Below, piece by piece: positions 1 through 64,000 of a DNA stretch of 64,000 nt (its first letter is position 1; each line of letters begins with the position of its first letter). Under the pieces are notes generated by a model. That model saw nothing but the letters and a program-made list of their open reading frames with translations. It was not told the origin of the DNA and searched no databases. The translations under genes and the position numbers were made by a program. The stretch spans positions 1,054,001 to 1,118,000 of the forward strand of contig NZ_VCNM01000002.1 of assembly GCF_007671725.1 (NCBI RefSeq), written 5' to 3'. The stretch comes from Halorubrum depositum. Its GTDB lineage: Archaea; Halobacteriota; Halobacteria; Halobacteriales; Haloferacaceae.

Positions 1-276
1 GTCCGAAACGCGGTCGAGCACGCGGGCGACGACGCCACCGTCACGGTCGGCGACCTCGACGGCGGCTTCTACGTGTCCGACGACGGCCCGGGGATCCCCG
101 AGGCCGACCGCGAGGCGGTGTTCGAGGCGGGGTTCACCACGAACGACGGCGGGACCGGCTTCGGGCTGGAGATCGTCGAGGCCGTCGCGGCGGCCCACGG
201 CTGGGACGTGCGCGTCACCGACGGCGCCGACGGCGGCGCGCGCTTCGAGTTCACCGGCGTCGACGTGCTCGACTGA
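1..276 (+). CDS. Histidine kinase, C-terminal ATP-binding part (partial)
   Basis: This open frame enters from the left edge and ends at a TGA. It encodes the end of a HATPase domain: an N-box (RNAVEHAG), a G1 box (DDGPGIP) and a G2 box ([10 protein letters not shown]). These are the ATP-binding signatures of sensor histidine kinases, here of the PAS-type common in haloarchaea. The sensor part lies outside the window, so the signal cannot be inferred. No response regulator follows directly. The family call is firm; the gene is incomplete. Confidence 0.9.
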
Positions 277-357
277 GCGGGCCCCGAGGCGGGAGAATCC
301 GACCCCCGAGGGTTCCGCGGTGGCAACCCTCAAATGGGCGCCCGACGACGGGAGGGT

Positions 358-1437
358 GTGAAGCGGATCCAGCTCGGCAACACCGTGTTCGAGGGCGAGA
401 ACGACGTCTACCTGCTCGACGGCGAGACGACCGCGCTGGTCGACACCGGCGTCGCGCTACCGGACGTCCGCGCCGACCTGGAGGCGGGCCTCGCCGACCA
501 CGGCGTCGCCTTCGCCGACGTCGACGCGGTCGCCCTGACCCACTGGCACCCCGACCACGCGGGGCTGGCCGGCGAGATACAGGCCGAGAGCGGCGCCGAC
601 GTGTACGTCCACGAGGCGGACGCGCCCCTCGTCGACGGGACCGAGACGCCGCTCGCGGCCGACCCCGACCTCCAGCGCGAGACGTTCGACCGATGGGGGC
701 TCCCCGACGAGGACCAGGACCGACTGCGAGACTTCTTCGACGCGGTGGGGACCGGGCTCAGCGGTCGCCCCGCCGAGGTGACGACGGTCGCCGACGGCGA
801 CGTGATCGAGGTCGGCGGCGTCGCCCTGGAGGCCGTCCACCTGCCGGGCCACACCGCCGGGCTCACCGGGTTCGCGTTCGACCCGCGCGAGGTCCCGGAC
901 CACGAGCCGGTCGGGCGGGCGGGGGGCCGAGCGCCGCGAGACGCGTCGACCGCCCCCGAGGAGCTGTTCGCCGGCGACGCCCTCCTCCCGCGGTACACCC
1001 CCAACGTTGGCGGCGCCGACGTCCGGGTCGACGCGCCGCTCGCGGCGTACGCCCGGAGCCTCGCGCGAATCGTCGAGCGCGACTTCGACGCGGCGCACCC
1101 GGGTCACCGCGAGCGGATCGACGACCCGAGCCGGCGGGCCGCGACGATCCTCGACCACCACCGCCACCGGACGCGCCGCGTGCTCGACGTCCTCGCCGAC
1201 CGCGGCCCCGCGACGGCGTGGGAGGTGTCGGCGGAGCTGTTCGGCGACCTCGTCGACATCCACGTGCTCCACGGGCCGGGCGAGGCGTTCGCGCACCTCG
1301 ACCACCTCGCGGACGCGGGGGTCGTCGAGCGCGACGGCGCCCGCTACCGCCTCGTCGACGCGGACCCCGACGTCGACGCGCTGTTCCCGACGACGCCGCT
1401 CGACGATTCCGTGGACGGGAGCGAGACGTCGGGGTGA
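358..1437 (+). CDS. Metallo-beta-lactamase fold hydrolase with C-terminal helix-turn-helix-like part
   Basis: The protein has about 359 residues. The HxHxDH zinc motif (HWHPDHAG, H62/H64/D66/H67) and a later GHTAG histidine identify an MBL-fold hydrolase, a family covering glyoxalase II, lactonases and other thioester or ester hydrolases. The last 90 or so residues resemble the winged-helix-like tail of the LACTB2 group and may bind substrate or nucleic acid. I chose the GTG at 358 because the protein then opens MKRIQLGNTVFEG, as typical of the family. An in-frame ATG at 334 would add eight Arg-rich residues. The substrate is unknown. Confidence 0.85.
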   Translation: MKRIQLGNTVFEGENDVYLLDGETTALVDTGVALPDVRADLEAGLADHGVAFADVDAVALTHWHPDHAGLAGEIQAESGADVYVHEADAPLVDGTETPLAADPDLQRETFDRWGLPDEDQDRLRDFFDAVGTGLSGRPAEVTTVADGDVIEVGGVALEAVHLPGHTAGLTGFAFDPREVPDHEPVGRAGGRAPRDASTAPEELFAGDALLPRYTPNVGGADVRVDAPLAAYARSLARIVERDFDAAHPGHRERIDDPSRRAATILDHHRHRTRRVLDVLADRGPATAWEVSAELFGDLVDIHVLHGPGEAFAHLDHLADAGVVERDGARYRLVDADPDVDALFPTTPLDDSVDGSETSG

Positions 1438-1477
1438 CCGTCGAAAGCTATTCGTTCGGCACGGCGTATCCACGGAC

Positions 1478-2422
1478 GTGAAGCGGGACACCCTCGCTGC
1501 GGTCCTCCTCGCCCTCCTCGCGGTCGTCGCCCTCGGCGTCGCGGCGGCGACGCTCGACTCCGCCGTGAGCCTCGGCGGCGGCGGGCTCGGCGGCACCGGT
1601 GACGGCGGTGGCCCGAGCGGGGAGAGCGGCGACGTCGGCGCGTCGCCCGCCCCGAGCGGCGGGGGCGCGCTCTCCGTCCCGCCCGCGTGCTTCGAGTTCC
1701 TCCGGGAACCGCCGGCGCTGCTGGCGTTCGCCGCCGTCCTCACCGGGGTCGCGGCGTTCGTCTACCGGGACACCGGCTCGCGGCTCGCCGCGGGCGCCGT
1801 CGCCGGATCGATGGGGGTCCCGGTCGCCGCGCTGGGCTGGCTGCTCTCGGCCTGCCGCCCGGTCGACGGGGAGATCGAGTTCGCGCTCGGCGCCGCGGTC
1901 GGCGAGGGCGGCTTCCTCCCGCAGGGCGGCGGGGGAGCCGGCGCGGGCGGCGGCGAGGGGACCGCCTCGGCGCCGGAGCTGCTGTTCGCGCTGGTCGTGG
2001 TCGCGGCGCTCGTCGCGAGCGTCGCCGTGCTCCTCGGCGCCGGCGGCGACGACGAGCCGGCCGACGGCGAAGGGCACGCCGAGAGCGAGGAATCGGACCC
2101 GGCCGACCCGGACCTCCGCGAGGTCGGGCGGACCGCGGGCGCGGCGGCCGAGCGGATCGAGCGGTCGGACGCCGACAACGAGGTGTACCGCGCGTGGCGC
2201 GACATGACCGAAGCCCTCGACGTGGACCGCCCCGCCTCCTCGACGCCCGCCGAGTTCGCGGCCGCGGCCGTCGACGCCGGCGTCGACGAGGAGCCGGTCG
2301 CGGACCTCACCGCCGTCTTCGAGCGGGTGCGGTACGGGGGCGAGGACGCGACGGCCGAGCGCGAGCGCCGGGCCGCCGAGGCCCTCCGCCGGATCGAGGA
2401 GCGCCACGGGGGTGCTGGGTAG
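1478..2422 (+). CDS. DUF4129 domain membrane protein
   Basis: The protein has about 314 residues, starting at GTG 1478. It has an N-terminal hydrophobic segment, a Gly/Ser-rich extracytoplasmic stretch, further membrane segments and a cytosolic C-terminal DUF4129 domain (VYRAWRDMTEALDVDRP, then a tail rich in Arg and Glu). DUF4129 proteins are usually encoded with DUF58 and MoxR proteins. Here the gene opens a four-gene run (1478-4893) whose members touch or overlap, so they are probably one transcript. The molecular role is unknown; a part in cell-surface or protease-like assembly is only inferred from this association. Confidence 0.8.
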   Translation: MKRDTLAAVLLALLAVVALGVAAATLDSAVSLGGGGLGGTGDGGGPSGESGDVGASPAPSGGGALSVPPACFEFLREPPALLAFAAVLTGVAAFVYRDTGSRLAAGAVAGSMGVPVAALGWLLSACRPVDGEIEFALGAAVGEGGFLPQGGGGAGAGGGEGTASAPELLFALVVVAALVASVAVLLGAGGDDEPADGEGHAESEESDPADPDLREVGRTAGAAAERIERSDADNEVYRAWRDMTEALDVDRPASSTPAEFAAAAVDAGVDEEPVADLTAVFERVRYGGEDATAERERRAAEALRRIEERHGGAG

Positions 2423-2424
2423 CG

Positions 2425-3018
2425 GTGCGGCCCCTCGTCGCCCTCGGCGTGGCGGCCGTCGCGGTCGGCTTCGTCGCAGCCGTCGACCGCGGGGTCGCGA
2501 GCGCGCTGGACCCGTCGACGGTCGTCGTCACCCTGATCGGCGCGCTCGGCGTGCTCCAAGGGGCCAGGTACGCCAACGCCCGCCGCAACCGGGATCGCGC
2601 GGCCACGTCCCCTGGCGACCCGGAGCGACGCGCGCCGGCGACGGTGCCCGGCGCCGACCTCGACGATCGCGTCGCGCGGGCGACCGGCTCCGCGCTCGGC
2701 GGTCACCGGGCCCGCCGGGAGATCCGCGACCGGGTCCGGGAGGTCGCGGTCGCGACCGTCGCCCGCGACCGGAACGTCTCGGTCGAGGCGGCCGAGCGCC
2801 TCGTCGAGACCGGCGAGTGGACCGACGACGCCACCGCCGCCGCGTTCCTCGCGCGCCCGTCGTCGTACCCGGTCCGGGTCCGGCTCCGGGCGGCGGTCTC
2901 GGGGCGCTCGCGCTACGAGTTCGGCCTCCGGGCCACCGTCGACGCAGTCGGGCGTCTGGAGGGGGACAACGGGGGGTCCGAGAGGGACGGCGAGGGGCGG
3001 GAGGCGAGCGATGAGTGA
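2425..3018 (+). CDS. Small membrane protein of the DUF58/DUF4129 operon
   Basis: The protein has about 197 residues, from GTG 2425, two bases after the previous stop. Two hydrophobic segments lie at the N terminus (about residues 4-20 and 30-48), followed by an Arg/Ala-rich cytosolic domain. It overlaps the start of the DUF58 gene by eight bases, so translation is probably coupled. By position and architecture it matches the haloarchaeal family I know as DUF7269, but that label is from memory. Function unknown. Confidence 0.7.
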   Translation: MRPLVALGVAAVAVGFVAAVDRGVASALDPSTVVVTLIGALGVLQGARYANARRNRDRAATSPGDPERRAPATVPGADLDDRVARATGSALGGHRARREIRDRVREVAVATVARDRNVSVEAAERLVETGEWTDDATAAAFLARPSSYPVRVRLRAAVSGRSRYEFGLRATVDAVGRLEGDNGGSERDGEGREASDE

Positions 3019-4324
3019 GGACGGCGAGCCAGCGACGACCGAGCACAGGCCCCTCCGCGAGGCCGAGACGGGGCGCTGGGACGGGATCCGCGGGGCGGCG
3101 CTCGCCCTGGTCGGCGTCGGAGTCGTCGCGCGGCGGCCGGGGCTCGTCCTCCTCGGGGCGGTCGGGGTCGGCTACGCCCTCTACGCCGGACTCGGCGAGG
3201 CGCCGGCCGCGACGCTCGACGTCGCCCGGACGGTGAGCGACGCGACGCCCGATCCCGGCGACGAGGTCACCGTCGCGGTCCGGGCGCGAAACGTCGGCGG
3301 CGCGCCGATCGCCGACCTCCGGCTCGTCGACGGGGTCCCGCCGGGGCTGGAGGTCGTCGACGGCCCCGCGCGGGTCGCGACCGCGCTCCGCCCGGGCGCC
3401 TCGGTCGCGTTCGAGTACGCGGTGCGCGCGACCCGCGGCGAGCACGAGTGGGAGGCGCTCACGGCGATCTCGCGGAACCCGGCGGGGTCGCGCGAGCGGA
3501 CGACCGCGATCGAGCCAACCGACCCCGCGCGGATCGTTTGCACCCCGGAGCTGTCGGCCGGCGGCGACCTCCCGCTCCGGGGGCTGACGACGCGGTCCCA
3601 CGGGCGGATGCCGACCGACGTCGGCGGGGCGGGCGTGGAGTTCCACGCCACCCGCGAGTACCGCCGCGGCGACCCGCTCAAGCGCGTCGACTGGAACCGC
3701 CGGGCGCGGACGGGCGAGCTGGCGACCGTGGAGCTCCGCGAGGAGCGCTCCGCGACCGTCGTCCTCCTGATCGACGCGCGGGAGGCCGCGTACGCCGCGT
3801 CCGAGCCCGCGGGAGAGACCGCGGTCGAGGCGAGCGTCGGCGCCGCCGGGCAGGCGTTCCGCGCGCTCCTCGACGGCGGCGACCGCGTCGGAATCGCGGC
3901 GCTCGGCCCCGTCGACTGCTGGCTCGCTCCGGGGGCGGGCACTGCACACGCCGCCCGCGGGCGCGAGACGCTGGCGACCGATCCCGCACTGGCGCCGACG
4001 CCGAGCGGGGACCGCTTCTACCGGTCGCTGTGGCTCCGCCGGTTCCGGCGGCGGCTCCCGGCCGACGCGCAGGTGCTGTTCTTCACCCCCCTCGTCGACG
4101 ACGCGCCCGCGTCGCTCGCGCGTCGGATCGACGCGCACGGCCACCTCGTCACCGTCCTCTCGCCGGACGTGACTGCGGCGGGAACCTCCGGCGAGCGGCT
4201 CGCCGGGTTCGAGCGCCGCGAGCGGCTGCGCGAGCTCCGGTCGGCGGGGATCCGCGCGGTCGAGTGGGGCGGAGAGTCGTTCCCCGTCGCGGTCGCGCGG
4301 GCGACGAGCAGGTGGTCGCCGTGA
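3011..4324 (+). CDS. DUF58 domain-containing protein
   Basis: The protein has 437 residues. Two N-terminal membrane segments are followed by a beta-rich region of the DUF11/CARDB type (about residues 65-160). The DUF58 core contains the hallmark EYRRGDPLKRVDWN near residue 216 and then a von Willebrand-A-like strand (VVLLIDAREA). DUF58 proteins act with MoxR AAA ATPases in poorly understood assembly systems. ATG 3011 overlaps the previous gene and the stop overlaps the next start (GTGA at 4321), indicating a translationally coupled operon. Confidence 0.88.
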   Translation: MSEDGEPATTEHRPLREAETGRWDGIRGAALALVGVGVVARRPGLVLLGAVGVGYALYAGLGEAPAATLDVARTVSDATPDPGDEVTVAVRARNVGGAPIADLRLVDGVPPGLEVVDGPARVATALRPGASVAFEYAVRATRGEHEWEALTAISRNPAGSRERTTAIEPTDPARIVCTPELSAGGDLPLRGLTTRSHGRMPTDVGGAGVEFHATREYRRGDPLKRVDWNRRARTGELATVELREERSATVVLLIDAREAAYAASEPAGETAVEASVGAAGQAFRALLDGGDRVGIAALGPVDCWLAPGAGTAHAARGRETLATDPALAPTPSGDRFYRSLWLRRFRRRLPADAQVLFFTPLVDDAPASLARRIDAHGHLVTVLSPDVTAAGTSGERLAGFERRERLRELRSAGIRAVEWGGESFPVAVARATSRWSP

Positions 4325-4893
4325 GCGTCGACATCTCCCCCGACGACGCCGACAACGCCGATGACGACGACGCCGACGACGCGACCGACCGCGTCGACCG
4401 GCCGGAGCGCGACGCCCGCCCCCCGACCCTCGCCGTCGTCGTCGGCCTCGTCGCGGCCGCGGTCGCGACCCTCGCCGCCTTCCTCGCAGCGCCGACCGGG
4501 GGTACCCTTCTCGCCGCCGCGACGGTCGGAATCGCCGCCGGGTCGCTCCGCCGGTCACACCGGCTCCTCTCGTGGGCGGCCGGGGTCGGGGTCGTCGGGC
4601 TCGCCGTCGCGGGGTATCGAGGCGGCGGCGTCGAGGCGCTGCTCGTCGCCGGGGTCGGGCTCGCCGTCGCGTGGGACCTCGCCGACCACGGGCTCTCGGT
4701 CGGCGCACAGGTCGGCCGCGACGCCCGGACCCGGCGGAACGTCGCCGTCCACGCGGGGACGACCCTGCTCGTCGGCGCGCTCTCGGTCGGGGTCGCCTCC
4801 GGCGTCTACCTCGCCGCCGCCGGGTCGCAGCCGGTCGCGGCCCTCGCGCTGCTGCTGTTCGGCGCGGTGGTGCTGGCGTCGGCGATCCGGTGA
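4321..4893 (+). CDS. Multi-pass membrane protein ending the DUF58 operon
   Basis: The protein has about 190 residues. An acidic Asp/Ala-rich N-terminal tail of about 35 residues precedes roughly six hydrophobic segments. The GTG at 4321 overlaps the TGA of the DUF58 gene, so the two are coupled. Its place matches the haloarchaeal family I recall as DUF7519, found at the end of such operons. No enzyme motif is visible. Confidence 0.7.
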
Positions 4894-4963
4894 GACCCGG
4901 ACCGCGACGGTCGAGCCGCCGCCGATCGCTTGCCCTTTTGTACTCCCCCGCCGACGCTCCGGT

Positions 4964-5032
4964 ATGCAAACCGCAGCGACCGTGGCGGCCGCGCTCCCTC
5001 CGAAACCCGACTTCGCGGGGTGGTCAGCGTGA
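4964..5032 (+). CDS. Possible 22-residue leader ORF before the KDG kinase
   Basis: An ATG at 4964 opens a 22-codon frame (start [17 protein letters not shown]) whose TGA overlaps the GTG start of the kinase gene. A T-rich box at 4935-4942 lies about 26 bases before this ATG, the usual spacing for a leaderless haloarchaeal transcript, so this may be the first codon of the mRNA with the kinase read by coupling. It may also be chance, since stops are rare at this GC content. No homologue is recognised. Confidence 0.35.
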
Positions 5033-5985
5033 CGGACCTCGTAACGTTCGGCGAGACGATGCTCCGGCTCTCGCCGCCGCGAGGCGTCCGGCTGGAAACG
5101 ACACGGAAGCTCGGCGTCCAGGCAGGCGGGGCGGAGAGCAACGTCGCGGTCGGCGCGGCGCGGCTCGGCGCGGACGCCGTCTGGCTCTCGAAGCTCCCGG
5201 AGTCGCCGCTCGGGCGGCGGGTCGTGAGCGAGCTCCGGAGCCACGGGGTCCGAACCGGCGTCGCGTGGGCCGACCCCGAGTCGAGCCGCGTCGGGACGTA
5301 CTACCTCGAGCACGGCGGCGAGCCGCGCGGGACGACCGTGGTCTACGACCGCGCCGACGCCGCGATCACGACGGTCGAGCCCGGGGAGCTGCCGACCGCC
5401 GCGCTGGAGGCGGCCGAGCGCTTCCACACGACCGGGATCACCCCAGCTCTCTCCGAGCGTGCCGCGGAGACGACGACCGCGCTGCTCCGCGCCGCGGGCG
5501 AGGCCGGCGCGATCCGCTCGTTCGACCTGAACTACCGGGCGAAGCTCTGGGACCCCGAGACGGCCCGGGCGGCGTACGAGGAGCTGTTCGCGCACGTCGA
5601 CACGCTGTTCGTCCCGCGGCGCGACGCCCGCGAGGTGCTGGGCCGCGAGGGCGACGCCGTCGAGATTGCCCACGGGCTCGCCTCCGAGTTCGGCTTCGAC
5701 ACCGTCGTCGTCACGCGGGGCACGGAGGGGGCGGTGGCGCTGCGGGACGGCGCGGTGTACGAGCAGGGCGTCTTCGACGCGGAGACGTTCGACGCGATCG
5801 GCACCGGCGACGCCTTCGTCGCCGGCTACCTCGCCAAGCGGCTCGACGGCGGCGGCGTCGCGGACGGGCTGGAGTGGGCCGCCGCGGCCGCCGCCCTGAA
5901 GCGCACCGTCGACGGCGACCTCGCCGTGATCACGCCCGAGGACGTGGCCGACGTCGTCGACGGCGGCGGCGGCATCGACCGGTAG
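5029..5985 (+). CDS. kdgK: PfkB-family sugar kinase, probable 2-keto-3-deoxygluconate kinase
   Basis: The protein has about 318 residues and opens [16 protein letters not shown], the haloarchaeal KDG kinase style. It carries the ribokinase-family glycine pair ([16 protein letters not shown]) and the C-terminal signature [14 protein letters not shown] with catalytic base D261. KDG kinase makes 2-keto-3-deoxy-6-phosphogluconate from KDG and ATP in the semi-phosphorylative Entner-Doudoroff route. GTG 5029 was chosen for homology and a purine-rich tract just before it; GTG 5020 is in the same frame. PfkB substrate calls are hard, so another sugar or nucleoside substrate is possible. Confidence 0.82.
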
Positions 5986-6062
5986 GGGCCGGTCCGCCAG
6001 CGTTTCGGCCGGCGGCAGCCGCCCGCATTCCCTCCGGCGGGCGTCGCCCGCGTTCCGACCCG

Positions 6063-6068
6063 TTTATA
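6063..6068 (+). promoter_or_regulatory. TATA box of pyrE
   Basis: The hexamer TTTATA is centred about 27 bases before the pyrE ATG, the spacing expected for an almost leaderless archaeal transcript. Confidence 0.65.
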
Positions 6069-6092
6069 GTCGCCGGCCCGCCCCCTCAGGGT

Positions 6093-6641
6093 ATGACCAA
6101 CGACGAGCGACGACGCGAGCTCATCGCCGCGCTGCGGGCGGCCGACGCCGTCCGGTTCGGCGAGTTCGAGCTCTCGCACGGCGGCACCAGCGACTACTAC
6201 GTCGACAAGTACCTGTTCGAGACCGACCCGGCGGCGTTAACGCTCGTGAGCGAGGCGTTCGCGGCCCGGCTCGCCGACACCGACGCGAAGCTCGCGGGGG
6301 TCGCGCTCGGCGCCGTCCCGCTGGTGGCCGTGACGGCCGCCGAGATGGGCCGCCCGTACGTCATCGCGCGCAAGTCGGCGAAGGAGTACGGCACCGGCAA
6401 CCGCATCGAGGGCCGGCTCGACGAGGGCGAGGAGGTCGTCGTGTTAGAGGACATCGCCACGACCGGGCAGTCGGCCGTCGACGCCGTCGAGGCGCTGCGC
6501 GAGGCGGGCGCGACGGTGAACCGCGTGCTCGTCGTCGTCGACCGCGAGGAGGGGGCCGCGGAGCTGCTCGCCGACCACGGCGTGGAGCTGGAGTCGCTGC
6601 TGACGGCGACGGAGCTGCTGGCGGAGCGGGACGCGGAGTAA
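6093..6641 (+). CDS. pyrE: Orotate phosphoribosyltransferase
   Basis: The protein has 182 residues, the normal length. It converts orotate and PRPP to orotidine 5'-phosphate, the fifth step of pyrimidine synthesis. The PRPP-binding motif [13 protein letters not shown] lies near residues 114-126, and the substrate-end sequence [15 protein letters not shown] is typical of archaeal PyrE. The gene has its own promoter and is convergent with the MoxR gene. The identification is strong. Confidence 0.95.
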
Positions 6642-6644
6642 CGG

Positions 6645-6666
6645 TAGTCCGGGGCCGCGGGTTTTT
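6645..6666 (+). terminator. T-tract between the convergent pyrE and MoxR genes
   Basis: A run of five T at 6661-6665 follows a GC-rich stretch just after the pyrE stop. Haloarchaeal termination favours short U-tracts, so this is a plausible but weak terminator. Confidence 0.35.
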
Positions 6667-6675
6667 CAACCGGCG

Positions 6676-7638
6676 TCAGGTCTCCGGCGCGTCCACCGTC
6701 GGCACCGCGACGCGCTCCAAGACGTCGGCGATCACGTCGCGCTCGTCGACGTCGTTGACGGCGGCGTCCGGGGTCAACACGAGCCGGTGCGCGAGCGTCG
6801 GCTCCGCGACGCGCTTCACGTCGTCCGGGGTGACGAACTCGCGGCCGGCGACGACCGCCGCGGCGCGGGCGGTCTCGAACAGCCGCTGCGTGCCGCGGGG
6901 CGAAACGCCCACGTCGACGCGGCGGTCTTCGCGGGTCGCGCGGACGAGCGCGGCCATGTACCCGAGCAGGTCGTCGTCGACGCGTACGGTCTCCGGTACC
7001 TCGCGGAGCGCGGAGACGGCGTCGGGGTCGAGGACGCGGTCGACCGTCGGCGCCTGCTCGACGCGGCCGGCGCGCCGCCGGAGCAGTTCGACCTCACCGT
7101 CCTCGTCGGGGTAGCCGATCGAGGTCTTGATCGCGAAGCGGTCGAGCTGCGCCTCCGGCAGCGGGAACGCGCCCTCGCTCTCGACGGGGTTCTGGGTCGC
7201 GATGACGTAGAAGGGGCTGGGAAGCTCGTGGGTGTCGCCGTCGACGGTCACCTGTCCCTCCTCCATCGCCTCCAGCAGCGCGGCCTGGGTCTTCGGCGGC
7301 GCGCGGTTGATCTCGTCGGCGAGCACGACGTTGGCGAAGATCGGGCCGGGCGAGAAGGCGAAGGAGCCGTCGCGCTCGTCGAACACGTTCGTCCCGGTGA
7401 CGTCGGACGGGAGGAGGTCGGGCGTGAACTGCACCCGGGAGAACTCCAAGCCGAGCGCGGTCGCGAACGAGCGCGCCGAGAGGGTCTTGCCGGTGCCGGG
7501 CACGTCCTCCAAGAGGACGTGGCCGCGGGAGAGGATCCCGAGCGTGACGCGGTCGAGGAACTCGCGGTCGGCGACGACCGCGCCGCCGACCTCCTCGACG
7601 ACGCGCGAGCAGACCCTCGCCGCTTCGGGGACGTCCAT
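6676..7638 (-). CDS. MoxR-type AAA+ ATPase
   Basis: The protein has 320 residues. It has Walker A (EDVPGTGKTLSA), Walker B (VVLADEINRAPPKTQAALLE) and a sensor segment (FYVIATQNPVESEGAFPLP), all diagnostic of MoxR ATPases. MoxR proteins are thought to act as chaperone-like partners of DUF58 and von Willebrand-A proteins. Here it lies 1.8 kb beyond the DUF58/DUF4129 operon, on the opposite strand, with kdgK and pyrE between. The start at 7638 (MDVPEAARVCSRVVEEVGG) fits the family; an upstream in-frame extension is Arg-rich and unlikely. Confidence 0.92.
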   Translation of the reverse strand: MDVPEAARVCSRVVEEVGGAVVADREFLDRVTLGILSRGHVLLEDVPGTGKTLSARSFATALGLEFSRVQFTPDLLPSDVTGTNVFDERDGSFAFSPGPIFANVVLADEINRAPPKTQAALLEAMEEGQVTVDGDTHELPSPFYVIATQNPVESEGAFPLPEAQLDRFAIKTSIGYPDEDGEVELLRRRAGRVEQAPTVDRVLDPDAVSALREVPETVRVDDDLLGYMAALVRATREDRRVDVGVSPRGTQRLFETARAAAVVAGREFVTPDDVKRVAEPTLAHRLVLTPDAAVNDVDERDVIADVLERVAVPTVDAPET

Positions 7639-7813
7639 ACCGGGCGCACGGGAGCCGCGCCGAAAAGCGTTGCCGGCGGCGGTCCGGCTCCCCTCGGCAC
7701 CCTGGAGACGCGGTCTCGACGCGTCGCCGTCGCTGTCTGGGATCCGTCGCCGTCGGCGCTTCGTCACCGGCGATCGAAACGCATAACAGCGGAACCGGCC
7801 AACCCGCAAGTGA

Positions 7814-7898
7814 GCCGAGGTAGCCTAGCCTGGCCAAGGCGGTAGATTCGAAATCTACTGTCCATTCGGACACCGGAGTTCAAATCTCCGCCTCGGCG
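7814..7898 (+). tRNA. tRNA-Ser (anticodon CGA)
   Basis: A complete class II tRNA folds here. The acceptor arms GCCGAGG and CCTCGGC pair over 7 bp. The anticodon stem GTAGA/TCTAC encloses the loop TTCGAAA with anticodon CGA. A long variable arm (TGTCC..GGACA) and a T arm with TTCAAAT follow. The discriminator is G, as in serine tRNAs. CCA is not encoded and no intron is seen. Confidence 0.97.
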
Positions 7899-7957
7899 CT
7901 TCTCTCGAACGCCGCCCCGCGAGCGATGCGGCCGGGGACGGCGACCGCGGTCGGACC

Positions 7958-8269
7958 CTACGGCTGTCCGCCCAGCGACTCCTGCTCGCTCCCGGAGTCG
8001 CCCCGCAGCCGCCGTCGCCGCTTGTCGTAGGCCGCCTCCAGCTTCGCGTTCGTCGCCCGCGAGACGAGGTAGCAGTCGACCTCGTCGCCGTCGCGGGGGT
8101 GCGCGCTCGCGACCCAGACGTGGCCGTCGCCCGTCGAGAGGTCGGCCGCCCACCGCTCCGCGGCCGCGCGGCTCTCGAACGCGTGACGGGGGCCGTCCTC
8201 GAAGACGAGCCGCCCCACCTTCGCGTTGCGCTTGCGCGCCGAGGGCTTCACCGCGACGACGACGCTCAC
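7958..8269 (-). CDS. Small conserved-looking protein of unknown function
   Basis: The protein has 103 residues. The N-terminal half is basic (VVVAVKPSARKRNAKVGRL) and appears to form a small alpha/beta domain (HVWVASAHPRDGDEVDCYLV), with an Arg-rich tail. A clear TATA-like box (8292-8299, minus strand) lies about 26 bases before the ATG, which argues that it is expressed. I do not recognise a family or infer a function. Confidence 0.65.
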   Translation of the reverse strand: MSVVVAVKPSARKRNAKVGRLVFEDGPRHAFESRAAAERWAADLSTGDGHVWVASAHPRDGDEVDCYLVSRATNAKLEAAYDKRRRRLRGDSGSEQESLGGQP

Positions 8270-8291
8270 GGGCGACGTTCGGGCGTCATCG

Positions 8292-8299
8292 CTTAAAAA
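8292..8299 (-). promoter_or_regulatory. TATA-like box for the 103-residue protein
   Basis: On the minus strand this reads TTTTTAAG, about 26 bases upstream of the ATG at 8269. Confidence 0.6.
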
Positions 8300-8419
8300 C
8301 CTCGTCAGACGCGACCGCTCGCGACGCGGTCGGCGGTCGCCGCTCGACCGGTGAGACCACCGCGGACGGGGCGAGAGCGAACCGCAAGAAACCAGACCCC
8401 CGCCTCCCTACCCGGACGC

Positions 8420-10066
8420 ATGAGCGACCCGGCCTGGTACGAGGACGCGACGATCTACTCGCTGGACGTCAAGACGTTCAACGACGGCGACGGCGACGGA
8501 TGGGGGGACTTCCGGGGGGCGATCGACCGGCTCGGCTACCTCGACGAGCTCGGGGTCGACGCGCTCTGGATCCGGCCGTTCTACCCGAGTCCGCTCCGCG
8601 ACAACGGGTACGACGTCGCCGACTACTACGGCGTCGACGACCGGCTGGGGAGCCTCGACGACTTCCGCGAGTTCGCCGACCGGGCGCACGAGCGCGGCAT
8701 CCGGGTGATCACCGACCTTGTCTTCAACCACACCTCGGACGAGCACGAGTGGTTCCAGCGAGCCCGCGAGGACCCGAAGTCCGAGTACCACGACTACTAC
8801 CTGTGGACGAGTCACCTCGACGACGCCCACCAGCGCGGCAACATCTTCCCCGAGTACGAGGACGGGGTCTGGACGTACGACGAGGTCGCCGAGAAGCACT
8901 ACTTCCACCAGTTCTACGGCCACCAGCCCGACCTCAACGTCGCGAACCCCGCCGTCCGCGAGGAGCTGTACGACGTGCTCCGGTTCTGGCTCGACCAGGG
9001 CGCCGACGGCTTCCGGATCGACGCCGCCCACCCGATGCTGATGCCGAAGGGGCACGACGCGACCACCCTCGATCAGACCGACCTGGGCGAGTCCATCGAG
9101 CTGTTCAAGGAGATGCGGCGGGTCGTCGAGGCGGAGCAGTCCGACGCGGTGCTTTTGGCCGAGGCGGACGACGAGCCGGAGCACCTCGACTACTACTTCG
9201 GCGACGGCGAGGCGTTCCACCTCCAGTTCAACTTCGTGATGAACGCGCACCTCACCTACGCCGTCGGCGTGAACGACACCTGGCCGCTCCAGCGCGCCGA
9301 GGAGATCCTCCCGGACGTCTCCGACGTGGGCGGGTGGGTGAACTTCCTGCGGAACCACGACGAGTGGAACCTGCTGAAGCTCCCCGAGGAGGCGTTCGAG
9401 CACGCCCGCGAGCACTTCGGCGACGACGACGGCGACTCGTGGATCTTCGAGCGCGGCCACCGGCTCCGCCTCGCGGACCTGTACGGCGGCGACCGCGACC
9501 GGATCGCCCTCGCTCACAGCCTCCTCTTCTCGCTCCCCGGCTCCGTCGCGCTCCAGTCCGGCGACGAGATCGGGATGGGCGCGGACCTCTCCCTGCCCGA
9601 GCGCGAGGCCGTCCGCACCCCGATGCAGTGGGACGACTCCCCGAACGGCGGCTTCTCGACGGCCGATCCGGAGGACTGCTACAACCCCGTGGTCGACGAC
9701 GGCGAGTACGCCTACGACCGCGTGAACGTCGCCGACCAGCGCGGCGACCCCGACTCGCTGCTCTCGCGGGTCGAGGAAATCGTTGCGGCCCGCGACGCCT
9801 GTCCGGAGATCGCCCGCGGGGGCTACCGCGCGCTCGACTGCGACCACAAGGAGACGCGCGTCCACCGGTTCGAACACGAAGGAACCGTCCTGCTCTGCGC
9901 GCACAACCTCGCGGACGAGTACCGCGAGGAGATCGTCGGCTTCGACGTCGACCCGGCCACCGTCGAGCACGTGGTCGGCGACGGCGAGCACTACGTGGCG
10001 AAGGGGGGCGTCACGTTCAAGCTCGACGCCTGCGACTACGCCTGGATACGCGCCGAGAAGCGCTGA
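8420..10066 (+). CDS. GH13 alpha-amylase-family enzyme, trehalose-synthase-like
   Basis: The protein has 548 residues and opens DPAWYEDATIYSLDVKTFND, like trehalose synthases and glucosidases of GH13. The conserved regions are present: DLVFNHTS, DGFRIDAAHP (nucleophile D201), LLAEADDE (acid/base E248) and FLRNHDEW (stabiliser D314). A C-terminal beta domain ends the protein. Trehalose synthase interconverts maltose and trehalose, a compatible solute, but alpha-glucosidase or amylase activity cannot be excluded. No signal peptide is visible, so it is probably cytosolic. It stands alone, with no sugar transporter beside it. Confidence 0.82.
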   Translation: MSDPAWYEDATIYSLDVKTFNDGDGDGWGDFRGAIDRLGYLDELGVDALWIRPFYPSPLRDNGYDVADYYGVDDRLGSLDDFREFADRAHERGIRVITDLVFNHTSDEHEWFQRAREDPKSEYHDYYLWTSHLDDAHQRGNIFPEYEDGVWTYDEVAEKHYFHQFYGHQPDLNVANPAVREELYDVLRFWLDQGADGFRIDAAHPMLMPKGHDATTLDQTDLGESIELFKEMRRVVEAEQSDAVLLAEADDEPEHLDYYFGDGEAFHLQFNFVMNAHLTYAVGVNDTWPLQRAEEILPDVSDVGGWVNFLRNHDEWNLLKLPEEAFEHAREHFGDDDGDSWIFERGHRLRLADLYGGDRDRIALAHSLLFSLPGSVALQSGDEIGMGADLSLPEREAVRTPMQWDDSPNGGFSTADPEDCYNPVVDDGEYAYDRVNVADQRGDPDSLLSRVEEIVAARDACPEIARGGYRALDCDHKETRVHRFEHEGTVLLCAHNLADEYREEIVGFDVDPATVEHVVGDGEHYVAKGGVTFKLDACDYAWIRAEKR

Positions 10067-10096
10067 ACGCGGATCACTCGGGGCGAGGGGCCCCGG

Positions 10097-11800
10097 TCAG
10101 TCGTCCGCGAGCGAGGCGACGTCCGGGACCGACCCGTCCTCGGCGGCGGCCGAGAGCAGGCGGTCGAGCCCGTCGACCATCGCGACGACGCTGGCGCGGG
10201 TGATGTCGGCGTCGGTCGAGGAGACGGAGACCGAGCGGTCGCCCCGCGAGAGGTCGACCTCGACGGTGACGACCGCGTCGGTGCCGCCCGTGATCGCGTC
10301 GACGTGGTAGGAGTCCAGATCGAAGGAGACGCCGCCGGGGCCGTCGCCCTCGCCGTCGGCCCCATCGCCAGCCAGGGCGGCCCGCACGGCCTCAAGTCCG
10401 GCGTCGACGGGACCGGCGCCCGTGCCGGAGGCGACTCGCTCCTCGTCGCCGACCCGGAGCCGGACCGACGCGGTGGGGAGGTTCCCGCCGGAGGTGGCCG
10501 ACAGGTCGACGAGCTCGACGCGGCGGTCGCGCTCGCGGCCCTGCACGTCCTCCGTGATCGCGAGCAGGTCGGCGTCGGTGACGCGCTTCCCCCGGTCGCC
10601 GAGCTCCTTCACGCGGCTCACGACCTCGCTCAGCTCGTCGGCGTCGACCGCGACGTCGTGCTCGGCGAGCGCGGCCTTGACGCCCGCGCGGCCGGCGTGT
10701 TTGCCGAGGACGAGCCGGCGCTCGCGGCCCACCGTCTCCGGCGGGTACGGCTCGTACATCGTCCCGTCCTTGAGCGTGCCGTCGGTGTGGATGCCGGACT
10801 CGTGGGCGAAGGCGTTGGCGCCGCAGACCGCCTTGTTCGGCGGGAGCGCCACGCCGGTCGCCTCCGAGACGACCCGGCAGAGCCGGTAGAGTCGCTCGAA
10901 CTCGACGGTGTCGACGTCGTACGACCGGGCGAGCGCGACGGCGACCTCCTCCAAGGCGACGTTACCGGCGCGCTCGCCGACGCCCATCACGGTGCCGTGG
11001 ACGGTGTCGGCGCCCGCCTTCAGCCCGGCGTGGACGTTCGCCACGCCGAGGCCGAGGTCGTCGTGGGTGTGGAGGCTCGTCGGGCCGAGCTCGGCGAGCC
11101 GGGAGACGACCTCGGCGGTGCGCTCCGGGTCGGCCGCGCCGACGGTGTCGCAGTAGCAGATCCGGTCGGCGCCGGCGTCGAGGCCCGCGCCGAGCAGGCG
11201 TTCGAGGTAGTCGAGGTCGGCGCGCGAGCCGTCCTCGCCGAGCACCTCGACCCAGAGGCCGTGCTCTTTGGCGTACTCGACGAGCTCGACGGTCGTCTCG
11301 ACCACCTCCTCGCGGGTCGAGCCGACCTTCGTCTCGACGTGTTTGTCCGAGGCGGGGACGACGAGGTTGATCCCGTCGACGCCGCAGTCGAGCGCGTGGT
11401 CGACGTCGCGTTTCACGCCGCGGGCGAAGCTCGTCACGGTCGCGTCGAGCCCCTCGCCGGCGACCCGGCGGATGGCCTCGCGCTCGCCCTCGGAGGTGCA
11501 CGCCGAGCCGGCCTCGATCAGGTGCATCCCCGCGGCGTCGAGCTCGCGGGCGACGTCGACCTTCTCGGCCGGCGTCAGCGAGACGCCGGGCATCTGCTCG
11601 CCGTCGCGCAGGGTGGTGTCTAACAGCTGTACCTCGTCGAGTTCGGTGAGTGGTGTTCGGGTCAAAAGGGAGTCCGTCGGCTCTGCGGTGGGTTCGGGGT
11701 CGGTGCCGCCGCGGGGCGGTCGTGCCCCGGAGTCGTTATCGCCGGAGAATTTCGCGGCCAGCCGCCGCGAGGCGACTTCCTCTATCCTCCGAACGACCAC
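10097..11800 (-). CDS. 2-isopropylmalate synthase / (R)-citramalate synthase family protein
   Basis: The protein has 567 residues. The HMGL-like TIM barrel is marked by LLDTTLRDGEQMPGVSLTP, the metal site SLHTHDDLGLGVAN, and NAFAHESGIHTDG. A C-terminal LeuA regulatory domain (about residues 440-560) is present. The enzyme condenses acetyl-CoA with 2-oxoisovalerate (leucine route) or pyruvate (citramalate, isoleucine route). The catalytic core alone does not settle which. The first 45 or so residues are disordered and rich in Pro and Thr, so the GTG at 11800 may not be the true start. A TATA-like sequence on the minus strand lies at 11845-11850. Confidence 0.85.
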   Translation of the reverse strand: MVVRRIEEVASRRLAAKFSGDNDSGARPPRGGTDPEPTAEPTDSLLTRTPLTELDEVQLLDTTLRDGEQMPGVSLTPAEKVDVARELDAAGMHLIEAGSACTSEGEREAIRRVAGEGLDATVTSFARGVKRDVDHALDCGVDGINLVVPASDKHVETKVGSTREEVVETTVELVEYAKEHGLWVEVLGEDGSRADLDYLERLLGAGLDAGADRICYCDTVGAADPERTAEVVSRLAELGPTSLHTHDDLGLGVANVHAGLKAGADTVHGTVMGVGERAGNVALEEVAVALARSYDVDTVEFERLYRLCRVVSEATGVALPPNKAVCGANAFAHESGIHTDGTLKDGTMYEPYPPETVGRERRLVLGKHAGRAGVKAALAEHDVAVDADELSEVVSRVKELGDRGKRVTDADLLAITEDVQGRERDRRVELVDLSATSGGNLPTASVRLRVGDEERVASGTGAGPVDAGLEAVRAALAGDGADGEGDGPGGVSFDLDSYHVDAITGGTDAVVTVEVDLSRGDRSVSVSSTDADITRASVVAMVDGLDRLLSAAAEDGSVPDVASLADD

Positions 11801-11994
11801 GATCGTCTCGTGTCATTCGTGTCCGTGCCGACGCGTCACACACGTATAAACGGACGGGTCGCGACAGGAATGACCGACGGATCGTCGGCGAGGTCGGCGG
11901 TTCGTCGAGGATACGTCGGCGACGCCCGGAACACTGCCCGGCGGGAGCCGCCGGTCGCCGACAGGATTACACGCGCGGACCGAGAGCGGCCCGC

Positions 11995-12483
11995 ATGAAG
12001 CGAGTCGCGGTCGACGACGTCGACGTCGTCACGAACCCGATGGACGTCCACGACGTGCGCCGACCGGTCTCTCGGGACCTCGGCACCGAACACGTCGCGA
12101 TGAACTACTTCGAGCTCGCGCCCGGAGACGCCTTCTCCGGCGGACTTCACACGCACGGCGACCAAGAGGAGGTGTTCTACGTGATGTCGGGGACCGCGAC
12201 CTTCGAGGTCGGCCGAGAGCGCGAGCGCGTCGACGTCGGGGCGGGCGAGCTGATCCGGTTCGCGCCCGGCGAGTTCCAGTCCGGGTTCGTCCGCGAGGAC
12301 GCCGACGAGGGGGTCGTCGCGTGGGCGTTCGGCGCGCCCGGCGCGCGCCACGACTGGGAGGCGATCGAGTCGCTGATCGAGTGCCGGACCTGCGGCGAGG
12401 AGCTCCCGCACGCGACGGAGCTGACCGACGAGGGCCGGTTCCGGTTCACCTGCACCGAGTGCGGCACGTCGTTCTCGCCGTAG
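11995..12483 (+). CDS. Cupin domain protein with C-terminal zinc ribbon
   Basis: The protein has 162 residues. A single cupin barrel holds GGLHTHGDQEEVFYVMSGTA (metal-binding His and Glu) and a second motif near GAGELIRFAPGEFQSG. It is followed by a C-terminal zinc ribbon with two CxxC pairs (CRTCGEE and CTECGTSF). The ribbon suggests nucleic-acid or protein contact in addition to small-molecule binding, perhaps regulatory; this is inference. It is flanked by a divergent LeuA-type gene and a convergent Cas4-like gene. Confidence 0.75.
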   Translation: MKRVAVDDVDVVTNPMDVHDVRRPVSRDLGTEHVAMNYFELAPGDAFSGGLHTHGDQEEVFYVMSGTATFEVGRERERVDVGAGELIRFAPGEFQSGFVREDADEGVVAWAFGAPGARHDWEAIESLIECRTCGEELPHATELTDEGRFRFTCTECGTSFSP

Positions 12484-12502
12484 CGCCCCGTCAGCGGCCG
12501 TC

Positions 12503-13186
12503 TCACCCCAGCAGCGACCGGAACGACCGGCGCCCGACGCCGCACGCCTCGCGGTAGTCGCAGGCGGAACACCGGTCGTCGTCGACGCGCGACGGCGGGC
12601 CGTCGATCGCGCGGGCGGCCCGTAGCGCCCGGCGGTAGGCGGCCTTCCGGCGGATCGTGAGCCGGACCTCGCGGACGGCGCCGACGCTCGGGTACTCCAC
12701 CAGCGCGCGCGGCACCTCGCGCCCGCGCTCCCACGCGACCGCCTTCGCGACGGCGACGGCCCTGACCGACTGCGGCTCCCAGACGCCGTTCTCGGGGGGT
12801 TCGCCCGGCGAGACGACCGTGGGGACGGGCGGGTCGTCGCAATCGGGCGGATCGGTGGCGTCGCCACCGCCGCCCAACACCTTGTGAACCGTTCCGTGAC
12901 AGTCCTTCCCGGAGACGAAGGCGCGCTCGCGGGCGGGGTCGGCGAGCCGATCGTAGTCGTCGCGGTCGCGGAGGCGGTCGAGGTTCCGGCGGTAGGCGGC
13001 CGGCGAGCGCCGGATCGGGAGCCGCCGGAGCGTCGCGTCCGGCGCGTCGACGAGCGCGGGGTAGCGATAGGCGAGGTCGATGCGGGCGCGGGCGTCCGCC
13101 GGGACCGCCCGGTCGTCCTCGCGGCGGGCGTAGTAGAGCTGTCGGGGGCAGTAGGCCGCGCGGGCCACGTCGCTGAAGGGGGTCAC
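12503..13186 (-). CDS. Solitary Cas4-like (PD-(D/E)XK superfamily) protein
   Basis: The protein has 227 residues. The N terminus (SDVARAAYCPRQLYYARRE) and the C terminus (CSACDYREACG) match Cas4, in which four cysteines hold an iron-sulfur cluster. The centre has the strand ALVEYPSVGAVREVRL, where active Cas4 enzymes normally show a catalytic ExK. No such lysine is obvious, so nuclease activity is doubtful. No CRISPR array or other cas gene is in the window. Relation to Cas4 is fairly clear; function is not. Confidence 0.65.
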   Translation of the reverse strand: MTPFSDVARAAYCPRQLYYARREDDRAVPADARARIDLAYRYPALVDAPDATLRRLPIRRSPAAYRRNLDRLRDRDDYDRLADPARERAFVSGKDCHGTVHKVLGGGGDATDPPDCDDPPVPTVVSPGEPPENGVWEPQSVRAVAVAKAVAWERGREVPRALVEYPSVGAVREVRLTIRRKAAYRRALRAARAIDGPPSRVDDDRCSACDYREACGVGRRSFRSLLG

Positions 13187-13285
13187 GAGGTGGATGGGCG
13201 CGGTTTCGCTGATAAGGGCACGGGCGGGACGCGAGCGGGGCGGCGGGCCGGGGTCGACGCGGGCCGGCGTCGACGCGGGCGGCGT

Positions 13286-13972
13286 CTACAGCGAGACGTC
13301 CGTCTCGATGTCCTCGGTCGCCTCCCGCAACCCGTCCTCGCGGGCGGTCTCGGCGTGGTTGCCTTCGATCTCGGCGTCGGTGAGGAGGTCGCGGAGCTCG
13401 TCGCGGAAGCGGTCGTTCGCCCGGGTGGAGGTGAGGTCGACGCGAGCGACGCGCGCGTACTTCGCGACGGCGTCGGGGTCGGCGTCGAGCGCCTGCGCGC
13501 AGTCGACGATGGAGCTCCCCTCGGCTGTGAGCGACTTCAGGTCGGCGTAGTCGAACGGGGCGTCGTCGACCGCGCGGTCGGCCTCGCGCACGAGGTGGAG
13601 GTCGAAGCGGGCGTCGCGCACGGTGTCGGGGTCGACGTCGACCGGCTCGGGGTCGTCGCCGCCGTCTTCGTCCCCCTCGTCGCCGCCGAGCGCGCCCGCG
13701 TCGTCGCCCTCGGCGAGCGCGGCGACGATCGCCGCGTCGTCCTCCAGCTCGAAGCGCCCGCGGGCGATCCGGACGTACGTCGCGTCGTCGAGGGGCGTCG
13801 AGAAGTCGTACCGCTCCCGCATCGCGGCGACCAGCTCGCGGACGCGCTCTGCGACGGCGGCCTCGTCGCGGTCGGTGAGGGTGCCGGGGGACTCCGCCTG
13901 CCGCTCGGTGACCGTGTCGGACCCGGTGGTCTCGACGAAGATGTCGCGGAGCTCGGCGGTCTTCTCGTCCAT
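13286..13972 (-). CDS. Conditioned-medium-induced protein 4 family (Cmi4-like)
   Basis: The protein has 228 residues. It starts MDEKTAELRDIFVETTGSD, which I recall from haloarchaeal proteins annotated as conditioned medium-induced protein 4. It is highly acidic and soluble, with a Gly/Asp-rich linker in the middle (about residues 98-118) between two helical parts. The second part (SLTAEGSSIVDCAQALDADP) looks like a small helix-turn-helix, so DNA binding is possible. The start at 13972 is preferred over an extension six codons upstream. The biochemical role is unknown. Confidence 0.6.
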   Translation of the reverse strand: MDEKTAELRDIFVETTGSDTVTERQAESPGTLTDRDEAAVAERVRELVAAMRERYDFSTPLDDATYVRIARGRFELEDDAAIVAALAEGDDAGALGGDEGDEDGGDDPEPVDVDPDTVRDARFDLHLVREADRAVDDAPFDYADLKSLTAEGSSIVDCAQALDADPDAVAKYARVARVDLTSTRANDRFRDELRDLLTDAEIEGNHAETAREDGLREATEDIETDVSL

Positions 13973-14131
13973 GGACCCGCACGTACGCACTCACGGTAGA
14001 AAAGCCTCGCGTCCGGTTTCGGACGTCTCGGGCGCGATCGCTCCGGATCGCCGCCGAGAGGCGCAGCGGCCGAGCGACGCCGTTCGGTCGGCTCCCGGAG
14101 ACTGCCGACCGCCGAGCGCTATCGTCAACCA

Positions 14132-14138
14132 ATATATT
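14132..14138 (+). promoter_or_regulatory. TATA-like box for the biotin transporter operon
   Basis: ATATATT lies about 26 bases before GTG 14161 and 32 before ATG 14167, implying a leader of zero to six bases for bioY. Confidence 0.55.
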
Positions 14139-14166
14139 CAAGTCGGTTTACGAGCCTGTCGTGGAC

Positions 14167-14748
14167 ATGGCAACCAACACGGAGTCGGTGGATCTCGTCG
14201 GCGACGAGACCGCGACGAACCTCGCCCGCGCGGCGCTGTTCGCGGCGCTCGTCGGCGCCTTCGCGTACGTCTCCTTCCCGTTCCCGGTGTCGCCCGCGCC
14301 GGTCACGCTGCAGGTCCTCGGCGTCTTCCTCGCCGGGATCTTCCTCGGCCCGGTCTGGGGGGGCGCGACGCTCGTCCTCTACCTCGCCGCGGGCGCGCTC
14401 GGCGCGCCGGTGTTCGCGGGCGGCTCCGCGGGCTTCGGAGAGCTCGTGGGGGGGACCGCCGGCTACCTCTGGTCGTACCCGATCGCGGCCGCGCTCGTCG
14501 GCGCGATCGTCCACCGCGGCGGCGACCTCCGCGAGCTCGACGCCGTCCCCGTTCCCGTCCTCGTGGCCGCGATGGCCGCCGGGACGACGGTCGTCTACGC
14601 GATGGGCGTCGTCGGCCTCTACCTGGTCTTAGAGCTCACCCTCGCCGAGGCGTTCGTCCAGGGCGCCGCCGTGTTCCTCCCCGCGGAGGCCGCGAAGATC
14701 GCCGCCGCGGTCGGGATCGTGCGCTCGGACGCGATCGCGGCCGCGTGA
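14167..14748 (+). CDS. bioY: Biotin transporter S component BioY
   Basis: The protein has 193 residues and about six membrane segments. It carries the BioY signatures PAPVTLQVLGVFLAGIFLGP and LVLYLAAGALGAPVFAGG. BioY captures biotin as the substrate-specific subunit of an ECF transporter. The ATPase and transmembrane-coupling genes follow directly, completing a BioMNY set. ATG 14167 is preferred; GTG 14161 is two codons upstream. The Glu-rich motif GGTAGYLWSYP near residue 100 is also typical. Confidence 0.93.
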   Translation: MATNTESVDLVGDETATNLARAALFAALVGAFAYVSFPFPVSPAPVTLQVLGVFLAGIFLGPVWGGATLVLYLAAGALGAPVFAGGSAGFGELVGGTAGYLWSYPIAAALVGAIVHRGGDLRELDAVPVPVLVAAMAAGTTVVYAMGVVGLYLVLELTLAEAFVQGAAVFLPAEAAKIAAAVGIVRSDAIAAA

Positions 14749-14780
14749 GGTGACCGCGTGAGTAACCCGGAGGCGGCGCC

Positions 14781-15551
14781 GTGATCGACGTCGACGGCGT
14801 CACCCGTCGGTACGGCGGGACGCGGTCCGGCGAGAGCGGCGGCGACGGCGACGGGAGAGTGGTCGCCGTCGACGACGTCTCCCTCTCGGTCCCCGACGGC
14901 GAGTTCCTGATCGTCGCGGGCGCGAACGGCTCCGGGAAGACGACGCTGGTCCGGACGTTCAACGGGCTGGTGACGCCGGACTCCGGGACCGTGTCGGTCA
15001 ACGGAAACCCGGTCGCAGACGACCTCGTCGCCGCCCGGACCGCGGTCGGCATGGTGTTCCAGGACCCGCGCGACCAGCTGGTCGCGGCGACCGTCGGCAG
15101 TGACGTCGCCTTCGGCCCGGAGAACCTCGGCCTGTCGCACGCCGAGATCGACCGCCGGGTCGCGACCGCGCTCGACGCCGTCAACATGACCGGGCGCGAG
15201 GAGGACCGGATCGCGTCGCTGTCGGGCGGCGAGCGCGAGCGCGTCGCGATCGCCGGCGCGCTGGCGATGGAGCCGGACCACCTCGTCTTAGACGAGCCGT
15301 TCACCGGGCTCGACGAGCCGGCGCGGCGCTCGGTCGTCGACCGCCTCCGGGACCTCCACCGCGAGGGGACGAGCGTGATCGTCGTCACCCACGACCTGCG
15401 GGACGTGCTCGGGCTCGCCGACCGCGTGATCGGGCTGGCGGACGGCCGGGTCGCGGTCGACGCTGACCCGGAGGCGGCCGTCGGGGATCTCCCCGGGCTC
15501 GACGTTCGAGTTCCCGAGAACGGCCTCGCGGAACGGGCAGCCGATCCGTGA
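14781..15551 (+). CDS. bioM: Biotin ECF transporter ATPase BioM (CbiO family)
   Basis: The protein has 256 residues. It shows Walker A (GANGSGKTT, near residue 47), a Q-loop (VFQDPRDQ), the ABC signature (LSGGERERVAI, near 147) and Walker B (HLVLDEPFTGLDE). This is the energising ATPase of an ECF transporter. A Gly/Asp-rich insert follows the first strand (about residues 13-27). It sits between bioY and bioN, and its stop overlaps the GTG of bioN. Confidence 0.92.
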   Translation: MIDVDGVTRRYGGTRSGESGGDGDGRVVAVDDVSLSVPDGEFLIVAGANGSGKTTLVRTFNGLVTPDSGTVSVNGNPVADDLVAARTAVGMVFQDPRDQLVAATVGSDVAFGPENLGLSHAEIDRRVATALDAVNMTGREEDRIASLSGGERERVAIAGALAMEPDHLVLDEPFTGLDEPARRSVVDRLRDLHREGTSVIVVTHDLRDVLGLADRVIGLADGRVAVDADPEAAVGDLPGLDVRVPENGLAERAADP

Positions 15552-16261
15552 CGCTCTCGTACGTCCCCGGGGACTCGCTCGCTCACCGCCTCGACCCGCG
15601 GTCGAAGCTCCTCGTGCAGGTCGGGTTCGCGTCCGCCGCCTTCGCGCACACGACGCCGCGCGGGCTCACAGCGCTGACGGTCGTCGCCGTCGGCTGCCTG
15701 CGGCTGGCCGGCGGGGGCCCGCGCGACCTGTGGGCGTACCGGGTCGCGCTCCCGTTCCTCCTCGTCGCCCCGTTCGTGGCGGGCGCGACCCTCGGCGATC
15801 CCTGGTTCCGGGTCGACCGCGCGGCCGACACGGCGCTGGCGAGCTACCGGGTCCTCCTGGTGCTCGTCGTCGCCGCCGCCTACGTGCGGTCGACGCCCGT
15901 CCGCGACTCCCGGGCGGCGATCCAGCACACCGTCCCCGGCAGGCCCGGCCAGCTCCTCGGGGCCGGCGTCGCGCTCGTGTTCCGGTTCCTCCCCCTGTTG
16001 AAACGCGATCTGCTGACCGCGCGCGACGCGATGCGGGTGCGCTTGGGCGACGAGCTACCGGTGCGCGACCGGATGCGAATCGTCGCCGTCGCGGGGATCG
16101 ACCGCGCCCTCGGCCGCGCGGACCGGCTGGGGACCGCCCTCGCGGCCCGGTGTTTCGCGTGGAATCCGACGCTCCCGCGGCTCGCGTTCGGACGCGCGGA
16201 CGCGGTCGCGTTGGCGGTCGGCTGCGGCCTGCTCGCGGCCGCGCTGGCCGGAGCGGTCTGA
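15548..16261 (+). CDS. bioN: Biotin ECF transporter transmembrane protein BioN (CbiQ family)
   Basis: The protein has 237 residues and about five membrane segments. It contains the coupling-helix Ala-Arg-Gly-like signatures of EcfT proteins (AAIQHTVPGRPGQ and ALAARCFAWNP) and the opening HRLDPRSKLL. EcfT links the ATPase to BioY. It overlaps bioM by four bases, so translation is coupled. The next gene has its own promoter. Confidence 0.9.
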   Translation: MTLSYVPGDSLAHRLDPRSKLLVQVGFASAAFAHTTPRGLTALTVVAVGCLRLAGGGPRDLWAYRVALPFLLVAPFVAGATLGDPWFRVDRAADTALASYRVLLVLVVAAAYVRSTPVRDSRAAIQHTVPGRPGQLLGAGVALVFRFLPLLKRDLLTARDAMRVRLGDELPVRDRMRIVAVAGIDRALGRADRLGTALAARCFAWNPTLPRLAFGRADAVALAVGCGLLAAALAGAV

Positions 16262-16309
16262 GGCCTGGAACGGCCCCGGACCGACGGCGGATCGACTCCG
16301 CGTGGCAAG

Positions 16310-16315
16310 TTTTAA
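16310..16315 (+). promoter_or_regulatory. TATA box of the Fe-S membrane protein gene
   Basis: TTTTAA is about 28 bases before ATG 16341, consistent with a leaderless transcript. Confidence 0.65.
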
Positions 16316-16340
16316 CCGGACCGTATCCGGCTGATCTACC

Positions 16341-18530
16341 ATGACTCCGCTGCAGGCGGCCACCCGGGAGACGTTCTGGACGATCGGCCCGGTGGGGAAG
16401 GCCGCGTTCTACTGGCTCGCCGCGGTCGCGATCCTCGTCTTCCTGTACGGCGTGTACGCTCGGTTCGCGGCGTACGCCCGCGGAAGCGCGGACCCCCGCG
16501 ACCGGCTGTCGGACCTCCCGAGCCGGGTCGTCTCCGCGACCCGGACCGTCCTCTCGAACGAGAACCAGTTCGACGGGGACGCGTACACCGGCGTGATGCA
16601 CGCGTTCGTGCTGTGGGGCTTTCTCACCCTGCTCGTCGCGACGACGATCCTCGGGTTCGACATCGACGTCTACCGCCCGATCGCGGGCGAGTCGTTCTGG
16701 GTCGGCGACTTCTACCTGGCCTACCAGTTCACCGTCGACGCGTTCGGCCTGCTGTTCGTCGTCGGCGTCGGGATGGCCATGTACCGGCGCTACAGGGAGC
16801 GCGACGGGCGGCTGTGGGGGAAACACACCACGTTCGAGGACGACGCGTTCGTCTGGACCCTCTTCCTGCTCGGCGTCGGCGGCTTCGTCGTGCAGGCGCT
16901 CGGCATCGTCGGCCAGCCGGCGCGGGCCGACGAGACGGTGAGCTTCATCGGGATGGCGATGGCCGCCGGGTTCCGGTGGGCCGGGCTGACGCCCGCGGGC
17001 GCCGAGGCGATCTACGGCGTCGTCTGGTGGAGCCACTCGCTTTTGGCGTTCGCGTTCATCGCGTGGATCCCGTACGCGAAGCCGTTCCACATGATCTCCT
17101 CGTTCGCGAACGTCGTCGCCCGCGACGAGAAGGCCGGCGCGCGGCTCCCGAACGTCCCCGCCGACCTCGACCACACCAACGCCGAGTCGCTCGACGACTT
17201 CACGTGGAAGGAGCTGATGGACGGCGACGCCTGCACGAAGTGCGGCCGCTGCACCGACGCCTGCCCGGCCGACACGGTCGGCCGGAACCTCGACCCCCGT
17301 GACGTGATCCTCGACCTGAAGGCGTACCGCGAGTCGGTGACGGACGACCCGGTGGCGGGGAGCGGCGGCGGCGGGTCGGTCGCGACCGACGGCGGCGTGG
17401 CCAGCTCCGCCGCCGCCAGCGACGGCGGCACCGTCCCCATCGTCGCCGACGAGGGCGGCGTGATCGACAGCGAGTCGATGGAGTCCTGCATGTCCTGTAT
17501 GGCCTGCATGGACGCCTGCCCGGTCGACATCGAGCACCTCACCTCCTTCACCAAGATGAACCGCCAGCTCGTCGACGAGGGCGCCGTGGACTCGAACCTC
17601 CAAGACGTGTTCCAGGACGTGATGCAGAAGGGGAACACCTTCGGCGAGTCGCAGTCGGCCCGCGGCGACTGGGCGGACGAGCTCGAGGACGTCGAGGTCC
17701 CGGACGCCCGCGAGCGCGAGGTGGAGTACCTCTGGTACGTCGGCGACTACCCGAGCTTCGACGACCGGAACAAGGAGGTCGCCCGCGCGCTCGCCCGCCT
17801 GTTCGACGAGGCGGGCGTCGAGTTCGGCATCCTGTTCGACGACGAGAAGAACGACGGCAACGACGTCCGCCGGATCGGCGAGGAGTTCCTCTATCTCGAG
17901 CTGGCGGGCCATCACGTCGAGACGTTCGCCGACTGCGAGTTCGAGAAGATCGTCTGCACGGACCCGCACTCGTACAACACCATCAAAAACGAGTACCCCG
18001 AGGTCGACTTCGCGGAGTTCGCGGACGACCCGATGATGCCGTTCGACCGCGAGGAGCCGTGGAACCCGGAGGGAGAGATCGACGTGCGCCACTGGACGCA
18101 GGTGGTCGAAGAGCTCGTCGACGAGGGCCGGCTCGGGCTGTCGGGCGACGAGCTCGACTACACCGTCACCTACCACGACCCCTGCCACCTCGGCCGGTAC
18201 AACGACGAGTACGAGGCGCCCCGCGAGCTAATCTCAGCGACCGGCGCCGACCTCCACGAGATGCCGCGCTCGCGCGACGACTCGTTCTGCTGCGGCGGCG
18301 GCGGGGGCGGGCTCTGGACCGAGCACGACGAGGCCGTCAAGCCGAGCGAGGAGCGCCTCCGCGAGGCGGTCGAGGACACCGACGCGGGCGGCGCGATAGA
18401 GAAGTTCGTCGTCGCCTGCCCGATGTGCACGACGATGTTCGAGGACGGCCGGAAGACGGGCGACTTCGAGGACGACGTGGAGATCGTCGACGTCGCCGAA
18501 CTCCTGATCGAGGCGGTGGAGGCGGAGTGA
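16341..18530 (+). CDS. Heterodisulfide-reductase-related membrane iron-sulfur protein
   Basis: The protein has 729 residues. The N-terminal 270 or so form about five membrane helices resembling a nitrate-reductase-gamma/HdrE cytochrome-b module. Next come two 4Fe-4S motifs (CTKCGRCTDACP and CMSCMACMDACP), separated by an unusual Gly/Ser/Ala linker of about 45 residues. The C-terminal half has cysteine-rich CCG domains (HDPCHLGRYNDEY, SFCCGGGGGGLW, ACPMCTTMF). It probably moves electrons between membrane quinones and a soluble partner; the partner is unknown. Such fused proteins are common in haloarchaea. Confidence 0.88.
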   Translation: MTPLQAATRETFWTIGPVGKAAFYWLAAVAILVFLYGVYARFAAYARGSADPRDRLSDLPSRVVSATRTVLSNENQFDGDAYTGVMHAFVLWGFLTLLVATTILGFDIDVYRPIAGESFWVGDFYLAYQFTVDAFGLLFVVGVGMAMYRRYRERDGRLWGKHTTFEDDAFVWTLFLLGVGGFVVQALGIVGQPARADETVSFIGMAMAAGFRWAGLTPAGAEAIYGVVWWSHSLLAFAFIAWIPYAKPFHMISSFANVVARDEKAGARLPNVPADLDHTNAESLDDFTWKELMDGDACTKCGRCTDACPADTVGRNLDPRDVILDLKAYRESVTDDPVAGSGGGGSVATDGGVASSAAASDGGTVPIVADEGGVIDSESMESCMSCMACMDACPVDIEHLTSFTKMNRQLVDEGAVDSNLQDVFQDVMQKGNTFGESQSARGDWADELEDVEVPDAREREVEYLWYVGDYPSFDDRNKEVARALARLFDEAGVEFGILFDDEKNDGNDVRRIGEEFLYLELAGHHVETFADCEFEKIVCTDPHSYNTIKNEYPEVDFAEFADDPMMPFDREEPWNPEGEIDVRHWTQVVEELVDEGRLGLSGDELDYTVTYHDPCHLGRYNDEYEAPRELISATGADLHEMPRSRDDSFCCGGGGGGLWTEHDEAVKPSEERLREAVEDTDAGGAIEKFVVACPMCTTMFEDGRKTGDFEDDVEIVDVAELLIEAVEAE

Positions 18531-18546
18531 GAGGGCGGACCCGGAT

Positions 18547-18867
18547 TCAGGCGCCCCGGCCCGCGTCCCGCGGGGACGACGGCGCTCGGGACTCGACCGC
18601 CTCGTCGACCCGGCGCAGCAGCGCCCGCCCCGGAGCCCGGTCGCGCACGGGAGCGTCGCCGAGGTAGTCGATCAGCGCGTCGCGGAGCAGCTCGGTGCCC
18701 TCGGGGGCGAGCGCGCGATCGCGCTCGATGCGCCGGATCGGTCGGCGCTGCGCGGGGGGATCGTCGCCGGCGGCGGCCGCGACCGCGCCCGCGTCGAGCA
18801 GGGCGGCGTGGGCGATCCACGCCTCTTCGCGGGAGAGCGAGAGGTTCCCGTTCGTCGGAGGGGTCAT
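18547..18867 (-). CDS. Small haloarchaeal protein of unknown function
   Basis: The protein has 106 residues. The N-terminal part (NLSLSREEAWIAHAALLDAG) is a pattern I associate with a widespread small haloarchaeal family. The middle is Arg-rich and the rest helical. A TATA-like box at 18892-18899 on the minus strand lies about 28 bases before the ATG, supporting expression. Function unknown. Confidence 0.65.
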   Translation of the reverse strand: MTPPTNGNLSLSREEAWIAHAALLDAGAVAAAAGDDPPAQRRPIRRIERDRALAPEGTELLRDALIDYLGDAPVRDRAPGRALLRRVDEAVESRAPSSPRDAGRGA

Positions 18868-18891
18868 CGTCCCGGTGTTCGCACGGAGGGT

Positions 18892-18899
18892 CTTAAAAA
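18892..18899 (-). promoter_or_regulatory. TATA-like box for the 106-residue protein
   Basis: On the minus strand this reads TTTTTAAG, about 28 bases upstream of the ATG at 18867. Confidence 0.6.
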
Positions 18900-18952
18900 C
18901 ACGCCCGCACCCTCGCCGTCGACGCCGACCGCGAGACGAGGGGTCGGTCGAA

Positions 18953-19020
18953 CTATATAGAGTATATATCGCCGGGGAGCGATACTGCTCGGGGCATACC
19001 CCTCATAGCATACTACTTAA
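18953..19020 (+). promoter_or_regulatory. pst operon promoter region with AT-rich possible operator
   Basis: ACTTAA at 19015-19020 is a TATA-like box about 27 bases before the pstS ATG. Upstream, at 18953-18970, lies CTATATAGAGTATATATC, an AT-rich tract built of two near-identical halves. Between them GCATA/TCATA half-sites recur (18994-19012). In this GC-rich chromosome such a tract upstream of pstS is a good candidate for a phosphate-responsive site. The assignment is inference. Confidence 0.45.
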
Positions 19021-19044
19021 CTGGGACACGTCGATCAGCTGTTG

Positions 19045-20067
19045 ATGGCTTCCAGCCACGACGCAGACACTACGGAGATCACACGGCGGAAATCGCTCGC
19101 GGCGCTCGCCGGTGTCGGGGCCCTCGGCCTCGCCGGTTGTACGCAGAGCTCCGGGGACGGTTCCGACGGCGGCTCCGGAGACGGCTCCGACGGCGGAGAC
19201 GACACGCTCTCCGGGTCGATCAACATCGCCGGGTCCTCGACCGTCTTCCCGCTGATGAGCGCGATCGCGGAGGATTTCGCGGCCGAACACGATCAGGTCT
19301 CGGTCGACATCAGCTCGACCGGCTCCGGCGGCGGGTTCTCCAACTACTTCTGCGTCGGCGACACCGATTTCAACAACGCGAGCCGTGAGATCCAGCCCGC
19401 GGAGGAGGAGCTGTGCGCGGAGAACGGCGTCGAGTACGTCGAGCTCATCGCGGCGACGGACGCGCTCACGGTCGTCGTCAACCCCGAGGCCGACTGGATC
19501 GACTCCCTCACCGTCGAGGAGCTCGCGCAGATCTGGGAGGAGGACCCCGCCCAGACGTGGGACGAGGTCCGCGACGAGTTCCCGAACGAGGAGATCGAGC
19601 GGTTCGGCGCCGCCGACACCTCCGGGACGTACGACTACTTCATCGAGACGATCTTAGAGGAGCGCGGCCACACCGGCGACTACCAGGCGACCGAGCAGGA
19701 CAACTCGATCGCGCAGGGGGTCTCGGGGAGCGAGTACGCGATCGGCTACTTCGGCTTCGCGTACTACTTCCAGAACCCCGACCAGCTCAAGGCGCTCGGG
19801 ATCGACTCCGGCGAGGGGCCGGTCGAACCGAGCCTCGAGACGGCCGCCTCCGGCGAGTACAGCCCCCTCTCGCGGTCGCTGTACACGTACCCCTCGATCG
19901 AGTCGCTCGGTAAGGAGCACGTCGCCGAGTTCGCCCGGTACTTCGTCGAGCAGACGACGAACGAGGAGCTCGTCGCCGGCGACGTCGGATACGTGCCCGC
20001 GACCGAGGAGACCCAGGAGGAGCAGATGGAGATCCTCGAAGACGCCATCGAGCAGGCGCAGGGCTGA
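19045..20067 (+). CDS. pstS: Phosphate-binding lipoprotein PstS
   Basis: The protein has 340 residues. The N terminus has a Tat motif (ITRRKSLAAL) and a lipobox (GLAGC) with Cys32, so it is exported folded and lipid-anchored outside the membrane. A Gly/Ser/Asp linker leads to the PstS domain, with the phosphate-site segments IAGSSTVFPLMSAIAEDF and AADTSGTYDYF. It captures phosphate for the PstCAB transporter encoded downstream. ATG 19045 follows a TTG and has the promoter at the expected distance. Confidence 0.95.
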   Translation: MASSHDADTTEITRRKSLAALAGVGALGLAGCTQSSGDGSDGGSGDGSDGGDDTLSGSINIAGSSTVFPLMSAIAEDFAAEHDQVSVDISSTGSGGGFSNYFCVGDTDFNNASREIQPAEEELCAENGVEYVELIAATDALTVVVNPEADWIDSLTVEELAQIWEEDPAQTWDEVRDEFPNEEIERFGAADTSGTYDYFIETILEERGHTGDYQATEQDNSIAQGVSGSEYAIGYFGFAYYFQNPDQLKALGIDSGEGPVEPSLETAASGEYSPLSRSLYTYPSIESLGKEHVAEFARYFVEQTTNEELVAGDVGYVPATEETQEEQMEILEDAIEQAQG

Positions 20068-20123
20068 GTCGGCGCCATGAACCGGTGTATTGATTTACGA
20101 CAGCGTTCGATACCCGACCGGTT

Positions 20124-21098
20124 GTGACAGATAGTACCGAGAGCCCCGATCTCCAGCGTCGGAGCGGGCTCAGACGACTGAAGGAGGGAACCTACGGCGG
20201 CCTCTTCGCCGCGTGCGCGGCGGTCACCCTGCTCACGACGGTCGCGATCTTCGTGACGCTGCTGTCGGACGCAGTGGTGTTCTTCCAAGAGGTAGCGATC
20301 GCCGAGTTCCTGACCGGCACCAACTGGAGCCCGAACCCGGCCGGCGGCGGGCAGGCGTTCGGCATCATCCCCCTGCTGATCGGGACGATCGTCGTGACGG
20401 TCACGGCGGCGTTCATCGCGCTCCCCGTGGGGACGCTGACGGCGATCTACCTCAGCGAGTACGCAACGTCGAACGCGCGCTCGATACTGAAGCCGCTCCT
20501 CGAGATCCTCGCCGGCATCCCGACGGTCGTGTACGGCTACTTCGCGCTGGTGTACGTCACGCCGGCGCTGAAGGCGACGCTGTTCCCGGAAATGAGCACC
20601 TTCAACGCGCTCTCGGCGTCGATCATGGTCGGCATCATGACGATCCCGATGGTGTCGTCGATCTCGGAGGACGCGATGAGCGCGGTCCCCGACGACCTGC
20701 GGCAGGCGGGCTACGGGCTCGGCGCGACGAAGTTCGAGGTGTCGACCGGGATCGTGGTCCCCGCCTCGATCTCGGGGATCGCCTCGTCGTACATCCTCGC
20801 GGTGTCGCGCGCCATCGGCGAGACGATGATCGTCGTCGTCGCGATGGGCGCGCAGGCGCGGATGCCGGCGGTCCGGGAGGCCGCGTTCGGAATTCCGTTC
20901 ATCAACCCCGCCGACGTCCTCCTGGACTCCGGGATGACGATCACGGTCGCGATGGTGCAGATCGCCGGCGGCGACCTCACGGGCGGGTCGATCCCGTACG
21001 ACTCGATGTTCGCGCTCGGACTCACGCTGTTCGTGGTGACGCTCGCAATGAACGTGATCAGTGACATCATCGCGCAACGCTACCGGGAGGAGTACTGA
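20124..21098 (+). CDS. pstC: Phosphate ABC transporter permease PstC
   Basis: The protein has 324 residues from GTG 20124. It has about six membrane segments and the PstC permease core (LEILAGIPTVVYGYFAL; later VSRAIGETMIVVVAMGAQ). It forms the channel with PstA. The stop overlaps the ATG of pstA, so the two are coupled. Confidence 0.94.
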   Translation: MTDSTESPDLQRRSGLRRLKEGTYGGLFAACAAVTLLTTVAIFVTLLSDAVVFFQEVAIAEFLTGTNWSPNPAGGGQAFGIIPLLIGTIVVTVTAAFIALPVGTLTAIYLSEYATSNARSILKPLLEILAGIPTVVYGYFALVYVTPALKATLFPEMSTFNALSASIMVGIMTIPMVSSISEDAMSAVPDDLRQAGYGLGATKFEVSTGIVVPASISGIASSYILAVSRAIGETMIVVVAMGAQARMPAVREAAFGIPFINPADVLLDSGMTITVAMVQIAGGDLTGGSIPYDSMFALGLTLFVVTLAMNVISDIIAQRYREEY

Positions 21099-22864
21099 TG
21101 GCGACGGACAACGCGACCTCGGGCGGGTTCGGCGAGGTGAGTCGGGTCCGAGGGGTCCTCTTCGAGTACCTCTCGCTCGGCGCGAGCGTGATCGGACTCG
21201 TCGCGCTCGGCGTGCTGCTCGTGTACGTCACGATCGACGCCTTCGACCTGGCGAACGCCAGCCCGGAGTGGCTGCTGACGTACTTCCTCACCCTCGTCGC
21301 TCCGTTCCTCGCGTTCTGCCTGTACAGCGCGAACGACGCGGCGGTGACGCGGCAGTCCCTCGTCGCGCTCGGCGGGGGACTCGTCGCGGTCGCGGTGCCG
21401 TTCACCGCGGTCGAGGCGCTCGTCGCGCCGATCCCGCGGCTCAGCTGGCAGCTCGCGTACCTCTTCGTCGTCGCCGTGCCGGTCACCGCGTACCTCGCGT
21501 ACGTCGGGAGCCGCGGGCGGGTCGGCGCCGTCGGCTTCGGACTGGCGGGCCGGCTCGTCGGCGGGATCGCGATCGGGCTCGCCGTGGGGACGCTGTTCCT
21601 CGTGTTCGACGAGCTGGTGTGGTTCCTCGCGTACACGCTAGGGGTCGTCCCGGCGGCGCTCGCGTACGGATACGGGCGGTACCGGGACGCCTCGATCGCC
21701 CTGACGGCCGCCATCCCGATCGGCCTCCTGGGCGCGTTGGCGGCGGTCCTCCTGCGATCGGTCGTCACCACCTACCCCTCCGACCTCATCATCTACCTCT
21801 GGACGATCGCGGTCCCGGTCGCGGTCGCCGGGGGTATCGTCGTCGCCGGTCGCGGCGGTCGGACCGCGGGGGTCGCCGCCGGCGGCGTCCCGCTCGCCGT
21901 CGCGACCGCGGGCGGCTTCCTCGCCGGGAGCGTCGGGCTCCCCGCCTCCACCACGCTGATCGTGCTCGCCGTGACGGGCGTGCCGACGGCGGTCTACGTC
22001 CACCGCGCGCTCGACGTCGGCGAGGGGCTCGCCGGGCTCGCGCTGCCCGCCCTCCTCGTCGGCGGGGCGCTCGTCGGGGCGCTCGTCGTCGAGGCGTTCG
22101 GCTTCCCGGCGCCGGACCCGTGGCTCGACGCGTCGTTCGTCACGGAGGCGCCGTCGCGGACCGCGGCCGAGGCCGGCCTCTACCCGGCGATCGTCGGCTC
22201 GGTGATCATCATCGCGCTGGTCGCGGTGCTGTCGTTCGTGCTCGGCGTGGGGACCTCCGTCTTCCTGGAGGAGTACACGGCCGGGAGCGGCCTCGTCGGG
22301 TCGCTGACGCGGCTGCTTCAGGTGAACATCGCGAACCTCGCCGCCATTCCGTCGGTCGTGTACGGGCTGCTCGGGCTGGGGCTGTTCGCGAACCTGCTCG
22401 GATTCGGGCTCGGGACCGCGGTGACCGCGTCGCTGACGCTGTCGCTGCTCATCCTCCCGATCACGATCATCTCCGCGCAGGAGGCGATCCGGTCGGTGCC
22501 GGACGACCTGCGCCGGGGGTCGGACGCGATGGGCGCGACCCGGTGGCAGACGACGAAGAACGTCGTCCTCCCGGAGGCCCTGCCCGGTATCCTGACCGGG
22601 ACGATCCTCGCGCTCGGGCGGGCGATCGGCGAGACCGCGCCGCTCATCATGATCGGCGCGGCGACCACGGTGTTCAGCGCGCCGAGCAGCCTCTTCAGCC
22701 GGTTCAGCGCGATGCCGATGCAGATCTACGCGTGGGCGAACTTCCCCCAGGCGGAGTTCCGGTACGGCGTCGTCGCGGCCGGCGTGATCACGCTGCTGAT
22801 CATCCTCATCGGCATGAACGGAACGGCGATACTGCTGCGGAACCGCGCGGAGCGGGGGACCTAA
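21098..22864 (+). CDS. pstA: Phosphate ABC transporter permease PstA with long N-terminal membrane extension
   Basis: The protein has 588 residues, about twice the usual PstA. The C-terminal 270 or so are a normal PstA permease ([47 protein letters not shown]). The N-terminal 300 or so form roughly eight additional hydrophobic segments with no motif I recognise. Enlarged PstA proteins occur in other haloarchaea as far as I recall, so this is probably lineage-typical and not a local fusion. The role of the extension is unknown. Confidence 0.92.
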
Positions 22865-22865
22865 C

Positions 22866-23696
22866 ATGAGTAACACACGATCGAGCGACTCGCTCATCAC
22901 GACGGACGTAGAGACCGAATCGAACGACCGGACGGCGGGCGCGGAGCGGACCGCGGTGGCCGCGCGCGACCTGAACGTCTTCTACGGGGACGAGCAGGCG
23001 ATCGACGACGTGTCGATCGAGATCCCCGAGAAGCGCGTGACGGCGCTCATCGGCCCCTCGGGCTGCGGCAAGTCGACGTTCCTCCGGTGTATCAACCGGA
23101 TGAACGACATGATCGAGGTCTGCCGCGTCGAGGGCGACGTGGAGTTCGGCGGGAAGAACGTGTACGACGACGACGTCGACCCGGTCGCGCTGCGTCGGAA
23201 GATCGGGATGGTGTTCCAGAAGCCGAACCCGTTCCCGAAGTCGATCCGCGACAACGTCGCGTACGGACTGAAGATCCAGGGATACGAGGGCGACGTCGAC
23301 GAGCGAGTCGAGGAGTCGCTGAAGGCCGCCGCGCTGTGGGACGAGGTGAAAGACCAGCTCGATTCCTCGGGGCTCGACCTCTCCGGCGGGCAGCAGCAGC
23401 GGCTCTGTATCGCCCGCGCCATCGCGCCCGACCCGGAGGTCGTCCTGATGGACGAGCCGACGTCGGCGCTCGACCCCGTCGCGGCCTCGAAGATCGAGGA
23501 CCTCATCGACGACCTCGCGGAGGAGTACACCGTCATCATCGTCACGCACAACATGCAGCAGGCGGCGCGCATCTCCGACCGGACCGCCGTCTTCCTCACC
23601 GGCGGCCGGCTCGTCGAGTACGACGACACGACCAAGATATTCGAGGACCCCGAAGAGCAGCGCGTCGAGGACTACATCACGGGGAAGTTCGGATAG
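22866..23696 (+). CDS. pstB: Phosphate ABC transporter ATPase PstB
   Basis: The protein has 276 residues. It has Walker A (GPSGCGKST), the PstB-specific [10 protein letters not shown], a Q-loop ([13 protein letters not shown]), the signature [14 protein letters not shown] and Walker B ([13 protein letters not shown]). It powers phosphate import. An acidic, probably unstructured N-terminal tail of about 35 residues precedes the ABC domain. It sits one base after pstA and abuts phoU. Confidence 0.96.
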
Positions 23697-24416
23697 ATGC
23701 CCCGGAAGAACTACCAGGAGCGGCTCGACCGGCTCCGCGCCGACGTCGTCGCGATGGGCGAGCTCGTCGGCGAGCGGTACGACGCCGCGATCGAGGCGGC
23801 CGCGGCCGGCGACGACGCCCTCGCGCAAGAGGTGATCGAGGGCGACCGCGAGGTGAACGAGACGTACCTCGGCTTGGAGGACGACTGCACGGAGCTGCTC
23901 GCGCTCCAGCAGCCCGTCGCCGGCGACCTCCGACTGGTCGCGGCCTCGTTCAAGGTGATCACCGACCTCGAACGCGTGGCCGACCTCGCGACCAACCTCG
24001 CCGGCTACGGCGGGCCCGACGGGGGCGTTCACCCGGCCGTCGAGTTCCGCGAGCTCGGCGCGGGGGCCGGCGAGATGGTCGCCGACGCGGTCGCCGCCTA
24101 CGAGGCGGGCGACGCTGAGGCGTGCCGGGAGATCGCCGCGCGGGACGACGCGTTCGACGAGCGGTGTCGGCAGGCGAGCGAGGCGGTCGTCCGGGAGCTG
24201 CTGGAGGCCGACCGCGCCCGCGCCGAGGCGGCCGCCGAGGACGGGAGCGGCGGCGCCACCGAGGCAGCCGACGCCGAGGCGCTGGAGGCCTCCCTCGACG
24301 AGGTGTCGCGCGCGCTGCTCGCGGTGCGCGACCTCGAGCGGGTGGCCGACCACGCGGTCAACGTGGCGGCGCGCACCCTGTACATGGTCGAGAACGACGA
24401 CGAGCTGATCTACTGA
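23697..24416 (+). CDS. phoU: Phosphate signalling protein PhoU
   Basis: The protein has 239 residues and is all-helical, with the two three-helix repeats of PhoU. The metal-binding segments are recognisable (ASFKVITDLERVADLATNLA and VRDLERVADHAVNVAART). PhoU restrains PstB activity and, in archaea, probably links to transcriptional control. The ATG directly follows the pstB stop. A Gly/Ala-rich insert sits near residues 175-195. Confidence 0.93.
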   Translation: MPRKNYQERLDRLRADVVAMGELVGERYDAAIEAAAAGDDALAQEVIEGDREVNETYLGLEDDCTELLALQQPVAGDLRLVAASFKVITDLERVADLATNLAGYGGPDGGVHPAVEFRELGAGAGEMVADAVAAYEAGDAEACREIAARDDAFDERCRQASEAVVRELLEADRARAEAAAEDGSGGATEAADAEALEASLDEVSRALLAVRDLERVADHAVNVAARTLYMVENDDELIY

Positions 24417-24443
24417 CGCCGCCCGGCGCGAACCAGACACACC

Positions 24444-24914
24444 ATGACCCACCCCACCGACACGGCGGCCGACACCGACGAAGCGACCGACGAGACGACC
24501 ACCCTCACGTTCATGTGCGTCCGCAACGCCGGGCGGAGCCAGATGGCGACGGCGTTCGCGGAGCGCGAGCGGGACCGACGCGGCCTCGGCGACCGCGTCG
24601 AGATCGTGACCGGGGGCACCGCCCCCGCCGACAGCGTCCACGGCGTGGTCGCGGAGGCGCTCGCGGAGGTCGGTCTCGACGTGAACGGTCGGACGCCGCG
24701 GCACGTCTCCGAGGAGACGCTCGCCGCCTCCGACTTCGTCGCCACGATGGGCTGTTCGACGCTCGACCTGGACGGCGTCGACACCGACGATTGGGACCTC
24801 GACGACCCGGGCGAGCGCCCGATCGAGGAGGTCCGGGAGATCCGCGACGAGATCGAGCGCCGCGTCGTCGCCCTCTTCGACGATCGGTTCGGCGAGTACG
24901 ACGGTGAGCGGTAG
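24444..24914 (+). CDS. Low-molecular-weight phosphatase / arsenate reductase family protein
   Basis: The protein has 156 residues. The P-loop CVRNAGRSQMA gives the CX5RS signature (C25, R31) of low-molecular-weight tyrosine phosphatases and thioredoxin-linked arsenate reductases. The C-terminal acid is probably in WDLDDPGERP. It is 28 bases after phoU, at the end of the phosphate operon, so it could release phosphate, or reduce arsenate, which enters through Pst. Context supports either; sequence alone does not decide. Confidence 0.82.
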   Translation: MTHPTDTAADTDEATDETTTLTFMCVRNAGRSQMATAFAERERDRRGLGDRVEIVTGGTAPADSVHGVVAEALAEVGLDVNGRTPRHVSEETLAASDFVATMGCSTLDLDGVDTDDWDLDDPGERPIEEVREIRDEIERRVVALFDDRFGEYDGER

Positions 24915-25008
24915 GCGGCCCCGTGGCGCCGAACGTAATGATCAATATCGACGGATAGAGGCCCTGAAAGCACACATTTAACGGAATAGAGGACCTACAT
25001 AGTCGCAC

Positions 25009-25395
25009 ATGAACGAGACGTTAGAGCGTCGCATTCGGCGCCACAACACGAGCTTCGATCGCGACACCGGACATATCATTCTGCCGAGCGAACGACTCGC
25101 CGCCCGCTGGTTCCACGGCGTCGTGGACGCCGCGAAACGGAACGACGACCTGAAACCGCTCGCCGGGCTCCGCATCGGGATCGACCCCGACAGGGACCGA
25201 GCCACCGTCATCAACGAGCGAGCGACCGACGGGCTCCGGGCCGCGCTCCCGCCGAGCGGCGAGTCGCTGCGAACCGGGGAGGCCGCAACGCTCGAACGGT
25301 ACGGGTTCGACGACGACGAGGCGACGCTGCGGGCGGACGTCGAGGCGCTGACCGACGTGCGGCTCGGGAGCGACCCGGAGCCGGCCCTCGCGTAA
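25009..25395 (+). CDS. Small protein of unknown function
   Basis: The protein has 128 residues, basic at the N terminus (MNETLERRIRRHNTSFDRD) and acidic later, with no membrane segment. A TTTAA at 24977-24981 stands about 30 bases before the ATG. It follows the phosphate operon but has its own promoter. I do not recognise the family. Confidence 0.6.
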   Translation: MNETLERRIRRHNTSFDRDTGHIILPSERLAARWFHGVVDAAKRNDDLKPLAGLRIGIDPDRDRATVINERATDGLRAALPPSGESLRTGEAATLERYGFDDDEATLRADVEALTDVRLGSDPEPALA

Positions 25396-25532
25396 CGGCG
25401 TCCCCTTCCACGGGGTGCCGATCTTCGACGAAGTGACGACCCCGTTCGCGGGAGTCCGACCGCCGATCTTCTCCGCTCCGTTCGGACGCGGCCTCCAGAA
25501 GTCATAATCGACTCCGCACCCACGGGGTACGC

Positions 25533-26585
25533 GTGACGATACTGCAGGAGCTCATCGGGGATCAGTCGCTCGCCGTCTGGGTCGCGCTCGGCGCGATCGG
25601 GTTCCTCCTGACCTGGAAGGGGGCCAACGTCATCGAGTCGACGACCTCGAAGATCAGCGACCACTTCGGGGTCTCGCAGGCGATCCAGGGCGGGCTCATC
25701 GTCGCGGCCGCGACGTCGTTCCCCGAGCTCGCGATCATCGTCATCTCCGTGCTCGTGCTCGGCGAGTTCGGCGTCGGCGCGGGGGCGCTCATCGGGACGG
25801 CCGTGTTCAACATCCTAGTCATTCCGAGCGCCGTCGCCATTACGAGCGGCGACACGTCGACGACGCAGGGGATCGTCTACCGCGACGCCATCTTCTACAT
25901 GGTGGCCGTTCTCGCCCTCTTCGGCGTGATCGCGATCGGCGTCCTCGGGACGGACGGCCGGGAGCTCGCGCGGATCACCCCGCAAATGGGCGTCGGCCTG
26001 CTGGTGCTGTACGGCGTGTACGTCATCTTGCTCGTCGGCGGGAAGAGCGGCGCGTCGGATTTGAAGCGGACGGAGTCGACGAACGTCCCGAAGCAGGCCG
26101 GGCTGTTCGCGGCCGGGCTGGGCGTCGTGCTCGTCGGCGTCGAATCGATGGTCGGCATGACGATGGAGCTCTCGGACGCGCTCGGCGCGCCGCCGTTCCT
26201 CGTCTCCGTGACGGTGCTGTCGGCGATGAGCTCGTTCCCCGACCTGCTCGTCGGCGTGAAGATGGGCGAGGCGGGCGACCAGCGGGCGGCGGTCGCGAAC
26301 GTCTTCGGGACGAACACGTTCAACCTCGTCGCGGCGCTACCGATCGGCGTCGTCCTCGCCGGCGGCGTCTCGATCGGCTTCCTCACGTCCGTGCCGCTGA
26401 TGATATTCCTCTTTTACACCACCCTCGTCGTCGTGGTGCTGGCCGCGACGGACTTCGAGCTCACCCGCGAGGAGGGGTACGTCCTCCTCGCGATGTACGT
26501 CGCCTTCATCGGGTGGATGACGAGCGAGGCGCTCGGGGTCACCGCGCTGCTCACCGAGGAGACGCTCCGAACGATCGTCGGGTGA
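25533..26585 (+). CDS. Calcium/cation antiporter (CaCA) family protein
   Basis: The protein has 350 residues, starts at GTG 25533, and has about ten membrane segments. Two inverted alpha-repeats carry the CaCA signatures: GGLIVAAATSFPELAI with GALIGTAVFNIL, and LSAMSSFPDLLVGVK with NVFGTNTFNLVAALP. These proteins exchange Na+ or H+ for Ca2+ across the membrane. The second repeat has Asp where many have Glu, a change seen in some family members. The transported ion is not certain. Confidence 0.87.
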   Translation: MTILQELIGDQSLAVWVALGAIGFLLTWKGANVIESTTSKISDHFGVSQAIQGGLIVAAATSFPELAIIVISVLVLGEFGVGAGALIGTAVFNILVIPSAVAITSGDTSTTQGIVYRDAIFYMVAVLALFGVIAIGVLGTDGRELARITPQMGVGLLVLYGVYVILLVGGKSGASDLKRTESTNVPKQAGLFAAGLGVVLVGVESMVGMTMELSDALGAPPFLVSVTVLSAMSSFPDLLVGVKMGEAGDQRAAVANVFGTNTFNLVAALPIGVVLAGGVSIGFLTSVPLMIFLFYTTLVVVVLAATDFELTREEGYVLLAMYVAFIGWMTSEALGVTALLTEETLRTIVG

Positions 26586-26633
26586 CCGGACCCGACCGAC
26601 GCGCCGGCGGACTCCGCGACCGTCGGCGTCCGG

Positions 26634-27527
26634 CTACGGCGTCCGGACCCGAACCTCGATGCCGTCGGCGTCGGTGACGGCGATCCCGCGGTCGCGCTCG
26701 TCGGCCGCGACCTCGGCGTCACTGTCGGCCGCGACCGCGTCGAGTCGGGTCCGCACCGCGTCCAGCGCGTCGACGTCGGGGACGACCACCTCGAACCACG
26801 CGAGGCCGAGCCCCGTCGCGGGCGTCGTTCGCCCGCGCCACGTGTTCGCGGCGAGGTGGTGGTGGTAGCCGCCGGCCGCGACGAACCTGACGTTCGGCCC
26901 CGTCACGCCGATCTCGAAGCCGATCCCGTCGACGTAGACCGCCTCGAACGCCGACAGCGACGTCGCTTCGAGGTGGACGTGCCCGACGTCGGTGCCGGGC
27001 GGGGCGTGGTCGGCGGGCGAGTCCGACGCCTCCCCCGATTCCCCGCCCGCCGCGGCGGCGACGCCCTCGACGTCGAGCGGGTCGGTCGCCATCCGGACCG
27101 TCCCGTCGTCGTCGGTGGGCCACTCCTCGCGGGGGCGGTCGCGGTAGATCTCCACCCCGTTCCCCTCCGGGTCGTCGAGGTATAACGCCTCGCTGACGAG
27201 GTGGTCGGAGGCGCCGTCGAGCCGCCAGCGGTCCCGCACTCGTCCCAGCGCCTCGCCGAGCGCCGCTCGGGAGGGGACCCGGAACGCGGTGTGGAAGAGG
27301 CCGGCCTCGGTGCGCCCGCGTTCGGGGCGGTCCGGATCGCGTCGCAGGACGAGAAGGGGCTCGGCGTCGACGCCGAGGACGGCCTCGTCGCCGTCGCGGT
27401 CGAGGACCGCGAGGCCGACGACGTCGCGGTAGAAGGCGGTCGTCTCGTCGAGGTCGGCGACGCGGAGCGCGGCGCGGCCGATCCGCGTTCCGGCTGGGAG
27501 GCGGTCGTCGGGGAGAGCGTCGGTCAT
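26634..27527 (-). CDS. VOC-family (glyoxalase/extradiol dioxygenase fold) protein
   Basis: The protein has 297 residues with two vicinal-oxygen-chelate modules (about 12-125 and 180-297), the layout of CatE-type catechol 2,3-dioxygenases. Metal-ligand candidates are in RAALRVADLDET, GLFHTAFRVPS, GVEIYRDRP, VGHVHLEATS and AANTWRGR. A linker rich in Gly, Ala and Ser joins the modules. No aromatic-degradation genes are nearby, so the substrate is open. The start at 27527 (MTDALPDDRL) is preferred over an ATG ten codons upstream. Confidence 0.8.
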   Translation of the reverse strand: MTDALPDDRLPAGTRIGRAALRVADLDETTAFYRDVVGLAVLDRDGDEAVLGVDAEPLLVLRRDPDRPERGRTEAGLFHTAFRVPSRAALGEALGRVRDRWRLDGASDHLVSEALYLDDPEGNGVEIYRDRPREEWPTDDDGTVRMATDPLDVEGVAAAAGGESGEASDSPADHAPPGTDVGHVHLEATSLSAFEAVYVDGIGFEIGVTGPNVRFVAAGGYHHHLAANTWRGRTTPATGLGLAWFEVVVPDVDALDAVRTRLDAVAADSDAEVAADERDRGIAVTDADGIEVRVRTP

Positions 27528-27700
27528 GTCGGACGGTACGGACGGCCGCGCGTTCAACGCGTCGATCGCGGACGTCGCGTCTGGAGCGGAGCGGGTGAAA
27601 GCCGCGACGAGAGCGGAACGACCGACCGCGACGGCCTCGGCGGCACGGACTCTCCCGATCGTCCGTTAGAGTCAAGCGGGGGGCCGACGCAGTACCCGAC

Positions 27701-28120
27701 ATGAGCGTCGAACAGGAAGAGCGGGCCATCCGGTGTCTGGTCGCGAAGGTCGGCCTCGACGGCCACGACCGGGGCGCACACGTGATCGCGCGGGCGTTCC
27801 GCGACGCCGGCTTCGAGGTCGTCTACTCCGGGCTCCACCGCGCCCCGGAGGACATCGTGCAGGCGGCGGTCCAGGAGGACGTCGACGTGCTCGGGATCTC
27901 GATCCTCTCGGGCGCCCACAACACCCTCGTTCCGAAGGTGATCGAGGGGCTGAAGGAGTACGACGCGTTCGAGGACACCCTGATCCTCGTGGGCGGGATC
28001 ATCCCCGACGACGACGAGGCGGAGCTCAAGGAGCTCGGCGTCGCCGAGGTGTTCGGCCCCGGGACGCCGATGGAGGAGACGATCGAGTTCATCCGGAACA
28101 ACGTGCCGGAGCGGGCGTAG
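27701..28120 (+). CDS. Methylmalonyl-CoA mutase cobalamin-binding subunit
   Basis: The protein has 139 residues. It contains the base-off B12 motif DxHxxG (DGHDRG, D20/H22/G25), the segment LGISILSGAHNTL and the loop LVGGIIPDDD, all characteristic of the C-terminal B12 domain of methylmalonyl-CoA mutase. As a stand-alone small subunit it needs the large catalytic subunit, which is not in the window. The MeaB gene begins at the next base, giving an operon. The pathway is propionyl-CoA to succinyl-CoA conversion. Confidence 0.92.
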   Translation: MSVEQEERAIRCLVAKVGLDGHDRGAHVIARAFRDAGFEVVYSGLHRAPEDIVQAAVQEDVDVLGISILSGAHNTLVPKVIEGLKEYDAFEDTLILVGGIIPDDDEAELKELGVAEVFGPGTPMEETIEFIRNNVPERA

Positions 28121-29233
28121 ATGGACGGGCCGCAACGCGACGGGTCGGCGGCGGAGCGGACCCCGGAGCTGAGCGACCGCGACGCCGAGCTCGTCGAGGA
28201 GCTGCTCGCCGGGAGCCACCGGGCGCTCGCCCGCGTCATCACGCGGATCGAGGACCGGGCGGCGGGCCACCGGGCGATCGTCTCCGCGCTCCACGGGCAC
28301 ACCGGTGGCGCGGACGTGATCGGGATCACGGGCTCGCCCGGCGCCGGGAAGTCGACGCTAGTCGACAAGCTGGCGGCCGCCTACCGCGAGCGCGGGGACA
28401 CGGTCGGCGTCGTCGCGGTCGACCCCTCCTCGCCGTACACCGGGGGCGCCGTGCTCGGCGACCGGATCAGGATGGGGTCGAACGTCGGCGACATGGACGT
28501 GTTCTTCCGGTCGATGAGCGCGCGCGGTCAGCTCGGCGGGCTCTCGATGGCGACCGCGGACGCCGTGAAGGCGCTCGACGCTTTCGGCAAGGACGTCGTG
28601 ATCATCGAGACGGTCGGCGCCGGGCAGAACGAGGTCGACGTGGTGCGCACCGCCGACACGGTGGCGGTGCTCGTCCAGCCCGGCTCCGGCGACGACGTGC
28701 AGACCCTGAAGGCCGGTATCTTAGAGATCGGCGACGTATTCGTCGTCAACAAGGCCGACATGGACGGCGCGGAGCGCACCCTCGCCGAGTTAGAGGAGAT
28801 GGTCCACCTGCGCGAGGGGCCGACGAAGGGGCTCGACACGGGCCACCACGGGTTCGACGCGCCGGAGCACCCGGACGACCCGGGGGGCTCCGAGGACGAC
28901 GGCGACGACGCTCCCGAGTGGACCCCCGAGGTGCTCCGCACCGTCGCGAACACGGGCGAGGGCGTCGACGAGCTGATCGCGGCGTTCGACGACCACGCCG
29001 CGCACCTCCGCGAGTCGGGCGAGATCGAGGCGACGAAGCGCCGGCGCTACGCCGAGGAGATCCGGACGCTCGTGCGCTCGGACGTGGGTGCGCTCGCGAC
29101 CGACGAGATCGATCGGCGCGGCGGGATCGACCGGCTCGCCGAGGCGGTCCGGCGGCGCGAGACCGACCCCTACAGCGTCGCCGCCGAGGTCGTCGCCCCC
29201 ATCGTCGACTGCGTGGAGACGGACCGGGAGTGA
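28121..29233 (+). CDS. meaB: Methylmalonyl-CoA mutase-associated GTPase MeaB
   Basis: The protein has 370 residues. It has a P-loop (GSPGAGKST, about 71-79), a DPSSPYTGGAVLGDRIRM switch region, ETVGAGQNEVDV and the guanine-specific NKAD. MeaB protects and reloads the B12 cofactor of methylmalonyl-CoA mutase. An acidic insert (EHPDDPGGSEDDGDD) lies within the G domain, a common haloarchaeal elaboration. It starts directly after the B12 subunit stop. Confidence 0.93.
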   Translation: MDGPQRDGSAAERTPELSDRDAELVEELLAGSHRALARVITRIEDRAAGHRAIVSALHGHTGGADVIGITGSPGAGKSTLVDKLAAAYRERGDTVGVVAVDPSSPYTGGAVLGDRIRMGSNVGDMDVFFRSMSARGQLGGLSMATADAVKALDAFGKDVVIIETVGAGQNEVDVVRTADTVAVLVQPGSGDDVQTLKAGILEIGDVFVVNKADMDGAERTLAELEEMVHLREGPTKGLDTGHHGFDAPEHPDDPGGSEDDGDDAPEWTPEVLRTVANTGEGVDELIAAFDDHAAHLRESGEIEATKRRRYAEEIRTLVRSDVGALATDEIDRRGGIDRLAEAVRRRETDPYSVAAEVVAPIVDCVETDRE

Positions 29234-29319
29234 CCGACCGCGGGGCGACTGACGGGCCGGCGGCGTGACCGCCTTGCCGGGCCACGAGGTATAAGTCGCC
29301 AGCGGACCAACAGGTTTCC

Positions 29320-30276
29320 ATGAAGCTCAGGCACCTCGCAGGGACCGCCCTCCTCGGCGTCGGCGCGCTCGCCGCGGTCAACACCGGACTCCGGTACGAG
29401 GGCGAGCTGGAGGCCCCGCTCGACGGCGACGACGGCGTCTTCCGCTGGCGCGGGATGGACGTCGCGTTCACCGAGGCGGGCGACCCCGACGACCCGGACC
29501 TCGCGCTGTTCCACGGGATCAACGCCGCCGCCTCCTCCGGCGAGTGGCGCGCGGTGTTCGACGACCTGGCCGCCGACTACCACGTGATCGCGCCGGACTT
29601 CCCGGGGTACGGCCGCTCCGACCGGCCGCCGCTCCGGTACTCCGCCGCGCTGTACGAGGACTTCGTCCGCGACTTCCTCGCCGACCTCCACGAGCCGGCC
29701 GTCGTCGCCTCGTCGCTGTCGGCCGCGTACGCCGCCGGGGCGGCGACCGGGGACGGGTCGGGGAACGACGCGGTCGACGTGAGCGGCTTCGTCGGCGTCT
29801 GTCCGACGAGCACCGCCGGGCCGAGCCCGCCGAAGTCGTGGCTCCGCGAGCTGATCCGGTCGCCGCTGATCGGGGACGCGCTGTTCAACGTCGTCGCCTC
29901 GAAGCCGTCGATCCGCTACTTCAACGCCGACCACGGCTACGACGACCCGACGAACCCGGGCGAGGAGTGGACCGACTACGAGTGGCGGACGACCCACGTC
30001 GAGAACGCTCGGTTCGCGCCGGCCTCCTTCGTCTCCGGCTACCTCAACAGCGACGTCGACCTGGCGGCCGCGCTCGCCGACCTCGACGTGCCGCCGACGG
30101 TCGTCTGGGGGCGCGAGGCCGAGGTGAGCCCCCTCTCCGACGGCCGCGAGCTCGCCGACGAGGCCGACGCGCGCCTCGTCGTCTTCGACCGCGCGCGGCT
30201 GCTCCCGCACGTCGAACACCCGGACCGGTTCGTCGAGACGGTGCGGGAGAGCCTCGTCGCCGGCGCGACCGCCTGA
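29320..30276 (+). CDS. Alpha/beta hydrolase
   Basis: The protein has 318 residues. An N-terminal hydrophobic segment (about residues 5-22) may anchor it or be a signal. The hydrolase core includes the oxyanion region LFHGINAAASSGEW, the FPGYGRSDRP turn, and a nucleophile elbow ASSLSAAYAAG in which Ser replaces the first Gly of GxSxG. The catalytic His is likely in LLPHVEHPDRF. The substrate is unknown. A TATA-like GTATAAGT lies about 30 bases upstream. Confidence 0.8.
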   Translation: MKLRHLAGTALLGVGALAAVNTGLRYEGELEAPLDGDDGVFRWRGMDVAFTEAGDPDDPDLALFHGINAAASSGEWRAVFDDLAADYHVIAPDFPGYGRSDRPPLRYSAALYEDFVRDFLADLHEPAVVASSLSAAYAAGAATGDGSGNDAVDVSGFVGVCPTSTAGPSPPKSWLRELIRSPLIGDALFNVVASKPSIRYFNADHGYDDPTNPGEEWTDYEWRTTHVENARFAPASFVSGYLNSDVDLAAALADLDVPPTVVWGREAEVSPLSDGRELADEADARLVVFDRARLLPHVEHPDRFVETVRESLVAGATA

Positions 30277-30376
30277 GGCGGGAGCGACGCCGCCCCGGTT
30301 CGCCTCGGCGAGTCCCAGTATCACGCCTGAACATCGGAGAGCAACCGGTTTAGGCGGGGGTCGCCGAGGCGGGGAT

Positions 30377-31183
30377 ATGACCGACCCATCCCTTCGAGTG
30401 CTCTGCGTCGACGACGAGCCGGGGCTCGCGGCCCTCGTCGCGGCGTACCTCGAACGCGACGACGGGATCGACTGCGAGGCCGTCGCCGAGACGGATCCGG
30501 GGACCGCGCTGGAACGCATCGAGCGCGAGGCGTTCGACTGCGTCGTGAGCGACTACGACATGCCCGGCCGCACCGGGGTCGAGCTCCTCTCGGCCGCGCG
30601 GGAGAGCGAGCCGGACCTCCCGTTCCTCCTCTTCTCCGCGACGGAGCCGGACGCCATCGCGGCCGAGATGGTCCGCGCGGGCGTCAGCGACTACGTCGGC
30701 AAGCGCGGGGGCGCCGACGGCTACACCGCACTCCTGCGCCGCGTCGGGCACGCGGTCGACGGTGAGAGAGGGAGCTTCGGAGCGGGCGGCGAGGGCGCCG
30801 GAACGGGCGGCAAGGGCGAGTCGGTCACGGAGTCGACGGCCGCGACCGACGTCGCGCTCGACGGCGTCTGCACGGTCGCGCCCGACGGGACCTTCGAGTT
30901 CGTCGGGAAGGAGTACGGGCGGCTGTACGGCTACGAGCCGGACGAGCTGGTCGGCGAGCCCTGGCAGCGCCTCCACCCGGACGAGGAGGTCGAGCACATC
31001 CGGAGCCACGTCATCCCCGCCGTGATGGAGGGCGAGCGGTGGACGGGGACGAGCGAGGGACTCCGCGCCGACGGGACGACGTTCGCGGAGTCGAAGATGG
31101 TGAGCACGGCCAGCGACGACCGACTCGTCATCTCGGTGTCGCCGTTCGACGAGGTCGGCGGCGGGGCAGCCGCGAGCGACTGA
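30377..31183 (+). CDS. Response regulator with receiver and PAS domains
   Basis: The protein has 268 residues. The receiver domain (1-120) has acidic residues CVDDEPGL, the phospho-acceptor D59 in VSDYDMPG, and a switch Ser in LLFSATEPD; the usual conserved Lys is in YVGKRGG. A Gly-rich linker follows, then a PAS domain (about 155-260, FVGKEYGRLYGYEPDELVGE). There is no DNA-binding or kinase output domain, as is frequent in haloarchaea. Its partner kinase is not adjacent. Confidence 0.87.
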   Translation: MTDPSLRVLCVDDEPGLAALVAAYLERDDGIDCEAVAETDPGTALERIEREAFDCVVSDYDMPGRTGVELLSAARESEPDLPFLLFSATEPDAIAAEMVRAGVSDYVGKRGGADGYTALLRRVGHAVDGERGSFGAGGEGAGTGGKGESVTESTAATDVALDGVCTVAPDGTFEFVGKEYGRLYGYEPDELVGEPWQRLHPDEEVEHIRSHVIPAVMEGERWTGTSEGLRADGTTFAESKMVSTASDDRLVISVSPFDEVGGGAAASD

Positions 31184-31237
31184 GGCGGTCGCGCGGTCGG
31201 CGCTCCCCGCGGCGGCGAGGCGGGCGTCGCCGACGGG

Positions 31238-31786
31238 CTACCGCTCGTCTCGCCGGACGTACAGCGTCTTCTCGCAGGCGGCGTGGACGACTCCCTCGTC
31301 GTCGACGAGCGAGACGAGGTACTCTCGATCGGTCGACTCGCCGGGCGCGAGCGCGTCGCGGATCGCCGTTGTCTCGGCGGCGGGGAGCTCGCACTCGGCG
31401 TACAGCGTGTCGCGGCCGGGCTCGAGGAACTCGACCGAGGCCGACTTGTCCCAAACCGTGAACTCGTCGCCGAGGACTCGCCGGAGCATCGTCATGTACA
31501 GGGGGTCGATCGCGCCGTAGAGGCTGCCGCCGAAGATCGTTCCGACCCCGTTGCGGGTGCGCCAGTTACAGGGAATTCGGACCCGCACGAACCGCCAGTC
31601 GGCGCCGATGTGGTCGACGCGGGCGCCGGTCCCGCGGTAGGCCGGCAGGAGGTTGAAGCCGTGCCGCCAGAGGCGGGTCCGGAGGCTCTCCGCCGGCGGG
31701 TCCTCGCGGAGGGGGCGCGGATCGGGATCGCGGTCGACACCGGTCGGCGAGTCGGTCACGTCCCGGGAAGACGCCGCCGGCGACAA
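31238..31786 (-). CDS. DUF4442 family hotdog-fold protein
   Basis: The protein has 182 residues. The region from about 45 on (LLPAYRGTGARVDHIGADWRFVRVRIPCNWRTRN, in parts; then IFGGSLYGAIDPLYM) matches DUF4442 proteins, which have a hotdog thioesterase fold. It may hydrolyse an acyl-CoA-like thioester; the substrate is unknown. The first 40 residues are Pro/Asp-rich and likely disordered. On the minus strand the first repeated element (31856-32128) lies directly upstream. Confidence 0.75.
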   Translation of the reverse strand: MSPAASSRDVTDSPTGVDRDPDPRPLREDPPAESLRTRLWRHGFNLLPAYRGTGARVDHIGADWRFVRVRIPCNWRTRNGVGTIFGGSLYGAIDPLYMTMLRRVLGDEFTVWDKSASVEFLEPGRDTLYAECELPAAETTAIRDALAPGESTDREYLVSLVDDEGVVHAACEKTLYVRRDER

Positions 31787-31855
31787 ACCCGTGTCGGAAC
31801 CGGCGACAACGCGCCCGAGGTTGTCGGCGTCGGACGCTTATTTATATACACGGCA

Positions 31856-32128
31856 ATGGCGCGTGCCGACGAGCGCCCGCAGGGCGCGAGTCGCACGCGC
31901 GAGGGAGTCAGTCGCCGGAGCGAAGCGGAGGCGACTGACGAGGCTGGGGAGGTGTGAGGTGCGGTGCTGTGCGTGGCGGGACTCAAAGGGGCAGTCGCGA
32001 GGGCGAAGCACGGTGACGGAAGCACCGCAGCGAGCAGCGCGAGCGAGGAGCGCACCGAGCCGCGCGAGTCCTCGCGACTGGGGCTTTGGAGGTGTTCACC
32101 GTCGAGCCGCGCTCGACTGTTTATAAGT
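31856..32128 (-). repeat. Structured dispersed element, copy 1 (probable non-coding RNA)
   Basis: This is one of three related elements. On the + strand it has the conserved boxes GAGGCTGGGGAGG (31939-31951), CAAAGGGGCAG (31984-31994), AAGCACCGCA (32020-32029) and GGGGCTTTGGAGGTGTTC (32080-32097), then 22 bases to TTTATAAGT (32120-32128). Three hairpins pair: 31873-31878 with 31882-31887, 31907-31916 with 31930-31939, and 31993-32002 with 32070-32079. Hairpin sequences differ from the other copies but stay paired. The TATA-like box reads as a promoter on the minus strand, with a start near 32097. It fills the gap between the DUF4442 gene and ncsA. Confidence 0.8.
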
Positions 32129-32132
32129 GATC

Positions 32133-32160
32133 GACTGGGATTTCGGAAGCGCTTCCGTCG
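32133..32160 (-). repeat. Degenerate remnant of the element's 5' box
   Basis: On the + strand GACTGGGATTTCGGAAGCGC and the bases to 32160 resemble GACTGGGGCTTTGGAGGTGT and its sequel in copy 1, just beyond the TATA-like box. A similar, clearer remnant follows copy 3. It may mark an old tandem copy, but the match is imperfect. Confidence 0.35.
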
Positions 32161-32243
32161 GTCTCGGTCCCATCCGATCTCGCTCCCGCTCTCACGTAGG
32201 CGGCCCGAAACGGGTATCCGCGCGCGTCGGTAACCCGACACCG

Positions 32244-33227
32244 ATGGAGTGCGACAAGTGCGGGGCCGACGCCGTCCACCACGCCGCCTACTCCGGGGCG
32301 CACCTCTGCGGCCAGCACCTCCGCCGGTCGGTCGAGAAGCGCGTGAAACGCCGGATCCGGGAGGATTCCCTCCTCGATCCGGAGGCGACGCCCGAAGACC
32401 CCGACCGCTGGGTGATCGGCCTCTCAGGCGGGAAGGACAGCGTCGCGCTGACCCGAATTCTGGACGACGTGTTCGGCGAGGACCCCCGCGTCGAGATGCT
32501 CGCCCTGACGATCCACGAGGGGATCGAGGGGTACCGCGACGAGAGCCTCGACGCCTGCGTCGAGCTGGCCGCGGAGCTGTCGCTCCGCCACGAGGTGGTC
32601 TCCTACGAGGAGGAGTTCGACGTGCGGATGGATGACGTCGTCGAGAGCGACCCCGAGAACATGGCCGCCTGCGCGTACTGCGGCGTGTTCCGCCGGGACC
32701 TCTTAGAGGAGTACGCCGCCGAGTTCGACGCCGACAAGCTGCTCACCGGTCACAACCTCGACGACGAGGCGCAGACGGCGATGATGAACTTCCTCGAGGG
32801 CGACGTGCGGCAGGTGGCGAAACACTTCGACGCCTCGCTCGGTCCCTTCGACGAGCGCGAGGAGACCGACGACTTCGTCCCGCGCGCGAAGCCCCTCCGC
32901 GACGTGCCCGAGAAGGAGATCGCGCTCTACTGCCACGTGCGCGACCTCCCGACCCACATGGCCGAGTGCCCCCACTCCTCGGAGGCGTACCGCGGCGAGA
33001 TCCAGTCGACGATCCACGAGTTAGAGGAGAATCACCCCGGCGCCCGCCACTCGATCATGGCCGGCTACGAGGAGCTCTCCGCGCTCGCCGCCGAGGCGTA
33101 CCGCGAGGGAGGCGACGCCGCCGACGGCTCCCCCGACCTCGGCGAGTGCGAGCGCTGCGGCTCGAAGACGAGCCGCGACGTCTGCCGGAAGTGCCGGCTG
33201 CTCGACTCGATCGAGGCGGCGAGTTAG
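32244..33227 (+). CDS. ncsA: tRNA 2-thiolation protein NcsA (TtcA/Ncs6 family)
   Basis: The protein has 327 residues. An N-terminal zinc finger (CDKCGADAVHH..HLCGQHL) is followed by the PP-loop ATPase motif LSGGKDS (about 63-69), the catalytic pair in CAYCGVFRR, GHNLDDEAQT, and a C-terminal zinc ribbon (CERCGSKTS..CRKC). This is the archaeal Ncs6/Tuc1 type, which adds sulfur to wobble uridine of tRNA with the ubiquitin-like protein SAMP2 as sulfur carrier. A SAMP2-like gene begins at 63896. ATG 32244 gives the typical MECDKCG start. Confidence 0.9.
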   Translation: MECDKCGADAVHHAAYSGAHLCGQHLRRSVEKRVKRRIREDSLLDPEATPEDPDRWVIGLSGGKDSVALTRILDDVFGEDPRVEMLALTIHEGIEGYRDESLDACVELAAELSLRHEVVSYEEEFDVRMDDVVESDPENMAACAYCGVFRRDLLEEYAAEFDADKLLTGHNLDDEAQTAMMNFLEGDVRQVAKHFDASLGPFDEREETDDFVPRAKPLRDVPEKEIALYCHVRDLPTHMAECPHSSEAYRGEIQSTIHELEENHPGARHSIMAGYEELSALAAEAYREGGDAADGSPDLGECERCGSKTSRDVCRKCRLLDSIEAAS

Positions 33228-34282
33228 TTTTTCGCCGGTCGGATGTCACGGTCGACCCGCCCGAGCAGGTCGAGCTGGTGGGTGAGGTAGACGAGGTCGC
33301 CGGCGTCCAGCTGTCGCCGTCGCTCGGCGAGCCAGTCGTCGAGGGCGGCGATCGAGAGCGATCCTCCGTCCCCGTCGGCGGCGATCACCTCGCCGACGGC
33401 CTCCTCAACGGTGTCGAGAATGTGCCGGAGGAAGAACGCCTCGTCGCCCGGATAGCCGGCTCCGTCGCCCGAGCGGCCCGCCGCGCCGTCGGCCGGGCGC
33501 ACGATCCAGTCCGAGCCGGCGATCCCGAGGAGCGTCGAGCCGTCCGCCTCGCGCAGACGCGAGAGCGCGGCGCCGCCGGCGCGGCTGTTCCCGCCCGGCT
33601 TCTCGTCCATGTGTCGGTGGTAGAGCCGCTCTACCGCCCGATCGTCGGGGTGCGCCGGGCGGAACCGGGTGCCGCCGTCGAAGGTGATCGGGAAGTAGTA
33701 CGTGCCGCCGGGCGCGAGCGCGTCGAGCAGTGCGTCGAGGCCGTCGAGGTCGAGCACGTCGAGCAGCGCCATCCCGATCAGGGCGTCCCACTCGCCTGCG
33801 TTCTCGCCCGCGTACGCGACCGCGTCGGCGGCGACCGGCTCGACCCTGACCGTGCGCGCGTCGGCCTCGACGACGAGCGCGTTCGCCTCGTCGCCCCCGG
33901 AGCGATCGCGGGCGTCGGAGACGGAGACCGACCCTTCCCGCTCCGCCGCCCACTCGCGGAGGAACGGCCCGAGCCCGGCGAGCGCCCCCGCGTCGCGGTC
34001 GACGGCGACGTACCGAGCCTCGCCGGGCGGAAGCACCTCCCAGTCCAGCAGCCGGGCGACCATCGTCCCGATCCCGGCCCCGACCTCCAGCACGCGGAGC
34101 GGCCCAGCCGTCGACGCGGCGCGGTCGGCGAGCCGCTCGCGAAGGAGTCCGACGAGCCGCCGGTCGAGCGCCCGGTCGTCGACGGCCCGCTTCGCCCGGA
34201 GGTAGCGCCGGAACGCGGCGGTGTCGGCGGCGAGCGCGTCGCCGCCGCCCCCGTCCGAGGACCCGTCGCGCTCTCCCGTCAC
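33224..34282 (-). CDS. SAM-dependent methyltransferase in a pterin-synthase/glycosyltransferase operon
   Basis: The protein has about 352 residues. The Rossmann SAM motif LRVLEVGAGIGTMVARLL lies near residues 57-74, followed by the acidic strand YVAVDRDAGAL and a motif region WDALIGMALLDVLDL. The substrate is unknown. The GTG start at 34282 overlaps the end of the glycosyltransferase gene, and the 3' end touches the convergent ncsA stop. Third gene of an overlapping PTPS-glycosyltransferase-methyltransferase run. Confidence 0.78.
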   Translation of the reverse strand: MTGERDGSSDGGGGDALAADTAAFRRYLRAKRAVDDRALDRRLVGLLRERLADRAASTAGPLRVLEVGAGIGTMVARLLDWEVLPPGEARYVAVDRDAGALAGLGPFLREWAAEREGSVSVSDARDRSGGDEANALVVEADARTVRVEPVAADAVAYAGENAGEWDALIGMALLDVLDLDGLDALLDALAPGGTYYFPITFDGGTRFRPAHPDDRAVERLYHRHMDEKPGGNSRAGGAALSRLREADGSTLLGIAGSDWIVRPADGAAGRSGDGAGYPGDEAFFLRHILDTVEEAVGEVIAADGDGGSLSIAALDDWLAERRRQLDAGDLVYLTHQLDLLGRVDRDIRPAKN

Positions 34283-35388
34283 GTCGCCACCTCCGGATCG
34301 GTCGCGTCGACGCCGTCGACCGCGTCCGCGACCTCGGCGAGGAGCCGGCGGACGCGCGCCGTCGACTCCGACCAACTCGGATGGCGCTCGTACCGTCGCC
34401 TCGCGGCGCGGCCCATCTCGGCGAGCCGGTCGGGGTCTCCCGCGAACCCCTCCAGCGCGCGGGCGACGGCCGCCGGGTCGTCCGGGTCCACGAGGACGCC
34501 CGTCTCGCCGTCCGTGACGGTATCGCTCGCGCCGCCCGCCCGCGAGGCGATCGCCGGCAGGCCGAAGCTCATCCCCTCGAGATAGACGATCCCGAACCCC
34601 TCGTACCGGGAGGGGACCGCGAGGACGTGGCTCTCGCGGAGGACGTCTGCCAGTTCGGCGTCCGACAGCCGGCCGGCGAAGCTGACGCGGTCGCCGAGCC
34701 CGCGCTCCCGAACCAGTCGCCGGACGTCGCCGACGTGGCCCTCGTCGACAGTTCGGCCGACGACGGTGAGCTCGACCGCGGCGTCGGCCCGCGCCATCCC
34801 CTCGACGAGCGTGTCCAGCCCCTTCCGCGGCTCGATGTTCCCGACGAAGGCGACCCGGAGGGGGGAGGGGTTGGAGTCGCCGAGCGCGGCCGCTCGTTTC
34901 TCGATCGCGTCGTCGTCGATCGCGGGGTCGAACCGGTCGCCCGCGGGCGGGGCGACGACGGTCGCCTCGGGGTCGACGCCGAGGGCGGCGACGGCGTCGC
35001 GGGTCGCCGCGCTGTTGCAGACGACGCCGTCGACGGTCGCGAGGTACCGGCGCTCCACCGCGCGGTACAGCGGCGAGAGCCGGCGCGGCTCGCTCGCCCG
35101 CAGGTGGTGGACGACGCTCACGACCGGGTACGGCAGGTCGCGGTTGGCGAGGACCAGCGAGGGGTGCGCGAGCTCGTCCTGGAGCATCACGTCGACGTCG
35201 ACGCGGAGGCGGTCGCGGAGTGACGGGCTGGCGTTGTCCAGCAGCCCGCGGGGGTACGCCCGCCACGGGAGCTCGACGACCTCGACGGCGTCGCCGGCGG
35301 CCCGGAGCCCCTCGACCAGCTTCCGGTCGTAGCGGAACCCCCCCGACCGCTCGTCGAGGCTCCCGTACAGCGTGAGCCCGACCCTCAT
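34279..35388 (-). CDS. Glycosyltransferase family 4 (GT-B fold)
   Basis: The protein has 369 residues. The C-terminal half has the GT4 donor-site features VAFVGNIEPRKGLDTLVEG, LAVPSRYEGFGIVYLEGMSF (E-x7-E) and GLPAIASRAGGASDTV. The N-terminal half is the acceptor domain and begins MRVGLTLYGSLDERSGGFRY. It transfers a sugar from an activated nucleotide or phosphate donor; the acceptor is unknown. It overlaps its neighbours on both sides, so it is in one transcript with the PTPS-like and methyltransferase genes. Confidence 0.88.
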   Translation of the reverse strand: MRVGLTLYGSLDERSGGFRYDRKLVEGLRAAGDAVEVVELPWRAYPRGLLDNASPSLRDRLRVDVDVMLQDELAHPSLVLANRDLPYPVVSVVHHLRASEPRRLSPLYRAVERRYLATVDGVVCNSAATRDAVAALGVDPEATVVAPPAGDRFDPAIDDDAIEKRAAALGDSNPSPLRVAFVGNIEPRKGLDTLVEGMARADAAVELTVVGRTVDEGHVGDVRRLVRERGLGDRVSFAGRLSDAELADVLRESHVLAVPSRYEGFGIVYLEGMSFGLPAIASRAGGASDTVTDGETGVLVDPDDPAAVARALEGFAGDPDRLAEMGRAARRRYERHPSWSESTARVRRLLAEVADAVDGVDATDPEVAT

Positions 35389-35762
35389 ACCGGCGCGTCG
35401 TACGTCGCGGCGGCCGCGTCGTCCTCCCAGACGGTCACGGCCAGCTCGGTCACGGTGTCGTCGGTCACCGCGTCGGTCACGCGCTCGAAGATCGCTCGGG
35501 CGAAGCGCTCGACGCTCGGATTGCGACCCTCGAACTCGGGGAGGTCGTTGAGCAGCTCGTCGCGGTAGCGGTCGGCGAGGTCGGCGAGCGCAGCCTCCGC
35601 GTCGTCGATGTCGACGAGGTAGTCGTGCTCGTTCAGCGCCGGCCCGCGAAACGTCAGCTCCACCTCGAAGCGATGGGAGTGCGGGACCCCCTCGGGCCCG
35701 GGGTCGGGGACCGTGAGGTAGTGCTGGGCCACGAAGTCGGTCAGCACCGTCGTCGCGTACAT
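35385..35762 (-). CDS. 6-pyruvoyl-tetrahydropterin / 6-carboxytetrahydropterin synthase family protein
   Basis: The protein has 125 residues. It shows the zinc-binding histidines of the T-fold PTPS/QueD family (VAQHYLT and HSHRFEVEL) and a C-terminal Glu (VTVWED). QueD makes the 7-deazaguanine precursor; PTPS-III-type enzymes make pterins. Here it leads an operon with a glycosyltransferase and methyltransferase, suggesting a modified pterin or related cofactor and not only queuosine/archaeosine. ATG 35762 (MYATTVLTDF) is preferred over a GTG four codons upstream. Confidence 0.85.
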   Translation of the reverse strand: MYATTVLTDFVAQHYLTVPDPGPEGVPHSHRFEVELTFRGPALNEHDYLVDIDDAEAALADLADRYRDELLNDLPEFEGRNPSVERFARAIFERVTDAVTDDTVTELAVTVWEDDAAAATYDAPV

Positions 35763-35846
35763 GGACCGATCCACGGACGCGACGCACCTAAATCCGGAGG
35801 GCGGCGGTAGGGAGGCGAGGGAATCGCCTCGCGGTTCGCGTCTCCC

Positions 35847-36716
35847 TCACAGGTATCCGAGCGCCTCGAGCCGGGCGCGCTCGCCCGTCTCGCCGTGGAC
35901 CCGGCTCACCGGAAGCGGCTCCGGCGGTTCGAGCGCGGGGTCGAGGGTCCCGCGATCGACGCCCGTCGCCTCGGCCCACGGGACGGCGAGGAGCGCCGGA
36001 ACGGGGGTGTGCATGGGGTGGCCGTACAATCCCCACTCGCCGAAGAGGTTGCCGTGGTCGGCGGTGACCGCGACCCGGCCGTCGACGTTGTCGACGAGCG
36101 TCGCCACCTCGGCGAGGACGTGCCGGAGGTTCGCCTCGTAGGCGTCCCACACGCGCTCGACCGAGACCTCGCCGCGCCGGAGCGACACCCACGGGTTCCC
36201 CTCGTTGCTGTGGCTCCCGGTCCGAGCCAGCCCGTCGTCGCCGTCGAGGGGATCCGGGACGAACGGGTGGTGCGGCTGCATGTAGTGGACGACGAGCCGA
36301 TCCGGGTCGCGCTCGCGGGCCAGCGCGACCGCCCGGTCGGTCACGGCCGCCGCCGGCACGGTGCCGAGGGCGTCGTCCCACGCGTACTTCCACACCTCGT
36401 CGAGCGCGGCGAACGCGTCGACGTCGAGGTAGCGGTCGGTCCACGTGTTGCCCGTGACCATGACCGTCCGCGCCGTTTCGGGACGGTCGACGAACGTGTT
36501 CTCCAACCACTCCGAGGAGGAGCTCCCGACCGACCGGACCGTCTCGACCTCGCCGAGGAAGCCGAAGTCGGGCGCGACCGAGCGGAACAGGTCGGCCCGG
36601 CAGGCGTCGAGGACGACGAGGACGTCCCACTCGCGGTCGAAGGCGTTCGTCCCGTAGTCGAGCCGCCGACCGATCGCCTGCAGCCCGCGCAGATAGGCGG
36701 TCCCGAGGCGGCTCAT
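35847..36716 (-). CDS. Alkaline phosphatase superfamily (sulfatase-like) protein
   Basis: The protein has 289 residues. It has the metal-site pattern of the superfamily: WDVLVVLDACRADLF near the N terminus, HYMQPHHPFVPDP, and VAVTADHGNLFGEWG. In sulfatases the active Cys sits in CxPxR or CxAxR; here CRAD follows, so true sulfatase activity is doubtful. It may be a phosphodiesterase or phosphotransferase, for instance on surface glycans. The start at 36716 (MSRLGTAYLRGL) is preferred. It is divergent from the fused reductase. Confidence 0.8.
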   Translation of the reverse strand: MSRLGTAYLRGLQAIGRRLDYGTNAFDREWDVLVVLDACRADLFRSVAPDFGFLGEVETVRSVGSSSSEWLENTFVDRPETARTVMVTGNTWTDRYLDVDAFAALDEVWKYAWDDALGTVPAAAVTDRAVALARERDPDRLVVHYMQPHHPFVPDPLDGDDGLARTGSHSNEGNPWVSLRRGEVSVERVWDAYEANLRHVLAEVATLVDNVDGRVAVTADHGNLFGEWGLYGHPMHTPVPALLAVPWAEATGVDRGTLDPALEPPEPLPVSRVHGETGERARLEALGYL

Positions 36717-36804
36717 GCCCGGCTCCGTCACGACCGCCAGTTGGCGCGAGGCGACTAAACCGCTCCGGCGGGACACCTATACGTCTCCCCGCCTCGGTAC
36801 GACC

Positions 36805-38802
36805 GTGAACTGTCTGTTCGTGGGGGCCGGGTCGATCTCGCCGGAGTACGCCGCCGGGCTGTCCGGGAGTTCTCTGTCGCTCGCCGGCGTCGTCGACCTC
36901 GACGGGGACCGCGCCGCCGCCCTCGCCGAAGACCACGGCTGCCCGTCGTTCGCCGATTTAGAGACGGCGCTTTCGGCGGTCGACGCGCCGCTCGTCGTGA
37001 ACCTGACGAGCCACGCCGCCCACGCGCCGGTGACGCGGACCGCGCTGAAGGCCGACCGCCACGTCTACTCGCAGAAGCCGCTCGCGCTCGACGCCGACGG
37101 GGCGCGTGAGCTGGTGGCGCTCGCCCGCGACCGCGGGCTCGCGCTCGGCTGCGCGCCCGGCACGCCGCGGGCGCCCTCGCAGCGACGCGCGGGCCGGCTC
37201 CTCGCCGACGGCAGGCTCGGCCCGGTGGGACTCGGATACGCCCACGCCCACGTCGGTCGCGTGACCGACTGGCACGACCGCCCCGAGTCGTTCCTGGAGA
37301 TCGGCCCGCTGTACGACGGCGCCGTCTACCCGCTCGCGCTGCTGGTGTCGTGGTTCGGCCCGGTCGAGCGCGTCCGCGTCGCCGACGCCCTCGACGTGTG
37401 GCCCGAGCGCGAGGACCGGCGACCGTCGACGCCGAGCCACGTCGAGGCGACGCTGGCGTTCGCGGCGGGCCCGACCGTCAGGCTGACCGCCAGCTTCTAC
37501 GCGCCCCACCGAAGCCGGGAGTTCTACGGGTTAGAACTCCACGGTGACGACGGCTCGCTGTACCTGAAGGGGACCGGCGCGATGGACGACGACCGCGACG
37601 CCGTCCGGTTCGGCCGGGTCGGGCGGGAGTACGTGAGCGCGCCATCGGCGGCTCCCGAGGAGCCGTACGAGTACGTCGACGCGGTGGAGCGCCTCGCCGC
37701 GTCGGTCGAGGCCGGGTCCCCCTCGCGGGCCGGAGGGCGCCGGGGCGCCCACGTCGTCGCCGTCTGCAACGCGATCGAGGCGGCCGCCGAGGGCGACGGG
37801 CCGGTCGCGGTCGACGACTGCGGGGCGACTGCCGACCCGCCGCCGGCACCGGTGGTGCGGCCGGCGGCGTCGGGGGAACGTAATACGAACGGGGAGGGCG
37901 AGGAGACGTCGGGGCCCGCAGCGATCCGCCTCCCCGCCGTCGGCTTCGGCTGCTCGCGCTACCGCGACGGGGAGTACGTCGAGCGCGCCGACTCGATCGC
38001 GACCGCGCTCGATTCCGGCTACCGCCTCCTCGACTCCGCGGAGCTGTACGGCAACGAACATCGGATCGGGGAGCTGCTCGCCGCGCCGGGCGCGCCGGAC
38101 CGCGAGCGCGTGTTCCTCCTCGGGAAGGCGTGGCGCACCAACCACCGCCGCGAGCACCTCCTCGACGCCTGCGCGGGCAGCCGCGAGGAGCTCGGGATCG
38201 GCGCGTTCGACTGCTACGCGCTCCACTGGCCGTCGGCGCTCGAACACCGGGGAGAACTGCGACGGCTCGCAGAGAAACCGGTCGAGCGACAGGAAACGCT
38301 CACCTTCCCCGAGGACGCGGACGGCGGGCTCGCGACCGCCGACGTGTCGCTCGCGACCGCGTGGGAGAACCTGGAGGCCGTGTACGACAGAGGTTGGGCA
38401 CGGACGCTCGGGGTCTGCAACGTCTCGCGGGCGCAGCTGGAGACGGTGCTGGAGGCGGGCGAGGTCGACCCGGCCTTGGTGCAGGTGGAGCGACACCCCT
38501 ACCGTCCCCGTGACGAACTCGTCGCGTTCTGCCACGAGCGCGGGATCCGGGTCGTCGCGCACTCGCCGCTGTCGGCGCCCGGGCTCCTCGACGAGCCCAT
38601 ACTCGGCGAGATCGCCGACGACCGAGGGCTCTCGCCCGCCGCGGTCGTCGTCGCGTGGAACGCCTCGCGAGGGGTCGTCCCGATCCCGTCCAGCACGAGC
38701 GAGTCGCACGTCGTCTCGAACCTGGCCGCCGGGGGCGAGCGACTGACCGACGGCGAGGTCGCTCGGATCGACGCCCTGCGCGACCCCGACTTCGAGCGGT
38801 AG
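36805..38802 (+). CDS. Fused Gfo/Idh/MocA oxidoreductase and aldo/keto reductase
   Basis: The protein has 665 residues. Residues 1 to about 350 are a Gfo/Idh/MocA oxidoreductase (VNCLFVGAGSISPEYAAGL; the EKP-type motif as SQKPLALDADGA). After a Pro/Ala/Glu-rich linker (about 350-370) comes a complete aldo/keto reductase with the tetrad D410, Y415, K441 and H474 (DSAELYGNE, LLGKAW, ALHWPS). Both parts use NAD(P)H, so it may carry out two redox steps on one sugar-like substrate. GTG 36805 was chosen because it starts at the Rossmann strand. The frame is continuous. Confidence 0.82.
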   Translation: MNCLFVGAGSISPEYAAGLSGSSLSLAGVVDLDGDRAAALAEDHGCPSFADLETALSAVDAPLVVNLTSHAAHAPVTRTALKADRHVYSQKPLALDADGARELVALARDRGLALGCAPGTPRAPSQRRAGRLLADGRLGPVGLGYAHAHVGRVTDWHDRPESFLEIGPLYDGAVYPLALLVSWFGPVERVRVADALDVWPEREDRRPSTPSHVEATLAFAAGPTVRLTASFYAPHRSREFYGLELHGDDGSLYLKGTGAMDDDRDAVRFGRVGREYVSAPSAAPEEPYEYVDAVERLAASVEAGSPSRAGGRRGAHVVAVCNAIEAAAEGDGPVAVDDCGATADPPPAPVVRPAASGERNTNGEGEETSGPAAIRLPAVGFGCSRYRDGEYVERADSIATALDSGYRLLDSAELYGNEHRIGELLAAPGAPDRERVFLLGKAWRTNHRREHLLDACAGSREELGIGAFDCYALHWPSALEHRGELRRLAEKPVERQETLTFPEDADGGLATADVSLATAWENLEAVYDRGWARTLGVCNVSRAQLETVLEAGEVDPALVQVERHPYRPRDELVAFCHERGIRVVAHSPLSAPGLLDEPILGEIADDRGLSPAAVVVAWNASRGVVPIPSSTSESHVVSNLAAGGERLTDGEVARIDALRDPDFER

Positions 38803-38873
38803 GGCAATCGTAACGGATCCGACCTCGCCGGTTCGGGCGGTATTCCTATGTGACAGAAGTCCGTGTGTGTGGT

Positions 38874-39260
38874 ATGGCAACGACCGAATCACGACAGTCC
38901 GCGATCGACGTCGGCTCGCTCACCGGCCTCCACTGGGTAGGGATCGTCGCGGCCCTGGTGTCCGCCGCGATCCACCTCCGTCTCGGTGTCGGGGGGCTCG
39001 CGTTGCCGCTGCGGATCGGCTTCCTCCTCGCCGGACTCGGCTTCGTCGGAGCGGTCGTGCTGGTGCTGCTCGACTACCGCCGGCGCACGGTGTACGCCGT
39101 CGGGATCCCCTTCACGCTCGTCCAGATCGTCTTGTGGTACGGCATCAACTTCGCGGGCGGGACGAAGTCGTTCCCGGCCGACGTCGGGACGCTCGGCGCC
39201 GTCGACAAGGTCGCGCAGGTCGTGTTGATCGCCGTCCTCGTCGCCCTCCTGCGCCGGTAG
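38874..39260 (+). CDS. Small four-helix membrane protein
   Basis: The protein has 128 residues with four predicted membrane segments (about 22-42, 48-66, 75-98 and 108-126) and a short cytosolic N terminus. No catalytic motif is seen. It is a haloarchaeal family of unknown function. It lies between the fused reductase and the CDP-alcohol phosphatidyltransferase on the same strand. Confidence 0.7.
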   Translation: MATTESRQSAIDVGSLTGLHWVGIVAALVSAAIHLRLGVGGLALPLRIGFLLAGLGFVGAVVLVLLDYRRRTVYAVGIPFTLVQIVLWYGINFAGGTKSFPADVGTLGAVDKVAQVVLIAVLVALLRR

Positions 39261-39385
39261 CCGTGCCGGACCGGGAGCGCCGACGGCGACGCGGCCGCGC
39301 CGCGCCGACACTCCGAGAGAGCGTAAACGCGCATCGAACCGCCGTAAACGCCGCCGTTTCGGACGGGACGGGAGGCGACGGGTAG

Positions 39386-40156
39386 ATGGCCGAGGCCCGC
39401 CAGCGACGGCCCCTCCGCGTCGGGATCGGCGTCGGGCTCCCGCTCGTCGCCGCGGTCGCGCTCGCCGCGCTCCTGTTGCGGCTGTTCCCCGCGGACGCGA
39501 CGGGGCGGTGGGGGCTCTCCCCCGCCGTCGTCGCCGGCGTCTGCTGGGCCGGACAGCTCTGGTACGTCGGCTACGGCCTCGATCCGGAGGGGATAACCGG
39601 CGGCTTCTGGCGGCGTCTGTTCGGGCTCGCGAATACGGTCACGCTCGTGCGGGGCGCGCTGTACGCCGTCGTCGCCGGGTTCATCGTCGCGCCGCCGGAG
39701 ACGGCGCTCGCGTGGATCCCGGCGCTGTGTTACGGAACCGGCGTCGCCCTCGACAACCTCGACGGGACCGTCGCCCGGACGGTCGGTCGGGAGACGGAGA
39801 TCGGTCGCCGGCTCGACATGGCGTTCGACACGTTCGGGTTCGTCGCCGCGCCACTCGTGGCGGTGGCGTGGGGTCTGCTCCCGGTCTGGTACCTCTCGAT
39901 CTCCGCCGCGCGCTACGTCTTCCGCGGGGCCGTGTGGCTGCGGCGCGCCCGCGGGCTCCCCGTCGGCGACCTCCCCGACAGCGACCTCGGGAAGTACCTC
40001 GCGGGCGTCCAGATGATCTTCGTGACCGTCGCGCTCGTCCCACCGGCGCCGACGGATCTCGTGTGGGCCCTCGCGCCAGTCGTCCTCGCCCCGTCGCTCG
40101 CGGTGTTTACGCGGGATTACCTCGCCGTCAGCGGGCGGCTCCCCGGGCGTCGCTGA
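39386..40156 (+). CDS. CDP-alcohol phosphatidyltransferase family protein
   Basis: The protein has 256 residues with about six membrane segments. It contains the full CDP-alcohol motif: DNLDGTVAR, then GRRLDMAFD (four Asp in the D-x2-D-G-x2-A-R-x8-G-x3-D-x3-D pattern). It joins a CDP-activated lipid to an alcohol, as in synthesis of phosphatidyl- or archaetidyl-inositol, glycerol or serine lipids. Which alcohol is not decided. An N-terminal pair of membrane segments precedes the core. It is convergent with the dehydrogenase gene. Confidence 0.85.
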   Translation: MAEARQRRPLRVGIGVGLPLVAAVALAALLLRLFPADATGRWGLSPAVVAGVCWAGQLWYVGYGLDPEGITGGFWRRLFGLANTVTLVRGALYAVVAGFIVAPPETALAWIPALCYGTGVALDNLDGTVARTVGRETEIGRRLDMAFDTFGFVAAPLVAVAWGLLPVWYLSISAARYVFRGAVWLRRARGLPVGDLPDSDLGKYLAGVQMIFVTVALVPPAPTDLVWALAPVVLAPSLAVFTRDYLAVSGRLPGRR

Positions 40157-40168
40157 CCCGTCGGACGC

Positions 40169-41200
40169 TCACGAGTACTCCAGGATCACCTGGACCGTCG
40201 CGTCGGGCTCCGAGTCGAGCAGCTCGTACGCCTCCGGCGCGCGCTCGAAGGGGATCCGGTGAGTGATCAGCTCGTCGGCGGGGATCCGATCGAGCCGGTC
40301 GAGGGCCGCGTCCATGCGTCGGTCGCGGTCCCAGCGCCCTCGGAGTTCGGGGCTGATCGTCGACACCTGACTGGAGACGATGTCGATGCGGTCCCGGTGG
40401 AACCGCCCGCCGAGGTCGATCGGTTCGCGCTTGGTCCCGTACCACGAGCCGACGACGATCCGCGCGTCGTAGCCGACGACCCCGATCGCGTCGTCGAGCG
40501 CGCTCGGCTGACCGGACAGCTCGATCGCGAGGTCAGCGCCGTCGACGGCGGAGTCCTCGTCGGCGAGGCCCGACCCGGCGGCGTCGGCGGCGCCGAGCTC
40601 GGCCGGCGTCGTCGTTCGGTCGGCGCCGAACTCCGCGGCGAGCGCCCGGCGGCGCTCGATCGGGTCGACCACGACGAGCGACTCCAGCGGGAACGCGGCC
40701 AGCAGTCGGGTGACGCAGAGCCCGATTACCCCGGCGCCGAACACCACGACCCGCTCCCCGAGTCGCGGGGCGGCGTCGAGCACGATGTTCGTCGCGGTCT
40801 CGACTGAGGGGAGGAGCGAGCCGGCCGCCGGCGTCGTTCCCGGCGGAAGCGCGACCACCGAGTCGGGGGTCGCGCGGAAGCGCGTCCGGTGGGGCACGAA
40901 CGCGAACACCGACCGACCGACCCACTCCGGGTCGACGTCGGCGCCGACCTCTCGGACGACGCCGCTCGCGGCGTAGCCGTACTGAAGCGGGTACGAGAGG
41001 TCGCCGTCGAGCGCGTCGAGCGTCTCGTCGGCCGGAAAGTCGGCCGGCGTCTGGTCGCGGTACACGAGCAGCTCCGTGCCGGCGCTTATCGCCGACGTTC
41101 GGGTCTCGACGAGCAGTTCGCCGGCGGCCGGCGGGCCGACGGCCGTCTCCCGCACCTCGACGGTCTCCGGGCCCGTGAAGTAGAGCGCGGCGTCGGTCAT
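40169..41200 (-). CDS. Medium-chain dehydrogenase/reductase lacking the usual zinc cysteines
   Basis: The protein has 343 residues. The N-terminal GroES-like domain (PAAGELLVETRTSAISAGTE) and Rossmann motif (VVVFGAGVIGLCVTRLLAAF) identify a medium-chain dehydrogenase. The catalytic zinc Cys is replaced (SAISAGTE) and the structural four-Cys lobe is missing. It resembles BchC-like and glucose-fructose-type members. It probably reduces or oxidises a sugar or cofactor intermediate. It sits at the far edge of the PTPS/glycosyltransferase block, beside ftsZ2. Confidence 0.82.
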   Translation of the reverse strand: MTDAALYFTGPETVEVRETAVGPPAAGELLVETRTSAISAGTELLVYRDQTPADFPADETLDALDGDLSYPLQYGYAASGVVREVGADVDPEWVGRSVFAFVPHRTRFRATPDSVVALPPGTTPAAGSLLPSVETATNIVLDAAPRLGERVVVFGAGVIGLCVTRLLAAFPLESLVVVDPIERRRALAAEFGADRTTTPAELGAADAAGSGLADEDSAVDGADLAIELSGQPSALDDAIGVVGYDARIVVGSWYGTKREPIDLGGRFHRDRIDIVSSQVSTISPELRGRWDRDRRMDAALDRLDRIPADELITHRIPFERAPEAYELLDSEPDATVQVILEYS

Positions 41201-41387
41201 CGGGTCGGGAACCCGATCCGGTCGCGGGCGTCGCCCGAGCGAGGCACCGGGTTTCGGCTCGGCTGGTGGCGTGACACGTGGATCCCCACGGACCGTGCGA
41301 TGTTAAGTCCTCGCGCCGTCCGGCGGGCCGGAGCGGTGTCGGAAAAACGGAAGCGACGGCGGGCGTCGTCGGTCGGCCGCGCGGCGC

Positions 41388-42599
41388 CTAGCGGATGACG
41401 TCGAGGCCGTTGTTCTTCTCGGTCGGCTCGGTGCCGCCGTCGGACTCCCAGCCGCGGTCGGCGCCGCCGGAGGTCGCGGCGCCGGCGGTGCCGTTCGCCT
41501 CGGCGGCGCGCGAACGCGAGTCGCCGAGGTCCTCGCCGTCGACCGCGGCGCGGGACTTGTCGGCCTGCTTCTGCGTCGAGGGGCCGAGCACCTGCGCGCT
41601 CTGGACGCCCGTCATGATCGCCATGACGCGGACCTTCCCCTTGTACTCGTCCTGGATGCGGGCGCCCCAGATCACGTTGGCGCTCGCCTCCAGCCGCTCG
41701 GTGATGTTGTTCGCGATCCCCTCGGCCTCCTTCAGCGTGAGGTCCGGGCCGCCCGTGATGTGGACGAGCCCGCCGGAGGCGCCGCGGTAGTCGACGTCCA
41801 ACAGCGGGTGGTTCATCGCGTCGTTGACCACCTCCTGCGTCTTGTTCTTGTCCTGGGTCTCGCCGACCAGCATGACGGCCACGCCGCCCTGGTTCATGAT
41901 CGTGGACATGTCGGCGTAGTCCAGGTTGATGAGGCTCGGCTGGGTGATCGTCTCGGAGATCCCCTTCACCGTCTCCGCGATGATCTGGTCCATCACGGAG
42001 AACGCCTTCCCGATCGGCAGATTCGGCACGTAGTCGAGCAGCCGGTTGTTGTCGAGGACGATGATCGAGTCGGCCTCGTTGCGGAGCGACTCCAGCCCCT
42101 CCTCGGCCTTCACGGTGCGGGCGCGCTCGACGTTGAACGGCGTCGAGACCATCCCGACGACGATGGCTCCCTGATCTTTGGCGATCTTCGAGACGACCGG
42201 CGCCGCGCCGGTGCCGGTGCCGCCGCCCATCCCGGCGGTGACGAAGACGAGGTCGGCGTCGCCGAGCACCTCCTTGATCGTCCCCTGGGCCATCTCGGTG
42301 GCGCGCTCGCCCATCTTGGGGTCGCCGCCGGCGCCGAGCCCCTGCGTGAGCGACTTGCCCACGAGGATCTTGGTGTCGGCCTCGACCATCTTGAGGTGCT
42401 GTTTGTCCGTGTTGATCGCGACGGTGTCGGCGCCGTCGACGCCGATGTTGTACAGCCGGTTGATCGTGTTGTTCCCGGCGCCGCCGGCACCGACGATGAC
42501 GATCCGGGGGTCCCCGAACTCGTCGTCGTCCATGTCGACGTCCATGTCGCGCTTCTCCGCTTCCGCGTTGTCGAGGGCGTCCTGAACGAGATCTTGCAT
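41388..42599 (-). CDS. ftsZ2: Cell division protein FtsZ, FtsZ2 type
   Basis: The protein has 403 residues. It has the tubulin signature [12 protein letters not shown], the nucleotide-binding [15 protein letters not shown] and the T7 loop NLDYADM. The acidic N-terminal extension ([19 protein letters not shown]) and C-terminal GLDVIR are features of haloarchaeal FtsZ2. FtsZ2 is a GTPase that drives constriction at midcell, with FtsZ1. It is preceded, four bases away, by the ribbon-helix-helix regulator gene, as in other haloarchaea. Near-certain. Confidence 0.97.
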
Positions 42600-42603
42600 C
42601 AGT

Positions 42604-42783
42604 TTACACCTTCGCCCAGTTGCGGTTGCGGCCGCGCTCGTCGCGCTCGCCGTCCTGTTCGTTCAACATGTCGCGGACGGCCGACCGGATCGCCTCGCTC
42701 CGGTTCGGGAACTCGCCCGTCTCGACCATCTGTTCGACCTCGTCGATCTGCTGTTTCGGGATTCGTAGTGTCACACGCTCCAT
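42604..42783 (-). CDS. cdrS: Short ribbon-helix-helix regulator CdrS
   Basis: The protein has 59 residues: [20 protein letters not shown] is the ribbon and first helix, and [17 protein letters not shown] the second helix of a MetJ/Arc-type DNA-binding fold. A basic tail (RNRNWAKV) follows. In Haloferax and Halobacterium the short RHH protein CdrS is co-transcribed with ftsZ2 and controls it and other division genes. The position, size and fold agree. The promoter region upstream carries five GTAAGAC/GTCTTAC sites. Confidence 0.92.
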
Positions 42784-42796
42784 TGGTATTCCCCCG

Positions 42797-42949
42797 GTAA
42801 GACGGCGAACACGCGACGCGTGTGTCTTACAGCGACGAATCGCCCGTCGACGAGGTCATCCCCGCCGCGGACGGCCGCTGTAAGACGACCGTCTTACGCA
42901 ACTCAAAACACCGAGGCTACCATTATAAAACTATCGGCGGTTGTAAGAC
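42797..42949 (-). promoter_or_regulatory. cdrS-ftsZ2 promoter with GTAAGAC/GTCTTAC operator array
   Basis: Five copies of the heptamer occur, alternating in strand: 42797-42803 (+), 42824-42830 (-), 42880-42886 (+), 42891-42897 (-) and 42943-42949 (+). The third and fourth form an inverted pair with a 4-base spacer. The minus-strand TATA box TTTATAAT (42922-42929) puts the start near 42899, at this pair. The fifth site adjoins the upstream side of the TATA box. The layout suggests repression or tuning by an RHH protein, CdrS or CdrL. Confidence 0.65.
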
Positions 42950-42996
42950 AACCACCGGAGGCGTCGTATTCGGACTCCTACAGGCCTGTGGCTCTG

Positions 42997-43590
42997 TTAT
43001 CTGTCGTTTAACACGTCTGCAGCGGGCGTCCGCCGGCCGCAGCCGGGGCAGAACGCCCAGTCGGTCCGCAGCTCGTCGCCGCACTCGCAGAACGCCCGAT
43101 GAGACTGTTTTTCGCCGCAATTCGGACAGTAGACGTGGTCAGAAGGGACGTTCTCTCCGCAGCCCCCGCAGGCGTTTTCTCCCGCGTTCGCGGTCGGCCG
43201 CGTCTTACGCCGCCCCGTCTCGGCGTCCGCCGACGTCTCACGCGTCACACGGGCGTCGGCGTCGTCGGCGTCAGGCGCGTCGAGAGAGACGTTCACGTTG
43301 ATCTCGGCCGGGCCTCCGGACGCATACGTCGCGTCGGACGGGACGGACCGCCCGCCGAGGCGGTCGGCTAACGCGACGTCGAGCCGATCCGCGATGAGAT
43401 CGTCGACGCGGTCGGCTAACGCGGCGTCGACCGTCTCGTCGGCGGTCGAGCCCGCGTCGGGGGCGGTCGCCTCCTCGGCGTCGTCGAGGTGGGTGCGGAG
43501 GGCCTCCCGCATCACCTCGCTCTTGGAGGCGTCACACGCTTCCAGCCGCTCGACCAGATCGTCGTCGGCCCGGAAGGTGATCTTACTCAT
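42997..43590 (-). CDS. cdrL: Long ribbon-helix-helix / zinc-ribbon regulator CdrL
   Basis: The protein has 197 residues. An N-terminal RHH domain (MSKITFRADDDLVERLEACD, then KSEVMREALRTHL) is followed by an acidic linker and a C-terminal double zinc ribbon (CGGCGENVPSDHVYCPNCG, then CECGDELRTDWAFCPGCG). It matches CdrL, the neighbour of cdrS in other haloarchaea, reported to regulate the cdrS-ftsZ2 operon. It lies on the same strand just upstream. A GTCTTAC heptamer is also found inside the gene at 43202-43208. Confidence 0.88.
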   Translation of the reverse strand: MSKITFRADDDLVERLEACDASKSEVMREALRTHLDDAEEATAPDAGSTADETVDAALADRVDDLIADRLDVALADRLGGRSVPSDATYASGGPAEINVNVSLDAPDADDADARVTRETSADAETGRRKTRPTANAGENACGGCGENVPSDHVYCPNCGEKQSHRAFCECGDELRTDWAFCPGCGRRTPAADVLNDR

Positions 43591-43717
43591 GCGAACTCCA
43601 TATCGACCGTGCTACAAGTATCTTCCCCCCGATATCGGACGGTGGCCGCGAGACGTTTCAGCCCCCGGAAACGAGCGCGTCGAGCCGCCGCGGTCGGCGG
43701 AAATCATGCGACATGGT

Positions 43718-43770
43718 CACACGTGTGTCTGACGCAGATTTATACGGCCCGCGTGGGCATACGTGTGTAT
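43718..43770 (+). promoter_or_regulatory. Promoter of the coiled-coil/smc operon with repeated ACGTGTGT
   Basis: TTTATA (43739-43744) lies about 29 bases before ATG 43772. A perfect 10-base palindrome CACACGTGTG (43718-43727) stands upstream of it, and a related CATACGTGTGTAT (43759-43771) lies between the box and the start codon. The pair flanking the TATA box is a candidate operator. The assignment is inference. Confidence 0.45.
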
Positions 43771-43771
43771 A

Positions 43772-44182
43772 ATGAGTAACCGCGTCGAGGACCTCGAACG
43801 ACAGGTCGCGGAGCTGCAGGCGGCGGTCAACGGGCTCACGGAGGAGCTGGTCGAAATGAAAGAGCGCGTCCGACAGGTCGAGGACGCCCAGGAGGTGTCC
43901 GTGCAAGCGGACGCCGCGGACGAGGAAGCGCGAGAGGCCGCCGACGCCGCGGCGGAGTCGTCCGGCGGCGAGCGGCGGACGCACTCCGACGACCACGTCG
44001 AGGTCGTCGAGCGGACCGGCAGCGAGGGCGCGGAGACGAACGCGAACGCGGACGCCGAAGCCGAGAGCGACGACGACATGGTCGTCCCCGAGCAGGAGGC
44101 GACGACGCCGGACGCGGAGGCCGGCGGGTCGGACGCGGAGAGCGACGACGAGGAGTCGGACAGCGACATCATCGTCGCGTAA
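43772..44182 (+). CDS. Acidic coiled-coil protein upstream of smc
   Basis: The protein has 136 residues. The first 50 form a heptad coiled coil (VEDLERQVAELQAAVNGLTEE). The rest is a low-complexity tail of Glu, Asp and Ala ending in DIIVA. It starts the operon that continues with smc (25 bases later) and scpA. Haloarchaeal genomes often carry such a protein here, a family I recall as DUF7518. A role with the condensin complex is inferred only from position. Confidence 0.78.
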   Translation: MSNRVEDLERQVAELQAAVNGLTEELVEMKERVRQVEDAQEVSVQADAADEEAREAADAAAESSGGERRTHSDDHVEVVERTGSEGAETNANADAEAESDDDMVVPEQEATTPDAEAGGSDAESDDEESDSDIIVA

Positions 44183-44206
44183 CTCGCCGCCACATCCCCG
44201 CGTCAC

Positions 44207-47200
44207 ATGCACATCACTGAAGTCGTTCTGGACGGGTTCAAGAGCTTCGGGCGGACGACGAGGATCCCCTTTTACGACGACTTCACGGTCGTCACGGGAC
44301 CGAACGGCTCCGGCAAGTCGAACATCATCGACGGGGTCCTCTTCGCGCTCGGGCTGGCTCGCACCCGCGGGATCAGAGCGAAGAAGCTCACCGACCTGAT
44401 CTACAACCCCGGCCACGACGACGGCGAGGGCTCCGGCGGCCCGAACGAGGCCTCGGTGACGGTGGTGCTCTCGAACGAGGACGGGACGCTCGACCGGTCG
44501 CAGGTCGTCTCCGCGGCCGGCACTGAGAACGTCGGCGACGTCTCCGAGATCACGATCAAGCGCCGCGTGAAGGAGACCGAGGACAACTACTACTCGTACT
44601 ACTACCTCAACGGGCGCTCGGTGAACCTCTCGGACGTGCAGGACCTGCTCGCGGCCGCCGGCGTGACGCCGGAGGGGTACAACGTCGTGATGCAGGGCGA
44701 CGTCACCGAGATCATCAACATGACCCCGTACCAGCGGCGGGGGATCATCGACGAGATCGCCGGCGTCGCCGAGTTCGACGAGAAGAAGGAGGCCGCCTAC
44801 GAGGAGCTCGACACTGTCGAAGACCGGATCGGCGAGGCCGACCTCCGGATCGGCGAGAAGCGGGACCGGCTCGACCGGCTGTCCGACGAGCGCGAGACCG
44901 CCCTCCAGTATCAGGAGTACCGCGACGAACTGGAGGAGTACCGCGGCTTCCTCAAGGCCTCCGAACTGGAGGAGAAGCGCGAGGCGCTCGACGGCGTCGA
45001 GGACGACATCGACGAGGCGGAGGCCGAGCTCGCGGAGCTCCGCGAGGAGCTCGACGCGAGACAGGGGAAGCTCACCCGTTTAGAGGAGGATCTGGCCGAC
45101 CTCAACCACGAGATCGAGACGAAAGGCGAGGACGAGCAGATCCGGATCCGGTCGGAGATCGAGGAGGTGAAAGGCGAGATCTCGCGGCTGGAAGACAAGA
45201 TCGAGGCGGCCGAGGAGCGCGCCGCGGAGGCGGAGACGGAACGCCGCGACGCCTTCGTCCAGATCGACCGGAAGGAGGAGACGATCGAGGAGCTCGAATC
45301 GGAGATCCGCGAGGTGAAAGTCGAGAAGGCGTCCGTCAAGTCCGAGATCGCGACGAAGCGGTCGGAGCTGGCGGACGTCGAGGCCGAGATCGAGGGCGCC
45401 GACACCGAGTTCGACGAGCTGAAAGCCGAGCTCGCCGAGAAGAAGGAGGCGATCGAGTCGCTGCGCGAGACGAGAAACGAGAAGCAGCGCGAGAAGGACC
45501 GCCTGCTCGACGAGGCGCGCCGGCGATCGAACGCGGTGAGCGAGGCCCGGACCGAGCTGGAGGAGGCCCGCGAGTCGCTGCCGGAGCACAAGGCGCGGAT
45601 CTCGGAGCTCCACAGCGAGCTCGACAAGGCCGAGAAGAACGAGGAGACGATCGAGGAGGCGGTCGCCGACCTCTTCTCGGAGAAGGCGGAGAAGAGCGAG
45701 GACCTGGAGGCGGTCGAGGAGGAGCTCCGCGAGAAGCAGAACGAGTACGCCAAGCTGGAGGCGGCCGCCGACCAGCGCGGCGACACCTCCTGGCCGCGCG
45801 CGGTGACGGAGGTGAAGAACGGCGGCATCGACGGAGTCCACGGCGCGGTCGGCGAGCTGGGCTCGGTCGAGGCCGAGTACGCGGAGGCGTGCGAGACGGC
45901 CGCCGGGGGGCGGCTCGCGAACGTCGTCGTCGACGACGACGGGGTCGGTTCGACGTGTATCGACTACCTCAAGCGGCGGAACGCGGGGCGGGCCACCTTC
46001 CTCCCGATCACGGAGATGGACGACCGGAGCCTCCCGCGGAAGCCCTCGCTTCCGGGCGTCGTCGACTTCGCGCGGAACCTCGTCGACTACGACGCCGCGT
46101 ACGCCTCGGTGTTCTCGTACGTGCTCGGCTCGACGCTCGTCGTCGAGGACATGGACACCGCCCGCGAGCTGATGGGCGACTACCGGATGGTCACTCTCGA
46201 CGGCGATCTCGTCGAGAAGTCCGGCGCGATGACGGGCGGCTCCGGCGGCGGCTCGCGGTACGCGTTCACCAAGTCCGGCGGCGGGAAGCTGGAGCGGCTC
46301 GCGACCGAAATCTCGGAGCTGGAGGACGAGCGGCAGTCGCTGCAGGCCGAGATCGACGACCTCGAGGGCGACATCGACGACGCGCGCGACCGGAAGGCCG
46401 ACGCCGCCGAGCGCGTCCGGTCGCTGGAGGCCGACGTCGAGCGCGCCGAGGACGACCTGTCCGACGCCGAAGAGCGCATCGACGAGCTGGAGACCGAGCT
46501 CGAGGAGCTGGAGGCCGAACGCGAGTCCGTCGACGAGGAGATGAGCGATCTGGACGCGGAGCTCGACGAGCTCGATTCGGAGATCGCGGAGTTAGAGGGC
46601 GAGATCGAGGAGATCGAGGCGGAGCTCGCCGACTCGAAGATCCCGGAGCTCTCCGAGCGCGCCGACGAGATCCGCGCCGAGATCGCGGACCTGGAAGACC
46701 GGATGAGCTCGCTCGACGGGCGGCGGAACGAGCTGGAGCTAGAGAAGGGGTACGCCGAGGACGCCGTCGACGAGCTCCACGACGCCGTCGAGGAGACGCA
46801 GAACCGGAAGGCAGAGGCGGAGGAGGCGGTCGCCGAGCACGAGGCCGCGATCGAGGAGCGGGAGGCCGACCTCGCGGAGAAGAAGGAGGCGATCGCCGAC
46901 TTAGAGGAGGAGCTCACGGAGCTGAAGGCCGACCGCGAGGACCTCCGCGAGGAGATCAAGGCGGCGACCCGCGAGCGCGACGAGCAGCGCTCGCTCGTCG
47001 CCGAGGCGGAGTCCGACCTGGAGGACCTGACCGACCGCCGCGACCGGCTGGAGTGGGAGATCGACGAGCTGGAGTCGCAGGTCGGCGAGTACGACGCCGA
47101 CGAGATCCCCGACCTCGACGAGGTCGAGTCGCGGATCGAGGAGCTGGAGGCCGAGATGGAGGCGTTAGAGCCCGTCAACATGCTCGCGATCGACGAGTAC

Positions 47201-47797
47201 GACGAGGTGCAGGAGGCCCTGGATCAGCTCCAGGAGCGCCGGGACGTGCTGGTCGAGGAGCGCGACGCCATCGAGGAGCGCATCGAGGGGTACGAGGCGG
47301 CGAAGAAGGAGACGTTCATGGCGACGTTCGAGTCGATCAACGACCACTTCGAGGAGATCTTCGCGCGCCTCTCGGCCGGCAGCGGCGAGCTCCTCTTAGA
47401 GAACCCCGCGGACCCGTTCGAGGAGGGGCTGACAATGAAGGCGCAGCCCGCCGACAAGCCGGTCCAGCGGCTCGACGCGATGAGCGGCGGCGAGAAGTCG
47501 CTGACCGCCCTCTCCTTCATCTTCGCCATCCAGCGGCACAACCCCGCGCCGTTCTACGCGCTCGACGAGATCGACGCGTTCCTCGACGCGGTCAACGCCG
47601 AGCGCGTCGGCGAGATGATCGAGGAGCTGGCCGAGGACGCGCAGTTCGTCGTGGTCGGCCACCGCTCCGCGCTGTTGGAGCGCTCCGACCGCGCCATCGG
47701 CGTCACGATGCAGGGCGACAACCTCTCGGCGGTCACCGGGATGCAGTTCGGCGGCGGCGACGGTGACAGCGACGACGAGGTGACCGCGGATGACTGA
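44207..47797 (+). CDS. smc: Chromosome segregation protein SMC
   Basis: The protein has 1196 residues. The N-terminal ATPase half has Walker A GPNGSGKSNIIDGVLFALG; long Glu/Lys/Arg coiled coils run to a hinge at about residues 525-680 (DGVHGAVGELGSVEAEYAEA; GAMTGGSGGGSRY). The C terminus carries the signature MSGGEKSLTALSF and Walker B YALDEIDAFLDAVN. SMC forms the condensin ring with ScpA, whose gene overlaps its end by eight bases. Length and motif order are normal. Confidence 0.97.
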   Translation: MHITEVVLDGFKSFGRTTRIPFYDDFTVVTGPNGSGKSNIIDGVLFALGLARTRGIRAKKLTDLIYNPGHDDGEGSGGPNEASVTVVLSNEDGTLDRSQVVSAAGTENVGDVSEITIKRRVKETEDNYYSYYYLNGRSVNLSDVQDLLAAAGVTPEGYNVVMQGDVTEIINMTPYQRRGIIDEIAGVAEFDEKKEAAYEELDTVEDRIGEADLRIGEKRDRLDRLSDERETALQYQEYRDELEEYRGFLKASELEEKREALDGVEDDIDEAEAELAELREELDARQGKLTRLEEDLADLNHEIETKGEDEQIRIRSEIEEVKGEISRLEDKIEAAEERAAEAETERRDAFVQIDRKEETIEELESEIREVKVEKASVKSEIATKRSELADVEAEIEGADTEFDELKAELAEKKEAIESLRETRNEKQREKDRLLDEARRRSNAVSEARTELEEARESLPEHKARISELHSELDKAEKNEETIEEAVADLFSEKAEKSEDLEAVEEELREKQNEYAKLEAAADQRGDTSWPRAVTEVKNGGIDGVHGAVGELGSVEAEYAEACETAAGGRLANVVVDDDGVGSTCIDYLKRRNAGRATFLPITEMDDRSLPRKPSLPGVVDFARNLVDYDAAYASVFSYVLGSTLVVEDMDTARELMGDYRMVTLDGDLVEKSGAMTGGSGGGSRYAFTKSGGGKLERLATEISELEDERQSLQAEIDDLEGDIDDARDRKADAAERVRSLEADVERAEDDLSDAEERIDELETELEELEAERESVDEEMSDLDAELDELDSEIAELEGEIEEIEAELADSKIPELSERADEIRAEIADLEDRMSSLDGRRNELELEKGYAEDAVDELHDAVEETQNRKAEAEEAVAEHEAAIEEREADLAEKKEAIADLEEELTELKADREDLREEIKAATRERDEQRSLVAEAESDLEDLTDRRDRLEWEIDELESQVGEYDADEIPDLDEVESRIEELEAEMEALEPVNMLAIDEYDEVQEALDQLQERRDVLVEERDAIEERIEGYEAAKKETFMATFESINDHFEEIFARLSAGSGELLLENPADPFEEGLTMKAQPADKPVQRLDAMSGGEKSLTALSFIFAIQRHNPAPFYALDEIDAFLDAVNAERVGEMIEELAEDAQFVVVGHRSALLERSDRAIGVTMQGDNLSAVTGMQFGGGDGDSDDEVTADD

Positions 47798-48791
47798 GCC
47801 GCCGGAGTCGGCGGGAGGCGTCCCCGACCTCGACCTGACGAGCGAGCGCGACGGGGGGTCGCGGGACGGCCCTCTCCCGGAGACGCCCGGGCGCAACGAG
47901 CCCGCGGCGAGCGACGGGGACGGCGACGCGAGGGTCGACGAGGCGGACGGCGGGGAGCCCGGAACGCCCGGCGAGGACGGAGAGGACGGAGAGGACGGAA
48001 AAGTCGAGCCCGTCGAGCTCCTCGTCCAGCTCGCCGAGGAGGGCGAGATCGAGCCGTGGGACATCGACATCGTGCAGGTGACGGACGCCTTCTTAGAGCG
48101 ACTCGACGAGACGGACCTCCGGACGACGGGGCGGGCGCTGTTCTACGCCAGCGTCCTGTTGCGGATGAAGAGCGACGGAATGCTGGCCGACGACGACGAT
48201 GACGACGAAGAGCCGGCCCCGGAGCCGTGGGAGGTCGCGATGGAGGGCGGTGCGCCGGACCCCGCCGACGGCGACTTCGACCCGGTCAGCGAGTTGGAGG
48301 CGGAGATGGACCGGCGGCTCGACCGGAAGAGCACCCGGGGGTCGCCGGAGACGCTCGACGAGCTGGTCCGGGAGCTCCGCGAGGCCGAACGCGGCTCGTG
48401 GTGGAAGGACTCCCGCGAGTACGACACCTCGGAGTCGCCGCACGGGTACGACCGCGGCACGCAGACGCTCGACTACCACACGGGCGACGAGTTCCGGCGC
48501 GACGGGGAGCCGACCGCGGGCGAGGCGACCGACCGCACCCACGACGAGGACATCGAGGAGGTGATAGTGGAGATCGACAACGTCCTTCGGACCCACTTCG
48601 ACCGCGGGCGCACGGAGGTGCTGTTCGGGGAGATCGAGAGCGCCGGCGGGCGCCCCTTCATGACGTACCTCGCGCTGCTGTTCATGGCCCACCGCGGCTC
48701 GGTCCGGCTCCAGCAGGACGACCTGTTCGGCGACCTGTGGGTGAAAGACCCCGCGGCGATGACCGGGGAGTCGGAAGCGATAGCGGATTAG
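47790..48791 (+). CDS. scpA: Segregation and condensation protein A
   Basis: The protein has 333 residues. After a disordered acidic N-terminal tail of about 70 residues comes the kleisin core (EPVELLVQLAEEGEIEPWDI) and the C-terminal winged helix (FMTYLALLFMAHRGSVRLQQ, then DLFGDLWVKD). ScpA bridges the SMC head domains. Its ATG overlaps the end of smc, so the pair is coupled. No scpB follows here; the next sequence is copy 2 of the repeated element and a convergent gene. Confidence 0.93.
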   Translation: MTEPPESAGGVPDLDLTSERDGGSRDGPLPETPGRNEPAASDGDGDARVDEADGGEPGTPGEDGEDGEDGKVEPVELLVQLAEEGEIEPWDIDIVQVTDAFLERLDETDLRTTGRALFYASVLLRMKSDGMLADDDDDDEEPAPEPWEVAMEGGAPDPADGDFDPVSELEAEMDRRLDRKSTRGSPETLDELVRELREAERGSWWKDSREYDTSESPHGYDRGTQTLDYHTGDEFRRDGEPTAGEATDRTHDEDIEEVIVEIDNVLRTHFDRGRTEVLFGEIESAGGRPFMTYLALLFMAHRGSVRLQQDDLFGDLWVKDPAAMTGESEAIAD

Positions 48792-48854
48792 TACGTTTTC
48801 GAGAGCGGTGTCGGTTCTGGATTCTTTGGCGGTTATTTACAAACAAATGAAGCG

Positions 48855-49141
48855 GTGGCGCGTGCCTGCGAGCGCCCGGAGGGCGCGAGTCAGCACGCGC
48901 GAGGGAGTCGCTGGCGCCGTCGGCGCCAGCGACGAGGCTGGGGAGGCGTGAGGTGCGGTGCTGTGCGGGGCGGGGTGGACGCAAAGGGGCAGCAGCGAGG
49001 ACGGCGCAGGCGACGTAAGCACCGCAACGAGGGAGCGAACGAAGTGAGCGACCGAATGAGGAGCGCAGCGAGCGTGCGCCGTCCTCGCTGTTGGGGCTTT
49101 GGCGGTGTTCTCCGGCAATCCGGAGTCGGCGATTTATAAGT
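48855..49141 (-). repeat. Structured dispersed element, copy 2 (probable non-coding RNA)
   Basis: This is the longest of the three copies. Boxes on the + strand: GAGGCTGGGGAGG (48934-48946), CAAAGGGGCAG (48982-48992), AAGCACCGCA (49017-49026) and GGGGCTTTGGCGGTGTTC (49093-49110), then 22 bases to TTTATAAGT (49133-49141). Hairpins: 48872-48877 with 48881-48886; 48907-48918 with 48922-48933 (12 bp, 3-base loop); 48993-49008 with 49075-49090 (16 bp, perfect). On the minus strand it follows mtnP, whose TAA stop is part of the TATA-like box. It fills the gap between scpA and mtnP. Confidence 0.82.
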
Positions 49142-50000
49142 AGTCGCCCAGCAGCGGCTCGACGCGCTCTCGGGTATCCTCCGGGATCGCCTCGGTTGGG
49201 GTGTTGACGGTGCCTTTGAGGGAGGTGTGCGCGTCGCACTCCAGGTCGTCCGGGAGAGTTCGGACCGCCTCCTCGACGGCGGCCTTGATCGCCGTCTGAT
49301 TCTGCTCGGCGTTCTCCAGCACCTCTTCGAGCGTCACCTCGCTGTCCGCCTTCCAGACGTCGTAGTCGGTGACGCCGGCGATCGTCGCGTAGGCGATCTC
49401 GGCCTCGCGGGCGAGCTTCGCCTCCGGGATCGCGGTCATGCCGACGAGGTCCCACCCTTGGCTCTTGTAGAACTCCGACTCCGCGCGCGTCGAGTACTGG
49501 GGGCCCTCGATGCAGACGTACGTGCCGCCCTTCACGACGCCGGTGTCGGCGGGCGCGGCCGATTCGGCGGCCTCGGTGAGGTGATCGACGAGTTCCGGGC
49601 TGTACGGGTCCGCGAACGGCTGGTGGACGACGACGCCGTCGCCGTAGAAGGAGAGGTCGCGGCGCTTGGTCCGGTCGTAGATCTGGTCGGGGACGACGAG
49701 CGTGCCGGGCGCTAACTCCTCTTTCAGGCTCCCCACCGCGTTCGACGCGAAGACGTGGGTGACGCCGGCCTTTTTCAGCGCGTACATGTTCGCGCGATAC
49801 GGGAGGTCGGTGGGCGAGACGCCGTGGTCGGAGCCGTGCCGCGGGAGGAAGGCGACCTCCTTCCCGGTGTCGGCGAACTCCCCGATCGTGATCGCGTCGC
49901 TCGGCTCGCCGTAAGGGGTGTCGTACTCCACCTCGCGCACGTCGTTCAGCGGGAGCGCCTCGTAGATGCCGCTGCCGCCGATGAAGCCGATGGTGCTCAT
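49134..50000 (-). CDS. mtnP: 5'-methylthioadenosine phosphorylase / purine nucleoside phosphorylase
   Basis: The protein has 288 residues. It opens MSTIGFIGGSGIYEALPL and has the phosphate-site LPRHGSDHGVSPTDLPYRAN, GGTYVCIEGPQYSTRAE and a substrate-site VGMTAIPEAKLAREAE. These mark the MTAP/PNP family 2, which splits methylthioadenosine to adenine and methylthioribose 1-phosphate in polyamine/methionine salvage. Its stop codon TAA lies inside the TATA-like box of repeated element copy 2. Preference for MTA over other purine nucleosides is likely but not proved. Confidence 0.92.
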   Translation of the reverse strand: MSTIGFIGGSGIYEALPLNDVREVEYDTPYGEPSDAITIGEFADTGKEVAFLPRHGSDHGVSPTDLPYRANMYALKKAGVTHVFASNAVGSLKEELAPGTLVVPDQIYDRTKRRDLSFYGDGVVVHQPFADPYSPELVDHLTEAAESAAPADTGVVKGGTYVCIEGPQYSTRAESEFYKSQGWDLVGMTAIPEAKLAREAEIAYATIAGVTDYDVWKADSEVTLEEVLENAEQNQTAIKAAVEEAVRTLPDDLECDAHTSLKGTVNTPTEAIPEDTRERVEPLLGDYL

Positions 50001-50022
50001 ACCCGGACTCCGTCCGCTCGCT

Positions 50023-50031
50023 ACTTATAAG
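50023..50031 (-). promoter_or_regulatory. TATA box of mtnP
   Basis: On the minus strand CTTATAAGT lies about 27 bases before the ATG at 50000, as for a leaderless transcript. Confidence 0.65.
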
Positions 50032-50094
50032 AAGTGAACGCGGGCGGGGAAGTGAGTGAACGCGGGCGGCGACCGTCGCGAAGAGGGAACCGAA

Positions 50095-50556
50095 TCAGGC
50101 CGGCGTCGCCGTCTCCGCTTCGATCTCGGCCTCGATGAGGTCCCTCGTGTTCTCCAGATGGGTCCTGAGCTGGCGCTCGTTGTACCGCCTCGCGACCGGT
50201 TCGAGGAGGCGGTCGCGCAGCGAGTCGCCCATCTCGTACTCGGTCCGATGGAGGATCCGGGTCCCGTCGCCGCCCGCGACGTAGCGGTTGCGCGTTTCGC
50301 CGCGCATCCCGTCGCTGTCGATCGCGACCGCGATCTCCGCGTTCGGTTCGACGACGGTCAGCTCCATCTCCATCTCGGTCGCGATCCCGAGCAGCTTGTA
50401 CGTCGCGCGCATCTCGGCCCCGGTCTCGGTCTCGCTCAGCACCTCGAAATCGCGCAGACCGGCCATCGTTCGCGGCCAGTTCTCGGGGGCGCTGTCGAAC
50501 GCGAAGACGCGTTCGACGGGCGCTGCGATCTCGATCTCGTACTCGAATGTCGTCAT
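50095..50556 (-). CDS. SRPBCC (START/polyketide-cyclase-like) family protein
   Basis: The protein has 153 residues. It opens TTFEYEIEIAAPVERVFAF, the standard first strand and helix of the SRPBCC helix-grip fold, followed by WPRTMAGLRDFEVLSE and a long C-terminal helix. Such proteins bind hydrophobic ligands; the ligand here is unknown. An AT-rich ACATATATAGG lies about 80 bases upstream (50637). Confidence 0.8.
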   Translation of the reverse strand: MTTFEYEIEIAAPVERVFAFDSAPENWPRTMAGLRDFEVLSETETGAEMRATYKLLGIATEMEMELTVVEPNAEIAVAIDSDGMRGETRNRYVAGGDGTRILHRTEYEMGDSLRDRLLEPVARRYNERQLRTHLENTRDLIEAEIEAETATPA

Positions 50557-50717
50557 ATTGTCTCAACTCGGTCGTCGAACCGAACGGTGCGGTCGCTGCC
50601 GGAACGGGTGTCGGAGCAGTCGCCTCGGTCGACTCACATATATAGGCTCTCTGAGGTATTAAACGGGCGCTCACCGCGTAGAGACCGTCCCCTCGCGGAG
50701 AACGTTCGAGACGGCGG

Positions 50718-51713
50718 TCACAACAGCCACCGCACCGCCGCCAGCGCGAGCGCGCTCACGACGAGCAGGTGGACGAGGACGGCGCCGACGGCGGCGCCGC
50801 CGACCTCGCGCATCTCGCGGACCCGTATCGAGAGCCCGAGGCCGACGAACGCCAGCGTGAACAGCGCGTCCGAGACGCGCCCGATCGACTCCAGCACGGC
50901 CGGCGAGAGGAGCCCGCTGTTCGCGATCGCGGCGACCGCGAGGAAGCCGAGGAGGAACTTCGGGAACTCCGCCCACAGTCGGCGGACGCCCGGCTCGGTC
51001 GCCGACCGCGCCGTGTACGCCAGCGAGTAGGCGACGGCGACGCCCCCAAGCAGGGAGTTGCGCGCGAGCTTCGTCACGGTCGCCCACTGGCCCGCCTCCG
51101 GCGAGTGGGCGAACCCCGCGGCCGCGACGGGGCCGGTGGAGAACATGCTCACGCCGGCCCAGACGCCGAACTGGCGCCCGGTGAGTCCGAGCCACTCGCC
51201 GGTGATCGGGAACGCGACGAGCGTGACGGCGTCGAAGAGGAGCACGGTCGCCGCCGCGAACGTGATCGCCGACCCGCGCGCGTCGAGCACGCGCCCGATC
51301 GCGACGACCGCGGAGACCCCGCAGATGCTCGCGCCCGCCGCCAGAAGCGAGGGCGTGGTCCCGTTGAGCCGGAAGAGCACGCGCGCGATCAGTTCGGCCA
51401 GCAGGAGCCCCCCGCCGACGGCGACGACGACCATGCCGAGCACGGTCGGCCCCGCGGCGAGGAACTCCTCGACGACGACCGCGGCGCCGAGCAGGACGAT
51501 CCCGGTCTCTAAAAACAGCTTGTCGATCCCGACGCCCGGCTTCGCGAGATCGGGCGTCCCGACCGCGTTGCCGACGAGCGCGCCGAGCGCGACCGCGACG
51601 ACGAGCGGCTGGAGCCCGTGGACCGCGCCGGCGACGAGGTTCGCGAGGAGCGCCCCGGCCGCCAGCAGCGCGAGACCGGGGACGTACGGCCGGGCGGCGT
51701 CGACGACGCGCAT
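50718..51713 (-). CDS. YeiH/PSE-family putative transporter
   Basis: The protein has 331 residues and about ten membrane segments. It has the family motifs NAVGTPDLAKPGVGIDKLFLE, GASICGVSAVVAIG and GVWAGVSMFSTGPVAAAGFA. Members of the YeiH family (UPF0324) are putative sulfate or sulfonate exporters; direct evidence is scarce. The start at 51713 (MRVVDAARPYVPG) overlaps the stop of a 69-residue gene upstream, so the two form an operon. Confidence 0.85.
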   Translation of the reverse strand: MRVVDAARPYVPGLALLAAGALLANLVAGAVHGLQPLVVAVALGALVGNAVGTPDLAKPGVGIDKLFLETGIVLLGAAVVVEEFLAAGPTVLGMVVVAVGGGLLLAELIARVLFRLNGTTPSLLAAGASICGVSAVVAIGRVLDARGSAITFAAATVLLFDAVTLVAFPITGEWLGLTGRQFGVWAGVSMFSTGPVAAAGFAHSPEAGQWATVTKLARNSLLGGVAVAYSLAYTARSATEPGVRRLWAEFPKFLLGFLAVAAIANSGLLSPAVLESIGRVSDALFTLAFVGLGLSIRVREMREVGGAAVGAVLVHLLVVSALALAAVRWLL

Positions 51714-51922
51714 CAGAAGACGCCCGCGGCCTGTCCCGCGAGGTGGGCGGCGACGATCCCCAGTCCGAGCGCGAGCGCCTGCCACCCCCGGTCGAGCGCG
51801 GTCCATCGGTCGACGATCGGCGATCCGGTGCCGCGGGCGTCGTCCGCGTCGGTCGCTCGGTTTCCGGCGTCGTCCGCGCCTTCGCCGGCGGCGCGCGGTC
51901 CGTCGGCGGCGTCCCCTGTCAT
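51713..51922 (-). CDS. 69-residue single-helix membrane protein before the YeiH transporter
   Basis: An Ala/Gly/Asp-rich N-terminal half is followed by one hydrophobic segment near the C terminus (ALALGLGIVAAHLAGQAAGVF). The stop overlaps the transporter start. A clear TATA box (51945-51954, minus strand CTTATAAATA) lies about 27 bases before its ATG, so it leads the transcript. It may be an accessory subunit of the transporter; no family is recognised. Confidence 0.65.
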   Translation of the reverse strand: MTGDAADGPRAAGEGADDAGNRATDADDARGTGSPIVDRWTALDRGWQALALGLGIVAAHLAGQAAGVF

Positions 51923-51944
51923 GCCAGCGGGTCGGCGCGCTCGG

Positions 51945-51954
51945 TATTTATAAG
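51945..51954 (-). promoter_or_regulatory. TATA box of the YeiH transporter operon
   Basis: On the minus strand CTTATAAATA is centred about 27 bases before the ATG at 51922. Confidence 0.65.
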
Positions 51955-52032
51955 AACGGACTCGGGCAGCGCGGGCGCCCGGTCCGGGACCGAAAGAGGC
52001 AGGTTCCGGGCGGTCGTCTCACGGACGCTCGG

Positions 52033-53493
52033 ATGCCGACCACACAGATCAAGGACCCGGTGCACGGCTACGTGGAGCTGCCGGACGCGCTCGTCGACGG
52101 CGTCGTCGACACCCGCCCGTTCCAGCGGTTGCGGTACGTCCGCCAGCTCTCGGCGACCCACCTCGTCTATCCCGGGGCGAACCACACGCGGTTCGAGCAC
52201 TCGCTCGGCGTCTACCACCTCGGCCGCACCGTGTTCGAGAACCTCCGCCGGCAGTCGTACTTCGCGCGGGGCGCGACGACCGACGAGCTAGAGGAGATCC
52301 AGCGCACGCTGGAGTGCGCCTGCCTGCTCCACGACGTCGGCCACCCGCCCTTCTCGCACCTCTCCGAGGGGTTCCTCGACGAGGGAATCTTGCGTGAGCG
52401 GATCGTCGACACCGGGCTCGTGGACGCCTTCGACCGGGCGGGCGTCGGCGGCGCGCCGCTCCGGTCGGCGAACCCGCACGAGCTGCTCGGCTGCGTCCTC
52501 ATCGTCGAGGAGTACGGCGACGCGCTGCGCTCGTTCGACGTCGACCCGTTCGAGGTGTGCGCGTACGTCCTCGGCTACAGCCTCGCGTACGAGCGCGGCG
52601 CGCCCTGGCAGTACGGGGTCGGCGCGCAGCTGCTCCACTCCCCCATCGACGTCGACCGGCTCGACTACATCACCCGCGACAACCGCATGACCGGCGCGGG
52701 CGTGTTGAGCTTCGACGTCGACCGGATGGTCGACGCCTACACCGCCCACCCCGAGGCGGGGCTGGCGCTCACCGAGAAGGCGCTCTCGACCATCGGCAAC
52801 TACCTCGAGGGGCGGATCGCGCTGTACATGTGGGTCACCCAACACCACAAGGCCGTCTACGCCAACCGCCTCCTCCAGGAGCTGCTCGGCGAGTACGAAA
52901 CCGTGGTCGGCGAGAGCCCGGTTACCGTCGACGGCGTGCTCTCCAGAGAACTGGACGACAACGCGGTGCTCGAACGGCTCCGGACCGCCGCCCGCGATCA
53001 CCCCGACTCGACGCTCGCGTCGATGTACGACCGGTTCCGCGGGCGGCGATTCCCGGCCACCTGCTGGAAACACCGGATCGCGCTCGCCGACCGGATCGGC
53101 GGCGACCTCGGCGGCGGTCGGGGCGCCGGGGGCGACGGCGGGGACGACCGCGACGGCGGGGGCCGCGCCCCCGACCTCGACGAGTTCACGGCGTGGCTCA
53201 CCGAGGGCGACGACCGGCTGGAGCGGCTCCTCGCCGACGCGCTCGACGTGCCGGTCCACGAGGTGTGGATCGACCGATCGTACGTGCCCGCGTACGACCC
53301 CGACGAGCTGGAGGACATCCCCATCGCCTACGGCGGAACGACGCGCTCGGTGGGCGACTGGGGGCTGTACGGCGACCGCGCGTTCGACGTGCCGATCCCC
53401 TTCGTGTTCGTCCCCGACGGGACGAAGCGACGGGCGATCCGCGTCCTCCGGGAGGCGTTCGAGCGGGAGGTCGGCGAAGCGACGCGAGCGTGA
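52033..53493 (+). CDS. HD-domain phosphohydrolase, SAMHD1/dGTPase-like
   Basis: The protein has 486 residues. It opens TTQIKDPVHGYVELPDALVD and contains the metal-binding set H..HD..D (HTRFEHSLGVYHLG; CLLHDVGHPPFSH; DVDRLDYITRD), the pattern of SAMHD1-like dNTP triphosphohydrolases and related bacterial proteins. Such enzymes cut nucleotides to nucleoside and triphosphate. A Gly/Asp insert (about residues 358-380) is probably disordered. The substrate is inferred from the family only. Confidence 0.85.
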   Translation: MPTTQIKDPVHGYVELPDALVDGVVDTRPFQRLRYVRQLSATHLVYPGANHTRFEHSLGVYHLGRTVFENLRRQSYFARGATTDELEEIQRTLECACLLHDVGHPPFSHLSEGFLDEGILRERIVDTGLVDAFDRAGVGGAPLRSANPHELLGCVLIVEEYGDALRSFDVDPFEVCAYVLGYSLAYERGAPWQYGVGAQLLHSPIDVDRLDYITRDNRMTGAGVLSFDVDRMVDAYTAHPEAGLALTEKALSTIGNYLEGRIALYMWVTQHHKAVYANRLLQELLGEYETVVGESPVTVDGVLSRELDDNAVLERLRTAARDHPDSTLASMYDRFRGRRFPATCWKHRIALADRIGGDLGGGRGAGGDGGDDRDGGGRAPDLDEFTAWLTEGDDRLERLLADALDVPVHEVWIDRSYVPAYDPDELEDIPIAYGGTTRSVGDWGLYGDRAFDVPIPFVFVPDGTKRRAIRVLREAFEREVGEATRA

Positions 53494-53670
53494 CCCGGCC
53501 CGGGAGTCGCCGATCTCCGGATTTTAAGAATGGCTCGAACGGCGGGAAACGAACGTCGCGGCCGACGCGAAAACGATCGGTGGGCGTTGTCAGCGGGGGG
53601 AAGGCCGAACGAGGTCAACGGGGGGAGCGGTGTCAGTGAGGAGGAACCCGAGCGGTCAGGAAAGCGGTCG

Positions 53671-53934
53671 TTATCGACCGGGGGCGTTCCCCGCGGCAGC
53701 GCCGGCGGCCTCGCCCGCGCCCTCGGCAGCGTCGCTTCCGCCGGGGGTCAGGCCGCTGATCGTCTCGCCGATGCCGCCGGCCGCGTCGCCGGCGGCGGAG
53801 CCGACCTCGGCGAGGATCTCCTGCACGAACGCGGGGGCCTGCGAGGCGGCGTCCGCCGGCGGACCGGCCTGCAGGGCCACCTGCGCCGCGTCGGTTGCGA
53901 GCGTCGCCGTCGTGAGCGGGTCTGTTTCGAACAT
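53671..53934 (-). CDS. Small Ala/Gly-rich protein of unknown function
   Basis: The protein has 87 residues and is rich in Ala, Gly and Pro (VALQAGPPADAASQAPAF; SAAGDAAGGIGETISGL), with few charged residues and no clear membrane helix. A TTTTAT box on the minus strand (53961-53966) lies about 29 bases before the ATG, which supports a real gene. The composition is close to GC-rich noise, so confidence is moderate. Confidence 0.5.
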   Translation of the reverse strand: MFETDPLTTATLATDAAQVALQAGPPADAASQAPAFVQEILAEVGSAAGDAAGGIGETISGLTPGGSDAAEGAGEAAGAAAGNAPGR

Positions 53935-54120
53935 CGCGACTCGACGTAGCGGGTGATTGGATAAAAGGGAGGCAGGCCCTGCAGCCGATTTTAGCGCGAT
54001 TTCGGCCCATTTTAGCCGGTCACATCCGGCTCAATTCGGATAGCGACGTCGCGTCTCGTCGGAGGACGGTGTCGGACCGAGATCCGACCGGTTTCGCGCG
54101 GCGCGCGCTCTCGTCCGGAG

Positions 54121-55530
54121 TCAGTCGTCGGCTTCGGCGGGGACGCGATCGGCGTCGGCCACCCCGGGGCCGTCGGCCTCGGCGTCCTCGTCGTCGACGC
54201 GCGGGAAGTTCTCGATCGTCGCCTCGCGGAACGCCGCCTCGTCGAACTCGTGGTCGGCGTCGAAGAAGTCGAGGACGGTCCGCACGTCGGTCATCGCGTT
54301 CTTCAGCGCGGTCGAGGCGCCGGGCGAGGGGGTGATGTTGAACAGGACCCCGTCGCCGGTGATCTTCGCCTCGCCCATGTCGAGCTCCTTGCGCTCCGTG
54401 TCGACGATCTGGGGGCGCACGCCGCCGTACCCCTTCGCGCGCTCGATGTCGCCGGCGTCGACGCTCGGCACGACCTTCTGGACGTCGGGGAGGAAGGCGC
54501 GCTTGCCGATCTCGGGGATGTCGTACACGAGGTTGCGCACGACGTAGGGGAAGAGGATGCGGTCCGAGAGGATGTTGACGTAGCTCAAGACCGACGCGGG
54601 GGAGAAGCCGAACACGTCGGCGAAGTCGCTCACGGTGGAGAGCTCGCCGCGTTCGAGCGCCGGGACGAGCTTCGCCGTGGGGCCGAACCGGGTGACCCCC
54701 TGGTCGTGGACGTCGGCGTCGCCGTGGACCGCCGCGAACGGGAGCTTCTTCATCTGGAGGGTGTACACCTTCCCGTTCAGCAGGTCGTCGGCGAGGAAGA
54801 AGCTCCCCGCGACCGGCAGCAGCGACAGGTCCTCGCCGTACCCCATCTCCTTGGCGAACTGGAGGCTGTGGGAGCCGGCGGCGACGACGACCGCGTCGGC
54901 CGCGAAGTCGCCGTCGTCGGTCTCGACGGTGAACCCGTCGGGGCCCTCGTCGACGTTCTCGACCGCGGTGCCGAGGTGGACGGAGACGCCGTCCTCGGCG
55001 CGGGCGTCCTCGACGAACGACTTCGCGACCGCGCCGTAGTCGACGACGTAGCCGTCGGGCGTCTGGAGCGCCGTGAGCCCGACGTCCGGGTCGCGGCCCT
55101 CGACGACCTTCGGCTCCAGCTCCGCGATCTCCTCGCGGCCGATCTCCCGAAGCTTCGGGAAGAGGTCGCCGAACCCGTTCTCGTGGTAGCGTTCCGCCAG
55201 CTTCTCCGCCTCCTCCTCGCCGACGCCGAGCACCATCTTGCTCCGCTTGCTGTGCATCTCGCGGTCGGGGTCGGTCCCCTCGAGGTAGCCAGCGAGCAGC
55301 TCCGCACCCTCCTTGACCTCCTCGGCCTTCTCCAGGGTGTAGTTCGTCTCGATGTCCCCGAAGTGGAGCGTCTGGGAGTTGTTCGTGCGGTGGGAGTTCA
55401 CCGCCGCGATCTCCCGCTCCTTCTCGATCAGCGTGACGTCGTCGACGTCGGTGAACTTCGCGACCGCGTATAACAGCGACGCCCCGCTGATACCCCCGCC
55501 GACGATGACAAGATCAGTGTGTTCCGACAT
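54121..55530 (-). CDS. Malate:quinone oxidoreductase-like FAD-dependent oxidoreductase
   Basis: The protein has 469 residues. The N-terminal FAD motif DLVIVGGGISGASLLYAVAKF is followed by NSHRTNNSQTLHFGDIETNY, KRSKMVLGVG and TPDGYVVDYGAV, and a C-terminal SPGASTALKNAM. This order matches Mqo and L-2-hydroxyglutarate oxidase; the overall length and the RTNNSQTLH segment favour Mqo. Mqo oxidises malate to oxaloacetate and passes electrons to membrane quinone. No membrane helix is visible. It stands alone. Confidence 0.82.
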   Translation of the reverse strand: MSEHTDLVIVGGGISGASLLYAVAKFTDVDDVTLIEKEREIAAVNSHRTNNSQTLHFGDIETNYTLEKAEEVKEGAELLAGYLEGTDPDREMHSKRSKMVLGVGEEEAEKLAERYHENGFGDLFPKLREIGREEIAELEPKVVEGRDPDVGLTALQTPDGYVVDYGAVAKSFVEDARAEDGVSVHLGTAVENVDEGPDGFTVETDDGDFAADAVVVAAGSHSLQFAKEMGYGEDLSLLPVAGSFFLADDLLNGKVYTLQMKKLPFAAVHGDADVHDQGVTRFGPTAKLVPALERGELSTVSDFADVFGFSPASVLSYVNILSDRILFPYVVRNLVYDIPEIGKRAFLPDVQKVVPSVDAGDIERAKGYGGVRPQIVDTERKELDMGEAKITGDGVLFNITPSPGASTALKNAMTDVRTVLDFFDADHEFDEAAFREATIENFPRVDDEDAEADGPGVADADRVPAEADD

Positions 55531-55675
55531 GCGTGATGAAAGCTCACTCCTCGAAACGGACTCGGCCGTTAACGGTCTTGCTATCTCTCGCCGCTAATCC
55601 GCCGTGAGAGAGCCTACAGTCGTCGTTTTTGAGGTTCGACGAACGTCGAACCGTCTCAGCGGGACCGCCGCCGAG

Positions 55676-56965
55676 CTAGTCCTGCGCGGTCGGTCCGGCC
55701 GGCGGCTCCGAGGCGGGGGCGGGCGGCTCGTGGGTCCCGAACTCGGGGTGGGTCTCCTCCATCCAGGCGTACACGACCGCGCCGGAGAGGAACATCAGGA
55801 CGGCGGTGAGATAGAACGCTGCCTCGGCGTTGACGAACTCCATCGAGAGCCCGATCAGGACCGCGCCGACGGCGTAGCCCGAGTCCCGCCACATCCGGTA
55901 GACCCCCATCCCGGCCGACCGCCAGGTCGGGTGGGACGCGTCGCTCGGGACGGTCATCAGGTTCGGATACAGCAGCGCCATTCCCAGCCCGGAGACGCCG
56001 GCCAGCGTGGCCCACGCGAGGTACCCTTCGACGAGCACCATCCCGAGCACGCCCGCGCCGGCCAGGAACATCCCGGCGATAACCGGCGGCCGGCGGCCGA
56101 TCCGGTCCGCGAGCCCGCCGGTACCGATCTGCAGGAAGTACATCGCGCTGTGGACGCCGACCACCGCCCCGACCGCCGCGATACCGAGCCCCTGATTCAG
56201 CAGGTACAGCGGGACGGCGATCCAGAACAGCGTGTCGACGAAGTTCTCGATGTGACCGGCCTGCGCCGCCGCGAACAGCGTCCGGTCGCCGTAGGTCGCC
56301 CGCTTTACCACCTCCTTGAACGGGAGGTTCGCGTCGCGAGCGTCGTCGTCGCCCTCGGCCTCCGCGTACTGGACGGTCTCCTTGATCAGGAAGACCGAGA
56401 TGAGGAACGCCAGGACCACGACGATCGCCAGGAAGTAGAACGGCTCCGGACGGAGGCTCCACCGGCTGGCGATGACGCCCGTGACCCAAGCGCCGACGGC
56501 CACGCCGGTGTAACCGAACGACTCGTCGATACCGACCGCGAGGCCGCGCTGGTCGGGGCCCGCGAGGTCGATCTTGGCGTTGATCGCCATGCTCCACGTC
56601 AGCGCTTGGTTGACGCCCAGCAGGACGTTCCCGACGGTGATCCAGCCCCAGCTCGGGGCGAAGATGAGGATGACCGGTAGGGGGAGCGCCGTGACCCACC
56701 CGGCGACGAGCACGGGCTTGCGGCCGTACTCCTCGCCCCACTTCCCGGCGTAGAGGTTGAGGATCGACTTCACGATCCCGAAGGAGACGACGAACGAGCC
56801 GATCACGAGGAACGACTCGACGCCGAGGACGTCCTCGCCCAGCGCGGGGACGACGGTGCGCTCGGACCCGATGGTCAGTCCGGTCGCGAAGACGAGCAGG
56901 ACGTGGAGGGAGAACTGACCGAGGTGTTCGCGGATTCCCTGTTTGATATCGGTTGCCGTGCTCAT
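55676..56965 (-). CDS. Major facilitator superfamily transporter
   Basis: The protein has 429 residues with twelve membrane segments. The loop 2-3 motif appears as GKWGEEYGRKPVL and its counterpart in the second half as GGLADRIGRRPPVI. A charged cytosolic loop of about 30 residues separates the halves. It is three bases after the rhodanese-MBL gene, so the two are co-transcribed. The cargo is unknown; context suggests a sulfur compound or a reactive-sulfur-related solute. Confidence 0.85.
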   Translation of the reverse strand: MSTATDIKQGIREHLGQFSLHVLLVFATGLTIGSERTVVPALGEDVLGVESFLVIGSFVVSFGIVKSILNLYAGKWGEEYGRKPVLVAGWVTALPLPVILIFAPSWGWITVGNVLLGVNQALTWSMAINAKIDLAGPDQRGLAVGIDESFGYTGVAVGAWVTGVIASRWSLRPEPFYFLAIVVVLAFLISVFLIKETVQYAEAEGDDDARDANLPFKEVVKRATYGDRTLFAAAQAGHIENFVDTLFWIAVPLYLLNQGLGIAAVGAVVGVHSAMYFLQIGTGGLADRIGRRPPVIAGMFLAGAGVLGMVLVEGYLAWATLAGVSGLGMALLYPNLMTVPSDASHPTWRSAGMGVYRMWRDSGYAVGAVLIGLSMEFVNAEAAFYLTAVLMFLSGAVVYAWMEETHPEFGTHEPPAPASEPPAGPTAQD

Positions 56966-56968
56966 GGG

Positions 56969-58081
56969 TCACTCGGCCGCGCAGTTGTTCGGCCCCAGCT
57001 CCAGCTCGGCCAGTTCGTCTACCGGAATCGACTCCTGGCCCACGTTCGCGCGCTTGACGCGCTCGAAGTTCGGCGGGTGGTCCGGGACGTCCGACGCGAG
57101 CTCCGCGACGAACGCCTCGCGGTCGCGACCGAGGTCCGCGTTCCGGCTCTTGACCTCGCCGAGCGTCGCGGCTACCGGCGGCTCCGGCGAGCCGGGATCG
57201 TGCGCCGGGAGCACGACCGCGTCGTCCGGTCGGTCCAGCAGCCGCCGGAGGCTCTCGTACAGCGTCGCGGCGTTCCCCTCGACGTCGGAGTCCTCGATGC
57301 CGGCCTCGACGCCGAGCTCGACGCGGCCGACGCTGTCGTGGAACAGGGTGTCCCCCGTGAGCAGCGCCGCGCCGCCGACGTCGAACGAGACGCTTCCCTC
57401 GCTGTGTCCGGGCGTGTGGATGGCCTCGACGGCGAGCCCGCCGACGGTCACGACCTGACCGTCCTCGATCGGCGTCGCGTCGAGCGCGAGCGCGTCCTTC
57501 GAGTGGAGGGAGTAGGGGACGCCGTGGCGGTCGGCGAGCGCCGCGGCGCCCGAGACGTGGTCGGCGTGGGCGTGCGTGTCGAAGACGCCGACGAGCTCCG
57601 CGTCGTACTCGTCGAGGACCGCGTCGTACTCGTCGAGGTAGTGCGACGGGTCGAAGACGGCGGCCTCGCCGTCCGAGACGAGGACGTGCGAGAGACAGCC
57701 CTTTCCCGGGCGCGCGATCTGAACGAGCGCGCCGTCGAGGTCGACCGGCACCTCGGCGTGCCGGTGGACGCGGCTCCACCCGCTCATCCCGTCGGCGAGC
57801 GTCACCGCGTCGTAGCCCAGTTCGCGGAGGACGTCCGTCGCGGTCTGCGAGACGACGCCCTCGGAGCAGACGGTGACGATCTCCGAGCCCTCGGGGAGCT
57901 CCGAGAGCGCCGGCTTGGCGCGGTCGGGGTCGCCGGTCAGCTCGTCGTACACGTCGACGTTGACGCTGCCCGGGACGTGCCACTCCTCGAACTCCGCCTC
58001 GTGGCGGATGTCGAGGACGAGCGGGCCCTCCTCGTCGTTTCGCAGCTGTTCACCGAGCGCGTCCGGCGATAGCTCCTGCAT
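56969..58081 (-). CDS. Rhodanese domain fused to metallo-beta-lactamase domain (persulfide dioxygenase-like)
   Basis: The protein has about 370 residues. Residues 1-110 are a rhodanese domain with the active Cys in VTVCSEGVVSQ and opening LVLDIRHEAEFEEWHVPG. Residues 125-340 are an MBL domain with FDTHAHADHVSG and IHTPGHSEGSVSF, GDTLF. Rhodanese-MBL fusions of this type process persulfides or thiosulfate, as in ETHE1-like dioxygenases. The start at 58081 is chosen because the shared TATA-like region (58139-58145) would start the mRNA near 58115, downstream of the other ATG at 58129. Confidence 0.85.
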   Translation of the reverse strand: MQELSPDALGEQLRNDEEGPLVLDIRHEAEFEEWHVPGSVNVDVYDELTGDPDRAKPALSELPEGSEIVTVCSEGVVSQTATDVLRELGYDAVTLADGMSGWSRVHRHAEVPVDLDGALVQIARPGKGCLSHVLVSDGEAAVFDPSHYLDEYDAVLDEYDAELVGVFDTHAHADHVSGAAALADRHGVPYSLHSKDALALDATPIEDGQVVTVGGLAVEAIHTPGHSEGSVSFDVGGAALLTGDTLFHDSVGRVELGVEAGIEDSDVEGNAATLYESLRRLLDRPDDAVVLPAHDPGSPEPPVAATLGEVKSRNADLGRDREAFVAELASDVPDHPPNFERVKRANVGQESIPVDELAELELGPNNCAAE

Positions 58082-58138
58082 CGTACTCTTGAATAGCGCG
58101 GACGGGAGGATACGGTCGCTGCCGGACATGACCGGCAC

Positions 58139-58145
58139 TATTAAT
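58139..58145. promoter_or_regulatory. Shared TATA-like box between rhodanese-MBL and HTH-10 genes
   Basis: TATTAAT is nearly palindromic. On the + strand it is about 28 bases before ATG 58170, giving a leaderless regulator transcript. On the minus strand it would give a start near 58115, leaving a leader of about 34 bases before the ATG at 58081. One box may serve both directions. Confidence 0.5.
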
Positions 58146-58169
58146 CCGGAGAGGGCCCAAATCCGCTCG

Positions 58170-58904
58170 ATGAGTCTGTACGAGGCCTCCGTCCGGGTCA
58201 AACACGAGTGTCCGTACCGGGAGATATCGGAGCGGCACCCGGATCTCACGATACGCGAGTGGCCGCTGAGCGACTGCCAGGTGCTCGAGATCACGACGGA
58301 GACGACCCCGACGGACGCGCTGCTCGACGACATCGACCGGCTCGGGACCGTCCTCCACGAGTCCGAGGACGACGACGGGTACCACGTCGTCACGCAGTCC
58401 TGCCTCTGTTCGCTCGAGGAGTCCGTCATCGACCGCTTCGAGGCGCACAACTGCCTGTATCAGTCGCCGACGATCTACCGGCAGGGCTGGGAGCACTACA
58501 CGGTGGTCGCGTTCGACGACGCGGACGTCCGGGAGCTGCTCGACGACCTGCGGGCCGACAGGGAGATCGAACTGCTCTCGAAGACCTCGATCTCGGAACA
58601 GCAGGTCCCGCACAGCATGCTGGCGCCGGCCAACCAGCTGTTCGAGGGTATCACCGACCGACAGTTGGCGGCGCTCCAGTTGGCGCTGGAGCGCGGCTAC
58701 TACACCCAGCCGCGGAAGACCTCGCTGCGGGAGCTCGCCGACCAGACGGCCGTCGCTCGCTCGACGTACGAGGAACACCTCCGGAAGGCGGAGAACAAGC
58801 TGCTCACGAGCGCGGGACAGTACCTGCGACTGGTCACCGCGACGTCGACGGGCGACCCGCTGGAGGTAGAGGAAACCCGTCGGGCCGAACGTGCCGCCGA
58901 TTAG
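58170..58904 (+). CDS. HTH-10 (bacterio-opsin-activator-like) transcriptional regulator with conserved cysteines
   Basis: The protein has 244 residues. The C-terminal HTH-10 domain is clear (GITDRQLAALQLALERGYYT, PRKTSLRELADQTAVARS). The N-terminal part is an alpha/beta ligand or sensor region with cysteines in KHECPYREI, LSDCQVLEI, TQSCLCSLEES and HNCLYQS. The cysteine number suggests sensing of sulfane sulfur or redox state, in keeping with the divergent rhodanese-MBL/MFS genes. The DNA-binding call is firm, the sensing role inferred. Confidence 0.85.
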   Translation: MSLYEASVRVKHECPYREISERHPDLTIREWPLSDCQVLEITTETTPTDALLDDIDRLGTVLHESEDDDGYHVVTQSCLCSLEESVIDRFEAHNCLYQSPTIYRQGWEHYTVVAFDDADVRELLDDLRADREIELLSKTSISEQQVPHSMLAPANQLFEGITDRQLAALQLALERGYYTQPRKTSLRELADQTAVARSTYEEHLRKAENKLLTSAGQYLRLVTATSTGDPLEVEETRRAERAAD

Positions 58905-59042
58905 TCCGCCGTTAGCACACCGAGACCGCCGAGAGACGGAACCTCAAGACACGATGACTACGAGAACCACACCGGAGCGCGGTCTCGCGACCGCTCGGCG
59001 CATCGAAGGTCGACGAACGCGCGTCTCCGAGGGGGCCGCGCC

Positions 59043-59648
59043 GTGAGCGACGTCGAGAGCTTCGTCCGGTTCTGCGACAGCGAGTTCGGGAGCGCCGTCA
59101 TGGACCGCGAAGCGATGTACGTGCGCCGACACGTCGCCGCGGGCGACCGGGCGCTGGACGTCGGGTGCGGCATCGGGTCGCTCGAGGAGCGAGTCCCCGG
59201 CCGCGATATGATCGGACTCGACCGGTCGGCGGCGATGGTCCGGACGGCGCGGGACCGGGTCGACGCGCCGTTCGTCCTCGGTGACGCGACCGCGCTGCCG
59301 GTCGCGACCGGGTCGGTCGACGCCGTGGTCTTCGTCTCGACGCTCGAGTTCCTCCCCGACGCCGAGGCGGCGCTGAGCGAGGCGACCCGCGTCCTCGCGT
59401 CGGACGGGACCTTCGTCGCGCTCGTGTTGAACACGCGCTCCGAGTACGTCCGGTCGAACCTGCGGCGAGAGGGCTCGTACTTCCGGCGGATGGTCCACCG
59501 CGACTCGGCGGCCCTGACGGAGCGGATACTGGAACGCGTCGACGGCGAGCGGGAGTACTTCCTGGGAGTCTCCGGCGAAGAGGTGTTCGAGAGCAGCGAC
59601 CCGGAGACCGCGGCGATCGCGGCGGTCGTCGGCGAGCCGGTCGACTGA
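59043..59648 (+). CDS. Class I SAM-dependent methyltransferase
   Basis: The protein has 201 residues, starting at GTG 59043. The SAM site RALDVGCGIGSLEE is near residues 37-50, followed by the acidic loop MIGLDRSAAMV and the post-motif VVFVSTLEFLPDAE. The substrate is unknown. It lies 38 bases before a nucleoside-phosphorylase-like gene on the same strand and may be co-transcribed with it. Confidence 0.85.
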   Translation: MSDVESFVRFCDSEFGSAVMDREAMYVRRHVAAGDRALDVGCGIGSLEERVPGRDMIGLDRSAAMVRTARDRVDAPFVLGDATALPVATGSVDAVVFVSTLEFLPDAEAALSEATRVLASDGTFVALVLNTRSEYVRSNLRREGSYFRRMVHRDSAALTERILERVDGEREYFLGVSGEEVFESSDPETAAIAAVVGEPVD

Positions 59649-59686
59649 CCGCAACACCCTTTCGTCGGTTCCGCGAACGCCGGTAC

Positions 59687-60496
59687 ATGACCGACCCGTC
59701 CGACTCGGACGCGTCCCCGCTCTTCGAGGCGAAGGCGTTCGACGAGCCGTCCGTCTTCGCGCCGGAGGCCCTCATGGAGAACGCCCGACGGCAGAAGGAT
59801 CTCCCGGAGCGGCCGGTCCCGGATATCTGCGTGCTCGACCCGGACGGGGACGTCGTCCGCCAGTTGGCGGCCACGGGCGCGGCGCGGGAGGACGAGACGT
59901 GGCCGGGCTACCACACCGACCTCTATCGGTTCGAACGGGACGGCGAGGAGTTCGGGATCGTGGGGCGCGCCGTCGGGGCCTCGTTCGCCGTCCTCGTCGC
60001 GGAGCAGCTGTTCGCCGCCGGCTGCGAGCTCCTCGTGAGCGTCACCTCCTCGGGGCGGATCGTCCCGAGGGACGACCCTCCCTACTTCGTGCTCATCGAG
60101 CGCGCGCTCCGGGACGAGGGGACGAGTCATCACTACCGGTCGTCGGGTCGGTACGCGCGCCTCGATCCCGACCTCCGAGACTCGGTCGAGCGGGCGTGCG
60201 AATCGGTGTCTCGGCCGGTGTACGCTGGCGCGACGTGGACGACGGACGCCCCCTTCCGGGAGACTGAGACCGCGATCGAACGCGCCCGGTCCGAGGGGGT
60301 GCTCGCGGTGGAGATGGAGGCGGCGGCGCTATACGCGTTCGCGGAGGCTCGGGACCGGCCGGTCGTCTGCTTCGCGCACGTGACCAACCAGATGGGGCAG
60401 ACCGAGGAGGACTTCGAGAAGGGGGAGGCGGACGGCAGCCGAGACGCCCTGGAGGCGATCGACGCGGCCGCCGCGGCCTGGCGCGGATCGGACTGA
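59687..60496 (+). CDS. Nucleoside phosphorylase (uridine phosphorylase-like)
   Basis: The protein has 269 residues. It has the C-terminal family motif LAVEMEAAALYAFAEA and a phosphate-binding type segment SVTSSGRIVP. Members split nucleosides with phosphate to base and sugar 1-phosphate. The usual N-terminal phosphate loop is weak, so the substrate could be unusual. It follows the methyltransferase gene closely. Confidence 0.8.
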   Translation: MTDPSDSDASPLFEAKAFDEPSVFAPEALMENARRQKDLPERPVPDICVLDPDGDVVRQLAATGAAREDETWPGYHTDLYRFERDGEEFGIVGRAVGASFAVLVAEQLFAAGCELLVSVTSSGRIVPRDDPPYFVLIERALRDEGTSHHYRSSGRYARLDPDLRDSVERACESVSRPVYAGATWTTDAPFRETETAIERARSEGVLAVEMEAAALYAFAEARDRPVVCFAHVTNQMGQTEEDFEKGEADGSRDALEAIDAAAAAWRGSD

Positions 60497-60521
60497 GCGC
60501 CCTCGGAGCCGACCGGGGCGC

Positions 60522-61163
60522 TCACGCCCCGTCGCGAGCGCCCCGGTACCGGTCGCGGAGGCGATCGAACAGCGCCCTTCCGGTCGCGGTTCGCAGGCGG
60601 GGTTCCGTCGTCGCGAAGAACTCGTCGAGGTCGTCGTACTCGCGGAAGGCGTCCGGCTCGCCGGCGGCGGGGTCGTACCGGGCGTCGCACTCGTAGACCA
60701 CCGCCTGCAGGCAGACGTCGAGCAGGTCGCACTCCTTGACGAGCACGGCCTCCGGCGAGCCGCGGGCCTCGTACGCCTCCCACGCGTCGCGGACGCGGTC
60801 GGGGAGCGGGCCGGCGAGGTCGCGCATCGCCTCGCGCTCGGCGGCCTCCTTCGCGGCCCGGTCCACCGGGTCCGCGGTCGAGTCGGCGCGCGTCGCGACG
60901 TCGCCCGTCTCCGCCTCGGCGACGTCGTGGACCACGGCGAGCCGGAGCGCGCGGTCGAGGTCGAGCCCGGGGAGGTCCTCGCGGAATCGGTCGCCGAGGG
61001 CTAAGACGAGGTAGGCGACGCCCCACGCGTGCGCGGCGACCGACTCGGGCTCGTCGACGCCGCGGAGCTGCCAGCCCGTGCGCCGCTCGTCTTTGAGCGC
61101 GTAGGCGTCGAGGAGGGCGTCGAGGGCGAGTTCGGGATCGGATTTCGATTCGTCTCCCGGCAT
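60522..61163 (-). CDS. HD-domain protein, YfbR/HDDC2-like 5'-nucleotidase family
   Basis: The protein has 213 residues. The metal-binding residues are in SVAAHAWGVAYLVLAL (H), LAVVHDVAEAETGDVA (HD) and KECDLLDVCLQA (D). The arrangement and size match the HDDC2/YfbR 5'-deoxynucleotidases. It lies nine bases after the phosphoribosyltransferase gene, and probably shares its transcript, suggesting a joint role in nucleotide salvage. Confidence 0.85.
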   Translation of the reverse strand: MPGDESKSDPELALDALLDAYALKDERRTGWQLRGVDEPESVAAHAWGVAYLVLALGDRFREDLPGLDLDRALRLAVVHDVAEAETGDVATRADSTADPVDRAAKEAAEREAMRDLAGPLPDRVRDAWEAYEARGSPEAVLVKECDLLDVCLQAVVYECDARYDPAAGEPDAFREYDDLDEFFATTEPRLRTATGRALFDRLRDRYRGARDGA

Positions 61164-61172
61164 CGCTGGCGG

Positions 61173-61868
61173 CTACTCGGCGAGTCGCCAGGCGTCGTCC
61201 CCGGCGGCGACGGCCACGTCGCGGCGGACCATCTCGTCGAGCACCTCGTCGAGGCGGCCGGGCTGGGCGACCTCCATCTCGATGCGGCCGATGCTGTGGT
61301 ACTCCTCGAGGTAGTGGCGGACGTCCTCGCGGTCGAAGGCGTCCTGGTCGGCGCGCTCCATCGCCCCCTCGGTGAGGTCGATCATGTCCTCGAGGAAGTT
61401 CCACGGGTAGACGACCCACGTCCACTGTTCGAGGCGCTCGCCGACGAAGTCCGGCTGGAACTCGGAGGTGCCGAGCAGCTGGAGCGTCGCGGTGCGGATC
61501 TCGGCGGCGTCGCGGTCCCGGACGTACTCCTCGGCGCGGCGGATCGAGCCGCCGGTGTCCGCGATGTCGTCGATGATCAGGACGTTCTTCCCCTCGACGC
61601 TCCCCTCCGGCATCGGGTAGCGGATCTGGGGCTCTCCGCTCTTCTCGGCGGTCCCGACGTAGTGTTCCATCTTGAGGCTCGTCAGGTCGTTGAGCCCGAG
61701 GAAGTCGCAGACGCACCGCCCCGCGAACCAGCCGCCGCGGGCCAGCGCGACGACCATGTCCGGCTCGAAGTCGGCCCGTTTCACCGCGTTCGAGACGTTG
61801 CGGCAGAGCCCGTAGATGTACTCCCAGTTGGTGAGGGTGCAGTCGAAGTCGTCCGGGAGGTCGCTCAT
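61173..61868 (-). CDS. Phosphoribosyltransferase family protein
   Basis: The protein has 231 residues. It contains the PRPP motif NVLIIDDIADTGGS (about residues 90-103) and a hood-like region MVVALARGGWFAGRCVCDFL. The family covers hypoxanthine/xanthine/guanine phosphoribosyltransferases. The C-terminal 60 residues (DAFDREDVRHYLEEYHSIGR) form an unusual winged-helix-like addition. The start at 61868 is preceded by a TATA-like CCTTATGA at 61894-61901. Repeated element copy 3 lies upstream on the minus strand. Confidence 0.85.
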   Translation of the reverse strand: MSDLPDDFDCTLTNWEYIYGLCRNVSNAVKRADFEPDMVVALARGGWFAGRCVCDFLGLNDLTSLKMEHYVGTAEKSGEPQIRYPMPEGSVEGKNVLIIDDIADTGGSIRRAEEYVRDRDAAEIRTATLQLLGTSEFQPDFVGERLEQWTWVVYPWNFLEDMIDLTEGAMERADQDAFDREDVRHYLEEYHSIGRIEMEVAQPGRLDEVLDEMVRRDVAVAAGDDAWRLAE

Positions 61869-61970
61869 ACGGCCGTTCCTCCCACCCGCGCGCTCATAAG
61901 GGTTTAGCAACGCTGCCGGAGGGGAGGAGACGGCGACGATCCCCACACTGGTCCGCGCAGGGTTACGGCG

Positions 61971-62243
61971 GTGGCGTGCGCCTCCGAGCGGGCCATCGGC
62001 CCGCGAGGAGCGCGCGCGAGGGACGCGGCGACCGAAGGGAGCCGCGAGGCTGGGGAGGCGTGAGGCGCGGTTGCAGTGCGGGGCGGGACTCAAAGGGGCA
62101 GCCGGGAGGGCAACGCAGACGACGCAAGCACCGCAACGAGGGAGCGTCAGCGACCGAGTGAGGCGCGCAGCGAGTGTGCGTTGCCCTCCCGGCTGGGGCT
62201 TTGGAGGTGTTCAGTGTCGATCCGCTGTCAACGATTTATAAGT
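61971..62243 (-). repeat. Structured dispersed element, copy 3 (probable non-coding RNA)
   Basis: Boxes on the + strand: GAGGCTGGGGAGG (62046-62058), CAAAGGGGCAG (62091-62101), AAGCACCGCA (62126-62135) and GGGGCTTTGGAGGTGTTC (62195-62212), then 22 bases to TTTATAAGT (62235-62243). Hairpins: 61988-61994 with 61998-62004; 62024-62029 with 62041-62046; 62100-62117 with 62177-62194 (18 bp, perfect). All three hairpins differ in sequence from copies 1 and 2. It fills most of the gap between the phosphoribosyltransferase gene and gatB. Confidence 0.82.
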
Positions 62244-62247
62244 AAGC

Positions 62248-62274
62248 GGCTGGGGCTTTGAAGACCTTCACCGT
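62248..62274 (-). repeat. Remnant of the element's 5' box beyond copy 3
   Basis: On the + strand GGCTGGGGCTTTGAAGACC and the bases to 62274 repeat the GGCTGGGGCTTTGGAGG box of copy 3, four bases beyond its TATA-like box. It looks like the edge of a lost tandem copy. The remaining bases to about 62370 hold nothing I recognise. Confidence 0.5.
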
Positions 62275-62370
62275 GTTAGCAACAGTGGCGCATCGCCGGG
62301 AACCGCGAAAACAAATTTCAGAAATCACGCCGACTAGACTCGATTACGCATCGTATCGGTCCCGACACGA

Positions 62371-62376
62371 TTTAGG
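62371..62376 (+). promoter_or_regulatory. TATA-like box of gatB
   Basis: TTTAGG is about 27 bases before ATG 62401, consistent with a leaderless transcript. Confidence 0.5.
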
Positions 62377-62400
62377 TGACCCGCCCGCAACGGGTCGGTA

Positions 62401-63888
62401 ATGAGCACTCAGGCCGCGACGGAGGAGCGGACGGTCGTGATCGGGCTGGAGGTCCACGTCCAGCTCGAGACCGACACGAAAATCTTCTGCGGCTGTTCGA
62501 CGGAGCCCGAGGCGGACGAAGAACCGAACACGCGCACGTGTCCGACCTGCCTCGGCCTGCCGGGCGCGCTGCCGGTCCTCAACGAGGGCGCCGTCGAGGC
62601 CGCCGTGAAGGTGGGGAAGGCGATCGACGCCGACATCCCCGAGACGACGACGTTCCACCGGAAGAACTATTACTACCCCGACCTGCCGAAGAACTTCCAG
62701 CTCACCCAGTACGACGCCCCGATCTGCCAGTCAGGGGAGCTGGAGGTGCGCGTCGACAGCGAGCCCCGGACCATCGGGATCACCCGGGCGCACTTAGAGG
62801 AGGACCCCGGAAGCCTCCAGCACGCCGGCGGCTCCATCGAGTCGGCGACGCACACGCTCGTCAACTACAACCGCGCCGGGACGCCCCTGATGGAGATCGT
62901 CACGGAGCCCGACTTCCGGTCGCCCGCGGAGACCCGGGCGTTCCTCGCGAAGCTCGAAGAGGTCCTCGAATATCTCGGCGTCTTCGACCCGACCCGCGAC
63001 GGGAGCCTGCGCGTCGACGCCAACGTCTCCTTAGTCCCGGAAGAGGAGGTCGACGACGACGGGACGATCACCGACGAGGCCCTCGCGGACGTGAACCGCG
63101 CGGAGGTGAAGAACATCTCCAGCCACAAGGGCGCCGAGCAGGCGCTCGCGTACGAGGTCACCCGCCAGGAGAACGTGCTCCGGCGCGGCCGCGAGATCGA
63201 ACAGGAGACCCGCCACTGGGACGAGGCGCGCGGGGTCACCGTCTCGATGCGCTCGAAGGAGGCCGAGAAGGACTACCGCTACTTCCGGGAGGCGGACCTC
63301 CCCGCGCTGGAGGTGTCGGACTGGAAGGCGCGAATTCCGATCCCGGAGCTGCCGGACGCCCGCCGCGAGCGCTTCCGCGAGGAGTACGGACTCGACCGCG
63401 AGTCCGCCTCGAAGCTCACCTCGACGAAGGCGGTCGCCGACTTCTTCGAGGACGTCGCCGAGTCGTTCGACCCCGACCTCGCCGCGACGTGGGTCGCCGA
63501 CAACCTGCTCGGCGAGCTGAACTACCGCGAGATGGCGATCACGGACGTCGAGGGGCGCCTCGACGAGTTCACGCGCCTGATCGAGCTGGTCGACGCCGGG
63601 GAGCTCACGGTGAAGAACGCCGAGGAGGTCGTCCTGCGCGAGATGCTCGACGCGGGCGAGGACCCCGAGACGGTCATCGAACGCGAGGGGCTCGGCGTCG
63701 CCGAATCTGGAGAGGTCGAGACCGCCGTCGACGCCGCAATCGACGACAATCCCGACGCGGTCGCCGACTACCACGACGGCGACGAGGGAGCGATCAACTT
63801 CCTCGTCGGTCAGGTGATGCAGGAGACGGGCGGCAGCGCCGACCCCGGCGAGGTGAACGGGCTGCTCCGCGAGCGGCTGGACGGGTAA
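62401..63888 (+). CDS. gatB: Asp-tRNA(Asn)/Glu-tRNA(Gln) amidotransferase subunit B
   Basis: The protein has 495 residues. It has the GatB signatures VIGLEVHVQLETDTKIFCGC, CPTCLGLPGALPVLN, LEEDPGSLQHAGGS and SLRVDANVS, and a C-terminal YqeY-like domain (about 340-495; INFLVGQVMQETGG). GatB binds misacylated tRNA and phosphorylates the acyl group before GatA-supplied ammonia completes Gln-tRNA or Asn-tRNA. GatA and GatC genes are not in the window. It is seven bases before the SAMP2-like gene. Confidence 0.95.
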   Translation: MSTQAATEERTVVIGLEVHVQLETDTKIFCGCSTEPEADEEPNTRTCPTCLGLPGALPVLNEGAVEAAVKVGKAIDADIPETTTFHRKNYYYPDLPKNFQLTQYDAPICQSGELEVRVDSEPRTIGITRAHLEEDPGSLQHAGGSIESATHTLVNYNRAGTPLMEIVTEPDFRSPAETRAFLAKLEEVLEYLGVFDPTRDGSLRVDANVSLVPEEEVDDDGTITDEALADVNRAEVKNISSHKGAEQALAYEVTRQENVLRRGREIEQETRHWDEARGVTVSMRSKEAEKDYRYFREADLPALEVSDWKARIPIPELPDARRERFREEYGLDRESASKLTSTKAVADFFEDVAESFDPDLAATWVADNLLGELNYREMAITDVEGRLDEFTRLIELVDAGELTVKNAEEVVLREMLDAGEDPETVIEREGLGVAESGEVETAVDAAIDDNPDAVADYHDGDEGAINFLVGQVMQETGGSADPGEVNGLLRERLDG

Positions 63889-63895
63889 GTCCCCG

Positions 63896-64000
63896 ATGAA
63901 CGTCGCCGTCGAGGTCGTCGGCGAGGGGACCCGCGAGGTCGACCTCGCCGACGACGCGACCTACGCGGATCTCATCCGCGAGACGGGGTACCACCCGCAG
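63896..64000 (+). CDS. samp2: SAMP2-like ubiquitin-fold protein (partial)
   Basis: The first 35 codons are visible before the window ends: MNVAVEVVGEGTREVDLADD, then TYADLIRETGYHPQ. This matches the start of haloarchaeal SAMP2 as I recall it. SAMP2 is a ubiquitin-like modifier that also serves as sulfur carrier for tRNA thiolation with NcsA, encoded at 32244. The defining C-terminal Gly-Gly lies outside the window. The ATG is seven bases after the gatB stop, suggesting an operon. Confidence 0.8.
   Translation, partial: MNVAVEVVGEGTREVDLADDATYADLIRETGYHPQ

Follow-up and report, generated by a model that had tools for sequence, protein, structure and literature searches.

A conserved Gfo/Idh/MocA and aldo/keto reductase fusion protein at a haloarchaeal gene locus

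We analyzed a 64,000-nucleotide stretch of Halorubrum depositum DNA (hereafter, the window) and found that the single uninterrupted frame at 36805–38802 of the forward strand, which starts with GTG at 36805 and encodes 665 residues, specifies a predicted two-headed oxidoreductase, in which each half comes from a known enzyme family. The gene is single-copy in the window's genome and is matched in 106 of 391 genomes of the class Halobacteria (E ≤ 1e-40), and we are highly confident that it is a true fusion belonging to the locus described below. Records name the protein by one half, and its value lies in marking a haloarchaeal biosynthetic locus across these genomes; the literature searched, mostly papers available without subscription, held no description of the fusion or its locus.

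Both halves scored above the curated cut-offs of their Pfam models, with GFO_IDH_MocA (PF01408; residues 1–114, 62.5 bits) and GFO_IDH_MocA_C3 (PF22725; residues 127–252, 41.4 bits) in the N-terminal part and Aldo_ket_red (PF00248; residues 379–659, 137.9 bits) in the C-terminal part. An alternative in-frame ATG lies upstream at 36715; the GTG aligns with the annotated CDS start of the Haloarcula marismortui homolog. The AlphaFold2 model of the fusion, for which 68 aligned relatives served as input, reached a mean pLDDT of 91.4 and a pTM of 0.89, and the structure prediction of the linker that the preliminary description had called for placed all values below 50 in one short segment between the halves (Table 1), as befits a flexible linker. 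We then considered fold matches re-aligned with VIA-align, a comparison confined to Foldseek's matches and compatible with other families as well: residues 1–340 superposed on 1,5-anhydrofructose reductase (Z = 36.5), the Gfo half also on glucose-fructose oxidoreductase (Z = 36.1) and aldose-aldose oxidoreductase (Z = 35.4), and residues 371–665 on AKR1C3 and aldose-6-phosphate reductase (Z = 33.1 each). Pfam and the fold matches accordingly identify the two domains typical of the Gfo/Idh/MocA family, Rossmann at the N terminus and alpha/beta at the C terminus, and the (beta/alpha)8 barrel of the aldo/keto reductases (AKRs). The earlier claim of a sugar oxidoreductase and an AKR barrel in a single frame was confirmed by Pfam, AlphaFold2 and fold comparison together, both sugar-type enzymes being complete.

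Table 1. Domains of the fusion gene and its neighbors, in window coordinates; loci are counted among the 60 surveyed.
Feature	Coordinates	Strand	Basis
SAM methyltransferase-like gene, start uncertain	33224..34390	-	Methyltransf_25 17.6 bits, below cut-off; 40/60 loci
GT4 glycosyltransferase	34279..35385	-	PF00534, 121.1 bits; 18/60 loci
PTPS-like enzyme	35385..35774	-	PF01242, 94.9 bits; 27-row alignment; 41/60 loci
Gene with weak sulfatase/phosphatase similarity, start uncertain, transcribed divergently from the fusion	35847..36776	-	PF00884 18.3 bits, cut-off 25; 22/60 loci
Gfo/Idh/MocA half, residues 1–345	36805..37839	+	Pfam; VIA-align Z 36.5; D31/K91/D171/Y175 conserved
Variable flexible linker, about residues 346–371	37840..37917	+	pLDDT < 50 at 357–371; little conservation
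Aldo/keto reductase half, residues 372–665 and stop	37918..38802	+	Pfam; VIA-align Z 33.1; D410/Y415/K441/H474
Small DUF7475 protein, probably membrane-bound	38874..39260	+	PF24287 above cut-off; 46/60 loci
CDP-alcohol phosphotransferase (CAPT)	39386..40156	+	PF01066; motif residues conserved, 40 rows; 56/60 loci
MDR-type dehydrogenase, BchC-like	40169..41200	-	PF00107; bchC model below its cut-off; 42-row alignment; 43/60 loci

Residue conservation was assessed in an alignment of 94 rows including the window, derived from 130 loci (L009–L138) by way of 128 proteins and 97 non-redundant sequences. Proteins of at most 560 aa (L092, L134, L137 and L138) were dropped, L135 and L095 lacked a start and yielded no protein, and L092 and L174 were checked separately. 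Catalysis in the Gfo/Idh/MocA family relies on the Lys of an (E/Q)KP motif and a downstream Asp, which we take to be K91 and D171 of the fusion; K91 was found in 93 of 94 rows (with one gap) and D171 in all 94. The family often carries a His four residues past the catalytic Asp, whereas the fusion has a Tyr at this place, Y175, without exception (94/94). For the AKR half, residues D410, Y415, K441 and H474 had been singled out in the preliminary description and are indeed as claimed, all four occurring together in 92 of the 94 aligned members. NADP-dependent AKRs bind the 2'-phosphate through a Lys and an Arg; at positions 629 and 635, presumably the places of these two residues, the fusion carries Ser (75 rows), Ala (15), Thr (3) or Gly (1) and His (92/94), respectively, and so lacks the pair that characterizes NADP(H)-specific AKRs. 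D31, which we assume to be the Asp after the second Rossmann strand and a sign of NAD(H) preference, is invariant. Taken by these motif rules, D31 and the residues at 629 and 635 suggest NAD(H) as the predicted cofactor of both halves. In most lineages, constraint acts on both active sites.

The fusion was not peculiar to this assembly. Both halves lie within one open frame in 99 of the 106 matching class genomes (table read by eye), 96 with a single match row across the join and three (G095, G088 and G323) with two match rows in one open frame. The remainder comprise two genomes in which the fusion is cut by contig ends (G279 and G044), four that match chiefly over the Gfo half (G367, G174, G124 and G345) and one remnant with a stop (G110); two intact separate genes for the halves were found in none of the 106. 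The preliminary description had named relatives with separate genes, and a join created by sequencing error, as what would overturn it, and neither emerged from the 391-genome class sample. We found no support for an erroneous sequencing or assembly join between adjacent genes, against which stand the 99 open frames and the plasmid records described next, and we rejected this explanation as having a negligible chance of being right.

The search for the same domain pair that had been proposed was run in class genomes, a phylum sample and plasmids, and it recovered the fusion repeatedly in haloarchaea. With the Gfo half alone as query against 294 genomes drawn from the phylum (E ≤ 1e-25), 16 genomes matched, 15 of them with the fusion (including G044 and its copy broken by a contig end) and one, G040, with a 31% identical stand-alone protein. 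In a plasmid collection searched in protein mode, five of 1285 matching records covered at least 80% of the fusion, all of them haloarchaeal (Haloarcula, Salinigranum and Halobellus), and a scan of genome contigs for close relatives, the one search that covered bacterial chromosomes, returned 41 loci, all haloarchaeal by title, so distant bacteria may also carry this architecture. Named carriers include Halorubrum, Haloarcula, Halorientalis, Halobaculum and Salinigranum, and in several Haloarcula species the locus resides on large plasmids. Halorubrum copies are mostly 80–92% identical to the window fusion; those of G097, G198 and G227 are only 61–63% identical, and G198, the one of these three included in the tree, was placed in a distant group amid other families. 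From this low identity and distant placement, we infer horizontal transfer of the fusion.

A subset of relatives retains the fusion with a decayed AKR half. In L090 (G367), L091 (G174), L092 (G124) and L174 (G345), the AKR half has lost its Tyr, Lys and His, and in L090, L091 and L174 Asp410 as well; the Asp410 column of L092 reads Asp in one alignment and Val in another, with Tyr, Lys and His lost in both. D31, K91, D171 and Y175 are retained in all four, and each of these genomes still has CAPT, MDR and PTPS-like genes. A tree of 82 Gfo halves, which includes three of the four decayed rows and in which L090 sits on a long branch of unsure placement, indicates at least two losses of the AKR site. 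The AKR half of Haloarcula sp. GH36 is decayed in the same way, as is that of H. pelagica, where, however, there is a frame change in the Gfo half. L134 (Haloarcula rara), with a frame change inside the gene, and the truncated L138 (Halonotius terrestris) were left out of this count; in L138, from about position 10900, the frame of the truncated Gfo half continues into what is apparently the opposite strand of the MDR gene.

The AKR chemistry thus seems dispensable in some lineages, and, given that genomes without an intact AKR site retained the Gfo site along with the CAPT, MDR and PTPS-like genes, an obligatory redox coupling between the halves is doubtful. The preliminary description had suggested that the fusion could oxidize and reduce neighboring positions of one substrate and recycle the nicotinamide; of this, a shared use of NAD(H) stands as possible, both halves being predicted to be of the NAD(H) type, whereas obligatory coupling is opposed by the AKR losses in these four genomes. 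A redox-neutral scheme, in which one half would oxidize a hydroxyl and the other reduce a carbonyl on one and the same molecule, recycling NAD within the protein for a net isomerization or epimerization, fits the conservation of both sites in 92 of 94 rows, the cofactor prediction and the appearance among the best fold matches of glucose-fructose and aldose-aldose oxidoreductases, single-domain enzymes that oxidize one sugar and reduce another; set against repeated losses of the AKR site in proteins that retain the Gfo site, it appears to us rather unlikely. That same decay, which spares the Gfo half and the locus, would be expected if the AKR half were mainly accessory, in a structural or detoxifying capacity, and the Gfo half alone served the pathway, but the full tetrad persists in nearly all aligned members and makes this reading distinctly improbable. 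The repeated loss of the AKR site offers a natural experiment on the need for coupling in fused redox enzymes.

Next, we considered the genes around the fusion, using tblastn with the window genes at 60 fusion loci of at most 20 kb each; counts out of 61 comprise these loci and the window. The neighborhood is shared by the 60 loci across many genera. CAPT lies mostly downstream of the fusion, with upstream placement in, for example, L060, and the residues of the CAPT motif, D..DG..AR...G...D...D, are conserved at 95% or more of the 40 aligned rows. In Haloarcula sp. GH36, annotation gives a one-strand order of fusion, CAPT, GTP cyclohydrolase IIa, MDR, PTPS and methyltransferase, with a 4-nt overlap between fusion and CAPT. 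Homologs of the methyltransferase-like gene are annotated as class I SAM-dependent methyltransferase. Of the 61 loci, 28 hold a member of a second, different GT4 family and 15 a GTP cyclohydrolase III/IIa. The MDR dehydrogenase has no cysteine common to its 42 aligned rows and is therefore probably zinc-free; genes of its kind (40169–41200 in the window) are annotated 'zinc-binding alcohol dehydrogenase' despite this missing shared cysteine. The PTPS-like protein retains the His residues for a zinc-type metal and a Glu conserved in 27 rows, and in the window it contains no Cys at all, in contrast to tetrahydrobiopterin-type PTPS, where a catalytic Cys precedes the HGH motif (PMC5041015, available text). 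The same text assigns PTPS-IV to F420 synthesis on unpublished grounds and describes the role of PTPS-V as unclear (PMC5041015). Elsewhere in the window, FtsZ-like and SMC-like genes, named from their translations, adjoin the locus at 41388–47797 and are kept there in the five Halorubrum loci surveyed; a leuA-Halobacteria RNA (Rfam RF03001, 73.4 bits) lies at 11744–11796 on the reverse strand and a tRNA-Ser with anticodon CGA at 7814–7899 on the forward strand.

We then compared the distribution of these genes across the class, as raw genome counts uncorrected for shared descent or joint transfer. Across all 391 genomes, 233 had a PTPS-like gene (E ≤ 1e-20), whereas among the 106 with the fusion 105 had one and only G110, with its remnant, did not. 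CAPT was detected in 145 of 391 genomes (E ≤ 1e-30), of which we regarded the 108 scoring 5.5e-48 or better as orthologs, the next score being 1.3e-42; a CAPT ortholog accompanied the fusion in 103 of 106 genomes (absent in G253, G303 and G339). MDR was found in 218 of 382 genomes (E ≤ 1e-60). Counted by eye, these include no fewer than 96 of the 106 with the fusion, with no strong match in G072, G110, G139, G146, G184, G293, G296 and G340; G384 and G385 do not appear in the MDR listing and possibly were not among the 382 drawn. Conversely, 128 genomes carry a PTPS-like gene and five (G001, G007, G268, G301 and G337) a CAPT ortholog without the fusion, so both genes work without it. We inspected 20 fusion-free loci, 15 picked for a PTPS-like match and five for a strong CAPT match: 18 hold PTPS, and 17 of these 18 also hold MDR and seven a GTP cyclohydrolase. 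As this PTPS/MDR set is found without the fusion, the fusion is an addition to a set that also exists alone. On one plasmid (G154:C7, 410554 bases), a TGA lies in frame within the PTPS-like match, a place for which the annotation lists no PTPS gene. The G110 locus (L095; contig C1, about 1631061–1633279) contains an AKR remnant with a stop and a truncated GTP cyclohydrolase IIa, with the CAPT match still strong and a PTPS-like match (E ≤ 1e-20) absent, as if the locus decays together.

These distributions also bear on whether two modules merely adjoin one another, with the fusion, DUF7475 and CAPT making a polyol or cyclitol lipid head group and PTPS, MDR and the cyclohydrolase making an unrelated flavin, F420 or pterin compound. 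CAPT tracks the fusion, the PTPS/MDR sets do occur without it, and sugars and polyols are substrates of the Gfo and AKR families, although the models for inositol dehydrogenase and didehydrogluconate reductase match weakly and far below their cut-offs. Nevertheless, the fusion is nested almost entirely within PTPS genomes, and CAPT or a CAPT-like gene adjoins PTPS/MDR without the fusion (for example, in G001, G007, G337, G330, G158 and G358), such that we judge a two-module arrangement unlikely. The sugar or inositol framing of the preliminary description left aside a neighborhood with GTP cyclohydrolase IIa, PTPS-like and CAPT genes.

The cyclohydrolase copy numbers are informative in this respect. 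At least one further GTP cyclohydrolase IIa is encoded elsewhere in 12 of the 15 genomes with a locus copy, the locus copy being the only one in G050, G066 and G232; the gene is single in eight of eight tested fusion genomes without a locus copy and in three fusion-free genomes. One genome, G365, has three copies in an assembly of 150 contigs that is possibly mixed. An additional copy speaks for the use of GTP at the locus, and a GTP-derived product is, on balance, somewhat favored. The accessible part of PMC8305020 reports that Haloferax HVO_1284 (arfA) is required for riboflavin, so single cyclohydrolase IIa copies may be housekeeping, and describes haloarchaeal lipid head-group synthesis as only partly resolved. 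Pterin glycosides are known, one of them from the archaeon Sulfolobus (PMC3546692, available text).

Together, these data lead us to a tentative if quite plausible proposal: that the fusion is a probably NAD(H)-dependent, two-headed oxidoreductase tailoring a GTP-derived, glycosylated and perhaps lipid-linked product of the haloarchaeal locus. The locus would make a GTP-derived compound of pterin or pyrimidine type that is then glycosylated and methylated, and CAPT would join a CDP-activated lipid to this compound or to a polyol produced for it. The Gfo half would perform the step that is never lost, a hydride transfer on a sugar- or polyol-like hydroxyl or carbonyl through K91, D171 and Y175; the AKR half may reduce a carbonyl in the same pathway through its tetrad, and the flexible tether could keep the intermediate, and possibly also NAD(H), local. 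Consistent with this proposal are the conserved fusion with its conserved active sites and confident two-domain model, the neighborhood common to 60 loci with the GH36 gene order and overlap, the association with PTPS-like genes and with CAPT orthologs (103/106 against 108/391 overall), the extra cyclohydrolase copies, and the joint breakage of fusion and cyclohydrolase in G110, where PTPS is absent. Several observations weigh against it: a PTPS-like gene is missing from the fetched stretch at 19 of 60 fusion loci, 46 of 61 loci have no cyclohydrolase, which is moreover a riboflavin enzyme (PMC8305020, in part), PTPS-like and strong CAPT matches occur in fusion-free genomes, the G154 PTPS-like match has an internal stop, the multi-copy G365 is fragmented, and, in addition to G072 and G110, a strong MDR match is lacking in six and perhaps eight of the fusion genomes. 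The extra GTP cyclohydrolase IIa and CAPT together yield a testable prediction, namely a GTP-derived, perhaps lipid-linked product. A bolder version, which we consider very unlikely, is that the product is a membrane molecule of a new class, in which a glycosylated, methylated, pterin-like head group derived from GTP is placed on an archaeal lipid by CAPT and the fusion sets the redox state of its side chain; if true, such a pterin-like lipid might serve as a redox cofactor bound to the membrane or be a lipid that absorbs light.

Parts of this system have counterparts among known proteins and pathways. The same fusion is found in Haloarcula marismortui (WP_049938537.1, plasmid pNG700; 71% identical end to end), where it lies beside CAPT, GT4 and MDR genes and is annotated 'aldo/keto reductase', after one half only; decayed relatives are annotated 'Gfo/Idh/MocA family oxidoreductase'. 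With 1,5-anhydrofructose reductase, glucose-fructose oxidoreductase and aldose-aldose oxidoreductase, the Gfo half has in common the fold (Z 35–36.5) and the catalytic Lys and Asp, but the fusion is only 17–22% identical to them, carries Tyr in place of the usual His and is joined to an AKR. The AKR half likewise shares its barrel (Z 33) and D/Y/K/H tetrad with AKR1A/1B/1C and aldose-6-phosphate reductase and differs from them in having Ser/Ala and His at the places of the NADP-binding Lys and Arg, in probably using NADH and in being fused. At the level of the locus, halopterins are pterins of Haloarcula, and part of the gene logic of pterin glycosides consists of a cyclohydrolase, a member of the PTPS family, reductases and a glycosyltransferase. 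As far as the available text of PMC3546692 describes them, the pathways to cyanopterin, limipterin and the solfapterin of Sulfolobus share these four elements with the locus, which differs in its type IIa/III cyclohydrolase, its PTPS-like protein without Cys and the presence of CAPT.
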